Shown: positions 1 through 64,000 of the stretch, piece after piece
Layout: each line of letters begins with the position of its first letter
How positions within the stretch are numbered: position 1 is the stretch's first letter
Assembly (NCBI GenBank): GCA_013180625.2
Contig: SNVD02011092.1
Span: forward strand, 310,001-374,000
Reading direction: 5' to 3'
DNA: 64,000 nt
Source of the DNA: Boswellia sacra
Lineage: Eukaryota > Streptophyta > Magnoliopsida > Sapindales > Burseraceae
The notes under the pieces: model-generated
Seen by the model: the letters and a program-made list of their open reading frames with translations, nothing else
What the model was told of the DNA's origin: nothing
The model's database searches: none
Program-made: the position numbers and the translations under genes

Positions 1-1809
1 GTTTTTAATCAAAGCCGGTACAGTATCTCTTATGGTAGCCCCGATATTGTTCCGATATTTTGTGGAGCCTTGCAACACAGCACCTAGAGTACTTATCCTC
101 ATGAATTTGAAGACTTTGCAACTGGTTCGTTCTGTCACAATCTCTTGGCATAAATTTTATTAGTGTTCTTGTGGTTATCACCTAAAAGCTAGAAGCAAAA
201 AGAAGCTTTGTAAAGATTTCTTATGAAGTTTCTTCCCCTATATATTTAATTATTTCTTTTTCTGGTTATATATAATTAAACTGATTGATTAATATCGATA
301 TACTTCTTATCTTTTCTATTTCTTTTTTCTTTTTTCATACGCTAACGTGGGACTGAAAATTGTGGTAAAAATCTCATCCATTAACTTTTTGCTAAACTGT
401 ATTTTCTATGGAGTAAACTTCTCTTCAGTGTTTTCTTTCTTTCCTAATTTTGCCTTTGCAATTTCTTGATTGATACAATGCCAGTTTGTTGTCAATATTT
501 GAGTTTGTTTGGCTACAATCATAGGTGAAGTAACTATCTATCATTATCTTGGTCCAAACTAGCTTGTGTGACCCACTATCATTGGCTCATGGGGCCCAAA
601 GATTTTATTATTAAAGTATTAGCTTTTGTTGTTATTTTTTTTTTGTTGTTCAATGCTTTATCAATTTGATAGTGTTACTGTAGATGCTTCATTTTTGGAT
701 GAGTGGTCTTTTGATCAATTTAAGAGCCTTCTTAATAGGTCCAATGAAGACCCAAAGTTAAAGGAGCTACTGCAACAGGATAATCTTGTTATATTTCTAC
801 ATCTACTTGGTTGTGATTCAAATGGACATGCACATCGGCCTTATTCATCCATCTATCTCAACAATGTGAAAGTTGTTGACCATATTGCCAAGCGAATGTA
901 TTTTCTTCTTGAAGATTATTTCAAGGACAATCGCACAGCATACATTTTCGCTGCTGATCATGGGATGCATGACAAAGGTCAAAATAATTTTTTTCTATAT
1001 TATTTTCAACTAAGAATTTTTCTTACTTTATTGCATTCAAGAGAAAACAATTATCATAGTGGTCTGGACTGCCTTTTCACCTTCATTGGAAAGTTTGTTA
1101 GTTTAATACCAATATCCTTCTGTTTCCTATCTGAAGAAATAAAAAATAAGGGTGCTGAAATTGATACTGTTTTTCTGACAGGTAGCCATGGAGATGGTCA
1201 TCCTACGAATACTGATACCCCTCTTGTTGTTTGGGGAGCAGTTGTTAACCATCCCAAGCCAATCTCTGAAAAAAAATAATTCTGATTATGGTTTTCGTTT
1301 TATTGATGAACATGCACATGACACACCAATACCTAAAGAATAGGGCCTCGATGGCATTAAAAGGGTGGACGTCAATCAAGCTGATATTGCACCACTTATG
1401 GTTTTGCTTATATTTGTCTTTTATAATTTTTGTTTTGAGCCTAATCACATGTTTGATATGCTGATTAACTTTTCTGCCAGTCAGCACTTCTTGGTTTGCC
1501 ATGCCCTGTTAACTCCGTTGGAAATTTACCACTTGAATATATTAACATGAATGAGGTGAGCTAAGTGGATTTCTTTGGCAATAGCACCTTTCCTTGGTTG
1601 TAATTAATGATTCAGGTGTTGTAATTAATTTTGGGCAGGAATTGTATTGTTCCTAAATTATAATTTCATGTTTTGGAGTGGTCTGAATAGAATATTACTG
1701 GTAGTGAATTGACAGAGATTTCATATCTATTCTAATGGTCAGGTGGAAAAAGTTGAAGTTGTGCTAGCCAACACAAAACAAATTCTCAATCTGTTTCTTA
1801 GGAAATCAC
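1..1809 (+). pseudogene. PIGN (GPI ethanolamine phosphate transferase 1) gene fragment with introns
   Basis: Five exon-like blocks match the lumenal catalytic part of PIGN, the ER enzyme that adds phosphoethanolamine to the first mannose of GPI anchors. By eye they are about 1-124 (SPDIVPIFCGALQHST), 684-977 (DEWSFDQF, then LGCDSNGHAHRP and AADHGMHDKG), 1182-1400 (GSHGDGHPTNTDTPLVVWGA, later VDVNQADIAPLM), 1481-1555 (LLGLPCPVNSVGNLPLEYI) and 1743-1809 (VLANTKQILN). GT and AG borders are present at most joins, so this is a DNA-level copy and not a processed one. The DHG and HGDGH segments are metal-ligand motifs of the alkaline-phosphatase fold. The gene is dead: TAG replaces the expected Trp after QHST (about 84-86), the frame shifts at the A-run near 1270, and a TAG replaces Trp near 1341. 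The N-terminal part would lie left of the window. The multi-pass membrane C-terminus is absent; UBX-like exons follow instead. Confidence 0.85.
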
Positions 1810-2098
1810 GTATCCTTTTTCTATTGTAGTTTAATTTGTAATAATTTAGACTATTGCTGGAACAAGTTTGTGAAGCTCAAAGGCTTACATGTTCAATTTC
1901 TCTGAAGATTATCTAGTAACTGAATTATCTCTTACATTTTTATGCTAAAGCCGTTTAAATTCTTCATATTGATCTCTGATTTTAGATTTAGAGATAATGT
2001 TATGGTGCTTGTGATTTCTTATTTTGATCAATGCATACTACTTTTGTGTTTTATTTGTTAGTTGTCGCTATCTTGATTTATTTGTTAGTTGTCGCTAG

Positions 2099-2937
2099 AG
2101 CAAGAGAAAGCCATGGCAGTTTATGTTTTTGGTATAGGGGTCGAGAATACTAACAATGGCAGCAGGGAGGTATGAGCTCTTTCTTGCTTGTCAAATCATA
2201 GTGATGTCCTTGCCTGTTGATATCCTCTATCTGATGGTAGCTTCCAGCATTGTTATATATCTGTATGACTTCTTCTAACAACATTTATTCTATTTGTTCC
2301 AGGTAGGAAATTCATCAGTCCTAGAGCGTGCTGAAGATGTGCAAGCACAAAAAAGAACCCCTGTAAGTTTCATGTCTGAATGTGATACTATTGATCCTCC
2401 TCACCAAACTAAAAATGATTTTCCTTATAACGAGGTATTGTAATTTCTTAACAGGAAAGTTAGTTTGCTGTCCTATGAATGGATAACTGGATTACTACTA
2501 TTATTAATTAATTTGATTCCATCCTTCTCTGAACTTTCAAGTGGGGTGGCATTTCTTCCAAAGAGCTTGATGAGGCAGTTAGGCTTGAAGAAGCTCTTTT
2601 TGGTGAAATTCCATAAGGTAGTTCACATCGCCTTACCTGTTCTACAAAGTAGTACAGACAGAAATGTGGGTTCAAATTCCCTCCCAGTTTCCTATCAGTC
2701 ATCATCTTCTGCATGGCGCAGATGTTATTATGACAACAACTGGTAGAAACTTCTCAGTATCAATTACATGTTTGATTTTGTGCTGTCTATGACTTTATTC
2801 TCTTATTTTGCTTGTAGGATGATGAGTATTTGGCATCTTTGATAGCTGACAGAGAAAAAGAAGCTAAATATTTGAAGGAATCTGAGACTCTTCGTTCAAA
2901 GGAAGATGAATCTCAGAAAAAATTGCTTGAGGAAGAG
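2099..2937 (+). pseudogene. UBX-domain (PUX8/PUX10-like) protein gene fragment with introns
   Basis: Four exon-like blocks with GT/AG borders: about 2099-2169, 2303-2362 (NSSVLERAEDVQAQKRTP), 2542-2617 (WGGISSKELDEAVRLEEALF) and 2818-2937 (DDEYLASLIADREKEAKYLK, then an acidic/basic coiled coil ending LLEEE). The last two resemble the segment just before the UBX domain in plant UAS/UBX proteins that act as CDC48 adaptors. The UBX fold itself is not found. The third block ends in an in-frame TAA directly before its donor site, so the copy is broken. It lies only about 300 bp after the last PIGN block, in the same orientation, and upstream of a CACTA-type terminus. Two unrelated gene pieces side by side suggest capture by a transposon. 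The family name rests on remembered resemblance and is moderate in certainty. Confidence 0.5.
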
Positions 2938-3479
2938 GTAGCATATCTGTTAGAGTTATGTTTACCTCAGTTTTTCATCATTTTGTGCTTGGAAAACTAT
3001 TTTCATTGTTATTTGAAGCCATTTATAGCTTCTTCCCCTATGCACAGAATTATAGAAGTAAGAATCATGTCCGGATAAGCTTTTACAACGCAATACAGAG
3101 ATTCATGATAATCCTTCCTAGATTAGATATAGAAATATGATCAAGAATAAGGAGTGAATTTGGTTTAACTTCTTTGAGATTGATAATTGCATTGGTTTTG
3201 TTATAAAATTTATGTGAACTATTTGGTGTAATTTTTTATCTTTTGCTGATCTTTTGTGGACTTCACACATACCAGTACTTTTTTATGTTTGCAGTTCTGA
3301 GAAAAATTAGTTATTCTGTCATGAGAAATAATAATGCTCTCATGTGTAGTATGCTTACTTGTTTGTTATATGGATTTTTGATATATGATAAAGTGTGATT
3401 GATTTGAGGATTGATACTTGTTTTATGAGAAATTTGTTTAATGTAACAAATGATACAGATTATGAATTTCTGAAATTTA

Positions 3480-3877
3480 AAATACCTATTATATATACTT
3501 GACAGTTAGTAATCGGCCAAGTATTTAATATATATATATATATATATATATATTAAATACTTGGCCGTAAAAAACTGTCATATATATTTTTTTATTTTTA
3601 TAACTAATTATACTTGGCGGTCAAAAACCGTCAAGTTTATATTTTTTTTTTATAGTTAGGTGCATACTTGGCGGCCGAAAACTGCCAAGTATTTTTTTTT
3701 AATTTTTAAATCTACTATATTTGGCGGTCAAAAAACGTCAAGTATAGTCAGATGAATATTTGGCACTTTGACCGACCACCAAATATAGTCAAACTGACTA
3801 TATTTGACGGTGCTATTGGTGGCGCTTTTAAGACCGCCAAATATGATCATATTTGGCGGTTCATTTTTCTTGTAGTG
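3480..3877 (-). mobile_element. CACTA-type transposon terminus with TTGGCGG subterminal repeats
   Basis: Read on the minus strand, the sequence starting at 3877 is CACTACAAGAAAAATGAACC, the usual terminal form of plant En/Spm (CACTA) elements. Inward there are many copies, in both orientations, of a short unit like ACTTGGCGGTC or ATATTTGGCGGT (3600-3860), as expected of subterminal transposase-binding repeats. Between 3514 and 3567 lies a perfect 54-bp palindrome made of CGGCCAAGTATTTAAT, an AT run, and its mirror. No second CACTACAAG terminus was seen between 1 and 3480, so the other end probably lies left of the window. The gene fragments at 1-2937 would then be internal cargo. Confidence 0.7.
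3514..3567. repeat. Perfect 54-bp palindrome with AT-dinucleotide core
   Basis: CGGCCAAGTATTTAATATAT at the left is mirrored exactly at the right, with a (TA)n run in the middle. It would form a cruciform or hairpin. It belongs to the TTGGCGG/TTGGCCG repeat field of the CACTA terminus. Confidence 0.85.
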
Positions 3878-4306
3878 ATGATTCGAATACTAGGGGAATA
3901 GATGGAGCATGAAAAAAGAGTTATCTGGTGCTGGAATGGTTTGATAGGACAGTTAGCAAGTTCAAGCATTGCTTGGGCTTGATCCAAATCAATTTCACAT
4001 GATGTCTTGAGGGGCTTGTGGAGAGCAATAGCTAGAACAGAGAAGGAAAGTTCAAAATCAAATTTGAAGCAATTGCACGCTCGCGTAAAGTGAGTTACAC
4101 TCTTGTGCAATTCTGACACAAACTCAATGCTCTTGCATAGCCAATGTTACGCGCCTGTGTAACATTCATGCGTTACAACACGCTTTAGACAGATAGTTTA
4201 CGCTCTTGCGCAATAGCACTTGCGTGCCTACGCAATGATGTGAACAAGGAATCCTTCTTTAACATGGAATCAACCATGGTTGAAGAAGCATTTGAGGGGT
4301 GGAGAT
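3878..4306. other. Unassigned stretch before the copia-like LTR
   Basis: No convincing coding frame. Around 4070-4250 several short words such as ACGCTCGCGTAA, ACGCTCTTGCGCAA and GCGTGCCTACGCAATG recur imperfectly. A purine tract (TTGAGGGGTGGAGA, 4292-4305) directly before the LTR looks like a polypurine tract, so this may be the 3' interior of a truncated LTR element. Confidence 0.4.
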
Positions 4307-5085
4307 TGTTATGTGTGTTTTTGTCTTATTAGAATGGTAGACAATATAAGATTTGTTTCTATATTAGAATTAGAACAAATTAGAATTTGTATCAAACTAG
4401 GAAGTTGAGTTTGATTATAATTTGTTTTAATAGGATAATCTTGAGATAGTTTGATAAGAAAACTAAAATAGGAAGAATTTTTATTATATTTCTAGTCTAA
4501 AAATCATTGTTAGACTAGGAAAGAAACTCAAAGGCCTATATAAGAGCCTTGTTCATATGGGTGAAAAAAGAAGAGGAGAAAAGAAGAAGAAGAATAGAGA
4601 GGGTAAACGTTTTAGAGGTTTCGGGAGACTTCAAGGATTGACAACGTACATTTCAAACGCCTTGGAATAAAGAAGGTTGGCAACATGTGGGAGTGATTTT
4701 GGAGGTCCACAATTTGAAATCTCTTGGAAAAAATTATCAAATATGTGGTATCCTTGGGTTGCTGTTAGAGAGATAATCGTATTAGAGATCTGATGTCCGG
4801 TGAGTTCTTCTTGGTTAGTCTTTCCTTGGAAGTGAATATTATATATTGGTGATTATCTTGAAAAATATACAAAGGAAGGCTGTAAGGTTAAATCCTTAAA
4901 ATTGCTACTTGTATTCTTACAATTCTTTTATTATTGATTGGACTAAAAACTGCTATGCTATTAAGGTCTTTAAAGTGCATATAGACTTAATTGATCAAAC
5001 CACTATAAATTTGGTATCACTATCTTGTCTATTTTCTTGTTAATTTGATTTTCTTGCTTGTTGTTTCATCATAATTTTCTTAACA
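4307..5085 (+). mobile_element. Copia-like 3' or solo LTR
   Basis: A 779-bp block starts TGTTATGTGTG and ends TTCTTAACA, giving a 5-bp inverted terminal repeat TGTTA/TAACA. A purine tract lies directly upstream and a TATA-like box (CCTATATAAGAGCC) near 4534. The downstream part resembles a transcribed R/U5 leader. No primer-binding site follows, so it is not a 5' LTR. The 5 bases on each side (GAGAT, TTTCG) do not match, which fits a 3' LTR of a truncated element better than a clean solo LTR. Confidence 0.6.
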
Positions 5086-5476
5086 TTTCGGATAAAACAC
5101 TTCCATGGATAACCCGAAATTCACAAAACTTCACTTGTTCCTTCATCACTCCTTTCGTTGCCGCTATCACTCATGGAGATCCCTCCAACTGATGAGAAAA
5201 ATTTAATTACTTTTAATTAGTGTAAAATGGTTGATTTCATCAATACAGAATCAATGTATATACGCAGCTGCAGGGCTAGGAGCAGGGCCACTTGCAGCGT
5301 GATTCCAGCTTTTGCAAAATTGATAAAAATTTGAGTTTCAGGGGAATTGGGATCCATGTGTAGAAGGGCTGCATCCATATGGAGCATGGTAATCAAACAC
5401 TAGCCAACCCAGGAATATTATATTAATATCATGAGTTTGAAGAGAAAAAATTTGTAATCGTTGGTAGCGTTTGCGC
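5086..5476. other. No recognised feature
   Basis: I see no coding frame, repeat or element end that I can support here. Confidence 0.5.
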
Positions 5477-5755
5477 TTACAAAGCAGGACATTGAGAAAC
5501 GTTGGCAGGTACATGACAGACAGATGGCAGGCCTGAAGCTAGTGTAGCATTGATGTTGATACCAAGGTGTGGATCATTTCTATCTCTGATAATCACACGC
5601 AAACACTTGTCGTTCTTCAAGACTTGTTTGAGACCTGTACAACAGTCTGGTGTTGGAGCTTTGGCTGTACCCCCAACATATGACTAACATGCAGCAGGCC
5701 CGGCTGCTGATTTGTGCACTCTTCTAGGTCTTTTGCATTTTCTGCGATTGACCAG
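5477..5755 (-). pseudogene. GPI-anchored non-specific lipid-transfer protein (LTPG/YLS3-like) pseudogene
   Basis: Minus-strand translation gives, in pieces, AENAKDLEECTNQQ, then [18 protein letters not shown], then [34 protein letters not shown] and [16 protein letters not shown], with a stop at 5479-5477. This is the eight-cysteine nsLTP fold of the LTPG type (extracellular lipid carriers tethered by GPI): C, C, CC, CxC, C, C are nearly all in order. It is broken by a TAG within the second cysteine block, a frameshift just before it, and loss of the second Cys of the CxC pair (CLR instead of CLC). No signal peptide or ATG survives upstream, and the Ser-rich GPI tail is absent. Confidence 0.8.
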
Positions 5756-5779
5756 CTTATTAGCATTCACAGTACTAAA

Positions 5780-8400
5780 ACCAAGTAATACAACTATAAG
5801 CCCATTGTTGCTAATTGCTAAAAAAAGGAGAAAGGTTTAAGCTCATTTTAAAGGAGCTAACTGGTCTTGCCCTTGCATACTTTTCATTGCCACCTCATAG
5901 TACGTGCTTTCTTGAATTACATTGAATTCAAACTGAAAATGAGATTAAAAGAATTGAGATTGAGGAGAGGAGTTGAGGCTGAGCATTATTGTATACGTGA
6001 CATGTGGAAAGCCGTAGTTTTTCACCTCAAACATCTTACTGCATATGGGTACTTGATGGATCTCGCACCTCACAATAAATTTAAATTGTAGATATAGAAA
6101 CAGAAAGTGGAGCAGAAAGTGCGTCATTTCTCCAACCCACTAACTAAGCAAAGAACAATAGAAACTCAATTTTAGTTTTAAAGCAGTGACATCTTTCACC
6201 GTTTTAGTGATCTCATTATATCATAACAAGACTCGAGTCCAGAGCAAGCCGAATCTGCTGAAATTTGGCATTTTTAACTTCAACACTGACAACCAAATTA
6301 TGGGTCAGTATAGTTCTCAGTGGTCTAGTCTCGGCATGCTGAAAGTGATGATGCAATAGATTTTTGCTAGCTGGTCTTTCGGCCCAACCTTTTTCTTGAC
6401 TCGCCAATCCAGTCCAACAAGTTGCCTTTAAGAGAGATGGATCCTTTCACACTATTAAAACAAGGAGTCCATTCCACAAATTTGTGTGACTGAAAAACAA
6501 TACGGTCAAGCAAATAATATTAATTCAAGCACAATTCTAAATTTACAAATTATTAATTACAAACTTATCACCGAAATTCATAAGGCCATAAAATAATTTG
6601 AGGAATAAATTTCAAATATTATTAATATTAACTAAGATTGATGTTGCAATAATCATGCAATAACACAACATAGGTTTGTACAGATGGGTTTACAATGTAG
6701 TGCTACTCTTTATTCATAAAATGTTAATATTTTATCGCGAAAATCCTAGGCTTAAAAACTTTATGTGCCAACTCTTTATATACAGTTTAGCACTTCTCAC
6801 TGACCTTGTACTTACTTTTGTTCAATTTAGGGGAAAAAAGAAAAACATTTAGACCCAATAACTTGAGCAACTTTGTTAACCAAATCCATTAATTTTTAAT
6901 CATTTTGGATCGTTTAAAGAAGATTAATTTAGAGATGATAGGAGGAGATTTTAGTTTGTGATTGTTGTATTTTTATTAAAAATCAATTGGAGATTTCGTA
7001 TGAAATTTCTATGTTCCTTCTTCGTATGTTAAGTGTCAAGGATTGAGGAAATTAACAAAAATCTTTATGATGAGTACTTTTTATGATACTAGGGAAGTAA
7101 TAGATTATTTGTTTAATCTAATTAAAAGGATGATCAATAATGTTGACTCATTAAAGAAGGGAAGACATGCGCATTGTATCATGATTTGAGAACACGGTAA
7201 ACTTCCTCTATGGTTCTTCCATTAGTTTATCAAACAAGAAAGTATTAATGGAAAACAAAATTCATAAATCAGATTTGTAACGTCTTATGCATATTTATTA
7301 TATGATTAATCTATCTTTTGCAAGTTTCAAAATTTATGAATGAATTTTATTTGGATTTTTGATTTGGTGTCTTAGATCAACTCCATTAATTCTTAGAATA
7401 TATTGATAAAAGAATCATAATTCTTTTGTTTGATGCTGCAATTTATTGGAGTTCATTTCAGTTGAGATGTAGGAAAAGCAGCAAATGATATATTTTGCTT
7501 GTAGGAAGAAAATTTATGCCTTTAAATATCTACTATGATTAGTAAGTTACGTACATAGCTTTAGTCTAGAAAGAGCCTTTAAATTTTGCTCGCAGTGGAT
7601 ATCTAGCCCATGAGAACTATAGTTACTATTTTAGAGTTTATGCTTCGTTTGACCTAGTAGGTGTTTGCCGTCAGTTTTCTTGCCAAAACGAGCATTATGA
7701 ACTCCCTCTATGTCATTCTCTTGTAAATTGTTTTGTCTACAAGTTCTGGCAGAGGTCGAATCATTGTCCTCAAACTGGACCATGAAATGCTACTATTGAA
7801 AGGCGTTCCTTTTCTGGATTCACAGCAGCTCTGTGCTGTATGCTCTTATATTCTCCATTGATCACAATCTAGTTCAAAAAAGAAAGTTATTTTTCTATTA
7901 ACAGTGTAATGAAAACCTATTTTCTTTTACAAAAGTCGTAATTGAAGTTATTGTATGATGTGGAGTACAACTAATTATTTACCACAATTATGTCGCCAAT
8001 GTTGCTAATTAATGCACATGGGATAGGTTTCACGGCTACCCTCTTTCCATCTTTCTTGATAGTTTAATGAGTAATAGTAGCATTAATGGTTTGTTTCTCC
8101 ATATGAAAGAGTTTTCATTAAACTTTTGTTGATCCTACTTTGAAAAAAGAAAAAAGAGAAAGAAACAAAGAAACAAAGAAACATTTTCAGATAGCTATTA
8201 TCGATTGCAGATAGTCCATGATGAAAATTGAGATGGGCATAAACTTAAAGGTGAGTTTAGAGACAGGTGTTGATGGTTAAAAATATTTTAGCTAATTAGG
8301 TTTTATTAGATTTAATAATAAATTTATCTCAAGATAATTTTGAAATATTTATAAAATAATTTTAAAAAAATATAGTGTGTTTGCAACATTCCCAAATTAG
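5780..8400. other. AT-rich intergenic DNA, no gene recognised
   Basis: Only short chance frames were seen. A run of imperfect AGAAACAAAG repeats lies near 8150-8180. Nothing else is supportable. Confidence 0.5.
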
Positions 8401-8542
8401 CAATTGACCATGACCTTAATTTATCTTGAGTGCACAGACATAGTTAGTTATGTGTATTCAAGTGTTGTGATGAAAAAAATTAATAGCAAGAGGGGCAAAT
8501 TGTACGATGCAGGAGCTAAGGCCCTAGCTTGAAAAATGATTA

Positions 8543-8577
8543 CGTGTGTGTGTGTGTGTATATATACATATAAGGGT
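8543..8577. repeat. TG/TA microsatellite
   Basis: (GT)n runs into (TA)n just before the presumed LTR transcription start. Confidence 0.85.
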
Positions 8578-9195
8578 CGGGGATTAGGCTTCTCTAGAGA
8601 TTTCATTTCCCTTCTTCAAGCCAAAGCCCCCAACCCACTTTGCTGCCCTAAGCCTTGGAGGAGAAAGAAGAAGTAGAAGGAAGAGGTAAAGATTCATTTC
8701 CTTTCCTTAATTTCACATGAATTTTGGGTTATTTTTTTAAATAACCTCTTTTGGGGTCTCTTTTTCAAATCTGACCCCCTTTTGATAGTTGATTAATTTT
8801 GACCCCTTTTGGACATGAAAAGTCCAATTTATCCTTAAGAGTTAAGATGAAAAGATGAATAGAACACTCACTCTCCCAAAACAGCTCCAATACGAACTCT
8901 CCTACACGAACACCCCAAAACGGCTCTCCCAACTCTCCAACACGCACACCCCAAAACAGAAAACTGAAAATTTTCTGATGAAAGCAATGTGAAGCTAGTG
9001 AGTGAAGATTGAAATCTAAGAAGTTGATTGTTAATCCAAAAAGCTAGTGAGTGAAGGTATTCATAGTTGATTTTGTCTTGAGATTTGTCTTGAGATTTGT
9101 TTTCTCCATTTTTTATGTTTGATATCTATTGAAGTGGTCCATGTTGAAGGAAATTAAGGCTTGAAATTGTGGGCTTGTTATGTAAGAACGTTTTC

Positions 9196-9345
9196 CACGA
9201 CCCTTTTCTCCAAAGGGTCGTGCAGCACGACCCTTTTCGCCAAAGGGTCGTGCAGCACGACCATTTATCCAAAGAGTCATGCAAAACGACCCTTTTCTCT
9301 AAACGGTCGTGCAAAACGACCATTTTCTCCAATTAGTCATGGTAT
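9196..9345. repeat. About five ~30-bp units with CACGACCC/GGGTCGTG hairpins
   Basis: The first unit, CACGACCCTTT-TCTCC-AAAGGGTCGTG, is a perfect 11-bp stem with a 5-nt loop. The following units decay progressively (GGTCGTG to AGTCATG). The same core recurs in the second array at 10264-11075. Confidence 0.85.
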
Positions 9346-9462
9346 ATAATGCTTTTGTCGAAATAGTCATGATACATAATACTTGTCTAACGATCGTGCA
9401 ATAGAGTGAAATCTGTTTGAATTAATTATAATGTTTTGTATTGGTATTGCAGGCTTTAGTAA

Positions 9463-9953
9463 ATGGATAATGTTCGTTTTCCTATCGTGTATGATGGTGA
9501 ATGGGTGTTGAGTGGCAGATAATTTTTTTTCAATGGTTGTAGAAGCAAAGGTGTGACTTTGCATATGTCAACAACCTATGAAGAGTTACCATGTAAAAAT
9601 GTTATTGCAGTGTGTAAATGCGTAACTTATCAGTCTATAATTTTACTCATCACTTTTATAGGTCCGAAGTCTTATTGACTGCATATGCGGAAGCTATCTA
9701 CCCTGTTGGTTCGTCTGAGAAGTGGGATATCCCAGATGAAGTCGAGGCACATATAATATTACCCCCCGCGAAATGTCGCGGTCGGGGTAGGCAAAAGAAG
9801 AATCGAATTCCATCGTTGGGTGAAGAAAGGACATCACATAAATGTGGGCGGTGTGGTGACAGAAGTCATAATCGAAAGACATGCAAGTCGATGAATCCGC
9901 TGTCAACCCAAAGAAATCTGGAGGCTCCATTAAATGATACCGGTGGGGAGTAA
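9463..9953 (+). pseudogene. MULE transposase (mudrA-like) with catalytic core deleted
   Basis: The ATG at 9463 opens MDNVRFPIVYDGEWVLSG, the start typical of plant mudrA-like proteins, then hits TAA at 9520-9522. The frame moves on to FNGCRSKGVTLHMSTTYEEL, then jumps directly to the protein's C-terminal part (SEVLLTAYAEAIYPVGSSEK, a basic stretch GRGRQKKNR) and a CCHC zinc knuckle CGRCGDRSHNRKTC, ending at 9953. Full-length family members have several hundred residues between these parts, including the DDE catalytic domain and SWIM zinc finger. These are gone, so the product cannot transpose anything. Confidence 0.75.
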
Positions 9954-10263
9954 CCACATGTACCTACTGCTTTGTAAAAGCTTTACTTTAAGCTTTGAAT
10001 GATATGTGTGTTGCAATCGTTTATAGATGTGTGTGTTGTAATTGTTTTGTTGGACATGTTAGTGGTTGATGTTGTTGCCTAATGATTTCAATAAATAACA
10101 TTATTATTACGTTGTTCTTGTACACCGATTAGCTATGGCATTGTACTGCAATTTCATTTCTCTTACATTGTAATTTTATATAATATGAATAGAAATGGAC
10201 AAGAGTGACATCTAAAACAGGACAAAGCATTGTGTAATAGAGCATTGTGTATATTAAGTAATC

Positions 10264-11075
10264 TGCATATGAGCACGACCCGATTGTGCTGACTGCACGA
10301 CCCGGTCGTGCAGAAAACCAGATTGCATAATGCAATCTGCATTTCAGCTGAAACTTGTCCTGAAATGATAAAGCAGCCAATATAAATATCAATGCAAGAG
10401 AGAGCCATAATTCTCTAGTGTAAAAAATTTATAATGGCTTTGTACAAGAGACCATCATGTAGTAGAAATTCTGGATACTTGACCGGTTCGATTCAACCAT
10501 AGCATATATACACACTTCACAAGACAAACATGGTAATACCATTGTGGAGAAATCAAAAAGGAATATACAGTTTTTGTAATCTTGTTGATAAATGCATTTA
10601 CCAGAAGAGTGTGCTCAAAATGAGCACTGCATTTACCATCTACAGTAACAGCAGTCCAACCATCAGGCCACATACGGTCACGCCTTTAAGCATTAAGCAT
10701 AATCAAAGAAACCAAATTGCATAAAGCAGATTCTGCCTTTCTGCACAACCGGTCGTGCTGACTGCACGACCCGGTCGTGTAGAAAACCAGATTGCATTAA
10801 GCAATCTGCCTTTCAGCACGACCAGTCGTGCTGACTGCACGACCCGGTCGTGTAGAAAACCAGATTGCATTAAGCAATCTGCCTTTCAGCACGACCGGTC
10901 GTGTTGACTGTACGACCCGGTCGTGCAGAAAACCAGAATGCATAATGCAATCTGCCTGACTGCATGACCTGATCGTGCTGAAAACCAGATTGCATAATGC
11001 AATCTACCTTTTTGCACGACCCGGTCGTGCTGACTACACGACCTGGTCGTGCAGAAAACCAGATTGCTTTACGAC
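10264..11075. repeat. 73-bp tandem repeat with GCACGACC/GGTCGTGC palindromes
   Basis: Starts of successive units at 10733, 10806, 10879 and 10952 give a 73-bp period; a fifth begins at 11004 after a shortened (52-bp) unit. Each unit holds two palindromes such as GCACGACCGGTCGTGC and ends with the near-palindrome AGATTGCATTAAGCAATCTG. A separate single unit lies at about 10264-10350, split from the array by the captured methionine aminopeptidase segment. Confidence 0.85.
10602..10705 (-). pseudogene. Captured exon of methionine aminopeptidase 1
   Basis: The minus strand encodes [20 protein letters not shown] then HFEHTLL, followed at once by a splice-donor-like GTAAAT. This is the conserved end of cytosolic type I methionine aminopeptidase; the Glu of FEH is a metal ligand in the family. 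Just upstream MLNA matches the expected MINA block but is followed by TAA, so the copy is broken. Sequence after the donor, to about 10390, is probably captured intron. The piece sits inside the MULE and between repeat units, which is the normal picture of Pack-MULE gene capture. Confidence 0.8.
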
Positions 11076-11997
11076 CCGGTCTCATTTTGTCACAAAACAT
11101 TTTCATGATCCCTCAACACCCAATTAACAGCAGATCACATCTTCCTTGACATTGTCAATAACAAAGAGAAATCCAGTGTCGTTCAACAGAAAATACAACT
11201 TTTTATGAATCTCCTCAACCAGCAAACTGGGAGGCATGCATGACTAGTTCATCCTGTTTCTTTACAGGCACAAACACAATAGCAAGGACAATCAAATGTA
11301 TCTGGAAGACAACTACAGATCCAGGTAGAAAGACAAATAAGATTTTTCTCACGTAGAAAACAGACACATGCCAAAGGAAAAATAATATATAAACACAAAA
11401 TAAGCTTTACAAGTTGTCAGCTCCTCTGAGCTTTACATGGATACAAACTTTACAGGGCTACAAACAACAATAACATCACCAAAGGTATTACTCTGTAATT
11501 ACTTATTCCATCAAAATCAAATACATACATGAGTATTACAAAGTTTGAGAAGAATGTCATGGTTTCTAGAATGCAGGATTTCAACATGGTTTGGGAGCTC
11601 ATTTCCACTATCTTATATCAAACATGTCTGCCATGGAAGAAAGCGATCCCTTTTTTAGATCTCCCAGGATTGCCTCTGTCATCCAAGCACCTTTAGTGCG
11701 GCTTTGCATCAAATTCTACTTCTCCACCGAATCTTCACTGTCGTTGTCGTCAGCGCCTCACGACTAGCTCCGAGCTACTTTTCCTTACCTCGACCCTAAA
11801 GTATCTCTTTCTCTCTTGCTCTTTGACCCTAAAGTTAAATTCCAAAGGACATTGAAGACTTTTACTTACAAAAAACTTTTTCTGCATTAATTTTGGGTAT
11901 AAGTGAAATCGTTAAGAACTGCTGCTTTTGGATATATATTAATCTAATTACAGATCGTTAAAATCTATAAAATATATACAAATTGAAGAAGCATTAC
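11076..11997. other. MULE interior, possible further captured fragments, unidentified
   Basis: Minus-strand peptides such as LYFLLNDTGFLFVIDNVKED (around 11150-11230) and WMTEAILGDLKKGSLSSMAD (around 11620-11690) look protein-like but I cannot name them. No intact frame exists. Confidence 0.3.
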
Positions 11998-12280
11998 CAT
12001 TGTCTGAAGAGAGTAGGATGCGAGCATAGCGGCGGAGGTGAGATGCGAAGACGATGCATCGAAAGCGAGCAGGACGCGAGCAGAGAGACAAAGTACGATG
12101 AGATGCGAAGATGCCACGCTGGGAGCCAGCAGGACACGAGCAGAGTGGTAGAGGCGAGATGTGAAGATGCCTCACCAGGAGCGAGCAGTAGGATGCAAGC
12201 AGGCCGGCGGAGATGAGATGCAAAGCGAGTGAGATCGACAAAGCTGGGGTGCTTTCCCTGTGTTGGGATGTTTGCACGAA
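11998..12280. repeat. GC-richer imperfect repeat next to the right MULE end
   Basis: Imperfect repetition of words like GAGCAGGACGCGAGCAGAG and GAGATGCGAAGATG. Base composition is clearly richer in G+C than the surroundings. Function unknown; it may be captured 5' gene sequence. Confidence 0.5.
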
Positions 12281-13849
12281 CAGGGTTCTGGTTTGATTAT
12301 CATGTTGTTATTTTTTTACTTCTCATGGGTATTTCAGTATTTTTCTTTCATAAAAGGGGTCAAAATTAGTTAGATTTGAAAAAGGGGGCATTTTTAGTTA
12401 ATGGATGGTGTACGGGGCCATTTGGTGAAAATTACGCCAGGAATTTTGTTATAAATTATAGAGTTAGGAGGTGGGTTATGGCAATGGCGTGTCATGTGTA
12501 TTGTGAAACATGTCAGAAATCATGATTTATAATAGGCTTAGGAAAGATTCTAAAGTTCGGGTGATGCTAGAAAGGCCAAAGGTGATGTCTAAGCCAAAAT
12601 CCTACAGGGTCTTTGTACTGAGCAGTCTTGAGTCTGAAAATTCTTAGAAATATTAGGATCATGTTTTGGCTCTAATATTTCCCTAGGATAAACTAGATAT
12701 ATTTAGGAGTATATGGAATTTTGAATCATGAAAAAATTCATACTATATAATTTTTGGTGAATTTTGGAATCTTCTCGAACAAAATTGGTTATCCTCTCTT
12801 TTGAAATAGAGCATGGGAAACGAATTTTGTATGAGGGACTTATCCTTAATGAAAACCTCTGATTTTTAGTGTGAAAAATCTTGAAAATTTTCCTTTTAAA
12901 CTGAAAATTTTCATGGTTTTTAAAACTCTGTACGAATTGTTATGATTTTTCAAATTTGGGTTTGAAATTGAAATTTTCAACCTTCATAATAGAGTAAGCA
13001 AAAGAAATTGCTTTTGACCAACCTAGTCTCATTAAAAAGCTGTGATATTTGGTAAGATTAATTTGATATGTGTCTTTTAATAGACTAAAAATTTGTGGAA
13101 AGATTTGATCATTATTGATGTTTATATTAATTTTTAAACTAGTACTGCTTAGTTTGAGAGACCTGTAGGCAGAATTTCTATATGGGTAAAACAAAGAGAT
13201 TTTAAAGGACCTAGGACCTCATTTTGATTTGTTAAATTTCATGGGATATTGTATATGTGTTTTATTGATCTCCACAAACTTTTGTGAGGAGTGGGCCAAG
13301 CATCATCCTTCTATAAATCATCAAAGTAAAGGTGTGCAATGTTAACTAGCAGACTAGTCACTTTGAGCTATTGTGTGTGATGATCCTTATGAAAAATTTC
13401 ATGATCTATAGGTTGAAATAAGGATCTCGCTGTAAGGTCTAACCAGGTAATTAAGCTAGATCCTTCTAAGGACACAATGGATGAATTTCATTTATGAGAT
13501 GTGTGTGGTTTTATATGCTTATGTATGTATACTAGTTATATTTGGTTGAACCACTAGGAAGGTGACCTAATGAAAATATGAATGTTGCATGTGCATGTGA
13601 ACTTTAGTATGAAATGGCATGAATAATGGATGTCAATGAAGTACTATATATATATGAAAAATGTCGTGAATGTGATATGAATGGAAATTGAAATGTGATC
13701 CTGAATGTAATGGCTTGATTATAGTGTGACAATGAGATTATAGGCGTGTGAAAATGGAACTCATGCCCAATACCCGAGGACACATATCTCTTTCGTATGG
13801 TAGGCATATATATGTTGTGTCATGTGTAAACACTTGTGGATGTGTTAAG

Positions 13850-14310
13850 TCACGACGATGATACGTAACGGGTGACTAGTGGCCAAAAAGATATACCATT
13901 GACGGTGATACGTAACAGATAGTATATTCCTTGAATATGATTAGTGAAAAGGATAAGTCACTGACGGCGATACGTAACGGTTGACTAGTGGTCACTTGGG
14001 TGTACTATTGATGGAGATATGTAGCGGATGGTACATCTCTTGAGAATGATTGATGGAAAATGTATTACCGACGGTGATACGTGATACGTGACTAGTGGCC
14101 TATTGGATATGCCATTGACAATGATAAGTAACGGATGACAAACTCCCAAAAACTGATTATTGAAAATATTGGTCACAGACAGCAATACGTAACGGGTGAC
14201 TAAGCTACTCGAATATGCCACTGACAACAATACGTAACGGGTGGTATACTCCTTAAAATGAATAACGAAAATACATGTTATTGACAGTGATACGTAACAG
14301 ATGAGATGTC
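13850..14310 (+). repeat. Dimeric ~107-bp tandem repeat (GATACGTAACGG motif) within LTR
   Basis: Nine copies of a motif like TGACGGTGATACGTAACGGGTG occur near 13858, 13903, 13963, 14012, 14070, 14117, 14178, 14224 and 14284. Spacing alternates between about 45-50 and 58-61 bp, so the true unit is a dimer of about 107 bp. Confidence 0.85.
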
Positions 14311-15237
14311 TCGAATGTGTTAAATAAAAAGTCCTACCATGAATGACCAAATAGTTTCCTTAAAAATTGTATTCTAAATGTGTTAAGATGTGTAAGACAA
14401 GGCTTGTGTTTGAGAGCCAAGTGAAGAGGTTTAAGTATGGTGTAGACAAAGAGTTTGCATTGGAGCACCATATGGATTACACAAGAGCACAACCCTCTAT
14501 GCCTTAAATGTTTTATACTAAAATTTTACGCAGACGTGTAGAGTATAAGGCGTAGGAGCGTAAATATTCAAAAACTTAAAAATTTTGGATAGAGGCATTG
14601 CGCTAGAGCACGATATTTACGGTGCACGAGCCCAAATTGTGCATTGCAATTTGTGGTTCCGGCATAAAATTGGCGCAGTCATGCAACATAAATGGTGTAG
14701 AAGCGCCAACCTTTAAGCGGAAAATATGACAAAAATCCAAGACTTGGCATTGTCGCACTGAGTCCCTTGAATAGGAACGCGATTCGTGTTCCTTAGGCAC
14801 TACTCATATGACTTGTGGGCTATGGAATAACTACGTATATGGTAAGAAATGAATGTTTATTTGTTTTATCTTGAATTATTTTGCATGGCACATCGATATT
14901 TTTTAGTTCTAGTTACTTATTGAGTTTCATACTCACTAGTCTATTGTGTGCCTCAGGTTACTGATAGGTTATAGATTGTTTGAGGATTTTTGGCATAGCG
15001 ACGACAATGTTTCCTTGCCAACCTTTGGTCCGCTGCAACATTTTCATTTTCCTGTGTTAATCATTATTTTGATTCTTTTTTGCTGTAGTAGTATGTAGTA
15101 TTTTATTGTGGTTTGGCAATTTAGGAACTCTAGATTTTAAAAAAAAAATTATTAATACAATAGCAATAGTTTCCCTTAAATTGCCTGAATGAATATTATA
15201 GTTGCATTCTGGACCCTTTAGGGTAAGAGGTGTGACA

Positions 15238-18200
15238 CTGTTAATAAAACATAGGTTGCAAATAAACCTACCCTATTTCAAACTAATGAGATATGCATAC
15301 AAATGATTAATTGCATACAAATATTCTTGGTGCAATTTCCAATTTTTTACTATGGCATTAATCCTAATATCAGGTCCACAATGATCTGGATTTATTTAAT
15401 TGAGCTTTTCTTACTTTAGTCCCAGATCCAGTCTCCATCACTTTCTAATTCAACTGTTCGTCTCCTTGCCTCATTTGTCAAAGCTTGGAATTTCGCTATA
15501 TGTTTTTCTTGGGGTATTCGGTATTCCGGTAACGTTAAGATTACCATAGAACTGTTTTTTTTTTTCCCTTTAAGTGTTTTGGGATATAATGCAACTTTAT
15601 ATAGTTATTATTAATGTGTCTAAGAAATTCATTAAAATATTAAACTATTAAAAATAAAATTCCCAAACAGACGACACCCATAAAATATAATCATCATTTT
15701 GAAGTAATTACCTGATTTCAAGTGGAGCGTAGGCATGAATAAAAGCATACATATACAGGAAAAATTAATATCACTTGGTATTACTGCTGACAGGACAGCT
15801 AGATACCACAGAGCTTGTAACGAAATCATCATAATCACAAAATGTTAACAGTTGTTCATATTGATCGTTCTTGGTCGAGTCAGTCCGCAAAAGAGAAATC
15901 CATGTCCTCAAAAGTTAAATTAATCCATTATATTATTGCATGTGTTAGTCATTATGTTCTCTATTTGTCTATTGCCCTCTTGATCAATTCACCAACCCAA
16001 TTTCTCTATTATTTTATTAATTATCATCGCTGAGAATTTTCTCTCTGCTTTCCTTCTGGTGCAATTTTTTGACCGATTGGCATTCAGAGAGTAGCTGAAT
16101 TTATTCGGTCAAGAATGGGTGCCTTCGAAGCTAAACTAAAGAAGCGAAGAAAGAAAAGCTGAAAGATGATTCAGGCAATGTCTGACGAAGATATCCCAGA
16201 CTTCGCTAATGATGACGTATGAGGGTAAATTGGCGAGTTTGCTATTGAAGCTAATTCGATGGCAGAACATTAGGCCAGCGCCGGCAAAATTCGGTGAGAG
16301 AAAATCTCAAGTGGAATGAACATATGTACATTCGGCTAACGAAAGTATGTCATATCAATTATGCCAATAGTATGTACGTATTCTTTCATTGATCCCTCTT
16401 ACATAACCAAACTTTTTCTTTAATTTAGAAATGATTCATGCAAAAGTTTTTCCAAAGCTCGGAAATAATAATGTGGGTATTTGTGCTTCCTCTTTAATTT
16501 TTGTCTTTTTATCTTATCATGTATATATGGACATGCATATTTCGGTAGAATATGGTTATTTGTACCTAAGTATATACTCCACACTCACATATTTACTCAA
16601 TAAACCCTCAAATTTGAAATTTTTATTTTTACTCTTCACACTCATCTTAATTTCGAATGTAATCTTTCTTAAAATAAATCTTAATCAATAATAAACTATT
16701 TTTCTAAATAAACCCATCTACTTAGTGCATACACCTATCATTAGCAATTATCTATTAAAAAAAAAAAACCTTCTGCAAGCAAACTAACCAAAATATCACT
16801 TATCAGCAAATTCTAGAAACTTTTGAGATCTGCTAGACATTCCAAATGAGCTCATCGAGATTACTGAATGTTAATTTATATTCAATTTCTTTAGCTTCTA
16901 AAATTCAAAACAACCCAAATTTTTTTTTTTTAAAATGTTGAACAAAAACCCGAAAAAGAACTAATGTCTGTCATTAGAATTCTACAGAGAATATACAAAT
17001 AAAGAAAGCGTTCTTCTGTAGTTTTGAGAAATTCATCCTTCACATGAAATCTCAATGTCTGATCTAGATCTCTCGGAGAAAACTATTACAAATCAATAAA
17101 CAATTAATAAAGTTTGTTTCTTCATAATTTTAAAATATGTAAGAGTTGTATTTATTTTTGTAAAATTTTCGTATTGAAAGTAGTTTTTAGGAAATAAGGT
17201 TTATATAGAATTTGAGTATAGAGATCACTGTAATTAAAGAACATAAAACTTTTTACTTAAGAGTAATTATATTCATCGCAAATAGTATCCCAAATTTTGC
17301 ATCTTAAATGATATGTATTTAATTAATAACTGCCAGCTGGATATTTTGATTTAATAATTTAGCACATCATATCATGATCCGTACAACATATAAACGGCAT
17401 TTCACTTCTCATATCATTTGGTATGGGATTTGGGATAAAAACGTAGGAATTGTATCATTATTCTTTAATAATGTCAACTGTACTTAGTAGTAAATTGGTT
17501 TATGAGTATTTAAGTAGTAAAATACTTTATATAAAAAAAATAAATGTAGAAAACATAAATTTGGTACAAATAGCCCATCCTTTTGGTAGAGTTATTGGAT
17601 CATTTTTTTATTTTATTTTATTTTATTTTTTTCGGTGATTGTTGCCTGCCCCAGTTGCCTATCACAAGTACAAACTGAATAATGATTGCTGTGGCTTTAC
17701 GTGTTGAAGCATTCGGCATCAAACATTATACCCATATTTAGAAGTATAACTCGATCAGATTTATCCATATTGTTCTACTCTAATTAATAATCGACAATAG
17801 GTCATTTGATTCTAAAATGTAAAAGATATATACTTATAATTGGACTCAAAGAAAAACTAAAAAAGCATTTGATTAAAGATGGACCAACAAAAATAAATGT
17901 CTCTTAAAAGTTTATTGGGTCATTAGTTTTCATTTATTTCATTGAAAATTTTCTTGAAACTTGAGAAATCGTTGTAGGTTTCTGTTAAAATTTCTCCAAA
18001 AACTTATTTAGATTTCATAAAAAGATAATGCATATATGAATTTTAGAATAAATACAAAAGTAATCAAATTAGAGAGGATATATTTGAAAATAGTAAATTT
18101 TTTTAATTTTTAACCAACCAATTGCAGTTCAACAGGTTGTCGTTTGACTATTATAAGTTTATATACGATGTTGCTCGGCCTTTACATGCCGACAGGTGCT

Positions 18201-18296
18201 TGCCATTCTCTTGTTTAGGGACGAAGGAGCTCCACCAGCCTATCAGAAGCAAGTTTAGGCACTTTTTCTCCCCATTTGACGAGAAATAAAAATAAA

Positions 18297-18327
<31 letters not shown>

Positions 18328-20500
18328 CTTAAAATAATCTCTAAATTTTGATTATTACTAGCTATTTCTACTGAACTTTTGATAAAAAGAAACAGTACGA
18401 GGAAAGAGTTGTGTTCTTTTAATCATAATTTGATCCCTATTTAAAATTGAAAAATGAAGGTTGTGCAGATGTTGAAATAGAACGATAAAAATATTTCTTT
18501 TTCCAAAAGATCTTTTCCAAGTCACATCTTTTAACAACAATGGTCAAATGGCCCCACAAATGAGAGCCTTAAATTAGATTGGCCAGCACTGCTTAAAACA
18601 TCAATTAAATGGCCTTGATGCCCTCCCTGCTTTATCACGTTATAACTCAAATGGCCCATCACTCTTTAAAATCGGAGAATTCCGCTTCCAAGTAGCCGCT
18701 CCACACCTGAGGAAATTTTTCTTTTTTTTTTTTGGAATAATATCGCAAACTAACCCTGCAGTTAAGCAAAATATACTAAAATGGACTTTCACCATTCAAT
18801 GTTGGCCCGAATGTTTTTGAAGTGGCACGTATTCATACAAACAGCCCAAGACTAATTTGGGTCAGTCGAAGAAGAAGAGGAAAGACCGGCCCAAAATCAA
18901 GGAATATATTGCAATCCTTTGTGAGTTGATAGGGGGACACGACGCAATTATCATAAGCGGAGCAACGTAGGGACCGAAGAGGTTCCGGTACCTTCTAAAT
19001 TTGAAAAATTTTGTTGACTCCCATTTTTAGAGTTACTTAAATCTTCTTTCTTTAAAAATAAATCTAAAAAAGTTTTAGTGTCTTTTTTTTTCCTTAAATG
19101 TTGAATCACTTATCCCTCGGTCTTAGACTACTGTATGCAGCTATACATACAATATATAAATTTATGTTATATTTTAATTAATTTCTATTAATATATTCAA
19201 AAATATAATTTTAAAAATTTTTTGTTCGTATTTATTTAGTTTGACATAAATTATGTGATTTCTTTGCGTCTTTTCGATGTTTTGCGGAAAAAAACAAGTG
19301 TTATTAGATGAGTGTAAATTTAAGGAACTTTAGTGAACAGTAATGGATAACTCTTTCAATAACACATTATGATATCTATATAATTGTACCATTTCTTTCT
19401 TTTGTTATTAATTTATTTGTATTAATTCAAGTAAATAAATAGTAAATATCATTAAAAAAATCATGTTTGACAAATTTTTTTAAAGGATAAGGTTCATTTT
19501 GTCTTGATCTCTAGGAGAATTTTTTATTATTTTTTAACAACTTTTCTTATATCATAAAAATCTATCAAATAAATTATAAATATTAAAATATGTACGGTGG
19601 CTTCCTTGATAAATTTTTTAGTCCGCCACCTAATGATATAATATCAACTCATCTTCATGTTTATATCTTTTTGCATCTTTGTGCAAAAGCAATCTGCACT
19701 AAAATACATTCAAAATTTCATGGTCTTCTCATTTGAAAATATGTCATTTCACTCTAACATCCTAATGGGAATCTTGCCACACTGGTTCCAATAGTTCCTG
19801 GGAGAGAGGGTTGAGGGCATTGCTTTGTCTCGGTTTATTTCTACTCATTGCCCTCATTTTGGCATTTTTGCATTTCGTCTTTCCTTGTATGCGTTAACTT
19901 GTTATATATTATTATTTGCTACAAGAGAGAAGTCATCCAGGTGTGCCTGGGCACCTGAGGCCCAAGGCCGATGAGTTGCTCCTAATCTTTACTAAGATTA
20001 CAAATATTGTTGTGTAAGATGTTGAATGAGTAAACTCAAATCCTTCCATTTTATATATGAATGAGAGGCTCAGGTAAACTAGAGCTCAAATAAAGGTCTC
20101 ATTGCCCTAACTGAAAATTTTCATCGAAATAGTACGACACATTCTTTGTATTTTTAAATTTAGCTTCTCAACATGTGTAGCTATTATGGGTACTTACATC
20201 TCTTCTTCTTTTGGTGATTGTAACCTTTGATTGGTTTTAGATATCTAAGTATCCATTGATTAGGTACCCATGCCATAATTTTACATTGTTGTCTTTTCAT
20301 TTATCATTTTCCTAATCCACAGGAGAATGACAACTTAATGTAGTTTAAGAATAATATTGTTTCAATAATTATAGATTTAAATATTCTCATCGAGTTAATT
20401 TAACAAAAAAATATTATTTTTTATCACTTATAAAATTTGTTATTTTTGTTTGTGTTCTATTGTAAAACTGATGTATATTTTTTGTGCAGTCATACTATAT
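15238..20500. other. AT-rich intergenic DNA, no gene recognised
   Basis: No convincing gene. A short coding-like piece at about 16085-16205 reads RVAEFIRSRMGAFEAKLKKR and, in another frame, MIQAMSDEDIPDFANDD; it may be a gene remnant but I cannot name it. An (AAT)n microsatellite lies at 18284-18326. Confidence 0.5.
18284..18326. repeat. (AAT)n microsatellite
   Basis: Uninterrupted AAT units after an AAATA run. Confidence 0.9.
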
Positions 20501-21362
20501 TGTTGGGACTATGAACTTTCCAAAACTCTACATTGATATCATATTGTTTACTTTGAGTCTAAACACTTATAGATTTGCACTTATATGCCTATGATTCTTC
20601 CCATGTCTAGCCAATGTAGGACTCTAGTCACACTCCCAACAATCCTTATATACCTATGATCCTTCTCATATTTATCTTATTCATACTTATATTCCCATGA
20701 TCCTTCTCATGTCTAGTCAATGTGACACTTTAGTTACACTCTCAACAATCCTTATATACCCATGATCCTTCCCATGTCTAACCAAAGTGAAACTTTGGTC
20801 GCACTCTCAATAATCCTCCCCTTAAGCAAAGGACCACATCATTATGATATTTTTCGGACCTCCCCTCAAACGATCATCCATCCATCCACTCTATTACGTT
20901 TCGCCACCTCGAGAGCTACTCTATTCAGGTCAACTCCTCTTCATTGTATTGGGGTCAAGACACATCCATAAAGCATCCAGAGTACACCACTACATAAACA
21001 GGCCCACTAAACTCCAAGAATTTCCCTCTTAATCATGTTGGGGTCAGGACATGTCAATGAAGCATCCAGAGCACACCGCCACATAACCAGGCCCACCAAC
21101 ATTTGTATGGCACTCCAAGAATATCCCCCACGTATTCTCTTGACTAAGTCTAGACCTTGAGCTTTGATACCACTTGTTGAGACTATGAACCTCTCAAAAT
21201 TCTACATTGATATGATATTATCTATTTTAAGCCTAAGCCCCCATGAATTTGCTCTTGGATTCTACTCAAAAGCCTCATACCAACGAAGATCTTATTTATA
21301 CTTATATACCTATGATTCTTCCTATGTTTAGTCAATATGAGACTGTGATCGTACTCTCAACA
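20501..21362 (-). mobile_element. Small TRIM-like LTR retrotransposon, minus orientation
   Basis: Two related LTRs are present: 21175-21362 (188 bp, plus-strand TGTTGAGACT...ACTCTCAACA) and 20501-20813 (TGTTGGGACT... with its last part repeated three times). On the minus strand the 5' LTR at 21362-21175 is followed by AG and TGGTATCAAAGCTC, a tRNA-Met-type primer-binding site at about 21172-21159. A purine tract AAGGGGAGGAT (about 20826-20816) precedes the 3' LTR. The interior is only about 360 bp and non-coding. Flanks TATAT and TATAC give an imperfect 5-bp TSD. Confidence 0.75.
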
Positions 21363-24113
21363 TATACTTATAGAGTCTATCTACAAAATTGATGTGACAT
21401 TAAGTGAATAAAAAATTTGATATGAATTGTCAACGTAATAAATACTAATAAATTGCATGACATTGAATGAGTAATGCTACATCAATTTTGTATACTAATT
21501 TTGTAAATATTGAATTACTCATTATTTGTGAAAAGTTACATAATTTGATAGCCAACATAAAGGAAGCACTTAAAATAGTACAATCACTAGTATCAGATGA
21601 GCAAAGCGAACTTGCCAAATACCAATTAATTCGTCATTTTCATGAATCCATCAAGGCCACATACAAACAACTCCATCTCATCCACAAAATTGCTCATTTA
21701 CAACTAGATTAATCAACAAATAGCAAAAATAGCTAAATGTCCACCAAAATTTTCAATTTCCAATCAGAATAAACACTAATACATAAATAAAACAATCGAC
21801 TCCATCGATTTGAGATTACCAATCATGTCAACTAGGCTTCAAAATCTGAGAGGTTAATCAATAGATCCGATCTACAATTTGTTCCCACGAGGCCTAGAAT
21901 TCTATTTCTCAAGGCCATCTAGTTGACAAAATATCACAACTTTCCTTCTTCACAATACTGCAAGGTTCAGCACAGCCCCAATTTCAAACTCGAGCTCGCT
22001 AAACAAGTGCTTAAAATTAGCTAGCTTGCACCATTCCCACATCCCAAATCCACCATATCAACAGTCAACCGACCAGTTGGGACTCTGCATAGATCTTAAT
22101 CTCGTAAAATCATCCACATTGCTTGAATTCCCCGTCTCATCACTCAACCCAGCCGCCTAATATCTCCTGCCTCACATGGTAAAGAGTGAGATTCTCAACC
22201 CCGCCATACTTGAAGGGCCTGGGTTGATATGCCCAAAAGTTATTAAATCGCCCAAATTCTCTTCCTTTGTTGGCTAGGCTTTTGCTAGTGCAAGGCCAGC
22301 TCCATATTATTCCAATTTTGGGCTTTACATCCTCAATCTTAATATCTTCTGGAAGGCTTTGTTACAAATTTCTGAATTATGTTCATCTAGAAAATATAAT
22401 ATATTTTATTGTTTTTTAATTTCTTGCTTATGAACCGAGCTGAAAATTCAAAATAGCTTGCATTGAACAAGATTGTTTTTCTTGTTGGAAGAGTTTCATT
22501 ATTTAACTCTAATTTTGAAACTTGCGCGAACTCACTTTGTTGGGAATTTTATAAGAAACCAACGATAACAAAAATACAAATACTCGTCTTCAAGTTTGTT
22601 CCATTAATTGGCTCTCTCACATCTTGGTTATTAACCAAAATAACCAAATTAATTGTAGGTTAATAGGTAGGACTAGATTTTCTATGGAATCCCATTTTTA
22701 GGTGATGAGTTATACTGTTAGAAACCATTTGTAAAATAGAAGTCTTGTGAAATTATTAATTACAACCTGCCATTAATGCCAAGTTTTGACACAAATTTGT
22801 GTTCTTTATCTATAGTCTATATAGAATGCAATCACTATCATCATTATTTGAAAATCACACTTAAAAGAAAATAAACTCTCAGATATTTTCATGGATAACG
22901 AACATTTAAAAAAAAATGATATTTTACTTTCCTTTCTCCTGAACATTACTCACTTAAATTGTAGTTTTCTTATTTTCTCTTAAAGCTACCATAAATTGCT
23001 CTCACGATTTGAAGATAATCAATTTAACTTTTCCAAATCTTACAAATACCAACAATGTAATACAGCGTTTAATAACAATATCTCTATTTTAAGCAATTTT
23101 ATAAAACATGATCATGAACAAAATAATAAATTAACAATTTTTTCACATGTTAAATACACGCAAAACATGGAAAATCCCATAAAGTTCAATCATGAAATTT
23201 TCACAAATTAGGTAATGAACATATTTTGTAATCTCAAATATGATGGATAATTATAATACAATCGCATATCGCTATCTTTATTGACCAAATTAATGCTAAT
23301 AAAAATATTTAACATTTCTTACTTAAGCATTTTATGTCACATGTATGGAATAAATCTCCATTGACCATGGCAATTACGCATATGCTAGCTTCAATGCAAT
23401 GAACATGATGGATCAATAATAAAATTTACATTACTCCAACTTCTGCTATGGTATACTACAACCAAAAATGTACCATACCAACATTTTAAAATCCAAAGCA
23501 TAGAGATTTATATTTGTCATAAGCAATTCAATCACCATTATGTATATAAACATATCGAAAAAATATTCTCAAAAATATTTTTCTTGGTATATCGAAGAAC
23601 TGAATTGACCCAATATGTTTTGATTTTTCAAAACTTGAGATGACTTCACATAATCTCTACATGGTGATTTGATAATTGTATAAAAGCAATTAAAATTGCA
23701 TTAAGCCATATAAACTTCCAATTTTCAGTTGATTTTTCATAAACCAAAAAAAGATTTGGTTGGAAAGATCCCAACTTTCCAAACAATACTTTCTAATGTC
23801 ATATTGGAGTAAAACTGTATCTTCAAATTGTTAAAAAGATAAAAAAAAAGAATTACAAAATAACGTTCACATGCCCAAAAATATGACTTAATTAAAACTT
23901 CTTGACCCATAATTTAGAGGCCCCTGAATTTAATTCTCGAAGACATTGATGTCTTTCCAGGAGGTGCTTTGCAAGGGATCCATAATATGCCCTCATTTTT
24001 ACGGTGGCGATAAATGGAATTTGGACAAGCCGTTCATAGCTTGAACAAAAAATATTCAGTTACATAATTAAGTTGGTGTAATAGCTCGTTATAATAAGCC
24101 GCCAGTTGAAATT
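21363..24113. other. AT-rich intergenic DNA, no gene recognised
   Basis: Only short chance frames were seen. The segment near 22130-22330 (CCTCACATGGTAAAGAGTGAG, later GGGCCTGGGTTGATATGCCC) has a balanced composition unlike its surroundings and may be a short interspersed element or gene remnant; not identified. Confidence 0.45.
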
Positions 24114-24118
24114 ATGAT

Positions 24119-27029
24119 TGTAATATCCATTGGGCTGTGGAGAAGGCTCAGCCCAGCCCAAGAAAATAATAATAATAATAATAAATTAATTAATTAAAAA
24201 AAAAGAGGAGGAGGGGGGAGATGGAATCGGGAGAGAGAAAGGAGGGGGAGGCCGGTCACTGTTTATCGCCGGCTTTGACCGTCGATTTCGATCAAATTTC
24301 GATGAGTCTCTGACCCTACAATATGTCGTTTTGAAGCTTGTAATGTCCTCTTTCCATCTATATATGTATTGTCCTTGGGTTATTCACCGTTTTTGCGGAT
24401 CGAAGCATGAAAGCCAACGGCTTCCTATGGTTTTCCGGCCAAAATCCGGTGAGTTACCGGTAAATCTTTACATTGAATTAAAGCTTATTCCATGCTCTTT
24501 CTAACCATACAAATTTTGTTACATGTTGATATATGAATTTTACAAATCGAAGAGAAATGAAATTTGATCACTATTCACTCGCCGGCGGCGACTTTCCACT
24601 GACATTTCCGGTTATGCTTTCCGGCCATTAAATAATTCTTATAACATTATTCATCCATAAAAGAGCTTAAATTCAGTGAGTGGATTATATTTTGAGAATT
24701 TCATATTATATTAAAGTGTATTACGTTTAAATTTTATTTTCATTATGATTTAAGTTATTAGTTTGATTAATTGAGTTATATTAAATGTTTTTAGGATAGT
24801 TAATGATGATGTATGTATTTGAAAATAAATACGTATAAATTATTAATTGTGGATAAGAGAGATAGTTATGGGTAGTGCTAACATATTAGTTTTTGAATAT
24901 ATATATATAGTAAGGGTAGTCTTGAAAAGTTTGACTACAATAGAAAAATAAATTTAAAGTGACAGATGTAGAATGAATGTATGTTAAATGATAATAGAAA
25001 GTAGAAACTTTTTTTTTATGATTGGAAATGAGACATTTATAATTATATGAATTGGAATAGTAAACTGAAGTATTTAGTTATTTTCTTTAAATACGTACAC
25101 ATGTTGAAGAAATAATGTTTTTTTTTTATTTACAAAATGATGAGTGATTTTATATTTAGATTAATAGCAAATTAAAAAGAAAAAGTTTTAGAAAATTAGA
25201 ATTTAATTCTGCAGGGGTGGCAATGCCAAATTCTAAAACTGCGTAGCAGTAGGGGGTGAATTGCAAATTTAAAAAACTGTTTCAGAATTTGTAAGGACCT
25301 GAATGCAAAATCCTGAAAATTTTAGGATAGTAAAAAAGATTTGAGTTAATGCGTGATGTAGATCTCACCAGGTATGAGAAGATCAGATAGTAGGCCTGTG
25401 CGATGTTAGATCTCGTCAGGTACAGATAGCTCACCAGGTATGAGAAGATTCAGATAGTAGGCCTGTGCGATGTTAGATCTCGCCAGGTACAGATAGCTCT
25501 ACCTACGTGATGTAGATCTCACTAGGTATGAGAAAATTTAGATAGCTCTGCCTGTGCGATATTAGATCTCGCCAGGCAAGATCAGACAGTTTCAGGGTTA
25601 CTTGTTTAGTATAATAAAAAGAGTTTTAAATACGTTTATATGAGTTAGTTGGAGAAGGAAGCATTATTAGTAAAAGTTTCTTTTGCAAGAAGATTTTAAA
25701 GAAATTATGTTTTGTTTATTAAATAACTGAAATGATGATTTTAGCATATCATCATGAGTTTTGTTTTATAAGAATGAGAAAATATGCATTCTTTTCACTA
25801 CTTTTAAAGAGTATAAAATCAAGCAATTTTATTTGAAAAATTTTTAATTAAAAGTTATTTGTTGTGAAACTTCTATAAGAGATTTGATGATATTTTGACA
25901 AGTACGATAGATTTTTCTTAAGTATAAATATGATATGAGTTTCTAGTTAGAAATGTATTATATGATTTTATTATGAGATAGTAATAGTCATGCAATTTAT
26001 GATTTGTTTAGAGAATAAATTTAACAAGTGATTGAGTATATAATGAGACGAATGTTATTTAAAAGTTCTATATTATTTTAGTTCTTTTGGTATCTGTTTA
26101 TACATTTTATTAGAAAAGAAAGAGATATAGTGATATATTTTACAGTGTATACGAGATTAAATAAGGGTAGTTCAAAGTAAAGGTACGCAACTGATTTGCT
26201 TATATAGTTTAAGAATATTAAGTTATTTAGGTAAGTAAGTTGAAGAATTATATAAAGTATTTTCTTTACAAAGGGCTAATAAATTTTTATAGTTGTATTA
26301 TAAGAATGAAGTTTATAAAGAAAGTTGAGAAGAAATAGTCGTTTGTACGTTATTTTGGAAAGAAGAGTATACTGGTTCCCTTTTTAAAAGAAATTATACA
26401 TTTTATTTTGTTTTAAGAAAAAAAATGAGATTTTAGAACACAAAGTTTTATTCAAGAAATGAGTTATAGAAAATAAAGGAAGTAATATTTTATATAATAA
26501 AAGTTGTCCACTCACTGAGCCTTTAGTTCATTCTTTTCTTATTCTTCTTCCCAACCAAGTGCTACAGGCTTGGTGCTAAGCTATCTCTGATGCAAAGGAA
26601 GGCTACATGATGTATAATAATTATTCATGCATTTAAAGTATTTTATTTTTATGTATCTGTATAAGCTTTTAAATATTAAGTATGTTGAATATGACTTATT
26701 TATCTTTTAGTATGTTGTGGTTGATAAGGACGAAAGTCCTAAAAGAAGTAGGGATGAGGAATAGTTTAGAAGTGTATAAACGTGTGTTTTTGCAGGGGGT
26801 TTTCTTCAAATTATAGGGGAAACTCTGCCGGTTTTTCATTAAAATTTTCGGAGGATTTTTTTTTAGTATTTTACATTAAAGACTTGAACTAAAAATAATT
26901 TTTTTTATGAATAGTTTTATCAAAGCAACAGAGCAAAAAGTGTGAAAAAAAGTAGTTAATTAAAGACCGTTCTCTTAGTGAACAGTTTTAGGCACGATTT
27001 ACCCGTGTAGCTAGGGGTGGGTCGTGTCA
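24119..27029 (+). repeat. 5' LTR of the Tekay/Del-like element
   Basis: Starts TGTAATATCC, ends CGTGTCA, followed by the primer-binding site. It contains an (ATA)n run near 24165, a leader-like region with GCCGGCGGCGACTTTCC, and a tandem array at about 25353-25590. Confidence 0.9.
25353..25590 (+). repeat. Tandem array in LTR (GATGTAGATCTCACCAGG units)
   Basis: Repeated pairs of GTGATGTAGATCTCACCAGG and GCGATGTTAGATCTCGCCAG alternate. The same array lies at about 28723-28975 in the 3' LTR, with different unit order and small changes. Confidence 0.85.
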
Positions 27030-27032
27030 ATT

Positions 27033-27044
27033 TGGTATCAGAGC
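27033..27044 (+). promoter_or_regulatory. Primer-binding site (tRNA-iMet type)
   Basis: TGGTATCAGAGC lies three bases after the 5' LTR end, the usual minus-strand priming site of plant LTR elements. Confidence 0.9.
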
Positions 27045-27495
27045 ATAGGTTATAGATTCTGATTTTTTTTTATGACTTGTGAAAGCAGTTTTCAGCATTA
27101 ATATGTAAAGTATTATTTTCTTAAAGATAAGCATACATCGTTGTGGCCTTTGTATGAGACCTGTAAAGAGCAGAAAGCACCTCCTGTATTGCAAATATCT
27201 TTAGTGTAAAGTAGTAATAAGAGTTCTATACAACTGTTAGCACTTAGAAAAGAATTACGTAATTGTACCTCTAAAAGTAGTTATTCTTGAGCACATCATT
27301 GATACTCTTATATTCCGCAATAGTATGTTTCACTCGTTTCATATTTGATCGCGAAGTTAATCTCGTTGTAAGTAGTTTGACTTATGAGAAAGGCTTATGT
27401 GAATTACCGAAAGGAAGTATGAGTTTAATATTCATGTTTAATTCAACTACGATCATAAATTTTGAGGACGAAATTTCTTTTAAGGGGGGTAGTGT

Positions 27496-30435
27496 TGTAA
27501 TATCCATTGGGCTATGAAGAAGGCCCAGCCCAGCCCAAGAAAATAATAATAATAATAATTAATTAATTAATTAAAAAAAAGAGGAGGAGGGGGGAGATGG
27601 AATCCAGAGAGAGAAAGGAGGGGGAGACCGGTTACTGTTCACCGCCGGCTTTGACCGTCGATTCCGGCCAAATTTCGGCGAGTCTCTGACACAATTTGTC
27701 GTTTTGAAGCTTGTAATGTCCTCTTTCCATCCATATATGTATTGTCTTTGGGTTATTCACCGTTTTTGCGGATCGAAGCATGGAATCCTACGGCTTCCTA
27801 TGCGTTTTTCTGCCAAAATCCGGTGAGTTATCGGTAAATCTTTACATTGAATTAAAGCTTATTCCGTGCTCTTTCTAACCATACAAATTTTGTTACATGT
27901 TGATATATGAATTTTACAAATCGGAGAGAAATGAGATTCGGTCACTATTCACTCACCGGCGGCGACTTTCCGGTGACATTTTTGGTTATGCTTTCCGGCC
28001 ATTAAATAATTCTTATAACATTATTCATCCATAAAAGAGCTTAAATTCAGTGAGTGGATTATATTTTGAGAATTTCATATTATATTAAAGTGTATTAAAT
28101 TTAAATTTTATTTTCATTATGATTTAAGTTATTAGTTTGATTAATTAAGTTATATTAAATGTTTTTAGGATAGTTAATGATGATGTATGTATTTGAAAAT
28201 AAATACATATAAATTATTAATTGTGGATAAGAGAGATAGTTATGGGTAGTGCTAATAGATTAGTTTTTGAATATATATATATAGTAAGTGTAGTCTTGAA
28301 AAGTTTGACTACAATAGAAAAATAAATTTAAAGTGACAGATGTAGAATGAATGTATGTTAAATGATAATAGAAAGTAGAAACTTTTTTTTATGATTAGAA
28401 AGGAGACATTTATAATTATATGAATTGGAATAGTAAAGTGAAGTATTTAGTTATTTTCTTTAAATACATACACATGTTGAAGAAATAATGTTTTTTTTAT
28501 TTACAAAATGATGAGTGATTTTATATTTAGATTAATAGCAAATTAAAAAGAAAAAGTTTTAGAAAATTAGAATTTAATTCTGCAGGGGTGGCAATGCCAA
28601 ATTCTAAAACTGCGTAGCTGTAGGGGGTGAATTGCAAATTTAGAAAACTGTTTCAGAATTTGTAAGGGCCTGAATGCAGAATCCTGAAAATTTTAGGATA
28701 GTAAAAAAGATTTGATTTAATGCGTGATGTAGATCTCACCAGGTATGAGAAGATCAGATAGTAGGCCTGTACGATGTTAGATCTCGTCAGATACAGATAG
28801 CTCTGCCTGCGTGATGTAGATCTCACCAGATATGAGAAGATTCAGATAGCAGGCCTATGCAATGTTAGATCTCGCCTCGTACAGATAGCTCTACCTGCGT
28901 GATGTAGATCTCACTAGGTATGAGAAAATTCAGATAGCTCTGCCTGTGCGATATTAGATCTCGCTTGGCAAGATCAGATAGTTTCAAGGGTACTTGTTTA
29001 GTATAATAAAAAGAGTTTTAAATACGTTTATATGAGTTAGTTGGAGAAGGAAGCATTATTAGTAAAAGTTTTTTTTGCAAGAAGATTTTAAAGAAATTAT
29101 GTTTTGTTTATTAAATAACTGAAATGATGATTTTAGCATATCATCATGAGTTTTATTTTATAAGAATGAGAAAATATGCATTCTTTTCACTACTTTTAAA
29201 GAGTAGTATAAAATCAAGCAATTTTATTTGAAAAATTTTTAATTAAAAGTTATTTGTTTTGAAACTTCTATAAGAGATTTGATGATATTTTAACAAGTAC
29301 GATAGATTTTTCTTAAGTATAAATATGATATGAGTTTCTAGTTAGAAATGTATTATATGATTTTATTATGAGATAGTCATAGTCATGCAATTTATGATTT
29401 GTTTATGATTTGTTTAGAGAATAAATTTAACAAGTGATTGAGTATATAATGAGACGAATGTTATTTAAAAGTTCTATGTTATTTTAGTTCTTTTGGCATC
29501 TGTTTATACATTTTTTTAGAAAAGAAAGAGATATAATGATATATTTTGCAGTGTATACGAGATTAAATAAGGGTGGTTCAAAGTAAAGGTACGTAATTGA
29601 TTTGCTTATATAGTTTAAGAATATTAAGTTATTTAGGTAAGTAAGTTGAAGAATTATATAAAGTATTTTCTTTACAGAGGGTTAATAAATTTTTATAGTT
29701 GTATTATAAGAATGAAGTTTATAAAGAAAGTTGAGAAGAAATAGTCATTTGTACGTTATTTTGGAAAGAAGAGTATACTGGTTCCCTTTTTAAAAGAAAT
29801 TATACATTTTATTTTGTTTTAAGAAAAAAAATGAGATTTTAGAACACAAAGTTTTATTCAAGAAATGAGTTATAGGAAATAAAGGAAGTAATATTTTATG
29901 TAATAAAAATTGTCCACTCACTGAGCCTTTAGTTCATTCTTTTCCTATTCTTCTTCTCAACCAGGTGCTACAGGCTTGGTGCTAAGCTGTCTCTAATGCA
30001 AAGGAAGGCCACATGATGTATAATAATTATTCATGCATTTAAAGTATTTTATTTTTATGTATCTGTATAAGCTTTTAAACATTTAGTATGTTGAATATGA
30101 CTTATTTATCTTTTAGTATGTTGTGGTTGATAAGGATGAAAGTCCCAAAAGAAGTTGGGATGAGGAATAGTTTAGAAGTGTATAAACGTGTGTTTTTGCA
30201 GGGGGTTTTCTTCAAATTATAGGGGAAACTCTGCCGGTTTTTCATTAAAATTTTCGGAGGATTTTTTTTTAGTATTTTACATAAAAGACTTGAACTAGAA
30301 ATAATTTTTTTATGAATAGTTTTATCAAAGCGACAGAGCAAAAAGTGTGAAAAAAAAGTAGTTAATTAAAGACCATTCTCTTAGTGAACAGTTTTAGGCA
30401 CAATTTACCCGTGTAGCTAGGGGTGGGTCATGTCA
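27496..30435 (+). repeat. 3' LTR of the Tekay/Del-like element
   Basis: Near-identical to 24119-27029 over its whole length, with scattered substitutions and small indels, including a duplicated TTTATGATTTG near 29392-29412. It ends TGTCA directly before the TSD copy ATGAT. Confidence 0.9.
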
Positions 30436-30440
30436 ATGAT

Positions 30441-31500
30441 TGTCCGTCAAGGCAATGCACAAACTAATAACATGAGAAATTTTTTTGTTCCAGTATCAGA
30501 ACCCAATTCCTTTATTGCTTAATCATGTACTAGTGAAGAAAAGACATAGGAGATAGTCTGGTAGTCACGCGATGCTAGTTAAAGAACCACTTCGCAACAA
30601 TTTTGAAAAGATAATTGAGAAATCTACAAATTTATTTGAGACATATTTTTCCTTCTAGATATTGTTGAATCAAAACATAGATAATTAAGTTAACTCAGAA
30701 TATTACTAAATCAAAAATCAAATAGTGTAAATAACATAATATATCCAATTCACTTTTATTTCATTTTATTTTTCAAAATTTTTCCAACAATTATGTTGCT
30801 TTTTTTTTAATAATGAAATTGAAATGGAATTGTGCAATTGAGGTAGTTTGCAGCTCCAATGGGAAGTAAAACTTAACGTGCTAGGCTAAAACGTGCAAAG
30901 TTGACAGTCCACACTTCTTTTTTTAATTACTATATAGAATTTATTTATTGAATCATCTTAAATAAATAGATATAGATGTTACCGGGACATGTCAAGAGCA
31001 TCGCTGATATTTTGATAGTCAAAATACAAGATTAATTCTTTGAAATCAAATGAGTGACAAAAGTTTCAAGACGAAGATTATGGTTTCAAGAAAATTAATT
31101 ATGGGCAACAAAGAACCTCTGAGTTATCGACTTAATTTACTTCTTATGTATCCTCTTAAGTTTCCTACACATTAAACTAGTCAAGATTGACTTATAATTA
31201 GATGTTAACTTCTTATGAATTAGGAGGTTGGATCCAAAACTGTCTAATAAAAAAACCTTGAATCCCCACTTCATAAATTTTTGAAATCTCCCATTTACAA
31301 ATTTCTGAAATTTGTGGGCATAATGGCTCACTGAGAGGACCTACCTCATTGTTATAATGAATATGCAATGCTTCAATGACTGAGTGAAGTTAGGGGTGTT
31401 CACAGTGGTGCTTAGGCGCACTTTGGGAATGTGATAGAGGGTAAATGAGTTATCAATGAGTGGGGAGACTCCTGCATGAGTGTTGCGTTAGGCAAGTGAG
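30441..31500. other. Intergenic DNA, no gene recognised
   Basis: AT-rich with no supportable coding frame. Confidence 0.5.
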
Positions 31501-31563
31501 CATGATAAAGCTAGGGGTGAACACTACATAAGGAAAGTGAGGGGAGATGAAGGTGGGTGAGCA

Positions 31564-31728
31564 GTGAGCATACGAGGAGAAAGGATGAGAGTGCAAGGGG
31601 TAAGCTCACAAGGGGCGAAAGGCGAGCACGTGAGGGGCAAGCGACGAGCGGTGAGCGTACGAGGAGAAAGGACGAGAGCGCAAGGGGTGAGCTCACAAGG
31701 GGCGAAAGGTGAGCATGTGAGGGGCAAG
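31564..31728 (+). repeat. Two-copy 87-bp tandem repeat
   Basis: GTGAGCATACGAGGAGAAAG at 31564 recurs as GTGAGCGTACGAGGAGAAAG at 31651, followed by similar AAGGGGTGAGCTCACAAGGG and GAGGGGCAAG words. It is open in several frames on both strands only because it is a G-rich repeat. Confidence 0.85.
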
Positions 31729-31925
31729 GAACAGGGTTCGTTTTGGCGAGCGCATGAATTGACTAGTATTTTATATAATTTCCATGTTATTGGGGTCTTT
31801 CTACAGAATTTAAAACCTTGTAAGCTCAAGCAAAAAACTCTTGGGGGCTCAAATGAAACTTCTAAAACTTCCAAAGTACACACAGATTTTTTTTTTGTCA
31901 AGGACTAGCTTAATATTTTTCAAAG

Positions 31926-33343
31926 GTGAAAAAAAAAGTTCATCAAGGGACAAGGAACAAGGATCCTGCGACTAACCATAGGGAGGTTAACGAGTTTTAT
32001 CAAATCTTTTTTGGTCAAGATTATGAGCTAGGGCATAATTCTGTCGATCACAATGTGGTAGATGTTAAGGGGGAGAGTGACTGGTCATCCTCTACTACCT
32101 CAAATAGTGATCCTAAAGTTGAACATTAGCGGGAGAATAACCATATTGATAATCAGTTATAGGGTGACTAATTAAAAATATATAGAGCCCATTTCCTTCC
32201 CAGATCCAGTCACTTTATTTTCTCCAAGACAAGGTGATCGATGGAGCAAGCCACCACGAGGAGTCATTGGATTAAGCTTCGAATTACTAAGAGCTAGTCT
32301 TCGGGTGCCCTTTGATAATTCGATGGATGCTTGATGCTATGGGCATTACCCCTACCAAATTGTCAGCCAACGGGTGGAGACTTTTGATAGCATTTCAAAG
32401 TTTGTTCAAAAACACAGGTCTGGGTGATCCTACCACCAACTACGTTAAGTATATTTTTGTCATTCACCTATCGAACAGAGAGAAGATAGGTTATTATTAT
32501 ATATCCCAACAAGGGAAGATGGATGACCCTAATCACCTTTTTGACATTCCCTCCCATGTGAAAGAATGAAAATTTATACAATTTTGATATGGTGGTAGTT
32601 GGAAGTACCAAAAGGGTGCCCGTCCAAAGGGCGAGCAGTTGAGGTTTAGGAGGCGTTTGGACCAAACGCCTGATTTTATCTCAAAAAAAAAAAAGACTTA
32701 CAAGAGGTATTCAAGCTACCCATCAGTTCAAAGAACGTGAATGATCTCATTGATCGGGAGCAACTAATCTGCCTTGGCTTGTCACCTCCCATACCCCTGG
32801 AAGGTAATCTTGATGATTGCTTTATGATCTTACCTTATTTAATTAAACATATATTCACTTTCTTATCAGTTTTATCTTTGTGCAAGTCTATTTCCTTTAA
32901 ATCCTAACAAGAAGTAGTTTGCCCAGCTTAAAGCCAAGATGCGTCTTAGACCCTTTGCGAAGGACAGACCTAGTCCTTCCAAGAAGAAACGGAGTGGAAA
33001 TCCTCAAACTCTTGGACCTTTAAAGAGAAAAGCTAGTGATCATAAGGAAACTCTTATAGAGAAGTCTGTGTCTGATAAGTTTATCTCCATTCAGCCTGTG
33101 GTTGAAGTAACAATCTCAAAGACCTCTGGAAGCAAGTTGCCTTCAAACTCTCAGCTATCTAGGCATTTTACCTTTGATAGTGTAGGTTTTCAAAGTGGCT
33201 CGACATGCGAAGACTCTATTCATGAATTGTCTCAAAGTGTCGTACGTTTCATGCCCACCAATGTCTTTTCTGAGAGTGAACTTACATATTTTGATGCAAT
33301 TGCTGTCAGGATTGGCATCATACTTCAGGTTAGGTTCTACTAA
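31926..33343 (+). pseudogene. Plant retroelement gag-like protein remnant
   Basis: Broken frames read GWRLLIAFQSLFKNTGLGDP, then KIGYYYISQQGK and, after a stop, YGGSWKYQKGARPKGEQ (32312-32690). A Lys/Ser-rich tail follows at 32939-33343 (KKKRSGNPQTLGPLKRKASD). The layout, a helical segment with GWRLL, a YY-IS block and a GSWK block, resembles the gag-like proteins of large plant gypsy elements (the so-called putative gypsy transposon domain). An intron-like gap and stops separate the pieces. Element A is inserted directly after it. Confidence 0.45.
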
Positions 33344-33419
33344 CTTCTTTTTTTAAACCTTTTAAAAGACATGCCTCATATGTTTTCCTCTCTATGTCTT
33401 TCTTTTTGTAGGCGATAGG

Positions 33420-34788
33420 TAATGAACACTTAAATATGTATGTTTAATAAGAGCTTAGTTCATCATATTGCATTAATAGTGTCATTAAATTTCTCAACTT
33501 AAGCATATTTGCGGTCTTTGCATCTTTGGAATTAACTTCCTCTTAATTTTGGTTTTATTATAGGTTTGGTAAAATGGGTATAACTTTCTATTTATAGATC
33601 AGAATGATGCAAATCTTAATGTTTTGGAAATCTGATTAAATTATCTACAAGATTACATTTCACAAGCATCATCAAATTCAGGCTCTTATTAGATAAAAAA
33701 TGGGCTTGAAAGGAACCCATCTGCAGATTCGGCCCAGCCTAACCATGCCTCAATATTTTGACCATATCTCTCAGAATACGTATTCAAATCGTATGAATCA
33801 AGATGTTCTAGAAAGCTGAGAGAAATATCTACAACTTTCATGAAGACATGTGATTAAAAATCACAATAATTCAAGGTCAAAATCAGTGGTCAAAGTCAGT
33901 TCACCTAATTACCCCAATTGTCAAAGTTGGTGCATCTAATATTTGACAATTATTCCTTTGTAATTTGACAAGTTTGCCCTTGAATGTATCTATAAATAGA
34001 GATGCCTTGTGACCCATTAGGGCATCTTGGCCTTGCTGGGATCTTGTATTGTTTTTCTCTCTTGTTTTTTAATGTTATTAATGAATTTCCTTTTTCTTGC
34101 ATTTTATGTTCTTTCTCTTATAATGTCTTGCTAATTTCTCTCTTGCAAAGGTGAAAGGGTGAAACCCTTGATATGAGAGTAAGGATTCTCTAACCCTTGG
34201 TATGTACTTAATAATCTTAATCTTGTATTGTTTATTTTATATGATTTATATTTATTTTCTTAATCAATCTTGATACCACTCATAAAGTGGAGGTCTTAAT
34301 CCATTGTCGATAATCCTTGGCACATCAAATGCTTGGATCCTTTCTAGATGTTGTATGGTTCTTTCTTACCGACACGAATTTAGTTAGGAACCTTGATTTG
34401 TTGTAGACATATGGAGATTGGCACATTGGATGCTTGAACCCATTTACCAGAAGTGGTATAAATATTGGTAATGAAGCAAATATAATTCATATAACTAAAT
34501 TGGGTTGTTTATCCTTATTTGAAATATCAAAGGTGGATCCCCTAACCTTAGCTCTCATTATTATTGTGTTAATTTCTCTTGTGTTATTCTCATTTTTATT
34601 TAAGAACTTGTTCTTTACTCATACTCGTTGATATTATCTTGCCATCTCTTGGAATCATCCATATCATATTTGCTTACTTATAGTTTGTAGCGCTTAAATT
34701 CCCTTCCTCGTGGATCGACCCCGGTCTTACCAGGTTTATTACTTCGACACTCCTATACTTGGGAGGCAATCCTTTTTTGGATATGTCA
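33420..34788 (+). mobile_element. 5' LTR of Athila-like element A
   Basis: 1369 bp starting TAATGAACACTTAAATATGT (TGATGAAC in sister copies) and ending TTTTTTGGATATGTCA. A TATA box TCTATAAATAGAG lies near 33990. It matches the LTR copies at 36096-37488 (reversed), 52563-54138 (reversed) and the LTR beginning at 63775. Confidence 0.9.
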
Positions 34789-34794
34789 AGTTTT

Positions 34795-34815
34795 TGGTGC
34801 CGTTGCCGGGGAAGG
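34795..34815 (+). promoter_or_regulatory. Primer-binding site of element A
   Basis: TGGTGCCGTTGCCGGGGAAG follows the LTR end by six bases. TGGCGCCGTTGCCGGGGA is the characteristic site of Athila/Tat gypsy elements; B retains the GCGCC form near 52538-52556. Confidence 0.85.
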
Positions 34816-34877
34816 TAAAATTTAGCGTGCAAAATTGTAAGTGTTCTCTTTTCTCATCTTAGATCTTAATTTCTTGT

Positions 34878-37800
34878 GTGTTCATCTTTTCTTCTCTTTC
34901 CGTCTCTCTTCCTTGCATGAAAATTTGGTCACAAACATCTAGTGGTAGACTTGTTAGAAAAATATCATCTTCCTTAGAAAACATGGCCGACAATCATGTG
35001 AAAATATTCACGGATGAAGGGGACAACTCGCAACAAAATGATCAAAACCAACGAAGAACCCTCAGAGACTACATGAAACTAGTACACCATCTTGTGTAGT
35101 TTCTCCTCCAGATTCAATCCATTTCAATTTCAAACCAAGTTTTGTTCGACTTCTACCCACTTTTCATGGCCTTGACATGAAGAACCCATATTCGCACTTA
35201 AAACTCTTTGAAGATGTATACAGCTCCTACACTGACCCAAATTATGGCAGAAACACCATTAGATTAAAGCTTTTTCCTTTTTCTTTAAAAGATAAAGCTA
35301 GAACATGGCTACAAAATTTGAGGTCGAATTTCATCAGTTCATGGGATGAGATGAAACAACAATTTTTGAAAAAAATTTTTCCTGCCCATAGAACAAATTC
35401 TCTTAAAAGACAAATTTCTGATTTCTCTCAAAAACAAGGGGAAACCCTTTACCAATGTTGGGATAGGTATAAGGAACTACTTAATACCTGTCCTCACCAT
35501 GGTTTTGAAACTTGGAGAATAGTTGTACACTTCTATGAAGGGTTTACACCTCAAGATAGGCAACTAGTAGAATTAATGTGTAATGGAGAATTTAAAGAAA
35601 AAGACCCTGAGGAAGCACTTGACTTCCTAGATTCCTTGGCAGAAAAGGCACAAAATTAGGACACTGCTGGCACCTATGAGGTACTAAGCAAGGCCCAAAC
35701 CTCGACATCCAATAGAGGTATTTACAACCTTAGGGAAGACCATGACCTTCAAGCCAAATATGTATCCCTAGCTAGAAAAGTCGAGGCTTTAGAAATGAAA
35801 AAGAGTGGTCAATTAAATTCTATTCAAGAAAATGTCTGTATCATTTGTGATGACAATGACCAATCTACTGATGATTGTCCAACTTTGCCTGCCTTTAGGG
35901 AATGTCTCCATGAGCAAGTCAATGCCTTGAATACTTTCAAAAGGCCAAACCACAACCCAGACTCTCAAACCTACAATCCTGGTTGGAGAAATCATCCAAA
36001 TTTTAGTTGGAAAAATGATAATCATGCACAATCTTCACAAGTCCCTTTTCAAATACGACAAAATTTTCAAAATTCTCATGATCATACATATGCTCTGACA
36101 CATCCGAAAAAAGGATTGTCTCCCAAGTATAGGAGTGTCAAAGTAATAAACCCAGTAAGACCGGGGTCGATCCACGAGGAAGGGAATTTAAGCGCTACAA
36201 ATTATAAGCTAAACAATTATGATATGAATAATTCAAAGATGTGACAAGAAAATATCAACAATAGATAAGAATAATTAAAATACGCAAATCAAATGAATTA
36301 ACACACTAATAATGAGAGCTAAGGTTAGGGGATCCGCCCTTGATATTTCGAATAAGGATAAACGACCAATTTTAGTTATATGAGTTATATTTGCTTCGTT
36401 ACCAATATTTATACCACTTCTTGTAAATGGGTTCAAGCATCCAATGTGCCAATCACCGTATGTCTACAACAAATCAAGGTTCTGAACTAGATTTGTGTCG
36501 GTAAGGAAGAACCTTACGACATCTAGAAAGGATCCAAGCATTTGATGTGCCAAGGATTATCGACAATGGATCAAGACCTCCACTTTACGAGTGGTGTCAA
36601 GATTGATTAAGAAAATAAATATAAATCATATAAAATAACATAAGATTATGATTATTAAGCACATATTAAGGGTTAGAGAATCCTTACTCTCATATCAAGG
36701 GTTTCACCCTTTCACCTTAGTAAGAGAGAAATTAGAAAGACATTATAAGAGAAAGAGAACAAATTGCAAGAAAATGAGAATTCATTAATAACATTAAAAC
36801 ACAAGAGATAAACACAATATAAGATCCTAGCCAAGGCCAAGATATTCCAGGCAAGGCCAAGATGATCCAGCCAAGGCCAAGATGTTCCTAATGGGTCACA
36901 AGGCACCTCTATTTATAGATACATTCAGGGGCAAACTTGTCAAATTACAAAGGAATAATTGTCAAATATTAGATGCACCAACTTTGACAATTAGGGTAAT
37001 TAGGTGAGCCGAGTTTAACCACCAATTTTGACCTTGAATTATTGTGAATTTTAATCACATGTCTTCATGAAAGTAGTAGATATTTCTCTCAGATTTCTAG
37101 AACATCTTGATTCATACGATTTGGATACGTATTTTGAGAGATATGGTCAATATACGGAGGCATGGTCAGGTTGGACCGAGACTGTAGATGGGTTCACTTC
37201 CAGCCCAATTTTGGTCCACTAAGAGCCCGAATTTGATGATATTTGTGAAATGCAATCTTGTAGATAATTGAATTATCTTTCCAAGACATTAATATTTGCA
37301 TCATTCTGATCTATAAATAGAAAGTTATGCTCATTTTACCGAACATACATCAAAACCGAAATTAAGAGAAAGTTAATTCAAAGGATGTAAAGACTACAAA
37401 TATGCTTAAGTTAAGGAGTTTAATGACACTATTAATGCAATATGATGAATTAAACTCTTATTAAGCATACATATTTAAGTGTTCATCATGCTCCTCCTCC
37501 TAGGAATGACTTTGAAGAAACATTGCATTCATTCATTACAAAGCAAGAGACTTTTAATAGTCAAACTGCTCAAACATTAGCAAATTTGTCAGAAACTCTT
37601 GCGAAATTTGCATCTACATTTAGCATCCAAGAGAATGGAAAATTTCCTTCTCAAACATTGCAAAACCCCAAAGATCAATCTAACTTAAATGCATGGAGTT
37701 CAAATAACCATTATTTTGACCAAGCCAAGTCAGTCATGACCCTTCGCAATGGTAAGGTTGTTGAAAAACATATTCCTAACCCTTGTGAGAAAGAAGAAGA

Positions 37801-38060
37801 ATCGATCTCTAAAGGGCAGGAAGAGGTTGCCAAACCAACACCTAGCGAAGAGTAAACCAAATCCTCATCTGTGCCTCCATTTCCTCAAGCATTAACTACA
37901 CAAGAGAAGCCAACTCACAATTCTGAAATCTTTGAAATTTTCAAACAGGTAAAGGTCAACATTCCCTTTGCTTGATGTAATCAAACAGGTACCTTCTTAC
38001 GTAAAATTTTTGAAAGACTTGTGAACTGTGAAAAGAAAACTGAATGTGAAAAAGAACGTC
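34878..38060 (+). pseudogene. Gag of element A, broken and split by a solo LTR
   Basis: The retrotransposon gag domain is visible at 35177-35659: YSHLKLFEDVYSSYTD, LKDKARTWLQNL, FPAHRTNSLKRQISDF, GETLYQCWDRYKELLNTCPH. A zinc-finger-like CIICDDNDQSTDDCP follows at about 35838. Defects include a deletion causing early termination near 35080, a TAG in place of Trp at 35657-35659, the solo LTR at 36096-37488, a TAA at 37853-37855, and further stops near 38000-38070 before the protease. Gag would form the virus-like particle. In B the same residues are joined without the LTR. Confidence 0.85.
36096..37488 (-). mobile_element. Solo LTR inserted in gag of element A
   Basis: 1393 bp, reverse orientation, starting TGACACATCCGAAAAAAGGA and ending AAGTGTTCATCA. 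It is flanked by the perfect 5-bp duplication TGCTC (36091-36095 and 37489-37493). The empty site survives in element B at about 51238-51262. It belongs to the same LTR family as the host element's own LTRs and has a small local triplication of the AAGGCCAAGAT word near 36833-36885. Confidence 0.95.
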
Positions 38061-38105
38061 TTTCTAGTAGAGTAGGTAAGTGCTATTCTTCAAAATAATA
38101 ATACA

Positions 38106-38564
38106 GTGAAATATAAGGATCCAGGTTGTCCTACAATTTCATGTGTTATTGGAGACCATAAAATTGAACAAGCTTTACTTGATCTTGGTGCTATTGTGAA
38201 TTTGCTTCCATACTCGATTTTTCAAAAACTCAATCTAAGTGAGTTAAAACCGACTTCTGTGACTCTTTTGCTTGCTGATAGATCAATTAAAGTACCAAGA
38301 GGAGTAGTAGAAGATGTATTAGTTCAAGTCGATAAATTCATTTACCCAGTGGATTTTATCGTCTTGGACACACAACCAGTAGAAGTAAGCAATTCAATTC
38401 CTGTTATTTTAGGGCGTCCATTTCTAGCTACCTCTAATGCTTTGATTAATTGCAGGAATGGAGTCATGAACCTATCATTTGGGAACATGACATTGGAACT
38501 TAATGTTTTTAATATGTGCAAACAACCAAATGAAGAAGAAGATGAAATTGACGAGCCAATGTAA
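38106..38564 (+). CDS. Aspartic protease region of element A
   Basis: An open stretch of 152 codons with the Athila-type protease signature: CVIGDHKIEQALLDLGA followed by NLLPYSIFQKL, where DLGA stands for the usual D-S/T-G-A, and later VILGRPFLATSNALI. It would cleave the gag-pol polyprotein. It is part of a larger broken polyprotein; the ATG is simply the first Met in the open stretch. Confidence 0.8.
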   Translation: MKYKDPGCPTISCVIGDHKIEQALLDLGAIVNLLPYSIFQKLNLSELKPTSVTLLLADRSIKVPRGVVEDVLVQVDKFIYPVDFIVLDTQPVEVSNSIPVILGRPFLATSNALINCRNGVMNLSFGNMTLELNVFNMCKQPNEEEDEIDEPM

Positions 38565-38574
38565 TTGATCTATT

Positions 38575-39870
38575 GTGGAAGATCACATCCAAAAAGGGAG
38601 TTCTTCTGACCCTTTGGAAACTTGTCTAGTGAATTCATTAGAATCAAGTATGGAACTAGAGTCTGATCTTTCTTATATATGCTCTTTATTGGATTGTGCA
38701 CAGGTGATGGAAAAAGGCTCAAAATCAAGATTTGAAGAATTGGGGCAAATGAATGAAAGCAAGGAAGAGGAAGCTCCCAAGTTAGAATTGAAGCCCTTAC
38801 CTGAAGGACTGAAATATGCATATCTTGGGGAGAATCAGATATATCCGGTGGTAATTTCTTCATCCCTCACATGCGAGCAACAAGGTAAGTTGATAGAAGT
38901 GCTTAAAAGGCATAAAAATGCAATTGGTTGGACTTTAAAAGATATACAAGGCATTAACCCTTTAATTTGCACACATAGAATACATTTAGAGGAAAATGCC
39001 AAAACATCTCAACAACCTCAAAGAAGATTAAATCCACATATGAAAGAGGTTATTAGGGCTGAAGTTCTTAAACTACTTGATGTGGGAATTATCTACCCTA
39101 TTTCTGATAGCAAGTGGGTAAGCCCTACACAAGTAGTACCTAAGAAATCTGGCATTACAGTAGTTAAAAATGAAAAGGGGGAATCATTGCCAACCAGAGT
39201 CTCATCTAGTTGGAGGATGTGCATTCATTATAGAAAATTAAATGTTGTCACCAGAAAAGACCATTTTCTCTTACCATTTCTTGACCAAATTCTTGAAAGA
39301 GTAGCAGGGCACTCCTACTATTACTTTCTTGATGGATACTCAGGCTATTACCAAATTCCCATTGCACTTGAAGACCAAGAAAAGACCACATTCACGTGCC
39401 CCTTCGACACTTTTGCATTTAGGAGAATGCCTTTCGGACTTTGTAATGCCCCAGTCACTTTTCAAAGATGCATGTTAAGCATTTTCAGTGACATGGTTGA
39501 GCATTGTTTAGAAGTTTTCATGGATGATTTAACTGTCTTTGGAAACTCTTTTGATAATTGTCTTGAAAATTTAGAAAAAGTCCTAAAAAGGTGTGTGGAA
39601 AAAGGTCTTATTTTGAATTGGGAAAAATGCCATTATATGGTCACTTCGGGAATTGTCTTAGGCCATGTGGTGTCTTCTAAGGGAATTGAAGTTGACAAAG
39701 CAAAAATGAAATTAATTTCCCATTTGCCTCCACCAAAAACAGTCAAAGAGGTTCGTTCATTCTTAGGGCATGCTGGATTTTATAGGAGGTACATAAGAAA
39801 TTTTAGTGCTATATCTAAACCTCTTTGTAACCTCTTAATAAAAGACACTTCTTTTGAATGGACTCAATAA
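38575..39870 (+). CDS. Reverse transcriptase region of element A
   Basis: A 431-codon open segment with the gypsy RT landmarks: RRLNPHMKEVIRAEVLKLLD, WVSPTQVVPKKSG, WRMCIHYRKLN, YYYFLDGYSGYYQIPIA, FGLCNAPVTFQRCM, the active-site box VFMDDLTVFG (FMDD form), LGHVVSSKGIEVD and [16 protein letters not shown]. It ends at TAA (39868-39870) in FEWTQ*CQNAL, where Glu or Gln would be expected. The same stop is found in B. Confidence 0.9.
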   Translation: MEDHIQKGSSSDPLETCLVNSLESSMELESDLSYICSLLDCAQVMEKGSKSRFEELGQMNESKEEEAPKLELKPLPEGLKYAYLGENQIYPVVISSSLTCEQQGKLIEVLKRHKNAIGWTLKDIQGINPLICTHRIHLEENAKTSQQPQRRLNPHMKEVIRAEVLKLLDVGIIYPISDSKWVSPTQVVPKKSGITVVKNEKGESLPTRVSSSWRMCIHYRKLNVVTRKDHFLLPFLDQILERVAGHSYYYFLDGYSGYYQIPIALEDQEKTTFTCPFDTFAFRRMPFGLCNAPVTFQRCMLSIFSDMVEHCLEVFMDDLTVFGNSFDNCLENLEKVLKRCVEKGLILNWEKCHYMVTSGIVLGHVVSSKGIEVDKAKMKLISHLPPPKTVKEVRSFLGHAGFYRRYIRNFSAISKPLCNLLIKDTSFEWTQ

Positions 39871-40324
39871 TGTCAAAATGCCCTTGATAAATTTATTGGA
39901 CTTTTAACAACTGCTCCAATTATGCAATCTCCTGATTGGTCCTTGCCTTTTGAATTGATGTGTGATGCAAGTGACTATGCCATTGGTGCTATCTTAGGAC
40001 AAAGAAAAGAAGGTAAGCCTTATGTCATATACTATGCAAGTAGGACTTTAAATGATGCGCAAATGAATTACACAACAACTGAAAAAGAACTACGTACAGT
40101 AGTATTTGCATTGGACAAATTTCGTTCTTATTTGATTGATTCTCCCACAATTGTTTACACTGACCATGCAGCTGTGAGATATTTAATGTCTAAACAGGAT
40201 GCAAAACCTAGATTTATACGGTAGATCTTATTGCTCCAAGAATTCAACATCACAATAAAGGATAAGAAAGGAGCCGAAAATGTCGTTGCTGATCATCTTT
40301 CAAGACTAACGACAGAGACGTTAA
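39871..40324 (+). pseudogene. RNase H region of element A
   Basis: [40 protein letters not shown] and [12 protein letters not shown] carry the D-E-D type residues of RNase HI in gypsy elements. A TAG replaces Trp at 40222-40224 (FIR*ILLLQ; B has RWILLLQ) and the frame shifts near 40330. Confidence 0.85.
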
Positions 40325-41674
40325 TTGAAACTTTCACCTATCAATGATTCTTTTACTGATGAATTTTTATTTTCTATTGCTACTGTACCTTGGTTTGCTA
40401 ACATTGTAAATTTTCTTGCGACAGGGAAAATGCCACCTCATTGGAATGCTCAAGACAAAAGAACATTTTTAACCGAGGTGAAAAATTTTTACTGGGATGA
40501 CCCATATCTGTTCAAATATTATCCAGACCAAATAATGAGAAGATGTATACCCGACAATGAGGTAAGTAGTGTCCTTAAACTTTGTCATTTTCGAAGCCCA
40601 TGTGGAGGACATTTTTTATCTAGAAAAACAGCTGCTAAGATCTTACAATGTGGATTTTATTGGCCCACCTTATTTAAGGATGCACATGCATTTTGCAAAA
40701 CGTGTGAAAATTGTCAAAAATTGGGATCTATTTCAAAAAGAAACATGATGCCCTTAAATCCCATTCTTGTCGTTGAAATCTTTGACTGTTGGGGTATTGA
40801 TTTTATGGGACCTTTTCCACCGTCATTTGATTTTGTGTACATCCTTATTGCAGTAGACTATGTTTCAAAATGGGTCGAGGCAATTCCATGTCGAAACAAT
40901 GATCACAAACAGTTGTCAAATTCTTGAAAGAGAATATCTTGAGTAGATTTGGAATTCCTCGAGCCATTATTAGTGATGGAGGTACACATTTTTGTAACAA
41001 ACCATTTGAAACTTTAATGAAGAAATATGGAATAACCCATAAATTTCTACACCTTATCACCCACAAACAAGTGGACAAGTTGAATTAGCTAATAGGGAGA
41101 TAAAACAGATCTTAGAAAAAACGGTTAACCCAAATCGTAAAGATTGGTCTTTAAGACTTAATGATGCATTTTGGGCTTACCGAACTGCTTTTAAAACATC
41201 ATTGGGAATGTCTCCTTATAGATAGTTTATGGAAAACCTTGTCACTTGCCTGTGAAAATTGAGCATAAAGCTTATTGGGCCATTAAAACATTTAACACAA
41301 ACTTGAATGATGCTTGCAAGTTACGTAAACTCCAACTGAGTGAACTTGAAGAAATCAGGAACGAGGCTTATGAAAATTCCAAAATCTACAAAGAAAAAAT
41401 GAAGGTTTTTCATGACAAATTCATTGTTAGAAAATCTTTTGAACCTTCACAAAAAGTTCTTTTGTATAATTCAAGATTGCACTTGTTTCCTGGTAAACTT
41501 CGGTCTCGTTGGACGGGCCTTTCATTGTTAAAATGTTTTTTCCTCATGGGAGAGCTTGAAATCGAGAACCCAAAGAATGGTAATGTGTTTAAAGTTAATG
41601 GACAACGGTTAAAACCATTCTTTGAAAATTTTGACCAAAATGAAGAGTCCATTGCTTTAGTCGATCCTTTTTAA
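40325..41674 (+). pseudogene. Integrase of element A, frameshifted
   Basis: The zinc-binding part is visible ([32 protein letters not shown]), then the DDE core with [11 protein letters not shown]. One-base deletions relative to B near 40908 and 41043 and another near 41222 break the core. DGGTHFCNK and [20 protein letters not shown] follow in other frames. The C-terminal part at 41246-41674 is open ([30 protein letters not shown]). The enzyme would insert cDNA into the genome; this copy cannot. Confidence 0.85.
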
Positions 41675-41798
41675 GGATTGATATTTCCCGGTCAAAAGGC
41701 GGATACGGTACTCCGTGACTTTTAAAGTCGATTTTTCAGTTCCCTAAAAACTGTTGCTCACCCTGCATTCATTTTTCTTTCTTTTCTCGCATTTTCAC

Positions 41799-42344
41799 AT
41801 GGACACCATTCTCTCAAATCTGCACAAACATTTTCTCTCTCTTTCTCTAAATGATTTGCTTAAAATTTACAAAGCTCGTGCAGAAAGAGTAAGGATGTTG
41901 ATGCGTAAAGGTATGCTTGTTGAAGTAAGATGGTTAATCGAAGCGAAGGTTCGATTTTCTTATGAATTTTCAGATAATCTTGTTTCTCACATGCCAGGTA
42001 TGGGAAAAAGCTCTTACGCCAAAAAGCGAAGAGCGAAAAGGTTACAAGTTTGTCCCAAATGTGCAAGATGGACTTGTAACCAGCATTGCCGCTCTTTGGG
42101 ATATTTGTCTAATAATCGAGAGGATAAACTATAGTTCATCAAGAATGGACTGAGTAGGGAGTCTTTGGATGATATCCGAGTGACTCTTGAGACGCATTCT
42201 TGTGGACTTGTGCAGCGTGAAATTTTTAATTTGTGGACACAATTCCGAGATGAGCAGGAACGCTATAGTCTTGGGAAACTGACTCAAAACAACCCTGTTT
42301 GCCAGTTTATAAGAAAACTGGATGGGAAGCATATCCCCAACTCA
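41799..42344 (+). CDS. Cys-rich basic protein (viral NABP-like) with internal UAG
   Basis: The ORF from ATG 41799 (an upstream in-frame ATG at 41754 is possible) runs 111 codons to TAG at 42132-42134. Residues are mostly helical at first (LLKIYKARAERVRMLMRKGM, EVRWLIEAKV), then a Gly-x-Ser/Tyr-Ala/basic patch (GKSSYAKKRRAKR) and a cysteine cluster CPKCARWTCNQHC. From general knowledge this order, a basic YA-K/R-K/R-RRAK patch right before CxxC, resembles the small nucleic-acid-binding proteins of carla-like plant viruses. That is an inference needing an HMM search. After the UAG the same frame stays open for 69 more codons (FIKNGLSRESLDDI to KLDGKHIPNS, TAA at 42342-42344). It lies between integrase and LOG, the place of env-like genes in Athila elements. 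Copies exist in B and C. Confidence 0.55.
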
Positions 42345-42570
42345 TAAAAGGTGTTTAAGCCGTTTCTGGACGTAAAACCAGAGGAAGATGTGAGCCACAG
42401 TCACAACTACCTGTACATATGTATGCGTGCCATCATTTTTAAATTTTAATATCTCATAGCTGTCATTTTTGAATTTGTATCTTTTGTTTGACTTATGGTG
42501 TCTCATTTCATCATCTTTTTGAGTTTTTATGCATTATTGTCAACTTTTTCAACAAACAACCAAGCTACCT

Positions 42571-42652
42571 ATATAGATGTAATCATTAGCATACCTTTTT
42601 GCACTCGATAAATACCACATCTCTTGTTCTCTTCTTCAGACATAGTTAGAGA
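42571..42652 (+). promoter_or_regulatory. Possible splice acceptor or TATA box upstream of LOG
   Basis: A pyrimidine-rich run CTCTTGTTCTCTTCTTCAG, ending near 42638, stands about 25 nt before the LOG ATG and fits a 3' splice site that could yield a spliced LOG mRNA. CTATATAG (about 42571) and GATAAATA (about 42607) could instead act as TATA boxes. In B the acceptor AG is changed (TTCACAC). Inference only. Confidence 0.3.
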
Positions 42653-42663
42653 GTTGCATAAAC

Positions 42664-43314
42664 ATGGAGGGAACTTCAAAACGTCGAATCCAAAAGATAT
42701 GTGTATTCTATGGATCTCGACCTGGTAAAAGTGAAGAGTTTGTCAAGGCAGCAAATTATCTTGGTAGGCTACTGGCTGAAAGAAAGATTCATGTGGTTTA
42801 TGGGGGAGGTAGCCTCGGGTTAATGGGTTTTGTGTCAACAGCTGCACATGTAGGAGGTACTCAAGTTTTAGGAGTTATTCCTAAAGCTTTGGCTGTAGAA
42901 AGTATTGTTGGAAAAACGGTTGGGAAGGAGTTACAGGTCTCCTCTATGCATGAACGTATGGCACATATGCTCATCAATTCAGATGCCTTTATTGCTTTAC
43001 CAGGTGGCTTTGGTACTCTCGAAGAAATTTTTCAAATTGCCTCTTCGGCCCAACTGAATCTCCATCAAAAACCCATAGGTTTGTTGAATGTTAACAATTT
43101 CTTTGATCCTTTAATAATTTTTGTTGATGCAGCTGTGGAACAAAATTTTATCCCTCATTTGGTGAGACAGATCCTTTTTTCCGCCACTTCTGTTGGTGAG
43201 TTACTCGACAAATTACAAGCAGTTGAGTATGAACCTGACCCAGCTAGTACTCAAATTAATTGGTCAAGAGGGCAAAACAAAAAGTGCAAATTGGATCTGA
43301 ATCTCCGTTTGTAA
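42664..43314 (+). CDS. LOG: Intronless LOG (cytokinin riboside 5'-monophosphate phosphoribohydrolase) in element A
   Basis: 216 codons, complete and uninterrupted. LOG enzymes release active cytokinin bases from their riboside monophosphates in one step in the cytosol or nucleus. Landmarks: ICVFYGSRPG near residue 12, VVYGGGSLGLMG at 45-56, MHERMAHM with Arg98, and PGGFGTLEE with Glu121. Arg98 and Glu121 fall at the numbering used for the plant catalytic pair. Deviations from the usual RKAEMAR block (R-M-A-H-M) and from WAQL (S-A-Q-L here) could alter activity. Length equals plant LOGs, but those genes have several introns; this copy has none, so it came through RNA. The ATG context AAACATGG is good. 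It lies about 320 nt after the Cys-rich frame and belongs to the retrotransposon, not to a host locus. Confidence 0.9.
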   Translation: MEGTSKRRIQKICVFYGSRPGKSEEFVKAANYLGRLLAERKIHVVYGGGSLGLMGFVSTAAHVGGTQVLGVIPKALAVESIVGKTVGKELQVSSMHERMAHMLINSDAFIALPGGFGTLEEIFQIASSAQLNLHQKPIGLLNVNNFFDPLIIFVDAAVEQNFIPHLVRQILFSATSVGELLDKLQAVEYEPDPASTQINWSRGQNKKCKLDLNLRL

Positions 43315-44070
43315 TTTTTTTCTTTTCTTGTCTTTTATTTTTAGCATTTTATAAGTCTTTCAAGTCATCTCTCTTGAATAACAGAAGCTTCAGGTAATGT
43401 CTCCTATACTTTATCTCTCTACATTTAAACATTGAGGACAATGTTTCGTTTGATTGTGGGGAAGGATAGTAAACATAAGTATGTTTTGAATTTTCTTTTT
43501 CTTGAAAAAAAAAAAAGCGAGTTAGTAATTAGATTCAGAGTGCGGTGTAAGGAGTTCAAATCCTCTTGAGACGCATTCTGGGTCAGGAATGGCAGAGAAG
43601 GGAGGACCAGTTTGAACTCTTGAAACCCATTCTAACCAATTTGTCATTTTATTTTGATTTTGTGAACTCAATTTAGCTAACTTGATATTATTTAGTCTTG
43701 ATTTTTGAATTTTATAACAATGAGGTCTTATTCATTTCACTTTGAATTATTCAAATCTATGAACTCTCACAACCTTATCATTTAAAAATTGTGTGCTTAT
43801 GTACTCATTAAGCAAGTATTCATGAACCTTTCTTCACACACACACACATACCTTGATGCATGATTGTGGGTGGCGAAATGAAATGTTGTAATATTTGAGT
43901 TCTTTTGTTTTGTTTAGGATAACAACACAAAGGAAAGGGAAAGTTTAAAAAAAGAAAAAAAGAAAAAAAAAGTGAAAAAAAAAGAAAAAAAAAGAGAGAA
44001 AGCAATTGTGGATAAGTTTGGTCTCGTAGCCTCCTTAATTCGAGCAATTAAGCCCGAGGGGTGCCTCAAC
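43315..44070 (+). other. 3' untranslated region of element A
   Basis: Non-coding region. TTGAGGACAATGTTTCGTTT and TGTGGGGAAGG (43434-43467) are typical of the 3' part of Athila-like elements. A purine-rich A/G tract follows at 43940-44000. At 44048-44290 a ~170-bp unit containing CACCTAATACCCTAAG and GGGAG(C/T) words occurs twice. A 3' LTR should follow, but the palindrome centre replaces it. Confidence 0.7.
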
Positions 44071-44342
44071 ACCTAATACCCTAAGACCAACTGGTTTGGG
44101 AGCTATTGGCTCAAAGCTCGTTACATGGATTAAGGAGAAAGCTTAATGGGATTGAACATTATACTATTCACAAGTTGCAAAGCAAAAATAAAGCATCGGT
44201 AACCCGAGTCGTTAAGCTCGTAGGGGTGTCTTAACACCTAATACCCTAAGGCCAACTATTCTGGGAGTCATTAGCCTAAGGCTCGCTAAAGATGCGTTCC
44301 TCCAAAAAAAAAGGAAAGAAAGAAAAAAAAAAGAAGAAGAAA

Positions 44343-44394
<52 letters not shown>

Positions 44395-44666
44395 TTTCTT
44401 CTTCTTTTTTTTTTCTTTCTTTCCTTTTTTTTTGGAGGAACGCATCTTTAGCGAGCCTTAGGCTAATGACTCCCAGAATAGTTGGCCTTAGGGTATTAGG
44501 TGTTAAGACACCCCTACGAGCTTAACGACTCGGGTTACCGATGCTTTATTTTTGCTTTGCAACTTGTGAATAGTATAATGTTCAATCCCATTAAGCTTTC
44601 TCCTTAATCCATGTAACGAGCTTTGAGCCAATAGCTCCCAAACCAGTTGGTCTTAGGGTATTAGGT
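44071..44666. repeat. Perfect 596-bp palindrome core with AT run
   Basis: I compared the two halves base by base around the axis at 44368.5. They are identical from 44071 to 44666, including homopolymer lengths (A9/T9, A10/T10). The first mismatch is C44070 against A44667. The middle (44347-44390) is a pure AT-dinucleotide run that could extrude as a cruciform. Confidence 0.9.
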
Positions 44667-45423
44667 ATTGAGGCACCCCTCGGGCTTAATTGCTCGAATT
44701 AAGGAGGCTACGAGACCAAACTTATCCACAATTGCTTTCTCTCTTTTTTTTCACTTTTTTTTCTTTTTTTCTTTTTTCTTTTTTTTTTAAACACTTTCCC
44801 CTTCCTTTGTGTTGTTATCCTAAACAAAACAAAAGAACTCAAATATTACAACCTTTCATTTTGCCACCCACAATCATGCATCAAGGTATGTGTGTGTGTG
44901 TGAAGAAAGGTTCATGAATACTTGCTTAACGAGTACATAAGCACACAGTTTATTAAATGATAATGTTATGAGAGTTCATAGATTTGAATAATTCAAAGTG
45001 AAATGAATAAGACCTCATTGTTATAAAATTCAAAAATCAAGACTAAATAATATCAAGTTAGCTAAAATGAGTTCACAAAATCAAAATAAAATGACAAATT
45101 GATTATAATAGGTTTCAAGAGTTCAAACTGGTCCTCCTTACTCTGCCATTCCTGACCCAGAATGCGTTTGAAGAGGATTTGAACTCCTTACGCCGCACTC
45201 TGAATCTAATTACTAACTCGCTTTTTTTTTTTTCAAGAAAAAGAAAATTCAAAACATACTTATGTTTACTATCCTTCCCCACAATCAAACGAAACATTGT
45301 CCTCAATGTTTAAATGTAGAGAGATAAAGTATAGGAGACATTACCTGAAGCTTCTGTTATTCAAGAGAGATGACCTGAAAGACTTATAAAATGCTAAAAA
45401 TAAAAGACAAGAAAAGAAAAAAA
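44667..45423 (-). other. 3' untranslated region of element B
   Basis: Mirror of 43315-44070 with substitutions and small indels, including the pyrimidine tract at 44735-44790. No 3' LTR. Confidence 0.7.
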
Positions 45424-46074
45424 TTACAAACGGAGATTCAGATCCAATTTGCACTTTTTGTTTTGCCCTCTTGACCAATTAATTTAAGTACTAGCTGGGT
45501 CAGGTTCATACTCAACTGCTTGTAATTTGTCGAGTAACTCACCAGCAGAAGTGGCAGAAACAAGGATCTATCTCGCCGAATGAGGGATAAAATTTTGTTC
45601 CACAGCTGTATCAACAAAACTTATTAAAGGATCAAAGAAATTGTTAACATTCAACAAACCTATAGGTTTTTGATAGAGATTCAGTTGGGCCCAAGAGGCA
45701 ATTTGAAAAATTTCTTCGAGAGTACCAAAGCCACCTGGTAAAGCAATAAAAGCATATGAATTGATGAGCATATGTGCCATACGTTCATGCATAGAGGAGA
45801 CTTGTAACTCATGCCCAACCGTTTTTCTAACAATGCTTTCTATAGCCAAAGCTTTAGGAATAACTTCTAAAACTTGACTATCTCCTACGCGTGCAGCTCT
45901 TGACACACAACCCATTAACCCGAGGCTACCTCCCCCATAAACCACATGAATCTTTCTTTCAGCCAGTAGTCTACCAAGATAATTTGCTGCCTTGACAAAC
46001 TCTTCACTTTTACCCAGTCGTGATCCATAGAATACACATATCTTTTGGATTTGACGTTTTGAAGTTCCCTCCAT
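45424..46074 (-). pseudogene. LOG: LOG of element B, stopped at codon 169
   Basis: Same gene as 42664-43314 in reverse, intronless. It stays open from ATG (46074) for 168 codons, then a CAG to TAG change after FIPHSAR stops it. The remaining ~47 codons, to a TAA at 45426-45424, are recognisable with one more stop (PAST*INW). Arg98 and Glu121 are kept, and WAQL is retained where A has SAQL. About 17 residues differ from A, among them Asp107 to Tyr. The truncated protein would lack the last helices of the Rossmann-like fold. Confidence 0.9.
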
Positions 46075-46393
46075 GTTTATGCAACTCTCTAACTATGTGT
46101 GAAGAAGAGAACAAGAGATGTGGTATTTATGGAGTGCAAAAAGGTATGCTAATGATTACATCTATATATGTAGCTCGGTTGTTTGTTGAAAAAGTTGACA
46201 ATAATGCATAAAAACTCAAAAAAAGATGATGAAATGAGACACCATAAGTCAAACAAAAGATACAAATTCAAAAATGACAGCTATGAGATATTAAAATTTA
46301 AAAATGATGGCACGCATACATATGTACAGGTAGTTGTGACTGTGGCTCACATCTTCCTCTGGTTTTACGTCCAGAAACGGCTTAAACACCTTT

Positions 46394-46942
46394 CTATGAG
46401 TTGGGGATATGCTTCCCATCCAGTTTTCTTATAAACTGGCAAACAGGGTCGTTTTGAGTCAGATTCCCAAGACTATAGCGTTCCTGCTCATCTCGGAATT
46501 GTGTCCACAAATTAAAAATTTCACGCTGCACAAGTCCACAAGAATGCGTCTCAAGAGTCGCTCGGATATCATCCAAAGACTCCCTACTCAGTCCATTCTT
46601 GATGAACTATAGTTTATCCTCTCGATTATTAGACAAATATCCCAAGGAGCGGCAATGCTGGTTACAAGTCCATCTTGAACATCTGGGATAAACTTGTAAC
46701 CTTTTCGCTTTTTGCTTTTTGGCATAAGAGCTTTTTCCCATACCTGGCATGTGAGAAACAAGATTATCTGAAAATTCATAAGAAAATCAAACATTGGCTT
46801 CAATTAACCATCTTACTTCGACAGGCATACCCTTACGCATCAACATCCTTACTCTTTCTACGCGAGCTTTGTAAATTTTAAGCAAATCATTTGGAGGAAG
46901 AGAGGGAAAATGTTTGTGCAGATTTGAGAGAATGGTGTCCAT
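46394..46942 (-). pseudogene. Cys-rich NABP-like gene of element B
   Basis: Same as 41799-42344 in reverse. It starts MDTILSNLHKHFPSLPPNDL. Breaks: an Arg codon has become TGA (IEANV*FSYEF), and two of the cluster cysteines are changed (YPRCSRW). The UAG at the end of the first part (about 46609-46607) and the open frame behind it (FIKNGLSRESLDDI to KLDGKHIPNS) are kept. Confidence 0.7.
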
Positions 46943-47102
46943 GTGAAAATGCGAGAAAAGAAAGGAAAATGAATGCAAGGTGAGCAACAATTTTTAGGGA
47001 ACTGAAAAATCGACTTTAAAAGTCACGGAGTACCGTATCCGCCACTTGACCGGGAAATATCAATCCTTACAAATGATCGACTAAAGCAATGGACTCTTCA
47101 TT

Positions 47103-48233
47103 TTGGTCAAAATTTTCAAAGAATAGTTTTAACCATTATCCATTAACTTTAAACACATTACCATTCTTTGGGTTCTCGATTTCAACTGCTCCATGAGGAA
47201 AAACATTTTTAACAATGAAAGGCCCAGTCCAACGAGACCGAAGTTTACCAGGAAACAAATGAAATCTTGAATCATACAAAAGAACTTTTTGTGAAGGTTC
47301 AAAAGATTTTCTAACAATGGATTTGTCATGAAAAACCTTTATTTTTTCTTTGTAGATTTTAGAATTTTCATAAGCCTCATTCTTGATTTCTTCAAGTTTA
47401 CTCAGTTGGAGTTTACGTAACTTGTAAGCATCATTCAAGTTTGTATTAAATGTTTTAATGGCCCAATAAGCTTTATGCTCAATTTTCACAGGCAAGTGAC
47501 AAGGTTTTTCATAAACTAATCTATAAGGAGACATTCCTAATGATGTTTTGAAAGCAGTTCGGTAAGCCCAAAGTGCATCATTAAGTCTTAAGGACCAATC
47601 TTTGCGATTTGGGTTAACCGTTTTTTCTAAAATCTGTTTTATCTCCCTATTAGCAAGTTCAACTTGTCCACTTGTTTGTGGGTGATAAGGTGTAGAAATT
47701 TTATGGGTTATTCCATATTTCTTCATTAAAGTTTCAAATGGTTTGTTACAAAAATGTGTACCCCCATCACTAATAATGGCTCGAGGAATTCCAAATCTAC
47801 TCAAGATATTCTCTTTCAAGAATTTGACAACTGTTTTGTGATCATTGTTTCGACATGGAATTGCCTCGACCCATTTTGAAACATAGTCTACTGCAACAAG
47901 GATGTACACAAAACAAAATGACGGTGGAAAAGGTCCCATAAAATCAATACCCCAACAGTCAAAGATTTCAACGACAAGAATGGGATTTAACGGCATCATG
48001 TTTCTTTTTGAAATAGATCCCAATTTTTGACAATTTTCACACGTTTTGCAAAATGCATGTGCATCCTTAAATAAGGTGGGCCAATAAAATCCACATTGTA
48101 AGATCTTAGCAGCTGTTTTTCTAGATAAAAAATGTCCGCCACATGCTTCGAAATGACAAAAGTTAATGACACTACTTACCTCATTGTCGGGTATGCATCT
48201 TCTTATTATTTGATCCGGACAATATTTGAAAAG
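47103..48233 (-). pseudogene. Integrase of element B, nearly intact core
   Basis: An open stretch at 47136-48023 holds the whole DDE domain ([45 protein letters not shown]) and the C-terminal part ending NGNVFKVNG, stopped by TAA at 47138-47136 in place of Gln. The zinc-binding N-terminus lies upstream at about 48023-48233, with changes and a stop near 48235. Confidence 0.85.
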
Positions 48234-48869
48234 TTACGGATCATCCCAGTAAAAATTTTTTACCTCAGTTAAAAATTTTCTTTTGTCTTGAGCATTCCAA
48301 TGAGGTGGCATTTTCTTTGTCGCAAGAAAATTTACAATGTTAGCAAACCAAGGTACAGCAGCAACGGAAAATAAAAATTCATCAGGAAAAGAATCATTGA
48401 TAGGTGAAGTTTCAATTAATGTCTCTGTCGTTAGTCTTGAAAGATGATCAGCAACGACATTTTCGGCTCTTTTCTTATCCTTTATTGTGATGTTGAATTC
48501 TTGTAGCAATAAGATCCACCGTATCAATCTAGGTTTTGCATCCTGTTTAGACATTAAATATCTCACAGCTGCATGGTCAGTGTAAACAATTGTGGGAGAA
48601 TCAATCAAATAAGAACGAAATTTGTCCAATGCAAATACTACTGTACGTAGTTCTTTTTCAGTTGTTGTGTAATTCATTTGCGCATCATTTAAAGTCCTAC
48701 TTGCATAGTATATGACATAAGGCTTACCTTCTTTTCTTTGTCCTAAGATAGCACCAACGGCATAGTCACTTGCATCACACATCAATTCAAAAGGCAAGGA
48801 CCAATCAGGAGATTGCATAATTGGAGCAGTTGTTAAAAGTCCAATAAATTTATCAAGGGCATTTTGACA
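48234..48869 (-). CDS. RNase H region of element B
   Basis: An open frame of 194 codons (48234-48818) with [32 protein letters not shown] and IRWILLLQEFNITIKDKKRA, then [11 protein letters not shown], which marks the RNase H to integrase link. It is separated from RT by the shared TAA and ends at a stop inside YFYWDDP*. Confidence 0.85.
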   Translation of the reverse strand, partial: CQNALDKFIGLLTTAPIMQSPDWSLPFELMCDASDYAVGAILGQRKEGKPYVIYYASRTLNDAQMNYTTTEKELRTVVFALDKFRSYLIDSPTIVYTDHAAVRYLMSKQDAKPRLIRWILLLQEFNITIKDKKRAENVVADHLSRLTTETLIETSPINDSFPDEFLFSVAAVPWFANIVNFLATKKMPPHWNAQDKRKFLTEVKNFYWDDP

Positions 48870-51218
48870 TTATTGAGTCCATTCAAAAGAAGTGTCTTTT
48901 ATTAAGAGGTTACAAAGAGGTTTAGATATAGCACTAAAATTTCTTATGTACCTCCTATAAAATCCAGCATGCCCTAAGAATGAACGAACCTCTTTGACTG
49001 TTTTTGGTGGAGGCAAATGGGAAATTAATTCCACTTTTGCTTTGTCCACTTCAATTCCCTTAGAAGACACCACATGGCCTAAGACAATTCCCGAAGTGAC
49101 CATATAATGGCATTTTTTCCAATTCAAAATAAGACCTTTTTCCACACACCTTTTTAGGACTTTTTCTAAATTTTCAAGACAATTATCAAAAGAGTTTCCA
49201 AAGACAGTTAAATCATCCATGAAAACTTCTAAACAATGCTCAACCATGTCACTGAAAATGCTTAACATGCATCTTTGAAAAGTGACTGGGGCATTACAAA
49301 GTCCGAAAGGCATTCTCCTAAATGCAAAAGTGCCGAAGGGGCACGTGAATGTGGTCTTTTCTTGGTCTTCAAGTGCAATGGGAATTTGGTAATAGCCTGA
49401 GTATCCATCAAGAAAGTAATAGTAGGAGTGCCCTGCTACTCTTTCAAGAATTTGGTCAAGAAATGGTAAGAGAAAATGGTCTTTTCTGGTGACAACATTT
49501 AATTTTCTATAATGAATGCACATCCTCCAACTAGATGAGACTCTGGTTGGCAATGATTCCCCCTTTTCATTTTTAACTACTGTAATGCCAGATTTCTTAG
49601 GTACTACTTGTGTAGGGCTTACCCACTTGCTATCAGAAATAGGGTAGATAATTCCCACATCAAGTAGTTTAAGAACTTCAGCCCTAATAACCTCTTTCAT
49701 ATGTGGATTTAATCTTCTTTGAGGTTGTTGGGATGTTTTGGCATTTTCCTCTAAATGTATTCGATGTGTGCAAATTACAGGGTTAATGCCTTTTATATCT
49801 TTTAAAGTCCACCCGATTGTATTTTTATACCTTTTAAGCACTTCTATCAACTTACCTTGTTGCTCGCATGTGAGGGATGAAGAAATTACCACCAGATATG
49901 TCTGATTCTCCCCAAGATATGCATATTTCAGTCCTTCAGGTAAGGGCTTCAATTCTAACTTGGGAGCTTCCTCTTCATTGCTTTCATTCATTTTCCATAA
50001 TTCTTCAAATCTTGATTTTGAGCCTTTTTCCATCACCTGTGCACAATCCAATAAAGAACATATATCAGAAAGATCAGACTCTAGTTCCATACTTGGTTCT
50101 AATGAATTCACTAGACAAGTTTCCAAAGGGTCAGAAAAACTCCCTTTTTGGACGTGATCTTCTACAATAGATTCAATTACATTGGCTTCGTCAATTTCAT
50201 CTTCTTCTTCATTTGGTTGTTTGCACATATTAAAAACATTAAGTTCCAATGTCATGTTCCCAAATGATAGCTTCATGACTCCATTCCTGTAATTAATCAA
50301 AGCATTAGAGGTAGCTAGAAATGGACGCCCTAAAATAACAGGAATTGAATTGCTTACTTCTACTGGTTGTGTGTCCAAGACGATAAAATCCACTGGGTAA
50401 ATGAATTTATCGACTTGAACTAACACATCTTTTACTATTCCTCTTGGTACCTTAATTGATCTATCAGCAAGCAAAAGAGTCACAGAAGTTGGTTTTAACT
50501 CACCTAGATTGATTTTTTGAAAAACTGAGTATGGAAGCAAATTCACACTAGCACCAAGATCAAGTAAAGCTTGTTCAATTTTATGGTCTCCAATAACACA
50601 TGAAATTGTAGGACAACCTTGATCCTTATATTTCACTGTATTATTATTTTGAAGAATAGCACTTACTTGCTCGGCTAGAAAGGCCTTCTTTTTCACATTC
50701 AGTTTTCTTTTCACAGTGCACAAGTCTTTCAAAAATTTTGCGTAAGAAGGTACCTGTTTGATCACATCAAGCAAAGGAATGTTGACCTTTACCTGTTTGA
50801 AAATTTCAAAGATTTCAGAATTGTGAGTTTGCTTCTTTGGTGTGGCTAATGCTTGAGGAAATAGAGGCACAGATGAGGATATGGTTTCCTCTTCGCTAGG
50901 TGTTGGTTTGGCAACCTCTTCCTGCCCTTTAGAGATCGATTCTTCTTCTTTCTCACAAGGGTTAGGAATATGTTTTTCAACAACCTTACCATTGCGAAGG
51001 GTCATGACTGACTTAGCTTGGTCAAAATAATGGTTATTTGAACTCCTTGTATTTGAGTTAGATTGATCTTTGGGGTTTTGCAATGTTTGAGAAGGAAATT
51101 TTCCCTTCTCTTGGATGCTAATTGTAGATGCAAATTTTGTAAGAGTTTCTGACAAATTTGCTAATGTTTGAGCAGTTTGACTATTGAAAGTCTCTTGCTT
51201 TATAATGAATGAATGCAA
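48870..51218 (-). CDS. Gag C-terminus, protease and reverse transcriptase of element B
   Basis: The longest open frame of the window (782 codons). Order: Gag C-terminal linker (VMTLRNGKVVEKHIPNPCEK), protease (QALLDLGASVNLLPYSVF, VILGRPFLATSNALI), then RT (RRLNPHMKEVIRAEVLKLLD, YFLDGYSGYYQIPIALED, FGLCNAPVTFQRCM, VFMDDLTVFG). It ends at TAA (48872-48870) after FEWTQ, the same stop as in A. Being unbroken by the solo LTR, it shows the original layout of the family. Confidence 0.9.
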   Translation of the reverse strand: MHSFIIKQETFNSQTAQTLANLSETLTKFASTISIQEKGKFPSQTLQNPKDQSNSNTRSSNNHYFDQAKSVMTLRNGKVVEKHIPNPCEKEEESISKGQEEVAKPTPSEEETISSSVPLFPQALATPKKQTHNSEIFEIFKQVKVNIPLLDVIKQVPSYAKFLKDLCTVKRKLNVKKKAFLAEQVSAILQNNNTVKYKDQGCPTISCVIGDHKIEQALLDLGASVNLLPYSVFQKINLGELKPTSVTLLLADRSIKVPRGIVKDVLVQVDKFIYPVDFIVLDTQPVEVSNSIPVILGRPFLATSNALINYRNGVMKLSFGNMTLELNVFNMCKQPNEEEDEIDEANVIESIVEDHVQKGSFSDPLETCLVNSLEPSMELESDLSDICSLLDCAQVMEKGSKSRFEELWKMNESNEEEAPKLELKPLPEGLKYAYLGENQTYLVVISSSLTCEQQGKLIEVLKRYKNTIGWTLKDIKGINPVICTHRIHLEENAKTSQQPQRRLNPHMKEVIRAEVLKLLDVGIIYPISDSKWVSPTQVVPKKSGITVVKNEKGESLPTRVSSSWRMCIHYRKLNVVTRKDHFLLPFLDQILERVAGHSYYYFLDGYSGYYQIPIALEDQEKTTFTCPFGTFAFRRMPFGLCNAPVTFQRCMLSIFSDMVEHCLEVFMDDLTVFGNSFDNCLENLEKVLKRCVEKGLILNWKKCHYMVTSGIVLGHVVSSKGIEVDKAKVELISHLPPPKTVKEVRSFLGHAGFYRRYIRNFSAISKPLCNLLIKDTSFEWTQ

Positions 51219-52474
51219 TGTTTCTTCAAAGCCATTCCTAGGAGGAGGAGCATATGCATGATCATGAGAATTTTGAAAATTTTGCTATGTTTGAAAGGGG
51301 ACTTGTGAAGATTGTGCATGATTGTCATTTTTCCAACTGAAATTTGGATGATTTCTCCAACCAGGATTGTAGGTTTGTGAGTATGGATTGTGATTTGGCC
51401 TTTTGAAAGTGTTCAAGGCATTGGCTTGTTCATGGAGACATTCCTTAAAGGCAGGCAAAGTTGGGCAATCATCAGTAGAATGGTCATTGTTATCACAAAT
51501 GTTACATACATTTTCTTGAATAGAATTTAATTGACCACTCTTTTTCATTTCTAAAGCCTCGACTTTTCTAGCTAGGGATGCATATTTGGCTTGAAGGTCA
51601 TGGTCTTCCCTAAGGTTGTAAATACCTCTATTGGATGTCGAGGTTGGGGTATTGCTTGGTACCTCATAGGTGCCAGCAATGTCCCAATTTTGTGCCTTTT
51701 CTGCCAAGGAATCTAGGAAGTCAAGTGCTTCCTCAGGGTCTTTTTCTTTAAATTCTACATTACACATTAATTTTACTAGTTGCCTATCTTGAGGTGTTAA
51801 CCCTTCATAGAAGTGTGCAACTATTCTCCAAGTTTCAAAACCATGGTGAGGACAGGTATTAAGTAGTTCATTATACCTATCCCAACATTGGTAAAGGGTT
51901 TCCCCTTGTTATTGAGAGAAATAAAAAATTTGTCTTTTAAGAGAATTTGTTCTATGGGTAGGAAAAAATTCAAAAATTGTTGTTTCATCTCATCCCATGA
52001 ACTGATGGAATTCGACCTCAAATTTTGTAGCTATGTTCTAGCTTTATCTTTTAAAGAAAAAGGAAAAAGCTTTAATCTAATGGTGTTTATGCTACAATTT
52101 GGGTCAGTGTAGGAGCTACATACCTCTTCAAAGAGTTTTAGGTACGAATATGGGTTCTCCATGTCAAGGCCATGAAAAGTGGGTAGAAGTCGAACAAAAC
52201 TTGGTTTGAAATTGAAATGGATTGAATCTGGAGGAAAAACTACACAAGATGGTGCACTAGTCTTTATCGGATTCATGTAGTCTCTGAGGGTTCTTCGTTG
52301 GTTTTGATCATTTTGTTGCGAACGGTTGTCCCCTTCATCCGTGAATATATTCACATGATTGTCGGCCATGTTTTCTAAGGAAGATGATGTTTTTCTAACA
52401 AGTCTACCACTAGATGTTCGTGACCAAATTTTCATGCAAGGAAGAGAGACGGAAAGAGAAAAAAAGATGAACAC
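51219..52474 (-). pseudogene. Gag of element B
   Basis: The N-terminal part (52031-52474) includes MADNHVNIFTDEGDN, FVRLLPTFHGLDMENPYSYL and LFPFSLKDKART, then TAG replaces Trp (about 52030). A frameshift near 51975 and another stop near 51909 disrupt the middle. The rest is open at 51285-51767 with CNICDNNDHSTDDCP. One more stop joins it to 51218. About 51238-51262 is the uninterrupted target site of A's solo LTR. Confidence 0.85.
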
Positions 52475-52562
52475 ACAAGAAATTAAGATCTAAGATAAAA
52501 AAGAGAACACTTATAATTTTGCACGTCAATTTTTACCTTCCCCGGCAACGGCGCCAAAAACT

Positions 52563-54138
52563 TGACACATCCGAAAAAAGGATTGTCTCCCAAGCATAGG
52601 AGTGTCGAAGTAATAAAACCCAGTGAGACCAGGGTCGATCCACGAGGAAGGAGGTTTTAGCACTACAAACTATAAAGTAAGCAAATATGATATGGATGAT
52701 TCAAAGGGATGACAAGATAATATCAACAAATATAAGTAAGAACAAGTTCGTAAACAATAAATGAGAATCACACAAGAGAAATCAACACAATAATAATGAA
52801 AGCTATGGTTAGGGGATCCGCCCTTGATATATCAAATAAGTATAAGTAACCCATTTTAGTTATAAGAATTATATTTGTTTCGTTACCAATATTTATACCA
52901 CTACTTGTAAATGGGTTCAAGCATCCAATGTGTCAATCACCTTATGTCTACAACAAATCAAGGTTCCTAACTAGATTCATGTTGGTAAGAAAGAACCATA
53001 CGACATCTAGAAAGGATCCAAGCATTTGATGTGCCAAGGATTGTCGACAATGGATCAAGTCCTCCACTTTACGAGTGGTGTCAAGATTGTTAAGAAAATA
53101 AATATAAATCATAAAAAATAAACAACACAAGATTACGATTATTAAGCACATACCAAGGGTTAGAGAATCCTTATTCTCATATCAAGGATTTCACCCTTTC
53201 ACCTTAGCAAAAGAGAAATTAGAAAGACATTATAAGAGAAGGAAAACAAATTATAAGAAAAAGATCCTCCACTTTACGAGTGGTGTCAAGATTGATTAAG
53301 AAAATAAATATAAATCATATAAAATAAACAACACAAGATTACGATTATTAAGCACATACCAAGGGTTAGAGAATCTTTTTTCTCATATCAAGGGTTTCAT
53401 CATTTCACCTTAGCAAAAGAGAAATTAGAAAGACATTATAAGAGAAAGAAAACAAATTATAAGAAAAAGGAAATTCATTAATAACATAGAAATACAAGAG
53501 AGAAAAACAATACAAGATCCCAGCAAGGCCAAGATGCCCTAATGGGTCACAAGGCACCTCTAGTTATAGATACATTCAGGGGCAAACTTGTCAAATTACA
53601 AAGGAATAATTGTCAAATATTAGATGCACCAACTTTGACAATTAGGGTAATTAGGTGAACCGACTTTGACCACCAATTTTGACATTGAATTTTTTAGAAT
53701 TTTAGTCACATGTCTTCATAAAAGTCGTAGATATTTCTCTCTGCTTTCTAGAACATCTTGATTCATACGATTTGGATACATATTCCGAGAGATATGGTCA
53801 AAATACTGAAGCATGGTCAGGTTGGGCTAAAACTACAGATGGGTTCACTTCAAGCCCATTTTTGGTCCATTAAGAGCCCGAATTTGATGATGCTTCTGAA
53901 TACGATCTTGTATATAATTTAATCAGCTTTCTAAAACATTAAGATTTTCATGATTGTGATGTATAAATAAAGAGTTATGCCCATTTTACCGAACCTATAA
54001 CAAAACCAAAATTAAGAGGAAGTTAATTCCAAAGATGCAAAGACTACAAATATGCTTAAGTTGAGGGATTTAATGACACTATTAATGCAATATGATGAAC
54101 TAAGCTCTTATTAAACATACATATTTAAGTGTTCATCA
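52563..54138 (-). mobile_element. 5' LTR of element B with internal 205-bp duplication
   Basis: 1576 bp, plus-strand TGACACATCC...GTTCATCA, preceded by the primer-binding site complement CCCCGGCAACGGCGCCAAAA at about 52540-52559. A block starting CCTCCACTTTACGAGTGGTG occurs at 53061 and again at 53266, a 205-bp tandem duplication absent from A's LTR. Confidence 0.9.
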
Positions 54139-55354
54139 ACCGACATAATTGACATGCAATTCGGTGGACTGACACAAGGAGGAAAAATCAACTCACATGA
54201 GCACTAAATGGTGTTTTGTCCATTTCTTGAGCTAGAGATATCAAAATGACTTGATTCTTATGGCACTTAATGAGTCACATTTCATATGTTTTGAAGAAAT
54301 TCAAATTTCAAAGGGAAGGCTGACATAATTGACATGCAAGTCGGTGGACTAACATAAGGAAGAAAAATCAACTCACATGAGCACCGAATGATTTTCAAAT
54401 TTCAAATATAACATTGACAAAAATGGCAGACAAAATTACGATTTTTATGGTGGGTAGAAAATTTGAAGTTGGTATCTTCACTTGATTACGTTCATCTTAT
54501 TTGCCTATAAAAGGAACCCTTTTCCCATGCATTCAACAAAAAGAAAAGAGTAGAATCCATTAAGCCACAAATAAAAGAAATATCAAGTTTATAGAGCTTT
54601 TATATTCTTTATCTACTCTTTGAAGAGAGTTGTACTTTTGTTGTAAAAAATTTTCTTTGTTCTTGTATTGTGGAAAGAGTGAGATATTCTTCTAAAGGAT
54701 AATAGTTATCCCTGAGAGAACTCTTGTTATGTGTTATCAAGAGTTGAAGAAAAAGCCTTGGTGAGGTTGTTCATCAAGAAGAACTCTTGGTGTGGTTTTA
54801 TCAAAAGTTGAAGAAAGTTGCCTTGGTGAGGTTGTTCATCAAGAAGAACTCTTGGTGTGGTGTTATCAAGAGTTAAAGGAAGTTGCCTCAGTGAGGTTGT
54901 TCATCAAGAAGAAGTCTTAGTGTGATGTTATCAAGGGTTGAAGGAAGTTGCCTTGGTGAGGTTGTTCATCAAGAAGAACTCTTGGTGTGGTGTTATCAAG
55001 AGTTGAAGGAAAAAGTCTTGGTGAGGTTGCTCATCAAGCAAGTTGTAAAGATTTCTACAACTTAGTGGAAAAGCTAGCTTGTGGAGCTAGGAGCCTATGG
55101 ACGTAGGCAACGTTTGCTGAACTACGTAAATTGAGTTTACACTCTCTCTATCCCTATCCTCTTTACATTAACTTGCACTTGTGATTGTTCTTTATTTATA
55201 TTCTTTTGATTGCATTCTATTTTCATCTTCTTCACCTTAATTCTCAAAGAAAGAGTTAAATAATTTTGATCTTTCAAGAAAAGTTTTCTAAATCAGTTTT
55301 TATAAATAAAAACCCAATTCACCCCCCTTTTGGGTTGCCATACCTGGGTCAACA
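54139..55354 (+). mobile_element. Truncated LTR (family D) with 65-bp repeats
   Basis: Matches the downstream part of the D LTR at 58425-60280, starting at the equivalent of about 58960 and ending at the same terminus ACCTGGGTCAACA. A TATA box CCTATAAAAGGAACCC lies near 54505. Its 5' ~535 bp are missing; element B's LTR end abuts it directly. Tandem 65-bp units (GAACTCTTGGTGTGGTGTTA...) run at about 54715-55035. Confidence 0.85.
54715..55035 (+). repeat. 65-bp tandem array in truncated D LTR
   Basis: GAACTCTTGG-type unit starts at 54781, 54846, 54911 and 54976 give a 65-bp period. It lies downstream of the TATA box, so it would be in the transcribed leader. Confidence 0.9.
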
Positions 55355-56701
55355 GATTGCAATGAAGGGAATCCATTTTCGGGGCAGGAAGATCAAGCAA
55401 ACTTTGTAGATTACAATCGCCCAATAAATAACCCTTACAGTAACACTTACAATCTTGGTTGGTGAAATCATTGTAATTTCTCATGGAGCAGCCAAAATGT
55501 GTTGAAACCTTCATAAGCACAACCACCACTAGAACAGAAATCTTCACTAAAAGAGGCAATGGCGTAACTGGCAGGTACGACCAGTCAGTTAACAGAGAAC
55601 ATCAACCAGATAGCAAGCATGACCAATCATTTAATGGATGAGACCAAAACCAACTTCCAAAATCAAGCTGCACAAATAAAAAATTTGGAAGTTCAAGTGA
55701 GTCAGATTACTAATTCTTTATCAGGTTGACAACAAGGTAATTTACCTAGTTCAACTGAAGTGAATCCTAAAGAACATTACAAGGCTATCACCTTGAGAAA
55801 TGGAAACGAGTTACAAATGCCAGTGAGAATTGATAAGCTAATAGAGATCAATGAAGATGATCTAATTGAAACCGTTGAAACTCCATAGGAAAAGACAGAG
55901 GACATACCTAAAGCTCAGACAACAATCATTAAAGAGCCAGCACCCAGAATTCCATTTCCTCAACATGTCCAAAAGAGCAAGCTAGACAAACAGTTTTCCA
56001 AGTTTTTGGAAATTTTCAAGAAGTTGCATGTTAACATTCCTTTTGCTGAAGCCTTGGAACAAATGCTGAGCTATGTCAAATTCATGAAGGACATACTTTG
56101 AAAAAAGAGGAAATTGGAAGACTATGAGAAAATCGCACTTATTGAAGAATGCAGCGCAATCTTGCAGAGGAAGTTACCCCAAAAATTAAAAGATCTAGGG
56201 AGTTTTTCTATTCCTTGTTCTATTGGTACTTCTACATTTGAAAAATCTTTGTGTGATTTAGGTGCAAGTATAAATTTAATGCCTTTGTCTATTTTAATGA
56301 GGCTTGGATTGGTTGAAGCAAAGCCTACCATAGTTTCACTACAATTGGCTGACCATTCCATCAAACACCCACGAGGAGTTACTGAAGATGTTCTAGTCAA
56401 TGTGGATAAATTTATATTCCTAACTGATTTCATTGTTTTTGATATGAAAGAGGATAGGGAGATTCCCATCATACTTGAGAGACTGTTCTTGGCAACTAGG
56501 AGAGCTTTAATTGAAGTCCAAAAGGGTGAATTAAGGTTGCAACTTCAAGAAGAAGATGTAATCTTTAATGTTTTTAATGCCATGAAATATCTAGATGAAA
56601 ATGAGAATTGTTTTCGCATTGATGACATAGATAACATGGTATTAAAACACAGAAATTTACCTTCGGATGCTTTGGAAATTAGCTTGGTACACTCTCAATA
56701 G
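55355..56701 (+). pseudogene. Gag end and protease of element C
   Basis: Athila-like, diverged from A/B. Gag C-terminus pieces with stops (QEDQANFVDYNRP, NPYSNTYNLGW, YKAITLRNGNELQMPV) are followed by an open frame at 56114-56701 with protease CSIGTSTFEKSLCDLGASIN then LMPLSILMRLGL. The upstream gag and 5' LTR are absent: the D LTR was inserted in gag, and sequence left of it is lost to the palindrome. Confidence 0.85.
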
Positions 56702-58422
56702 TGTGATGATTTTGATGAACGTGAGGTGAGAGAATATGTGAACTGGATGGAATCTTTTGGGCCCAACAATAGAAAATATTATGAACCTTTAGGTCAAAAA
56801 CTGACAAGGCTATTACCATCCATTGAAAAACCTCTGGTTCTTGAGCTTAAACAATTATCTAGTCATCTTAGATATGCATATTTAGGGGAGTCATTCACTT
56901 CAAGTGATTATCTCATCTGAGTTGTCTAGTGTAAAGGAAGAGAAGTTGTTGAGAGTATTAAGGAAGCATAAAGCATCCATAGAGTGGACATTATCTGATA
57001 TTAAAGGGATTAGCCCTTCCATGTGCATGCATAGAATCTTATTGGAAGATGGTAGCAAACCAACAGTAGATGTGCAAATGAGATTGAATCCAAGCATGAA
57101 AGAGGTAGTTCGAGCTGAGGTTCCTAAATGGCTTGATGCAGGAGTGATTTACCCAATTTTTGATAGCTCTTGGGTAAGTCCAGTTCAGGTGGTACCAAAG
57201 AAAGGAGGAATGATAGTTGTGAAGAATGAGAACAATGAGTTGATTCCCACTAGAAATGTCGCTGGGTGGCGTATTTGCATTGACCATAGGAAGCTAAACA
57301 AGGCTACTAGGAAATACCATTTCCCTTTACCTTTCATTGATCAAATGTTGGACCGTTTGGCTGGACATGAATATTATTACTTTTTGGATGGTTATTTTGG
57401 TTATAATCAAATTGTTATTGGTCCAGAGGATCAGGAAAAGACAACATTTACATGTCCCTACGGAATTTTTCCTTTAAGAGGATGCCTTTCGGGCTCTGTA
57501 ATGCCCCAACAACATTTCAAAGGTGCATGATGGCTACTTTCTCTGACATGGCAGAAAGAAGCATTGAGATTTTCGTGGATGATTTCTCTGTTTTTGGTAA
57601 AAATTTTGATCAATGCCTGGAAAATTTGAGGTTAGTTCTCATAAGATGTGCAGAAACTAACTTAGTGCTCAACTGGGAGAAGTGCTATTTCATGGTTGCA
57701 GAAGGGATTGTTTTAGGACATAGGATTTCTGCTTTAGGCATCGAAGTTAATCGAGCCAACATCAGTGAAGGGTGTATACAGTTTCCTTGGCCATGCAGGT
57801 TTCTACAGGAGGTTTATTAAAGATTTCTCAAAAATTTCAAAACCCCTTTCTAATTTGCCTGTGCAGAATAACACTTTTCTCTTAATGCAGATTGTTTGCA
57901 GGCCTTTACAACCTTGAAGGAGAAGCTTGTGTCAACACGAATTGTTGTAGCACAAGATTGAGAACTGCCATTTGAATTGATGTGTAATACAAGTGATTAT
58001 GCAGTGGGAGCAGTTTTAGGGTAGCGAATGAACAAGGTATTTCGTACTATTTATTATTCCAGCAGCCCTTAATGATGCTTAACTCAATTATGCCACCATT
58101 GAAAAAGAATTGCTCGCCATTGTGTTTGCTTTTGATAAAGTCCATACATATCTCATTGGTAGTAAGGTAATTGTTTACACCGATCATTCTACCATTAAAT
58201 ATCTTATGACCAAGAAGGATGCTAACCGAGACTCATTCGTTGGGTCTTACTCCTTGAAGAGTTTGATTTAGAGATCAGAGACAAAAAGGGCACTGAAAAC
58301 CTGGTGGCTGATCATCTGTCCAGGCTTGAAATACCAAAAGAATTTAGGTTGAACCAATCTCCCTTGATGATAACTTTCCTGATGAATAACTCTTTGCTTT
58401 ATCATCTAACTATACTCTTCCA
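56702..58422 (+). pseudogene. Reverse transcriptase and RNase H of element C
   Basis: RT in frames 56904-57530 and 57452-57820: RLNPSMKEVVRAEVPKWLDA, WRICIDHRKLN, YYYFLDGYFGYNQIVI, FGLCNAPTTFQRCM, IFVDDFSVFG (VDD form). A frameshift near 57470 and others in the connection region break it. RNase H follows in pieces ([40 protein letters not shown]) up to the D LTR insertion. Confidence 0.85.
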
Positions 58423-58424
58423 TG

Positions 58425-60280
58425 TGTTAGGCCTAAGGCTACATGATAATTTTGATGATAACAATACACATTTATTCATTGTGATTTACTAACATGTTTA
58501 TTTATGTACAAGAGTAATATCATTGAAATAATTGTAAAATCAAGAAAAGGCTTATTAAAATGAAGTGTTGAAGCTAAGGAGAAGACTACATATTAAAGGC
58601 ACCAAAGTTTAAGAACAAGGTTTGATTCAAGGAATGTGACACATGAGCAATGTTCAATCAATTGGTCATATATTTCTCTACAGATGTCCAAATAATGTGA
58701 TTATTAAGCCTTTGGAAAGCTTACTCAATTTATAACATTTCATATGTTTTAAAGAAATTCAAATTTCAAGTGCAAGGTTGTCCAAATCATCATGCAAGTT
58801 GAAAGACAAATGGAAGCAGCTGACATGAGCACCAAATACTCCTTTGGACATATCTTGAGCTAGAAAAATCAAAATGACTTGATTCTTATGGAATTGGAAA
58901 GAGGACGTAATGGAGAACATTTTATATGTTTTGAATAAATTCAAATTTCAAACATAAGGCCGACATAATTGACATGCAATTCGTAGACTGACACAGAGAA
59001 GAAAAATCAACTCATTTGAGCACCGAATGATGTTTTGTCCATATCTTGAGATAGAGATATCCAAATGCTTTGATTCTTAATTTTTTAAAAATCTCATTCA
59101 AATATTCCTTTTATGTTTTGAAGAAATTTAAATTTAAAACGGAAGGCTGACAGAATTATCATTCAATTCGGTGGACTGACACAAGGAAGAAAAATCAAGT
59201 CACATGAGCACCGAATAGTGTTTTGGTCATATCTTGAGATAGAGATCTCAAAATGACTTGATTCTTGATGCGTTGGAAATCTTATTCAATTATGAAGATC
59301 TTTTATGTTTTACAGATTTTGAAATTTCAAACGAAACATTGACAAAAATGGCAGACAAGATTTTGGTTTTATGGTGGGCAGAAAATTTGGAGTTGGTGTC
59401 TTCACTTGATTAAGTTCATCCCATTTGCCTATAAAAGGAGCCCTTCTCCCATGCATTCAGCAAGAAGAGAAGAGAAGCATCTATCAAGCAAAAAACAAGA
59501 GAAATATCAAGTCTAGAGAGCTTTTATATTCTTTATCTACTCTTTGAAGAGAGTTGTACTTTTGTTGTAAAAATTTTCTTTGTTCTTGTATTGTGGTGAG
59601 AGAGAGATCTTCTTGTAAAGGATAAAAGTTATCCTTGAGAGAACTCTTGGTGTATTGTTATCAAGAGTTGAAAGAAGTTGCCTTGGTGAAGGTTGTTCAT
59701 CAAGAAGAACTCTTGGTGTGGTGTTATCAAGGGTTGAAGGAAGTTGCCTTGGTGAGGTTGTTCATCAAGAAGAACTCTTGGTGTGGTGTTATCAAGAGTT
59801 GAAGGAAGTTGCCTTGGTGAGGTTGTTCATCAAGAAGAACTCTTGGTGTGGTGTTATCAAGAGTTGAAGGAAGTTGCCTTGGTGAGGTTGTTCATCAAGA
59901 AGAACTCTTGGTGTGGTGTTATCAAGAGTTGGAAGAAAAAGTCTTGGTGAGGTTGTTCATCAAGCAAGTTGTAAATATTTCTACAACTTAGTGGAAAGCT
60001 TAGCTCGTGGAGCTAGGAGCCCGTGGACGTAGGCAAGGTTTGCCGAACCATGTAAATTGAGTTTGCACTCTTTCTATCCCTATCTCTTTATATTTACTTG
60101 CACTTGTGATTGTTCGTTATTGCTATTCTCTTGATTGCATTCTATTTTCATCTTCTTCACCTTTATTCTCAAAGAAAGAGTTAAATAATTTTGATCTTTC
60201 AAGAAAAGTTTACTAAATCCGTTTTTATAAATAAAAACCCAATTCACCCCCCCTCTTGGGTTGCCATACCTGGGTCAACA
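58425..60280 (+). mobile_element. Solo LTR of family D inserted in element C
   Basis: 1856 bp starting TGTTAGGCCTAAGG and ending ACCTGGGTCAACA. Flanking CCATG (58420-58424) and CTATG (60281-60285) form a 5-bp TSD with one change. Joining the flanks at the protein level restores the expected run from LP to WYADFVNF in C. A TATA box CCTATAAAAGGAGCCC lies near 59431. Upstream of it about three 181-188-bp imperfect repeats (58775-59290) contain TGACATGAGCACC-like words. It is also present, truncated, at 54139. Confidence 0.85.
59640..59965 (+). repeat. 65-bp tandem array in D LTR
   Basis: Five units starting GAACTCTTGGTGTGGTGTTA at about 59640, 59706, 59771, 59836 and 59901. The frame through it encodes a repeat peptide only by chance. 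Confidence 0.9.
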
Positions 60281-61563
60281 CTATGGTATGCAGACTTTGT
60301 TAACTTTCTTACAGCATAAGTCATCTACCCAGATCTTTCTTACCAACAAAGGAAGAAGTTCTTCTCTGATATCAAGCACTACTATTGGGAGAATCCAATT
60401 CTTTACCAGCATTGTGTAGATTAAGTAATCAAGAAATGTGTTCCGGAGGAGGAGATGGAAGATATATTAAGGCACTGTCATACACTAGAATGTGGTGGCC
60501 ACTTTAGAGGACAACAAAGAGCTACTAAACTTCTTCAATCATGTTTTTATTAACCCACCTTGTTTAAAGATGTCACATGTTTGTTGCTAATTATGACAGG
60601 TGCCAAAGTATAGGAAACATATCGAGCAGAAATGAAATGCCACTGAGAAGCATCCTAAAGGTTGAGTTGTTTGATGTTTGGGCAATCGATTTCATGGGCC
60701 TATTTCCATCTTCCTATAACAACAAATTCATCCTCCTTGCTGTTGATTATGTGTCCAAGTGGGTTGAAGCAAGTGCAACTCAAACCAATAATGGTAGGGT
60801 GGTGCTAAGTTTCTTAAGGAAGAACATCTTTACACGGTTTGGCACTCCAAGGGCAATCATTAGTGATGAAGGCACACATTTTTCCAACAAACAGTTTGAA
60901 GCACTATTATGCAAATATGGAGTTAGCCATAGGAAAGCCCTTGCCTATCATCCTCATACAAATGGGCCGGCTGAAATTTCAAATAGAGAAGTAAAGATGA
61001 TTCTTGAGAAGACTGTGGCAAATTCACGTAAGGATTGGGCCACGAAGTTAGATGATGCTTTATAGGCTTATAGGACAGCTTTCAAAACACCTATAGGCAT
61101 GTCTCATTATAGGTTAGTTTATGGAAAAGCGTGTCATCTACCAGTTGAGCTGGAGCACCGTGCATATTGGGCCATGAAGACATTGAACATAGACTTGAGA
61201 AAGGTAGGAGAGAAAAGATTGCTACAATTAAACGAGATGGATGAGTTTTGCAATGAAGCTTGTGAGAATACAAAGATTTATAAGGAACGTACTAAGGCAC
61301 GGCATCACAAACACATCATTCAGAAAAGATTTTCACTTGGTCAACAAGTGCTTCTATACAACTCAAGGTTGAGATTATTTCCAGGAAAGCTTAAGTCAAA
61401 GTGGTCAGGCCCTTTCAAAGTTGTGCAAGTGTTTCCTTATGGAGCTATTGAAATTAGTCATCTAGAAAAGGGCTTATTCAAAGTTAATGGACAAAGATTG
61501 AAACCATACATGGCTACTAACTTTGATAATAACACAACCACCATTCTTCTTGATGAGCCTTAG
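60281..61563 (+). pseudogene. Integrase of element C
   Basis: Broken N-terminal part (RHCHTLECGGHFRGQQRATK), then an open DDE region at 60577-61065 ([50 protein letters not shown]) and C-terminus at 61099-61563 ([34 protein letters not shown]). TAG replaces Trp at 61063-61065. A stop replaces Trp near 60553. Confidence 0.85.
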
Positions 61564-62280
61564 AGTGGAGAAGAAAAAGTCTAGCTGAAGACTTTAACTG
61601 AAGTGCTAATTGGGAGGCAACCCATAAGTTTGAATATTTGTATTCTAGTTTGTATTGTATTCCAAAAAAATAAAGAGAGAGAAAATTTATTTTATGTTAG
61701 AATCTGCAGGCTTAAAGCAAACTTGGGAGAAATTTCAAAAGAGAAATTTGCATGTGCGTGCTCCAGCCCAATACAGAATGCAATTCAATCCGAACTTTCA
61801 AGCCAAAAGTTGCCCCCCAACCTAGCCCATGATTGTTGCAGTGCCTTTATGTGTAATCCAAGTCATTGAAATGACCCTGGATGTAATGATGCAGTGAATC
61901 ATGTCAATACCAATCAGGCACCACAGGACAGTTTTACACATTGCGGCAATGTGTCTCTCAAGTTTGAGGGAGTCTTTTAAAGCATTTTGTTTTATTTGCT
62001 TTGCTTTTGATTATTATTCGTTTTAATTATTGTTTTGCATTAAGTATGATTACACTTCGGGAAGACTCTTTTGGTGGGTCCTGTGTCATTATGATTGATT
62101 TGATTTATTTTAATTATTTTGCTTTATTGTTTTTCTTTCGTGTTTCGACTTTTGATTTCATTTTTGTTTTGTTGCTTTGTTGCTTTGATTAGAATTAGCC
62201 ATATTTGTGTTGTGCTTTCATTAAAAGCTTTAGGGTAAACTCAGAAGGAAGAAAAGAACATTTTTAAAAAGGGTTGAAGC
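61564..62280 (+). other. Non-coding interior of element C after integrase
   Basis: Linker between integrase and the extra genes, with only short frames. The CTAATTGGGAGGCAACCC word near 61607 is common after pol in Athila-like elements. Pyrimidine-rich from 61980. Confidence 0.5.
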
Positions 62281-62299
62281 GTGTAGATCATAGAGAAGA

Positions 62300-62895
62300 A
62301 TGAACTCAAGATATTTTCGGTAATATCTTCACTCTTCTCTTTGTTACGGATAATGATAACATTCTTCACCAGCCCTTCACAAATGCTTCCCTTCACTCCC
62401 TTAAAATGCTCTGGTAAAAATCTATAAAGCACGATTTAATAGACTTAGGATGTTTATGATTAAGGAAATGCCTGTGGACATCCGCTGGTTAATCGAAGCT
62501 AAGATTAGATTAGCTGGCGAATCTGCAATTGATTTTATAGGATACATGCCTGGTCTAGGAAAAAGCACTCTTGCCAGAAAGTGACATGCTAAAAGGTTAT
62601 AAGTCTGTTATAGGTGTGCTAGATGGAATTGCATCCAAAATTACCGTTCTTTGGGATTTGTGTGTAAAAATAGGGAAGATAAGCTATAGTTCATCAAGGA
62701 TGGACTGAGTAAAGAGTCATTAGATAATATCGTACTGACTCTTGAGAATCATTCCTGTGGATTAGTGCAAAGAGTCATTAGACTATGTTGAACATCAACA
62801 ACATAGTCTAGGGAATCTGACTTTAAACAGCCTTGTTTGCTAGTTTGTAAGAAAACTGGATGGGAAGCAAATCCTCGACTCATAGAAGGCGTTTA
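62300..62895 (+). pseudogene. Decayed Cys-rich NABP-like gene of element C
   Basis: Clearly the same gene as 41799-42344, much diverged: MPVDIRWLIEAKIRLAGES, GYMPGLGKSTLARK, then TGA, HAKRL, TAA, VCYRCARWNC, FVCKNREDKL, TAG at about 62686-62688, then FIKDGLSKESLDNI and KLDGKQI further on. Stops and frameshifts abolish it. The UAG is at the same position as in A and B and the post-UAG residues are also conserved. It follows integrase and precedes LOG, as in A and B. Confidence 0.75.
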
Positions 62896-63576
62896 AGCCG
62901 TTACTGGACGTAAAACCAAAGGAATATGTGAGCCATAATCACAACTATTTGTACATATTTGTTTTGTTTTTCAAGACTTTCATGTCAGTGTGATTTATTA
63001 TTGTTCTCATTGATTTTATCGTTCTTTTGATTTATTTTTCATACTGTTGTATTGTTTTTTCCTTTTATTTTATTAATAATTTTTTTCTTTCTTCTTTCTT
63101 TTCTCTCATTGTTTGTCATGTTATTATTGTTATTTAGTCGTTTTTTACTGTGTATCTTTTACTCTTGATAAATCACGTAGCTTTCCATAAGGTTAAAGTG
63201 GGAGATAAGTATGGAAAAGCAAACGCGTGCATCGATTAACCTCCCACCAAAAGCAGACTTCTTTATTTTAAATATGAGTAGGAGTAATAATTATGCATCG
63301 ACCAACCCCTATTGACAATTGTCCCCACGTTTTTCAAATGAAGGCTTCGATTATTCCCACCAAAAGTTAGATGCACATGTTTTAAGTATAGGAAAGCGGA
63401 TCGATTTATTTGTATGGTTGAGTCTTAATTGTTTATCAATCAACACCCACCTAATTTTCCACCTTCATCTGTCAATTTCAATAACTTTCATCTCTTTTTA
63501 GCTCCATGAATGCAACACCTCATGTACTAAAATAGCATACATAGGATAGGTGAGTGCGAAAAAAAAAAAAAAGAGA
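62896..63576 (+). other. Spacer between the extra genes of element C
   Basis: AT- and pyrimidine-rich. No coding frame supported. Corresponds to the shorter spacer at 42345-42663 of element A. Confidence 0.5.
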
Positions 63577-63774
63577 ATGGAGAGAACACCTGTTCGAAGA
63601 TTTCATAAGATCTGTGTGTTTTGAGATCTAGCCTAGAAGAGATGGTGAGTTTGTGAGAGCAACAGATCACTTAGGTAGGGTATTAGCTGTTAAGAACATA
63701 AATGTCATATACGAGGGGGTTTAGCAATGGGTTAATGGGGTGTGCATTTACAACTGCAATCTTAAGAGGGAGTC
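63577..63774 (+). pseudogene. Decayed LOG of element C, cut by an LTR
   Basis: The ATG at 63577 opens MERTPVRRFHKICVF then TGA. After a frameshift DGEFVRATDHLGRVLA and KNINVIYEG follow, then NGV where GLMG-V would stand. This equals residues 1 to about 60 of the LOG in element A. It ends abruptly where an Athila-like LTR begins. No intron is seen. It is the third LOG of the window and much more diverged than A and B are from each other. Confidence 0.75.
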
Positions 63775-64000
63775 TGATGAATACTTAAATATGTATGCTT
63801 AATGAGAGCTTAATTCATCATATTGTATTAATAGTGTCATTAAATTCCTCAATTTAATCATATTTGTAGTATTTACATCCTTGGAATTAACTTTCTCTTA
63901 ATTTCGGTTTTGATGTAGGTTAGGTAAAATGGGCATAACGTTCTATTTATAGATCAGAATGGTGCAAATCTTAATGTTTTGAAAAGCTGATTCAATTATC
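63775..64000 (+). mobile_element. Athila-like LTR, start only
   Basis: Begins TGATGAATACTTAAATATGT and matches the first 226 bp of the element A LTR. It continues beyond the window. It is inserted in the LOG remnant of element C. Confidence 0.85.

Follow-up and report, generated by a model that had tools for sequence, protein, structure and literature searches.

Two Athila-like elements with LOGL4-like open reading frames (ORFs) were reportedly described by Steinbauerova in 2011. Most extra ORFs found in plant LTR retrotransposons have no known domain (PMC9289625). Gypsy consensus sequences from Populus and from two species of Citrus contain a LOG (YgdH) domain (Alvarado-Marchena 2022, PMC9289625), and a Phalaenopsis Gypsy element described in the same paper encodes an AlkB-like RNA demethylase, an enzyme type also present in flexuous RNA viruses. 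In one large survey, the counting of extra ORFs started at 250 codons (PMC6317226). On the viral side, cysteine-rich proteins (CRPs) are described as silencing suppressors, that of chrysanthemum virus B being in addition a hyperplasia-inducing transcription factor, and are characterized by a basic motif resembling a nuclear localization signal (NLS) followed by a zinc finger (PMC12172455). Geminivirus AC2/C2 combines silencing suppression with cytokinin effects (PMC8062710).

We consider it somewhat probable that the element detected in a 64,000-nt window, a contig stretch of the 638.6-Mb Boswellia sacra assembly, represents a large Athila-like Ty3/gypsy lineage whose CRP and LOG-derived genes, placed after integrase, constitute a virus-like accessory module. 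Similarly to the Citrus and Populus elements, it has a LOG domain within a plant Ty3/gypsy element, whereas the accessible part of that report names no CRP partner, pocket change or test of selection on LOG, and Boswellia differs in having several families, with many copies, in a single genome (PMC9289625). In view of those elements, the wording "new kind of cargo" used in a preliminary description of this DNA was too strong for LOG. What is apparently unreported is the pairing with CRP and the change of the LOG pocket: our literature search turned up no described retrotransposon with a viral-type CRP, and no CRP-LOG pairing or LOG pocket change in elements. The CRP shares with the carlavirus-type CRPs of Betaflexiviridae and Alphaflexiviridae a profile match, a basic stretch followed by a C4 finger and the position of a small 3′-proximal gene, but it lies in an integrated retrotransposon, is about 182 aa long and has a conserved C-terminal half of its own. 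The LOG-derived protein has the PGGxGTxEE motif, the catalytic Arg and Glu and the length of plant LOG enzymes (LOG1/3/8, type Ia), but its gene is intronless and located in a retrotransposon, its pocket Lys and Glu are replaced and it falls into a separate clade. The Phalaenopsis case involves another enzyme and another element, and activity in vitro was shown there (PMC9289625). AC2/C2 is one protein, inhibiting adenosine kinase, whereas the Boswellia element has two genes with putative activities (PMC8062710). Both extra ORFs described here have recognizable identities, one of them being clearly marked by selection in numerous copies within a single genome, and both are shorter than the 250-codon limit of the survey (PMC6317226).

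Element A, on the plus strand, comprises an LTR, a primer binding site-like sequence, gag, protease, reverse transcriptase (RT), RNase H, integrase, CRP, LOG and a polypurine tract-like sequence (Table 1), and the order displayed at the 3′ side is integrase, CRP, LOG, polypurine tract, LTR. Pfam profiles recovered the gypsy domain order (gag, protease, RT, RNase H, integrase), and extra ORFs of the same sense lie between pol and the 3′ LTR, as in Athila. The Athila name for this Ty3/gypsy lineage is one that we take from the look of the sequence and from prior reports, and the primer binding site-like TGGTGCCGTTGCCGGGGA of A is presumably of tRNA-Asp type. The LTR starts with TAATGAAC in A and with TGATGAACAC in B and in the nested copy. 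A second RNase H domain (aRH), the mark of the Tat lineage (PMC6317226), was absent from the pieces scanned, which included a 496-aa frame of contig L001 (see below) and the pol of A as separate fragments. The intronless LOG that had been noticed in A after integrase and CRP was borne out as an uninterrupted 216-aa ORF.

Table 1. Positions of features in the 64,000-nt window.
Feature	Position	Strand	Evidence or remark
5′ LTR of element A	33420..34788	+	Repeat pairs 33422-34788 / 37486-36096 and 33422-34297 / 54136-53261
Primer binding site-like TGGTGCCGTTGCCGGGGA, directly after LTR	34795..34812	+	Pattern match
gag fragment (A)	35177..35659	+	Retrotrans_gag 2.8e-20
Solo LTR nested in A	36096..37488	-	5-bp duplication TGCTC; B lacks this LTR
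Aspartic protease (A)	38106..38564	+	Asp_protease_2 1.8e-05
Reverse transcriptase (A)	38575..39870	+	RVT_1 2.4e-28
RNase H (A)	39922..40224	+	RT_RNaseH 4.2e-31
Integrase (A), split over several frames	40325..41674	+	Integrase_H2C2 7.5e-12; colinear with open L001 integrase frame
Conserved non-coding block, integrase-CRP gap	41685..41745	+	84.5% identical to L001 over 58 nt; adjacent 30-nt windows 43-63%
CRP, 182-codon Cys-rich protein gene	41799..42347	+	Internal TAG at codon 112; tblastn with P0122 5e-85
Highly conserved non-coding block, directly 3′ of CRP stop	42348..42420	+	Possible small hairpins
LOG-derived gene, intact, intronless, 216 aa, pocket-altered	42664..43314	+	Lysine_decarbox 9.4e-36; 2a33 6.8e-56
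ATTGAGGACAATG motif and polypurine tract-like GGGGAAGGA	43431..43469	+	Same motif 3′ of LOG in other copies, 3′ of CRP in L001
3′ untranslated region of A, to palindrome centre	43470..44370	+	3′ LTR absent in window copy
B-arm LOG	45424..46074	-	Two in-frame stops
B-arm CRP	46397..46942	-	Two in-frame stops
Interrupted remnants of RT, RNase H and integrase (element C)	56984..61563	+	Repeat comparison, domain matches
C CRP remnant	62375..62882	+	Five in-frame stops
C LOG remnant	63577..63776	+	ATG at 63577; stops and frame changes within about 67 codons
Start of A-family LTR, inserted in C's LOG	63777..64000	+	Cuts C LOG after about 67 codons

The preliminary description counted three elements, A, B and C, all with a Cys-rich gene and LOG in the same order. 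A and B do carry integrase, CRP and LOG in identical order and orientation, but they are the arms of one 13.8-kb inverted repeat (37488-51253 against itself, 96.5% identity, centre near 44370); they are therefore not independent evidence and count once, so that three independent copies had to be rejected. No target-site duplication was visible by eye at the outer ends of the palindrome. C, at about 56.9-63.8 kb, represents a decayed relative, with identities of 65-69% for pol DNA and 74% across the CRP region. Its LOG, about 67 broken codons and thus too short for placement beside A/B as a test of single capture, gave a weak tblastn match (best E 1e-4), and the intact LOG is that of A.

The rest of the genome provided further copies. 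The LOG query found at least 150 scored places (from 14,285 first-look candidates), and 123 of the 150 listed had no internal stop. A host LOG3-type query also returned at least 150 places, at 51-54% identity (144 of the 150 listed stop-free), and the loci fetched from it constitute a second LOG family; at least 150 scored places were likewise found with the CRP query. CRP was located upstream on the same strand at 57 of the 60 fetched LOG loci, window copy included, three of these matches (L006, L029 and L032) being shorter than 60 aa at best; no CRP was detected within the 1.5-kb flank at L013 and L056, and L052 is cut by the contig end. A third CRP family had LOG downstream in all four fetched loci, two with stops. 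At 29/30 family-1 loci the family's own LTR follows about 1.2-1.4 kb past LOG, the exception being the window copy. Intact LOG ORFs, present at 53 of the 60 loci, fall into two protein families with 28 and 25 members, and 49 of the 53 have a length of exactly 216 aa. Full-length clean CRPs were found in 24 of the 57 matches, CRP often being broken beside an intact LOG. No two LOGs were identical and 51 of 1378 pairs differed by less than 1%, indicating that some copies are fairly recent. The suggestion that the genes are inherited within the element thus held up, on the upstream CRPs, the downstream LTRs and the apparent purifying selection on LOG described below, and the cassette at 57/60 loci disposes of the objection that the family might have no other copies. 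As a merely suggestive side observation, equal-sized short contigs occurred three times (8723, 2128 and 905 bp) in the LOG and CRP match lists, when 59 of 120 LOG rows were compared with the short-contig CRP rows.

CRP also occurs by itself. L001 is a 3.3-kb contig binned in a bacterial genome as a contaminant, and its content is plant-like. It contains an open frame of the RNase H end and integrase. Next comes an intact CRP, which is colinear with A and 75% identical to it in DNA; 230 bp past the stop of this CRP lies the ATTGAGGACAATG/polypurine signal. No LOG appeared in the ORF list of L001, and its best 40 matches among 240 LOG and CRP proteins were all CRP. LOG is therefore separable from CRP, and the cassette is not always complete; for this single contig, gain and loss of LOG both fit.

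Protein P0122 matched the CRPs of A, B and C in tblastn with E values of 5e-85, 1e-84 and 2e-57. For A, the listed ORF gives a truncated CRP, since relatives typically have 182 aa, and a TAG at codon 112 is common to A, B and C where relatives have Gln. Since CAG to TAG is a change in the CHG methylation context, recurrent deamination at this codon is plausible. A shared functional stop was rejected on the Gln of the relatives, the CAG to TAG context and the full-length, stop-free state of CRP in L001 and 24/57 CRP-match loci. Viral_NABP (PF05515) or Carla_C4 (PF01623) was matched at or above the curated cut-off by 11 of 12 CRP-family proteins scanned, namely all 10 full-length proteins and one of two mixed gene models, the other (P0238) being the miss; the truncated ORF of A matched Carla_C4 (PF01623) above the cut-off (1.2e-06) and Viral_NABP below it (3.2e-04). 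The match spans up to 117 residues for Viral_NABP (P0165, P0187) and 27-40 for Carla_C4. Most rows of the CRP alignment display the basic NLS-like KKRRAKR and then a C4 finger, C-x2-C...C...C. Judged by the Pfam profiles, over 27-117 residues, the CRP resembles carlavirus-type nucleic-acid-binding proteins, which are encoded by filamentous plant RNA viruses, a likeness missed by the preliminary description, which had correctly placed a Cys-rich gene beside LOG. By analogy, the element CRP may act like viral CRPs in silencing suppression and transcription; if it does suppress silencing, a retrotransposon would here carry a suppressor with relatives among virus proteins. Hosts named among the 120 listed of 123 CRP relatives include Xanthoceras, Populus, Acer, Citrus, Striga and Orobanche, and the viral contigs scanned contained no relatives of CRP, LOG or RT. 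In the CRP tree 48 of 92 inner branches are open, and identity tables of six elements neither supported nor contradicted co-descent of CRP and LOG.

For LOG, P0003 and P0005 matched the A and B genes with tblastn E values of 2e-99 to 7e-102, and the A protein has both the PGGxGTxxE motif and the catalytic Arg/Glu. A 70-row tree grouped 49 retro-type LOGs, including that of the window, behind a branch supported at 100/98, on a stem of length 0.71 and apart from the 19 host LOGs sampled, namely LOG8 and a set of LOG1/3-like rows with one conifer (Cryptomeria) among them. Named retro-type LOGs come from Reevesia, Diplodiscus, Populus, Melia and Paulownia, the location in an element being seen for the window and own-genome copies. 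The Populus and Melia entries of this clade carry cytokinin phosphoribohydrolase names, and the pocket change described below warns against reading such genes as ordinary host LOGs. Three Xanthoceras proteins that have kept Lys and Glu branch between the host LOGs and the remaining retro-type LOGs, and so does a short LOG piece, covering 40% of the columns and not the pocket, from an Acer gene model in which CRP is present as well. This intermediate branching suggests that the association of CRP with LOG may be older than the pocket change.

Adenine contacts in Corynebacterium glutamicum LOG are Met96, Lys100 and Glu121, the proposed prenyl site consists of Met96, His97, Lys100, Glu125 and Trp129, and the catalytic residues are Arg99 and Glu122 (PMC4979012). 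In CgLOGII, mutation of Arg155, Lys156, Thr175 or Glu178 to Ala results in complete loss of AMP hydrolysis (PMC5379747). The numbering of A's LOG is one below that of CgLOG (the offset of its 5its match), Lys99/Glu124 thus corresponding to Lys100/Glu125. Among the 120 nearest relatives of A's LOG, the catalytic Arg is present in 114, the catalytic Glu in 117 and both in 111; nearly all rows retain them with the phosphate loop, and this at 57-71% identity in the aligned relatives. The pocket Lys is kept in 3/120 (otherwise M 45, I 43, L 28, T 1) and Glu125 in 4/120 (otherwise Q 75, H 36, others 5), while His97 is kept in 67 and Trp129 in 118. All these residues are kept in 121/121 host LOGs, a set chosen by similarity to LOG3, plus LOG8, that covers part of the plant LOGs, and Lys and Glu also in both bacterial LOGs. 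A and B have Met and Gln at the Lys100/Glu125 sites (CgLOG numbering) and so depart from the base/prenyl pocket; the 53 intact own-genome LOGs have M or I at the one site and Q at the other. At the Trp129 site, A's LOG has Ser. As read from these alignments, LOG has retained its phosphoribose and catalytic machinery and has a rebuilt base end. Because the pocket Lys and Glu are replaced, cytokinin activation cannot be assumed; the rebuilt pocket may make a narrower cytokinin enzyme, accept a different nucleotide or bind without turnover.

Pairwise comparison of the 53 intact LOG ORFs (1378 pairs, 19 of which, with dS <0.02, fell outside all bins) gave a median dN/dS of 0.12 in every dS bin from 0.02 to 0.4, 0.18 for the 670 pairs with dS 0.8-1.5 and 0.15 for 30 pairs of higher dS, the last two being comparisons between families. 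Expressed as a ratio of sums, dN/dS was 0.152 in family 1, 0.138 in family 2 and 0.181 between families; the pairs are non-independent, and choosing copies on their protein score depresses dN and enriches for intact LOG. The between-family value should suffer least from this. With medians of 0.12-0.18, LOG looks to be under purifying selection, and the values near 1 that would have told against the preliminary description were not observed. CRP likewise shows signs of retention under selection, with values of 0.24, 0.25 and 0.17 for L001 against A, B and C, 0.31 for A against C, and medians of 0.29-0.38 among 13 intact family-1 CRPs. Integrase gave 0.07-0.08 for L001 against A and B, with dS near saturation. 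A against B, a comparison of post-insertion changes, was closer to neutral (LOG 0.68, CRP 0.52).

In the reading that we favour, CRP and the LOG-derived protein would act as a virus-like module conditioning the host cell. The CRP, through its basic NLS-like stretch and C4 finger, would bind nucleic acid and either blunt RNA silencing or reprogram transcription. The LOG-derived phosphoribohydrolase would use some 5′-monophosphate nucleotide as substrate, either cytokinin nucleotides admitted by a narrower, more hydrophobic pocket, thereby promoting division, or another nucleotide. CRP would have come first or been more widely kept, LOG being a later or losable addition. A version in which a virus-derived, suppressor-type CRP is joined to a LOG switched from cytokinin to another nucleotide, perhaps an immune signal, the module disarming host defence, appears unlikely to us. 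The viral side of the argument has a rival in a CRP of other descent, either an unrelated zinc-finger protein (nucleocapsid-like or host) or one that viruses took from plants. The shortness of the Carla_C4 match, only about 27-40 residues, would agree with this, but two viral models pass the cut-off, Viral_NABP over as many as 117 residues, and no other Pfam family does so in the 12 proteins scanned; we place this rival on the unlikely side.

Concerning LOG, the preliminary description proposed a normal cytokinin-activating enzyme raising cytokinin, division and meristem activity, so that insertions reach the germline. Family membership by profile and 2a33 match, catalytic Arg and Glu in 111/120 relatives, low dN/dS and the viral precedent of AC2/C2 for raising cytokinin are all compatible with this, and a prenyl group might still fit beside the M/I/L and Q/H replacements. 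Yet Lys99 persists in 3 and Glu124 in 4 of 120 relatives, as against both in 121/121 host LOGs, Lys to Ala abolishes AMP hydrolysis in CgLOGII (PMC5379747), and the family is set apart from host LOGs by its long stem (0.71). We regard a normal cytokinin LOG as possible and rather doubtful: the LOG family and its catalytic residues stood, whereas "cytokinin-activating", with the two pocket residues replaced in 117 and 116 of 120, becomes one of several possibilities. Loss of a Lys that is essential in a related enzyme also means that the protein could be dead or binding-only; it might, for instance, sequester nucleotides as a sponge or partner CRP or gag structurally. Some SLOG-fold proteins serve as nucleotide sensors. 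A dead enzyme, however, need not keep the catalytic Arg, Glu and phosphate loop found in nearly all rows, and we judge this alternative quite improbable. Passive hitchhiking, with a host LOG transcript captured once and then merely copied along, would account for the intronless gene, expected of RNA-borne capture, and for relatives like L001 that do without LOG; it was rejected as extremely improbable on the dN/dS of 0.12-0.18, the exact 216-aa length of 49/53 intact ORFs and the retention of catalytic residues at 57-71% identity also standing against it. The pocket change poses a clean biochemical question, namely which substrate the LOG-derived enzyme cleaves.

Finally, conservation around CRP extends beyond the coding sequence. 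A and L001 are 87.5% identical over the 64-nt core that directly follows the CRP stop, against 49% for the next stretch and a mean of 75% (maximum 90%) for 60-nt coding windows. The block is nearly identical in C, L001 and sampled copies of three families in the Boswellia genome, and its hairpin-like core CTNG-ACGTAAAA-CNAG was found at 59/65 loci. RNAalifold identified one compensatory pair out of 20, and single-strand folding was mildly better than that of shuffled sequences (z -1.2 to -1.4), so that RNA structure is not established. Neither conserved block matched an Rfam family. From its position, the post-CRP block may take part in expressing CRP or LOG.

The gene for the Cys-rich protein (CRP), which lies between integrase and LOG, was compared with L001, a 3.3-kb plant-like contig that is colinear with element A and carries integrase and an intact CRP without LOG. 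At synonymous sites, CRP differs from L001 by 0.84, and integrase by 1.9-2.5, values close to saturation. The lower figure for CRP suggests either extra constraint on its DNA or module exchange. Conserved non-coding blocks flank CRP on both sides. The block directly 3' of the stop codon is more conserved across element families than the average coding window, and its hairpin-like core is present in 59 of the 65 loci. The second block is situated in the integrase-CRP interval, and a translated trace of it, PVKWRITVLRD, is found at the N-terminus of P0171, a protein from the CRP-family relatives. L001 itself was placed in a genome bin assigned to Candidatus Nomurabacteria; judging from its content, that of a plant-type retrotransposon, we infer contamination of the public record.

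All three window copies of CRP are interrupted by TAG at one and the same Gln codon, and four of their five other stops correspond to CGA or CAA codons in L001. Together, these stops form the pattern that would be expected from decay in methylated DNA.

Features and their coordinates in the window
Feature	Window	Details
Integrase	40192-41668	stretch compared with L001
CRP	41799-42344	stretch compared with L001
Block 5' of CRP	41685-41745
Block 3' of CRP	42348-42420	also L001 2348-2420 and L002-L065 (element loci fetched from host genome)
Shared CRP TAG	42132-42134; 46607-46609; 62687-62689	A; B; C
Palindrome	37488-51253	13.8 kb; two element arms, 96.5% identical
Direct repeat	24118-27031; 27495-30437	2.9 kb; 95% identical; 463 bp between copies
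0.97-kb repeat	54390-55354; 59315-60280	91% identical; beside B's LTR; inside C
Rfam snoR71 match	35397-35505 (-)	41.7 bits (cut-off 40)

The palindrome formed by A and B is centred on an (AT)n run shortly before the expected start of the 3' LTR. Since the outer parts of the two arms (LTR and gag) are only 91-93% identical, the inner arms look as though they had been homogenised. Tandem units of ∼65 bp make up part of the 0.97-kb repeat. The snoR71 match is antisense to gag; our guess is that it arose by chance or that the Rfam family was partly built on retroelement sequence.
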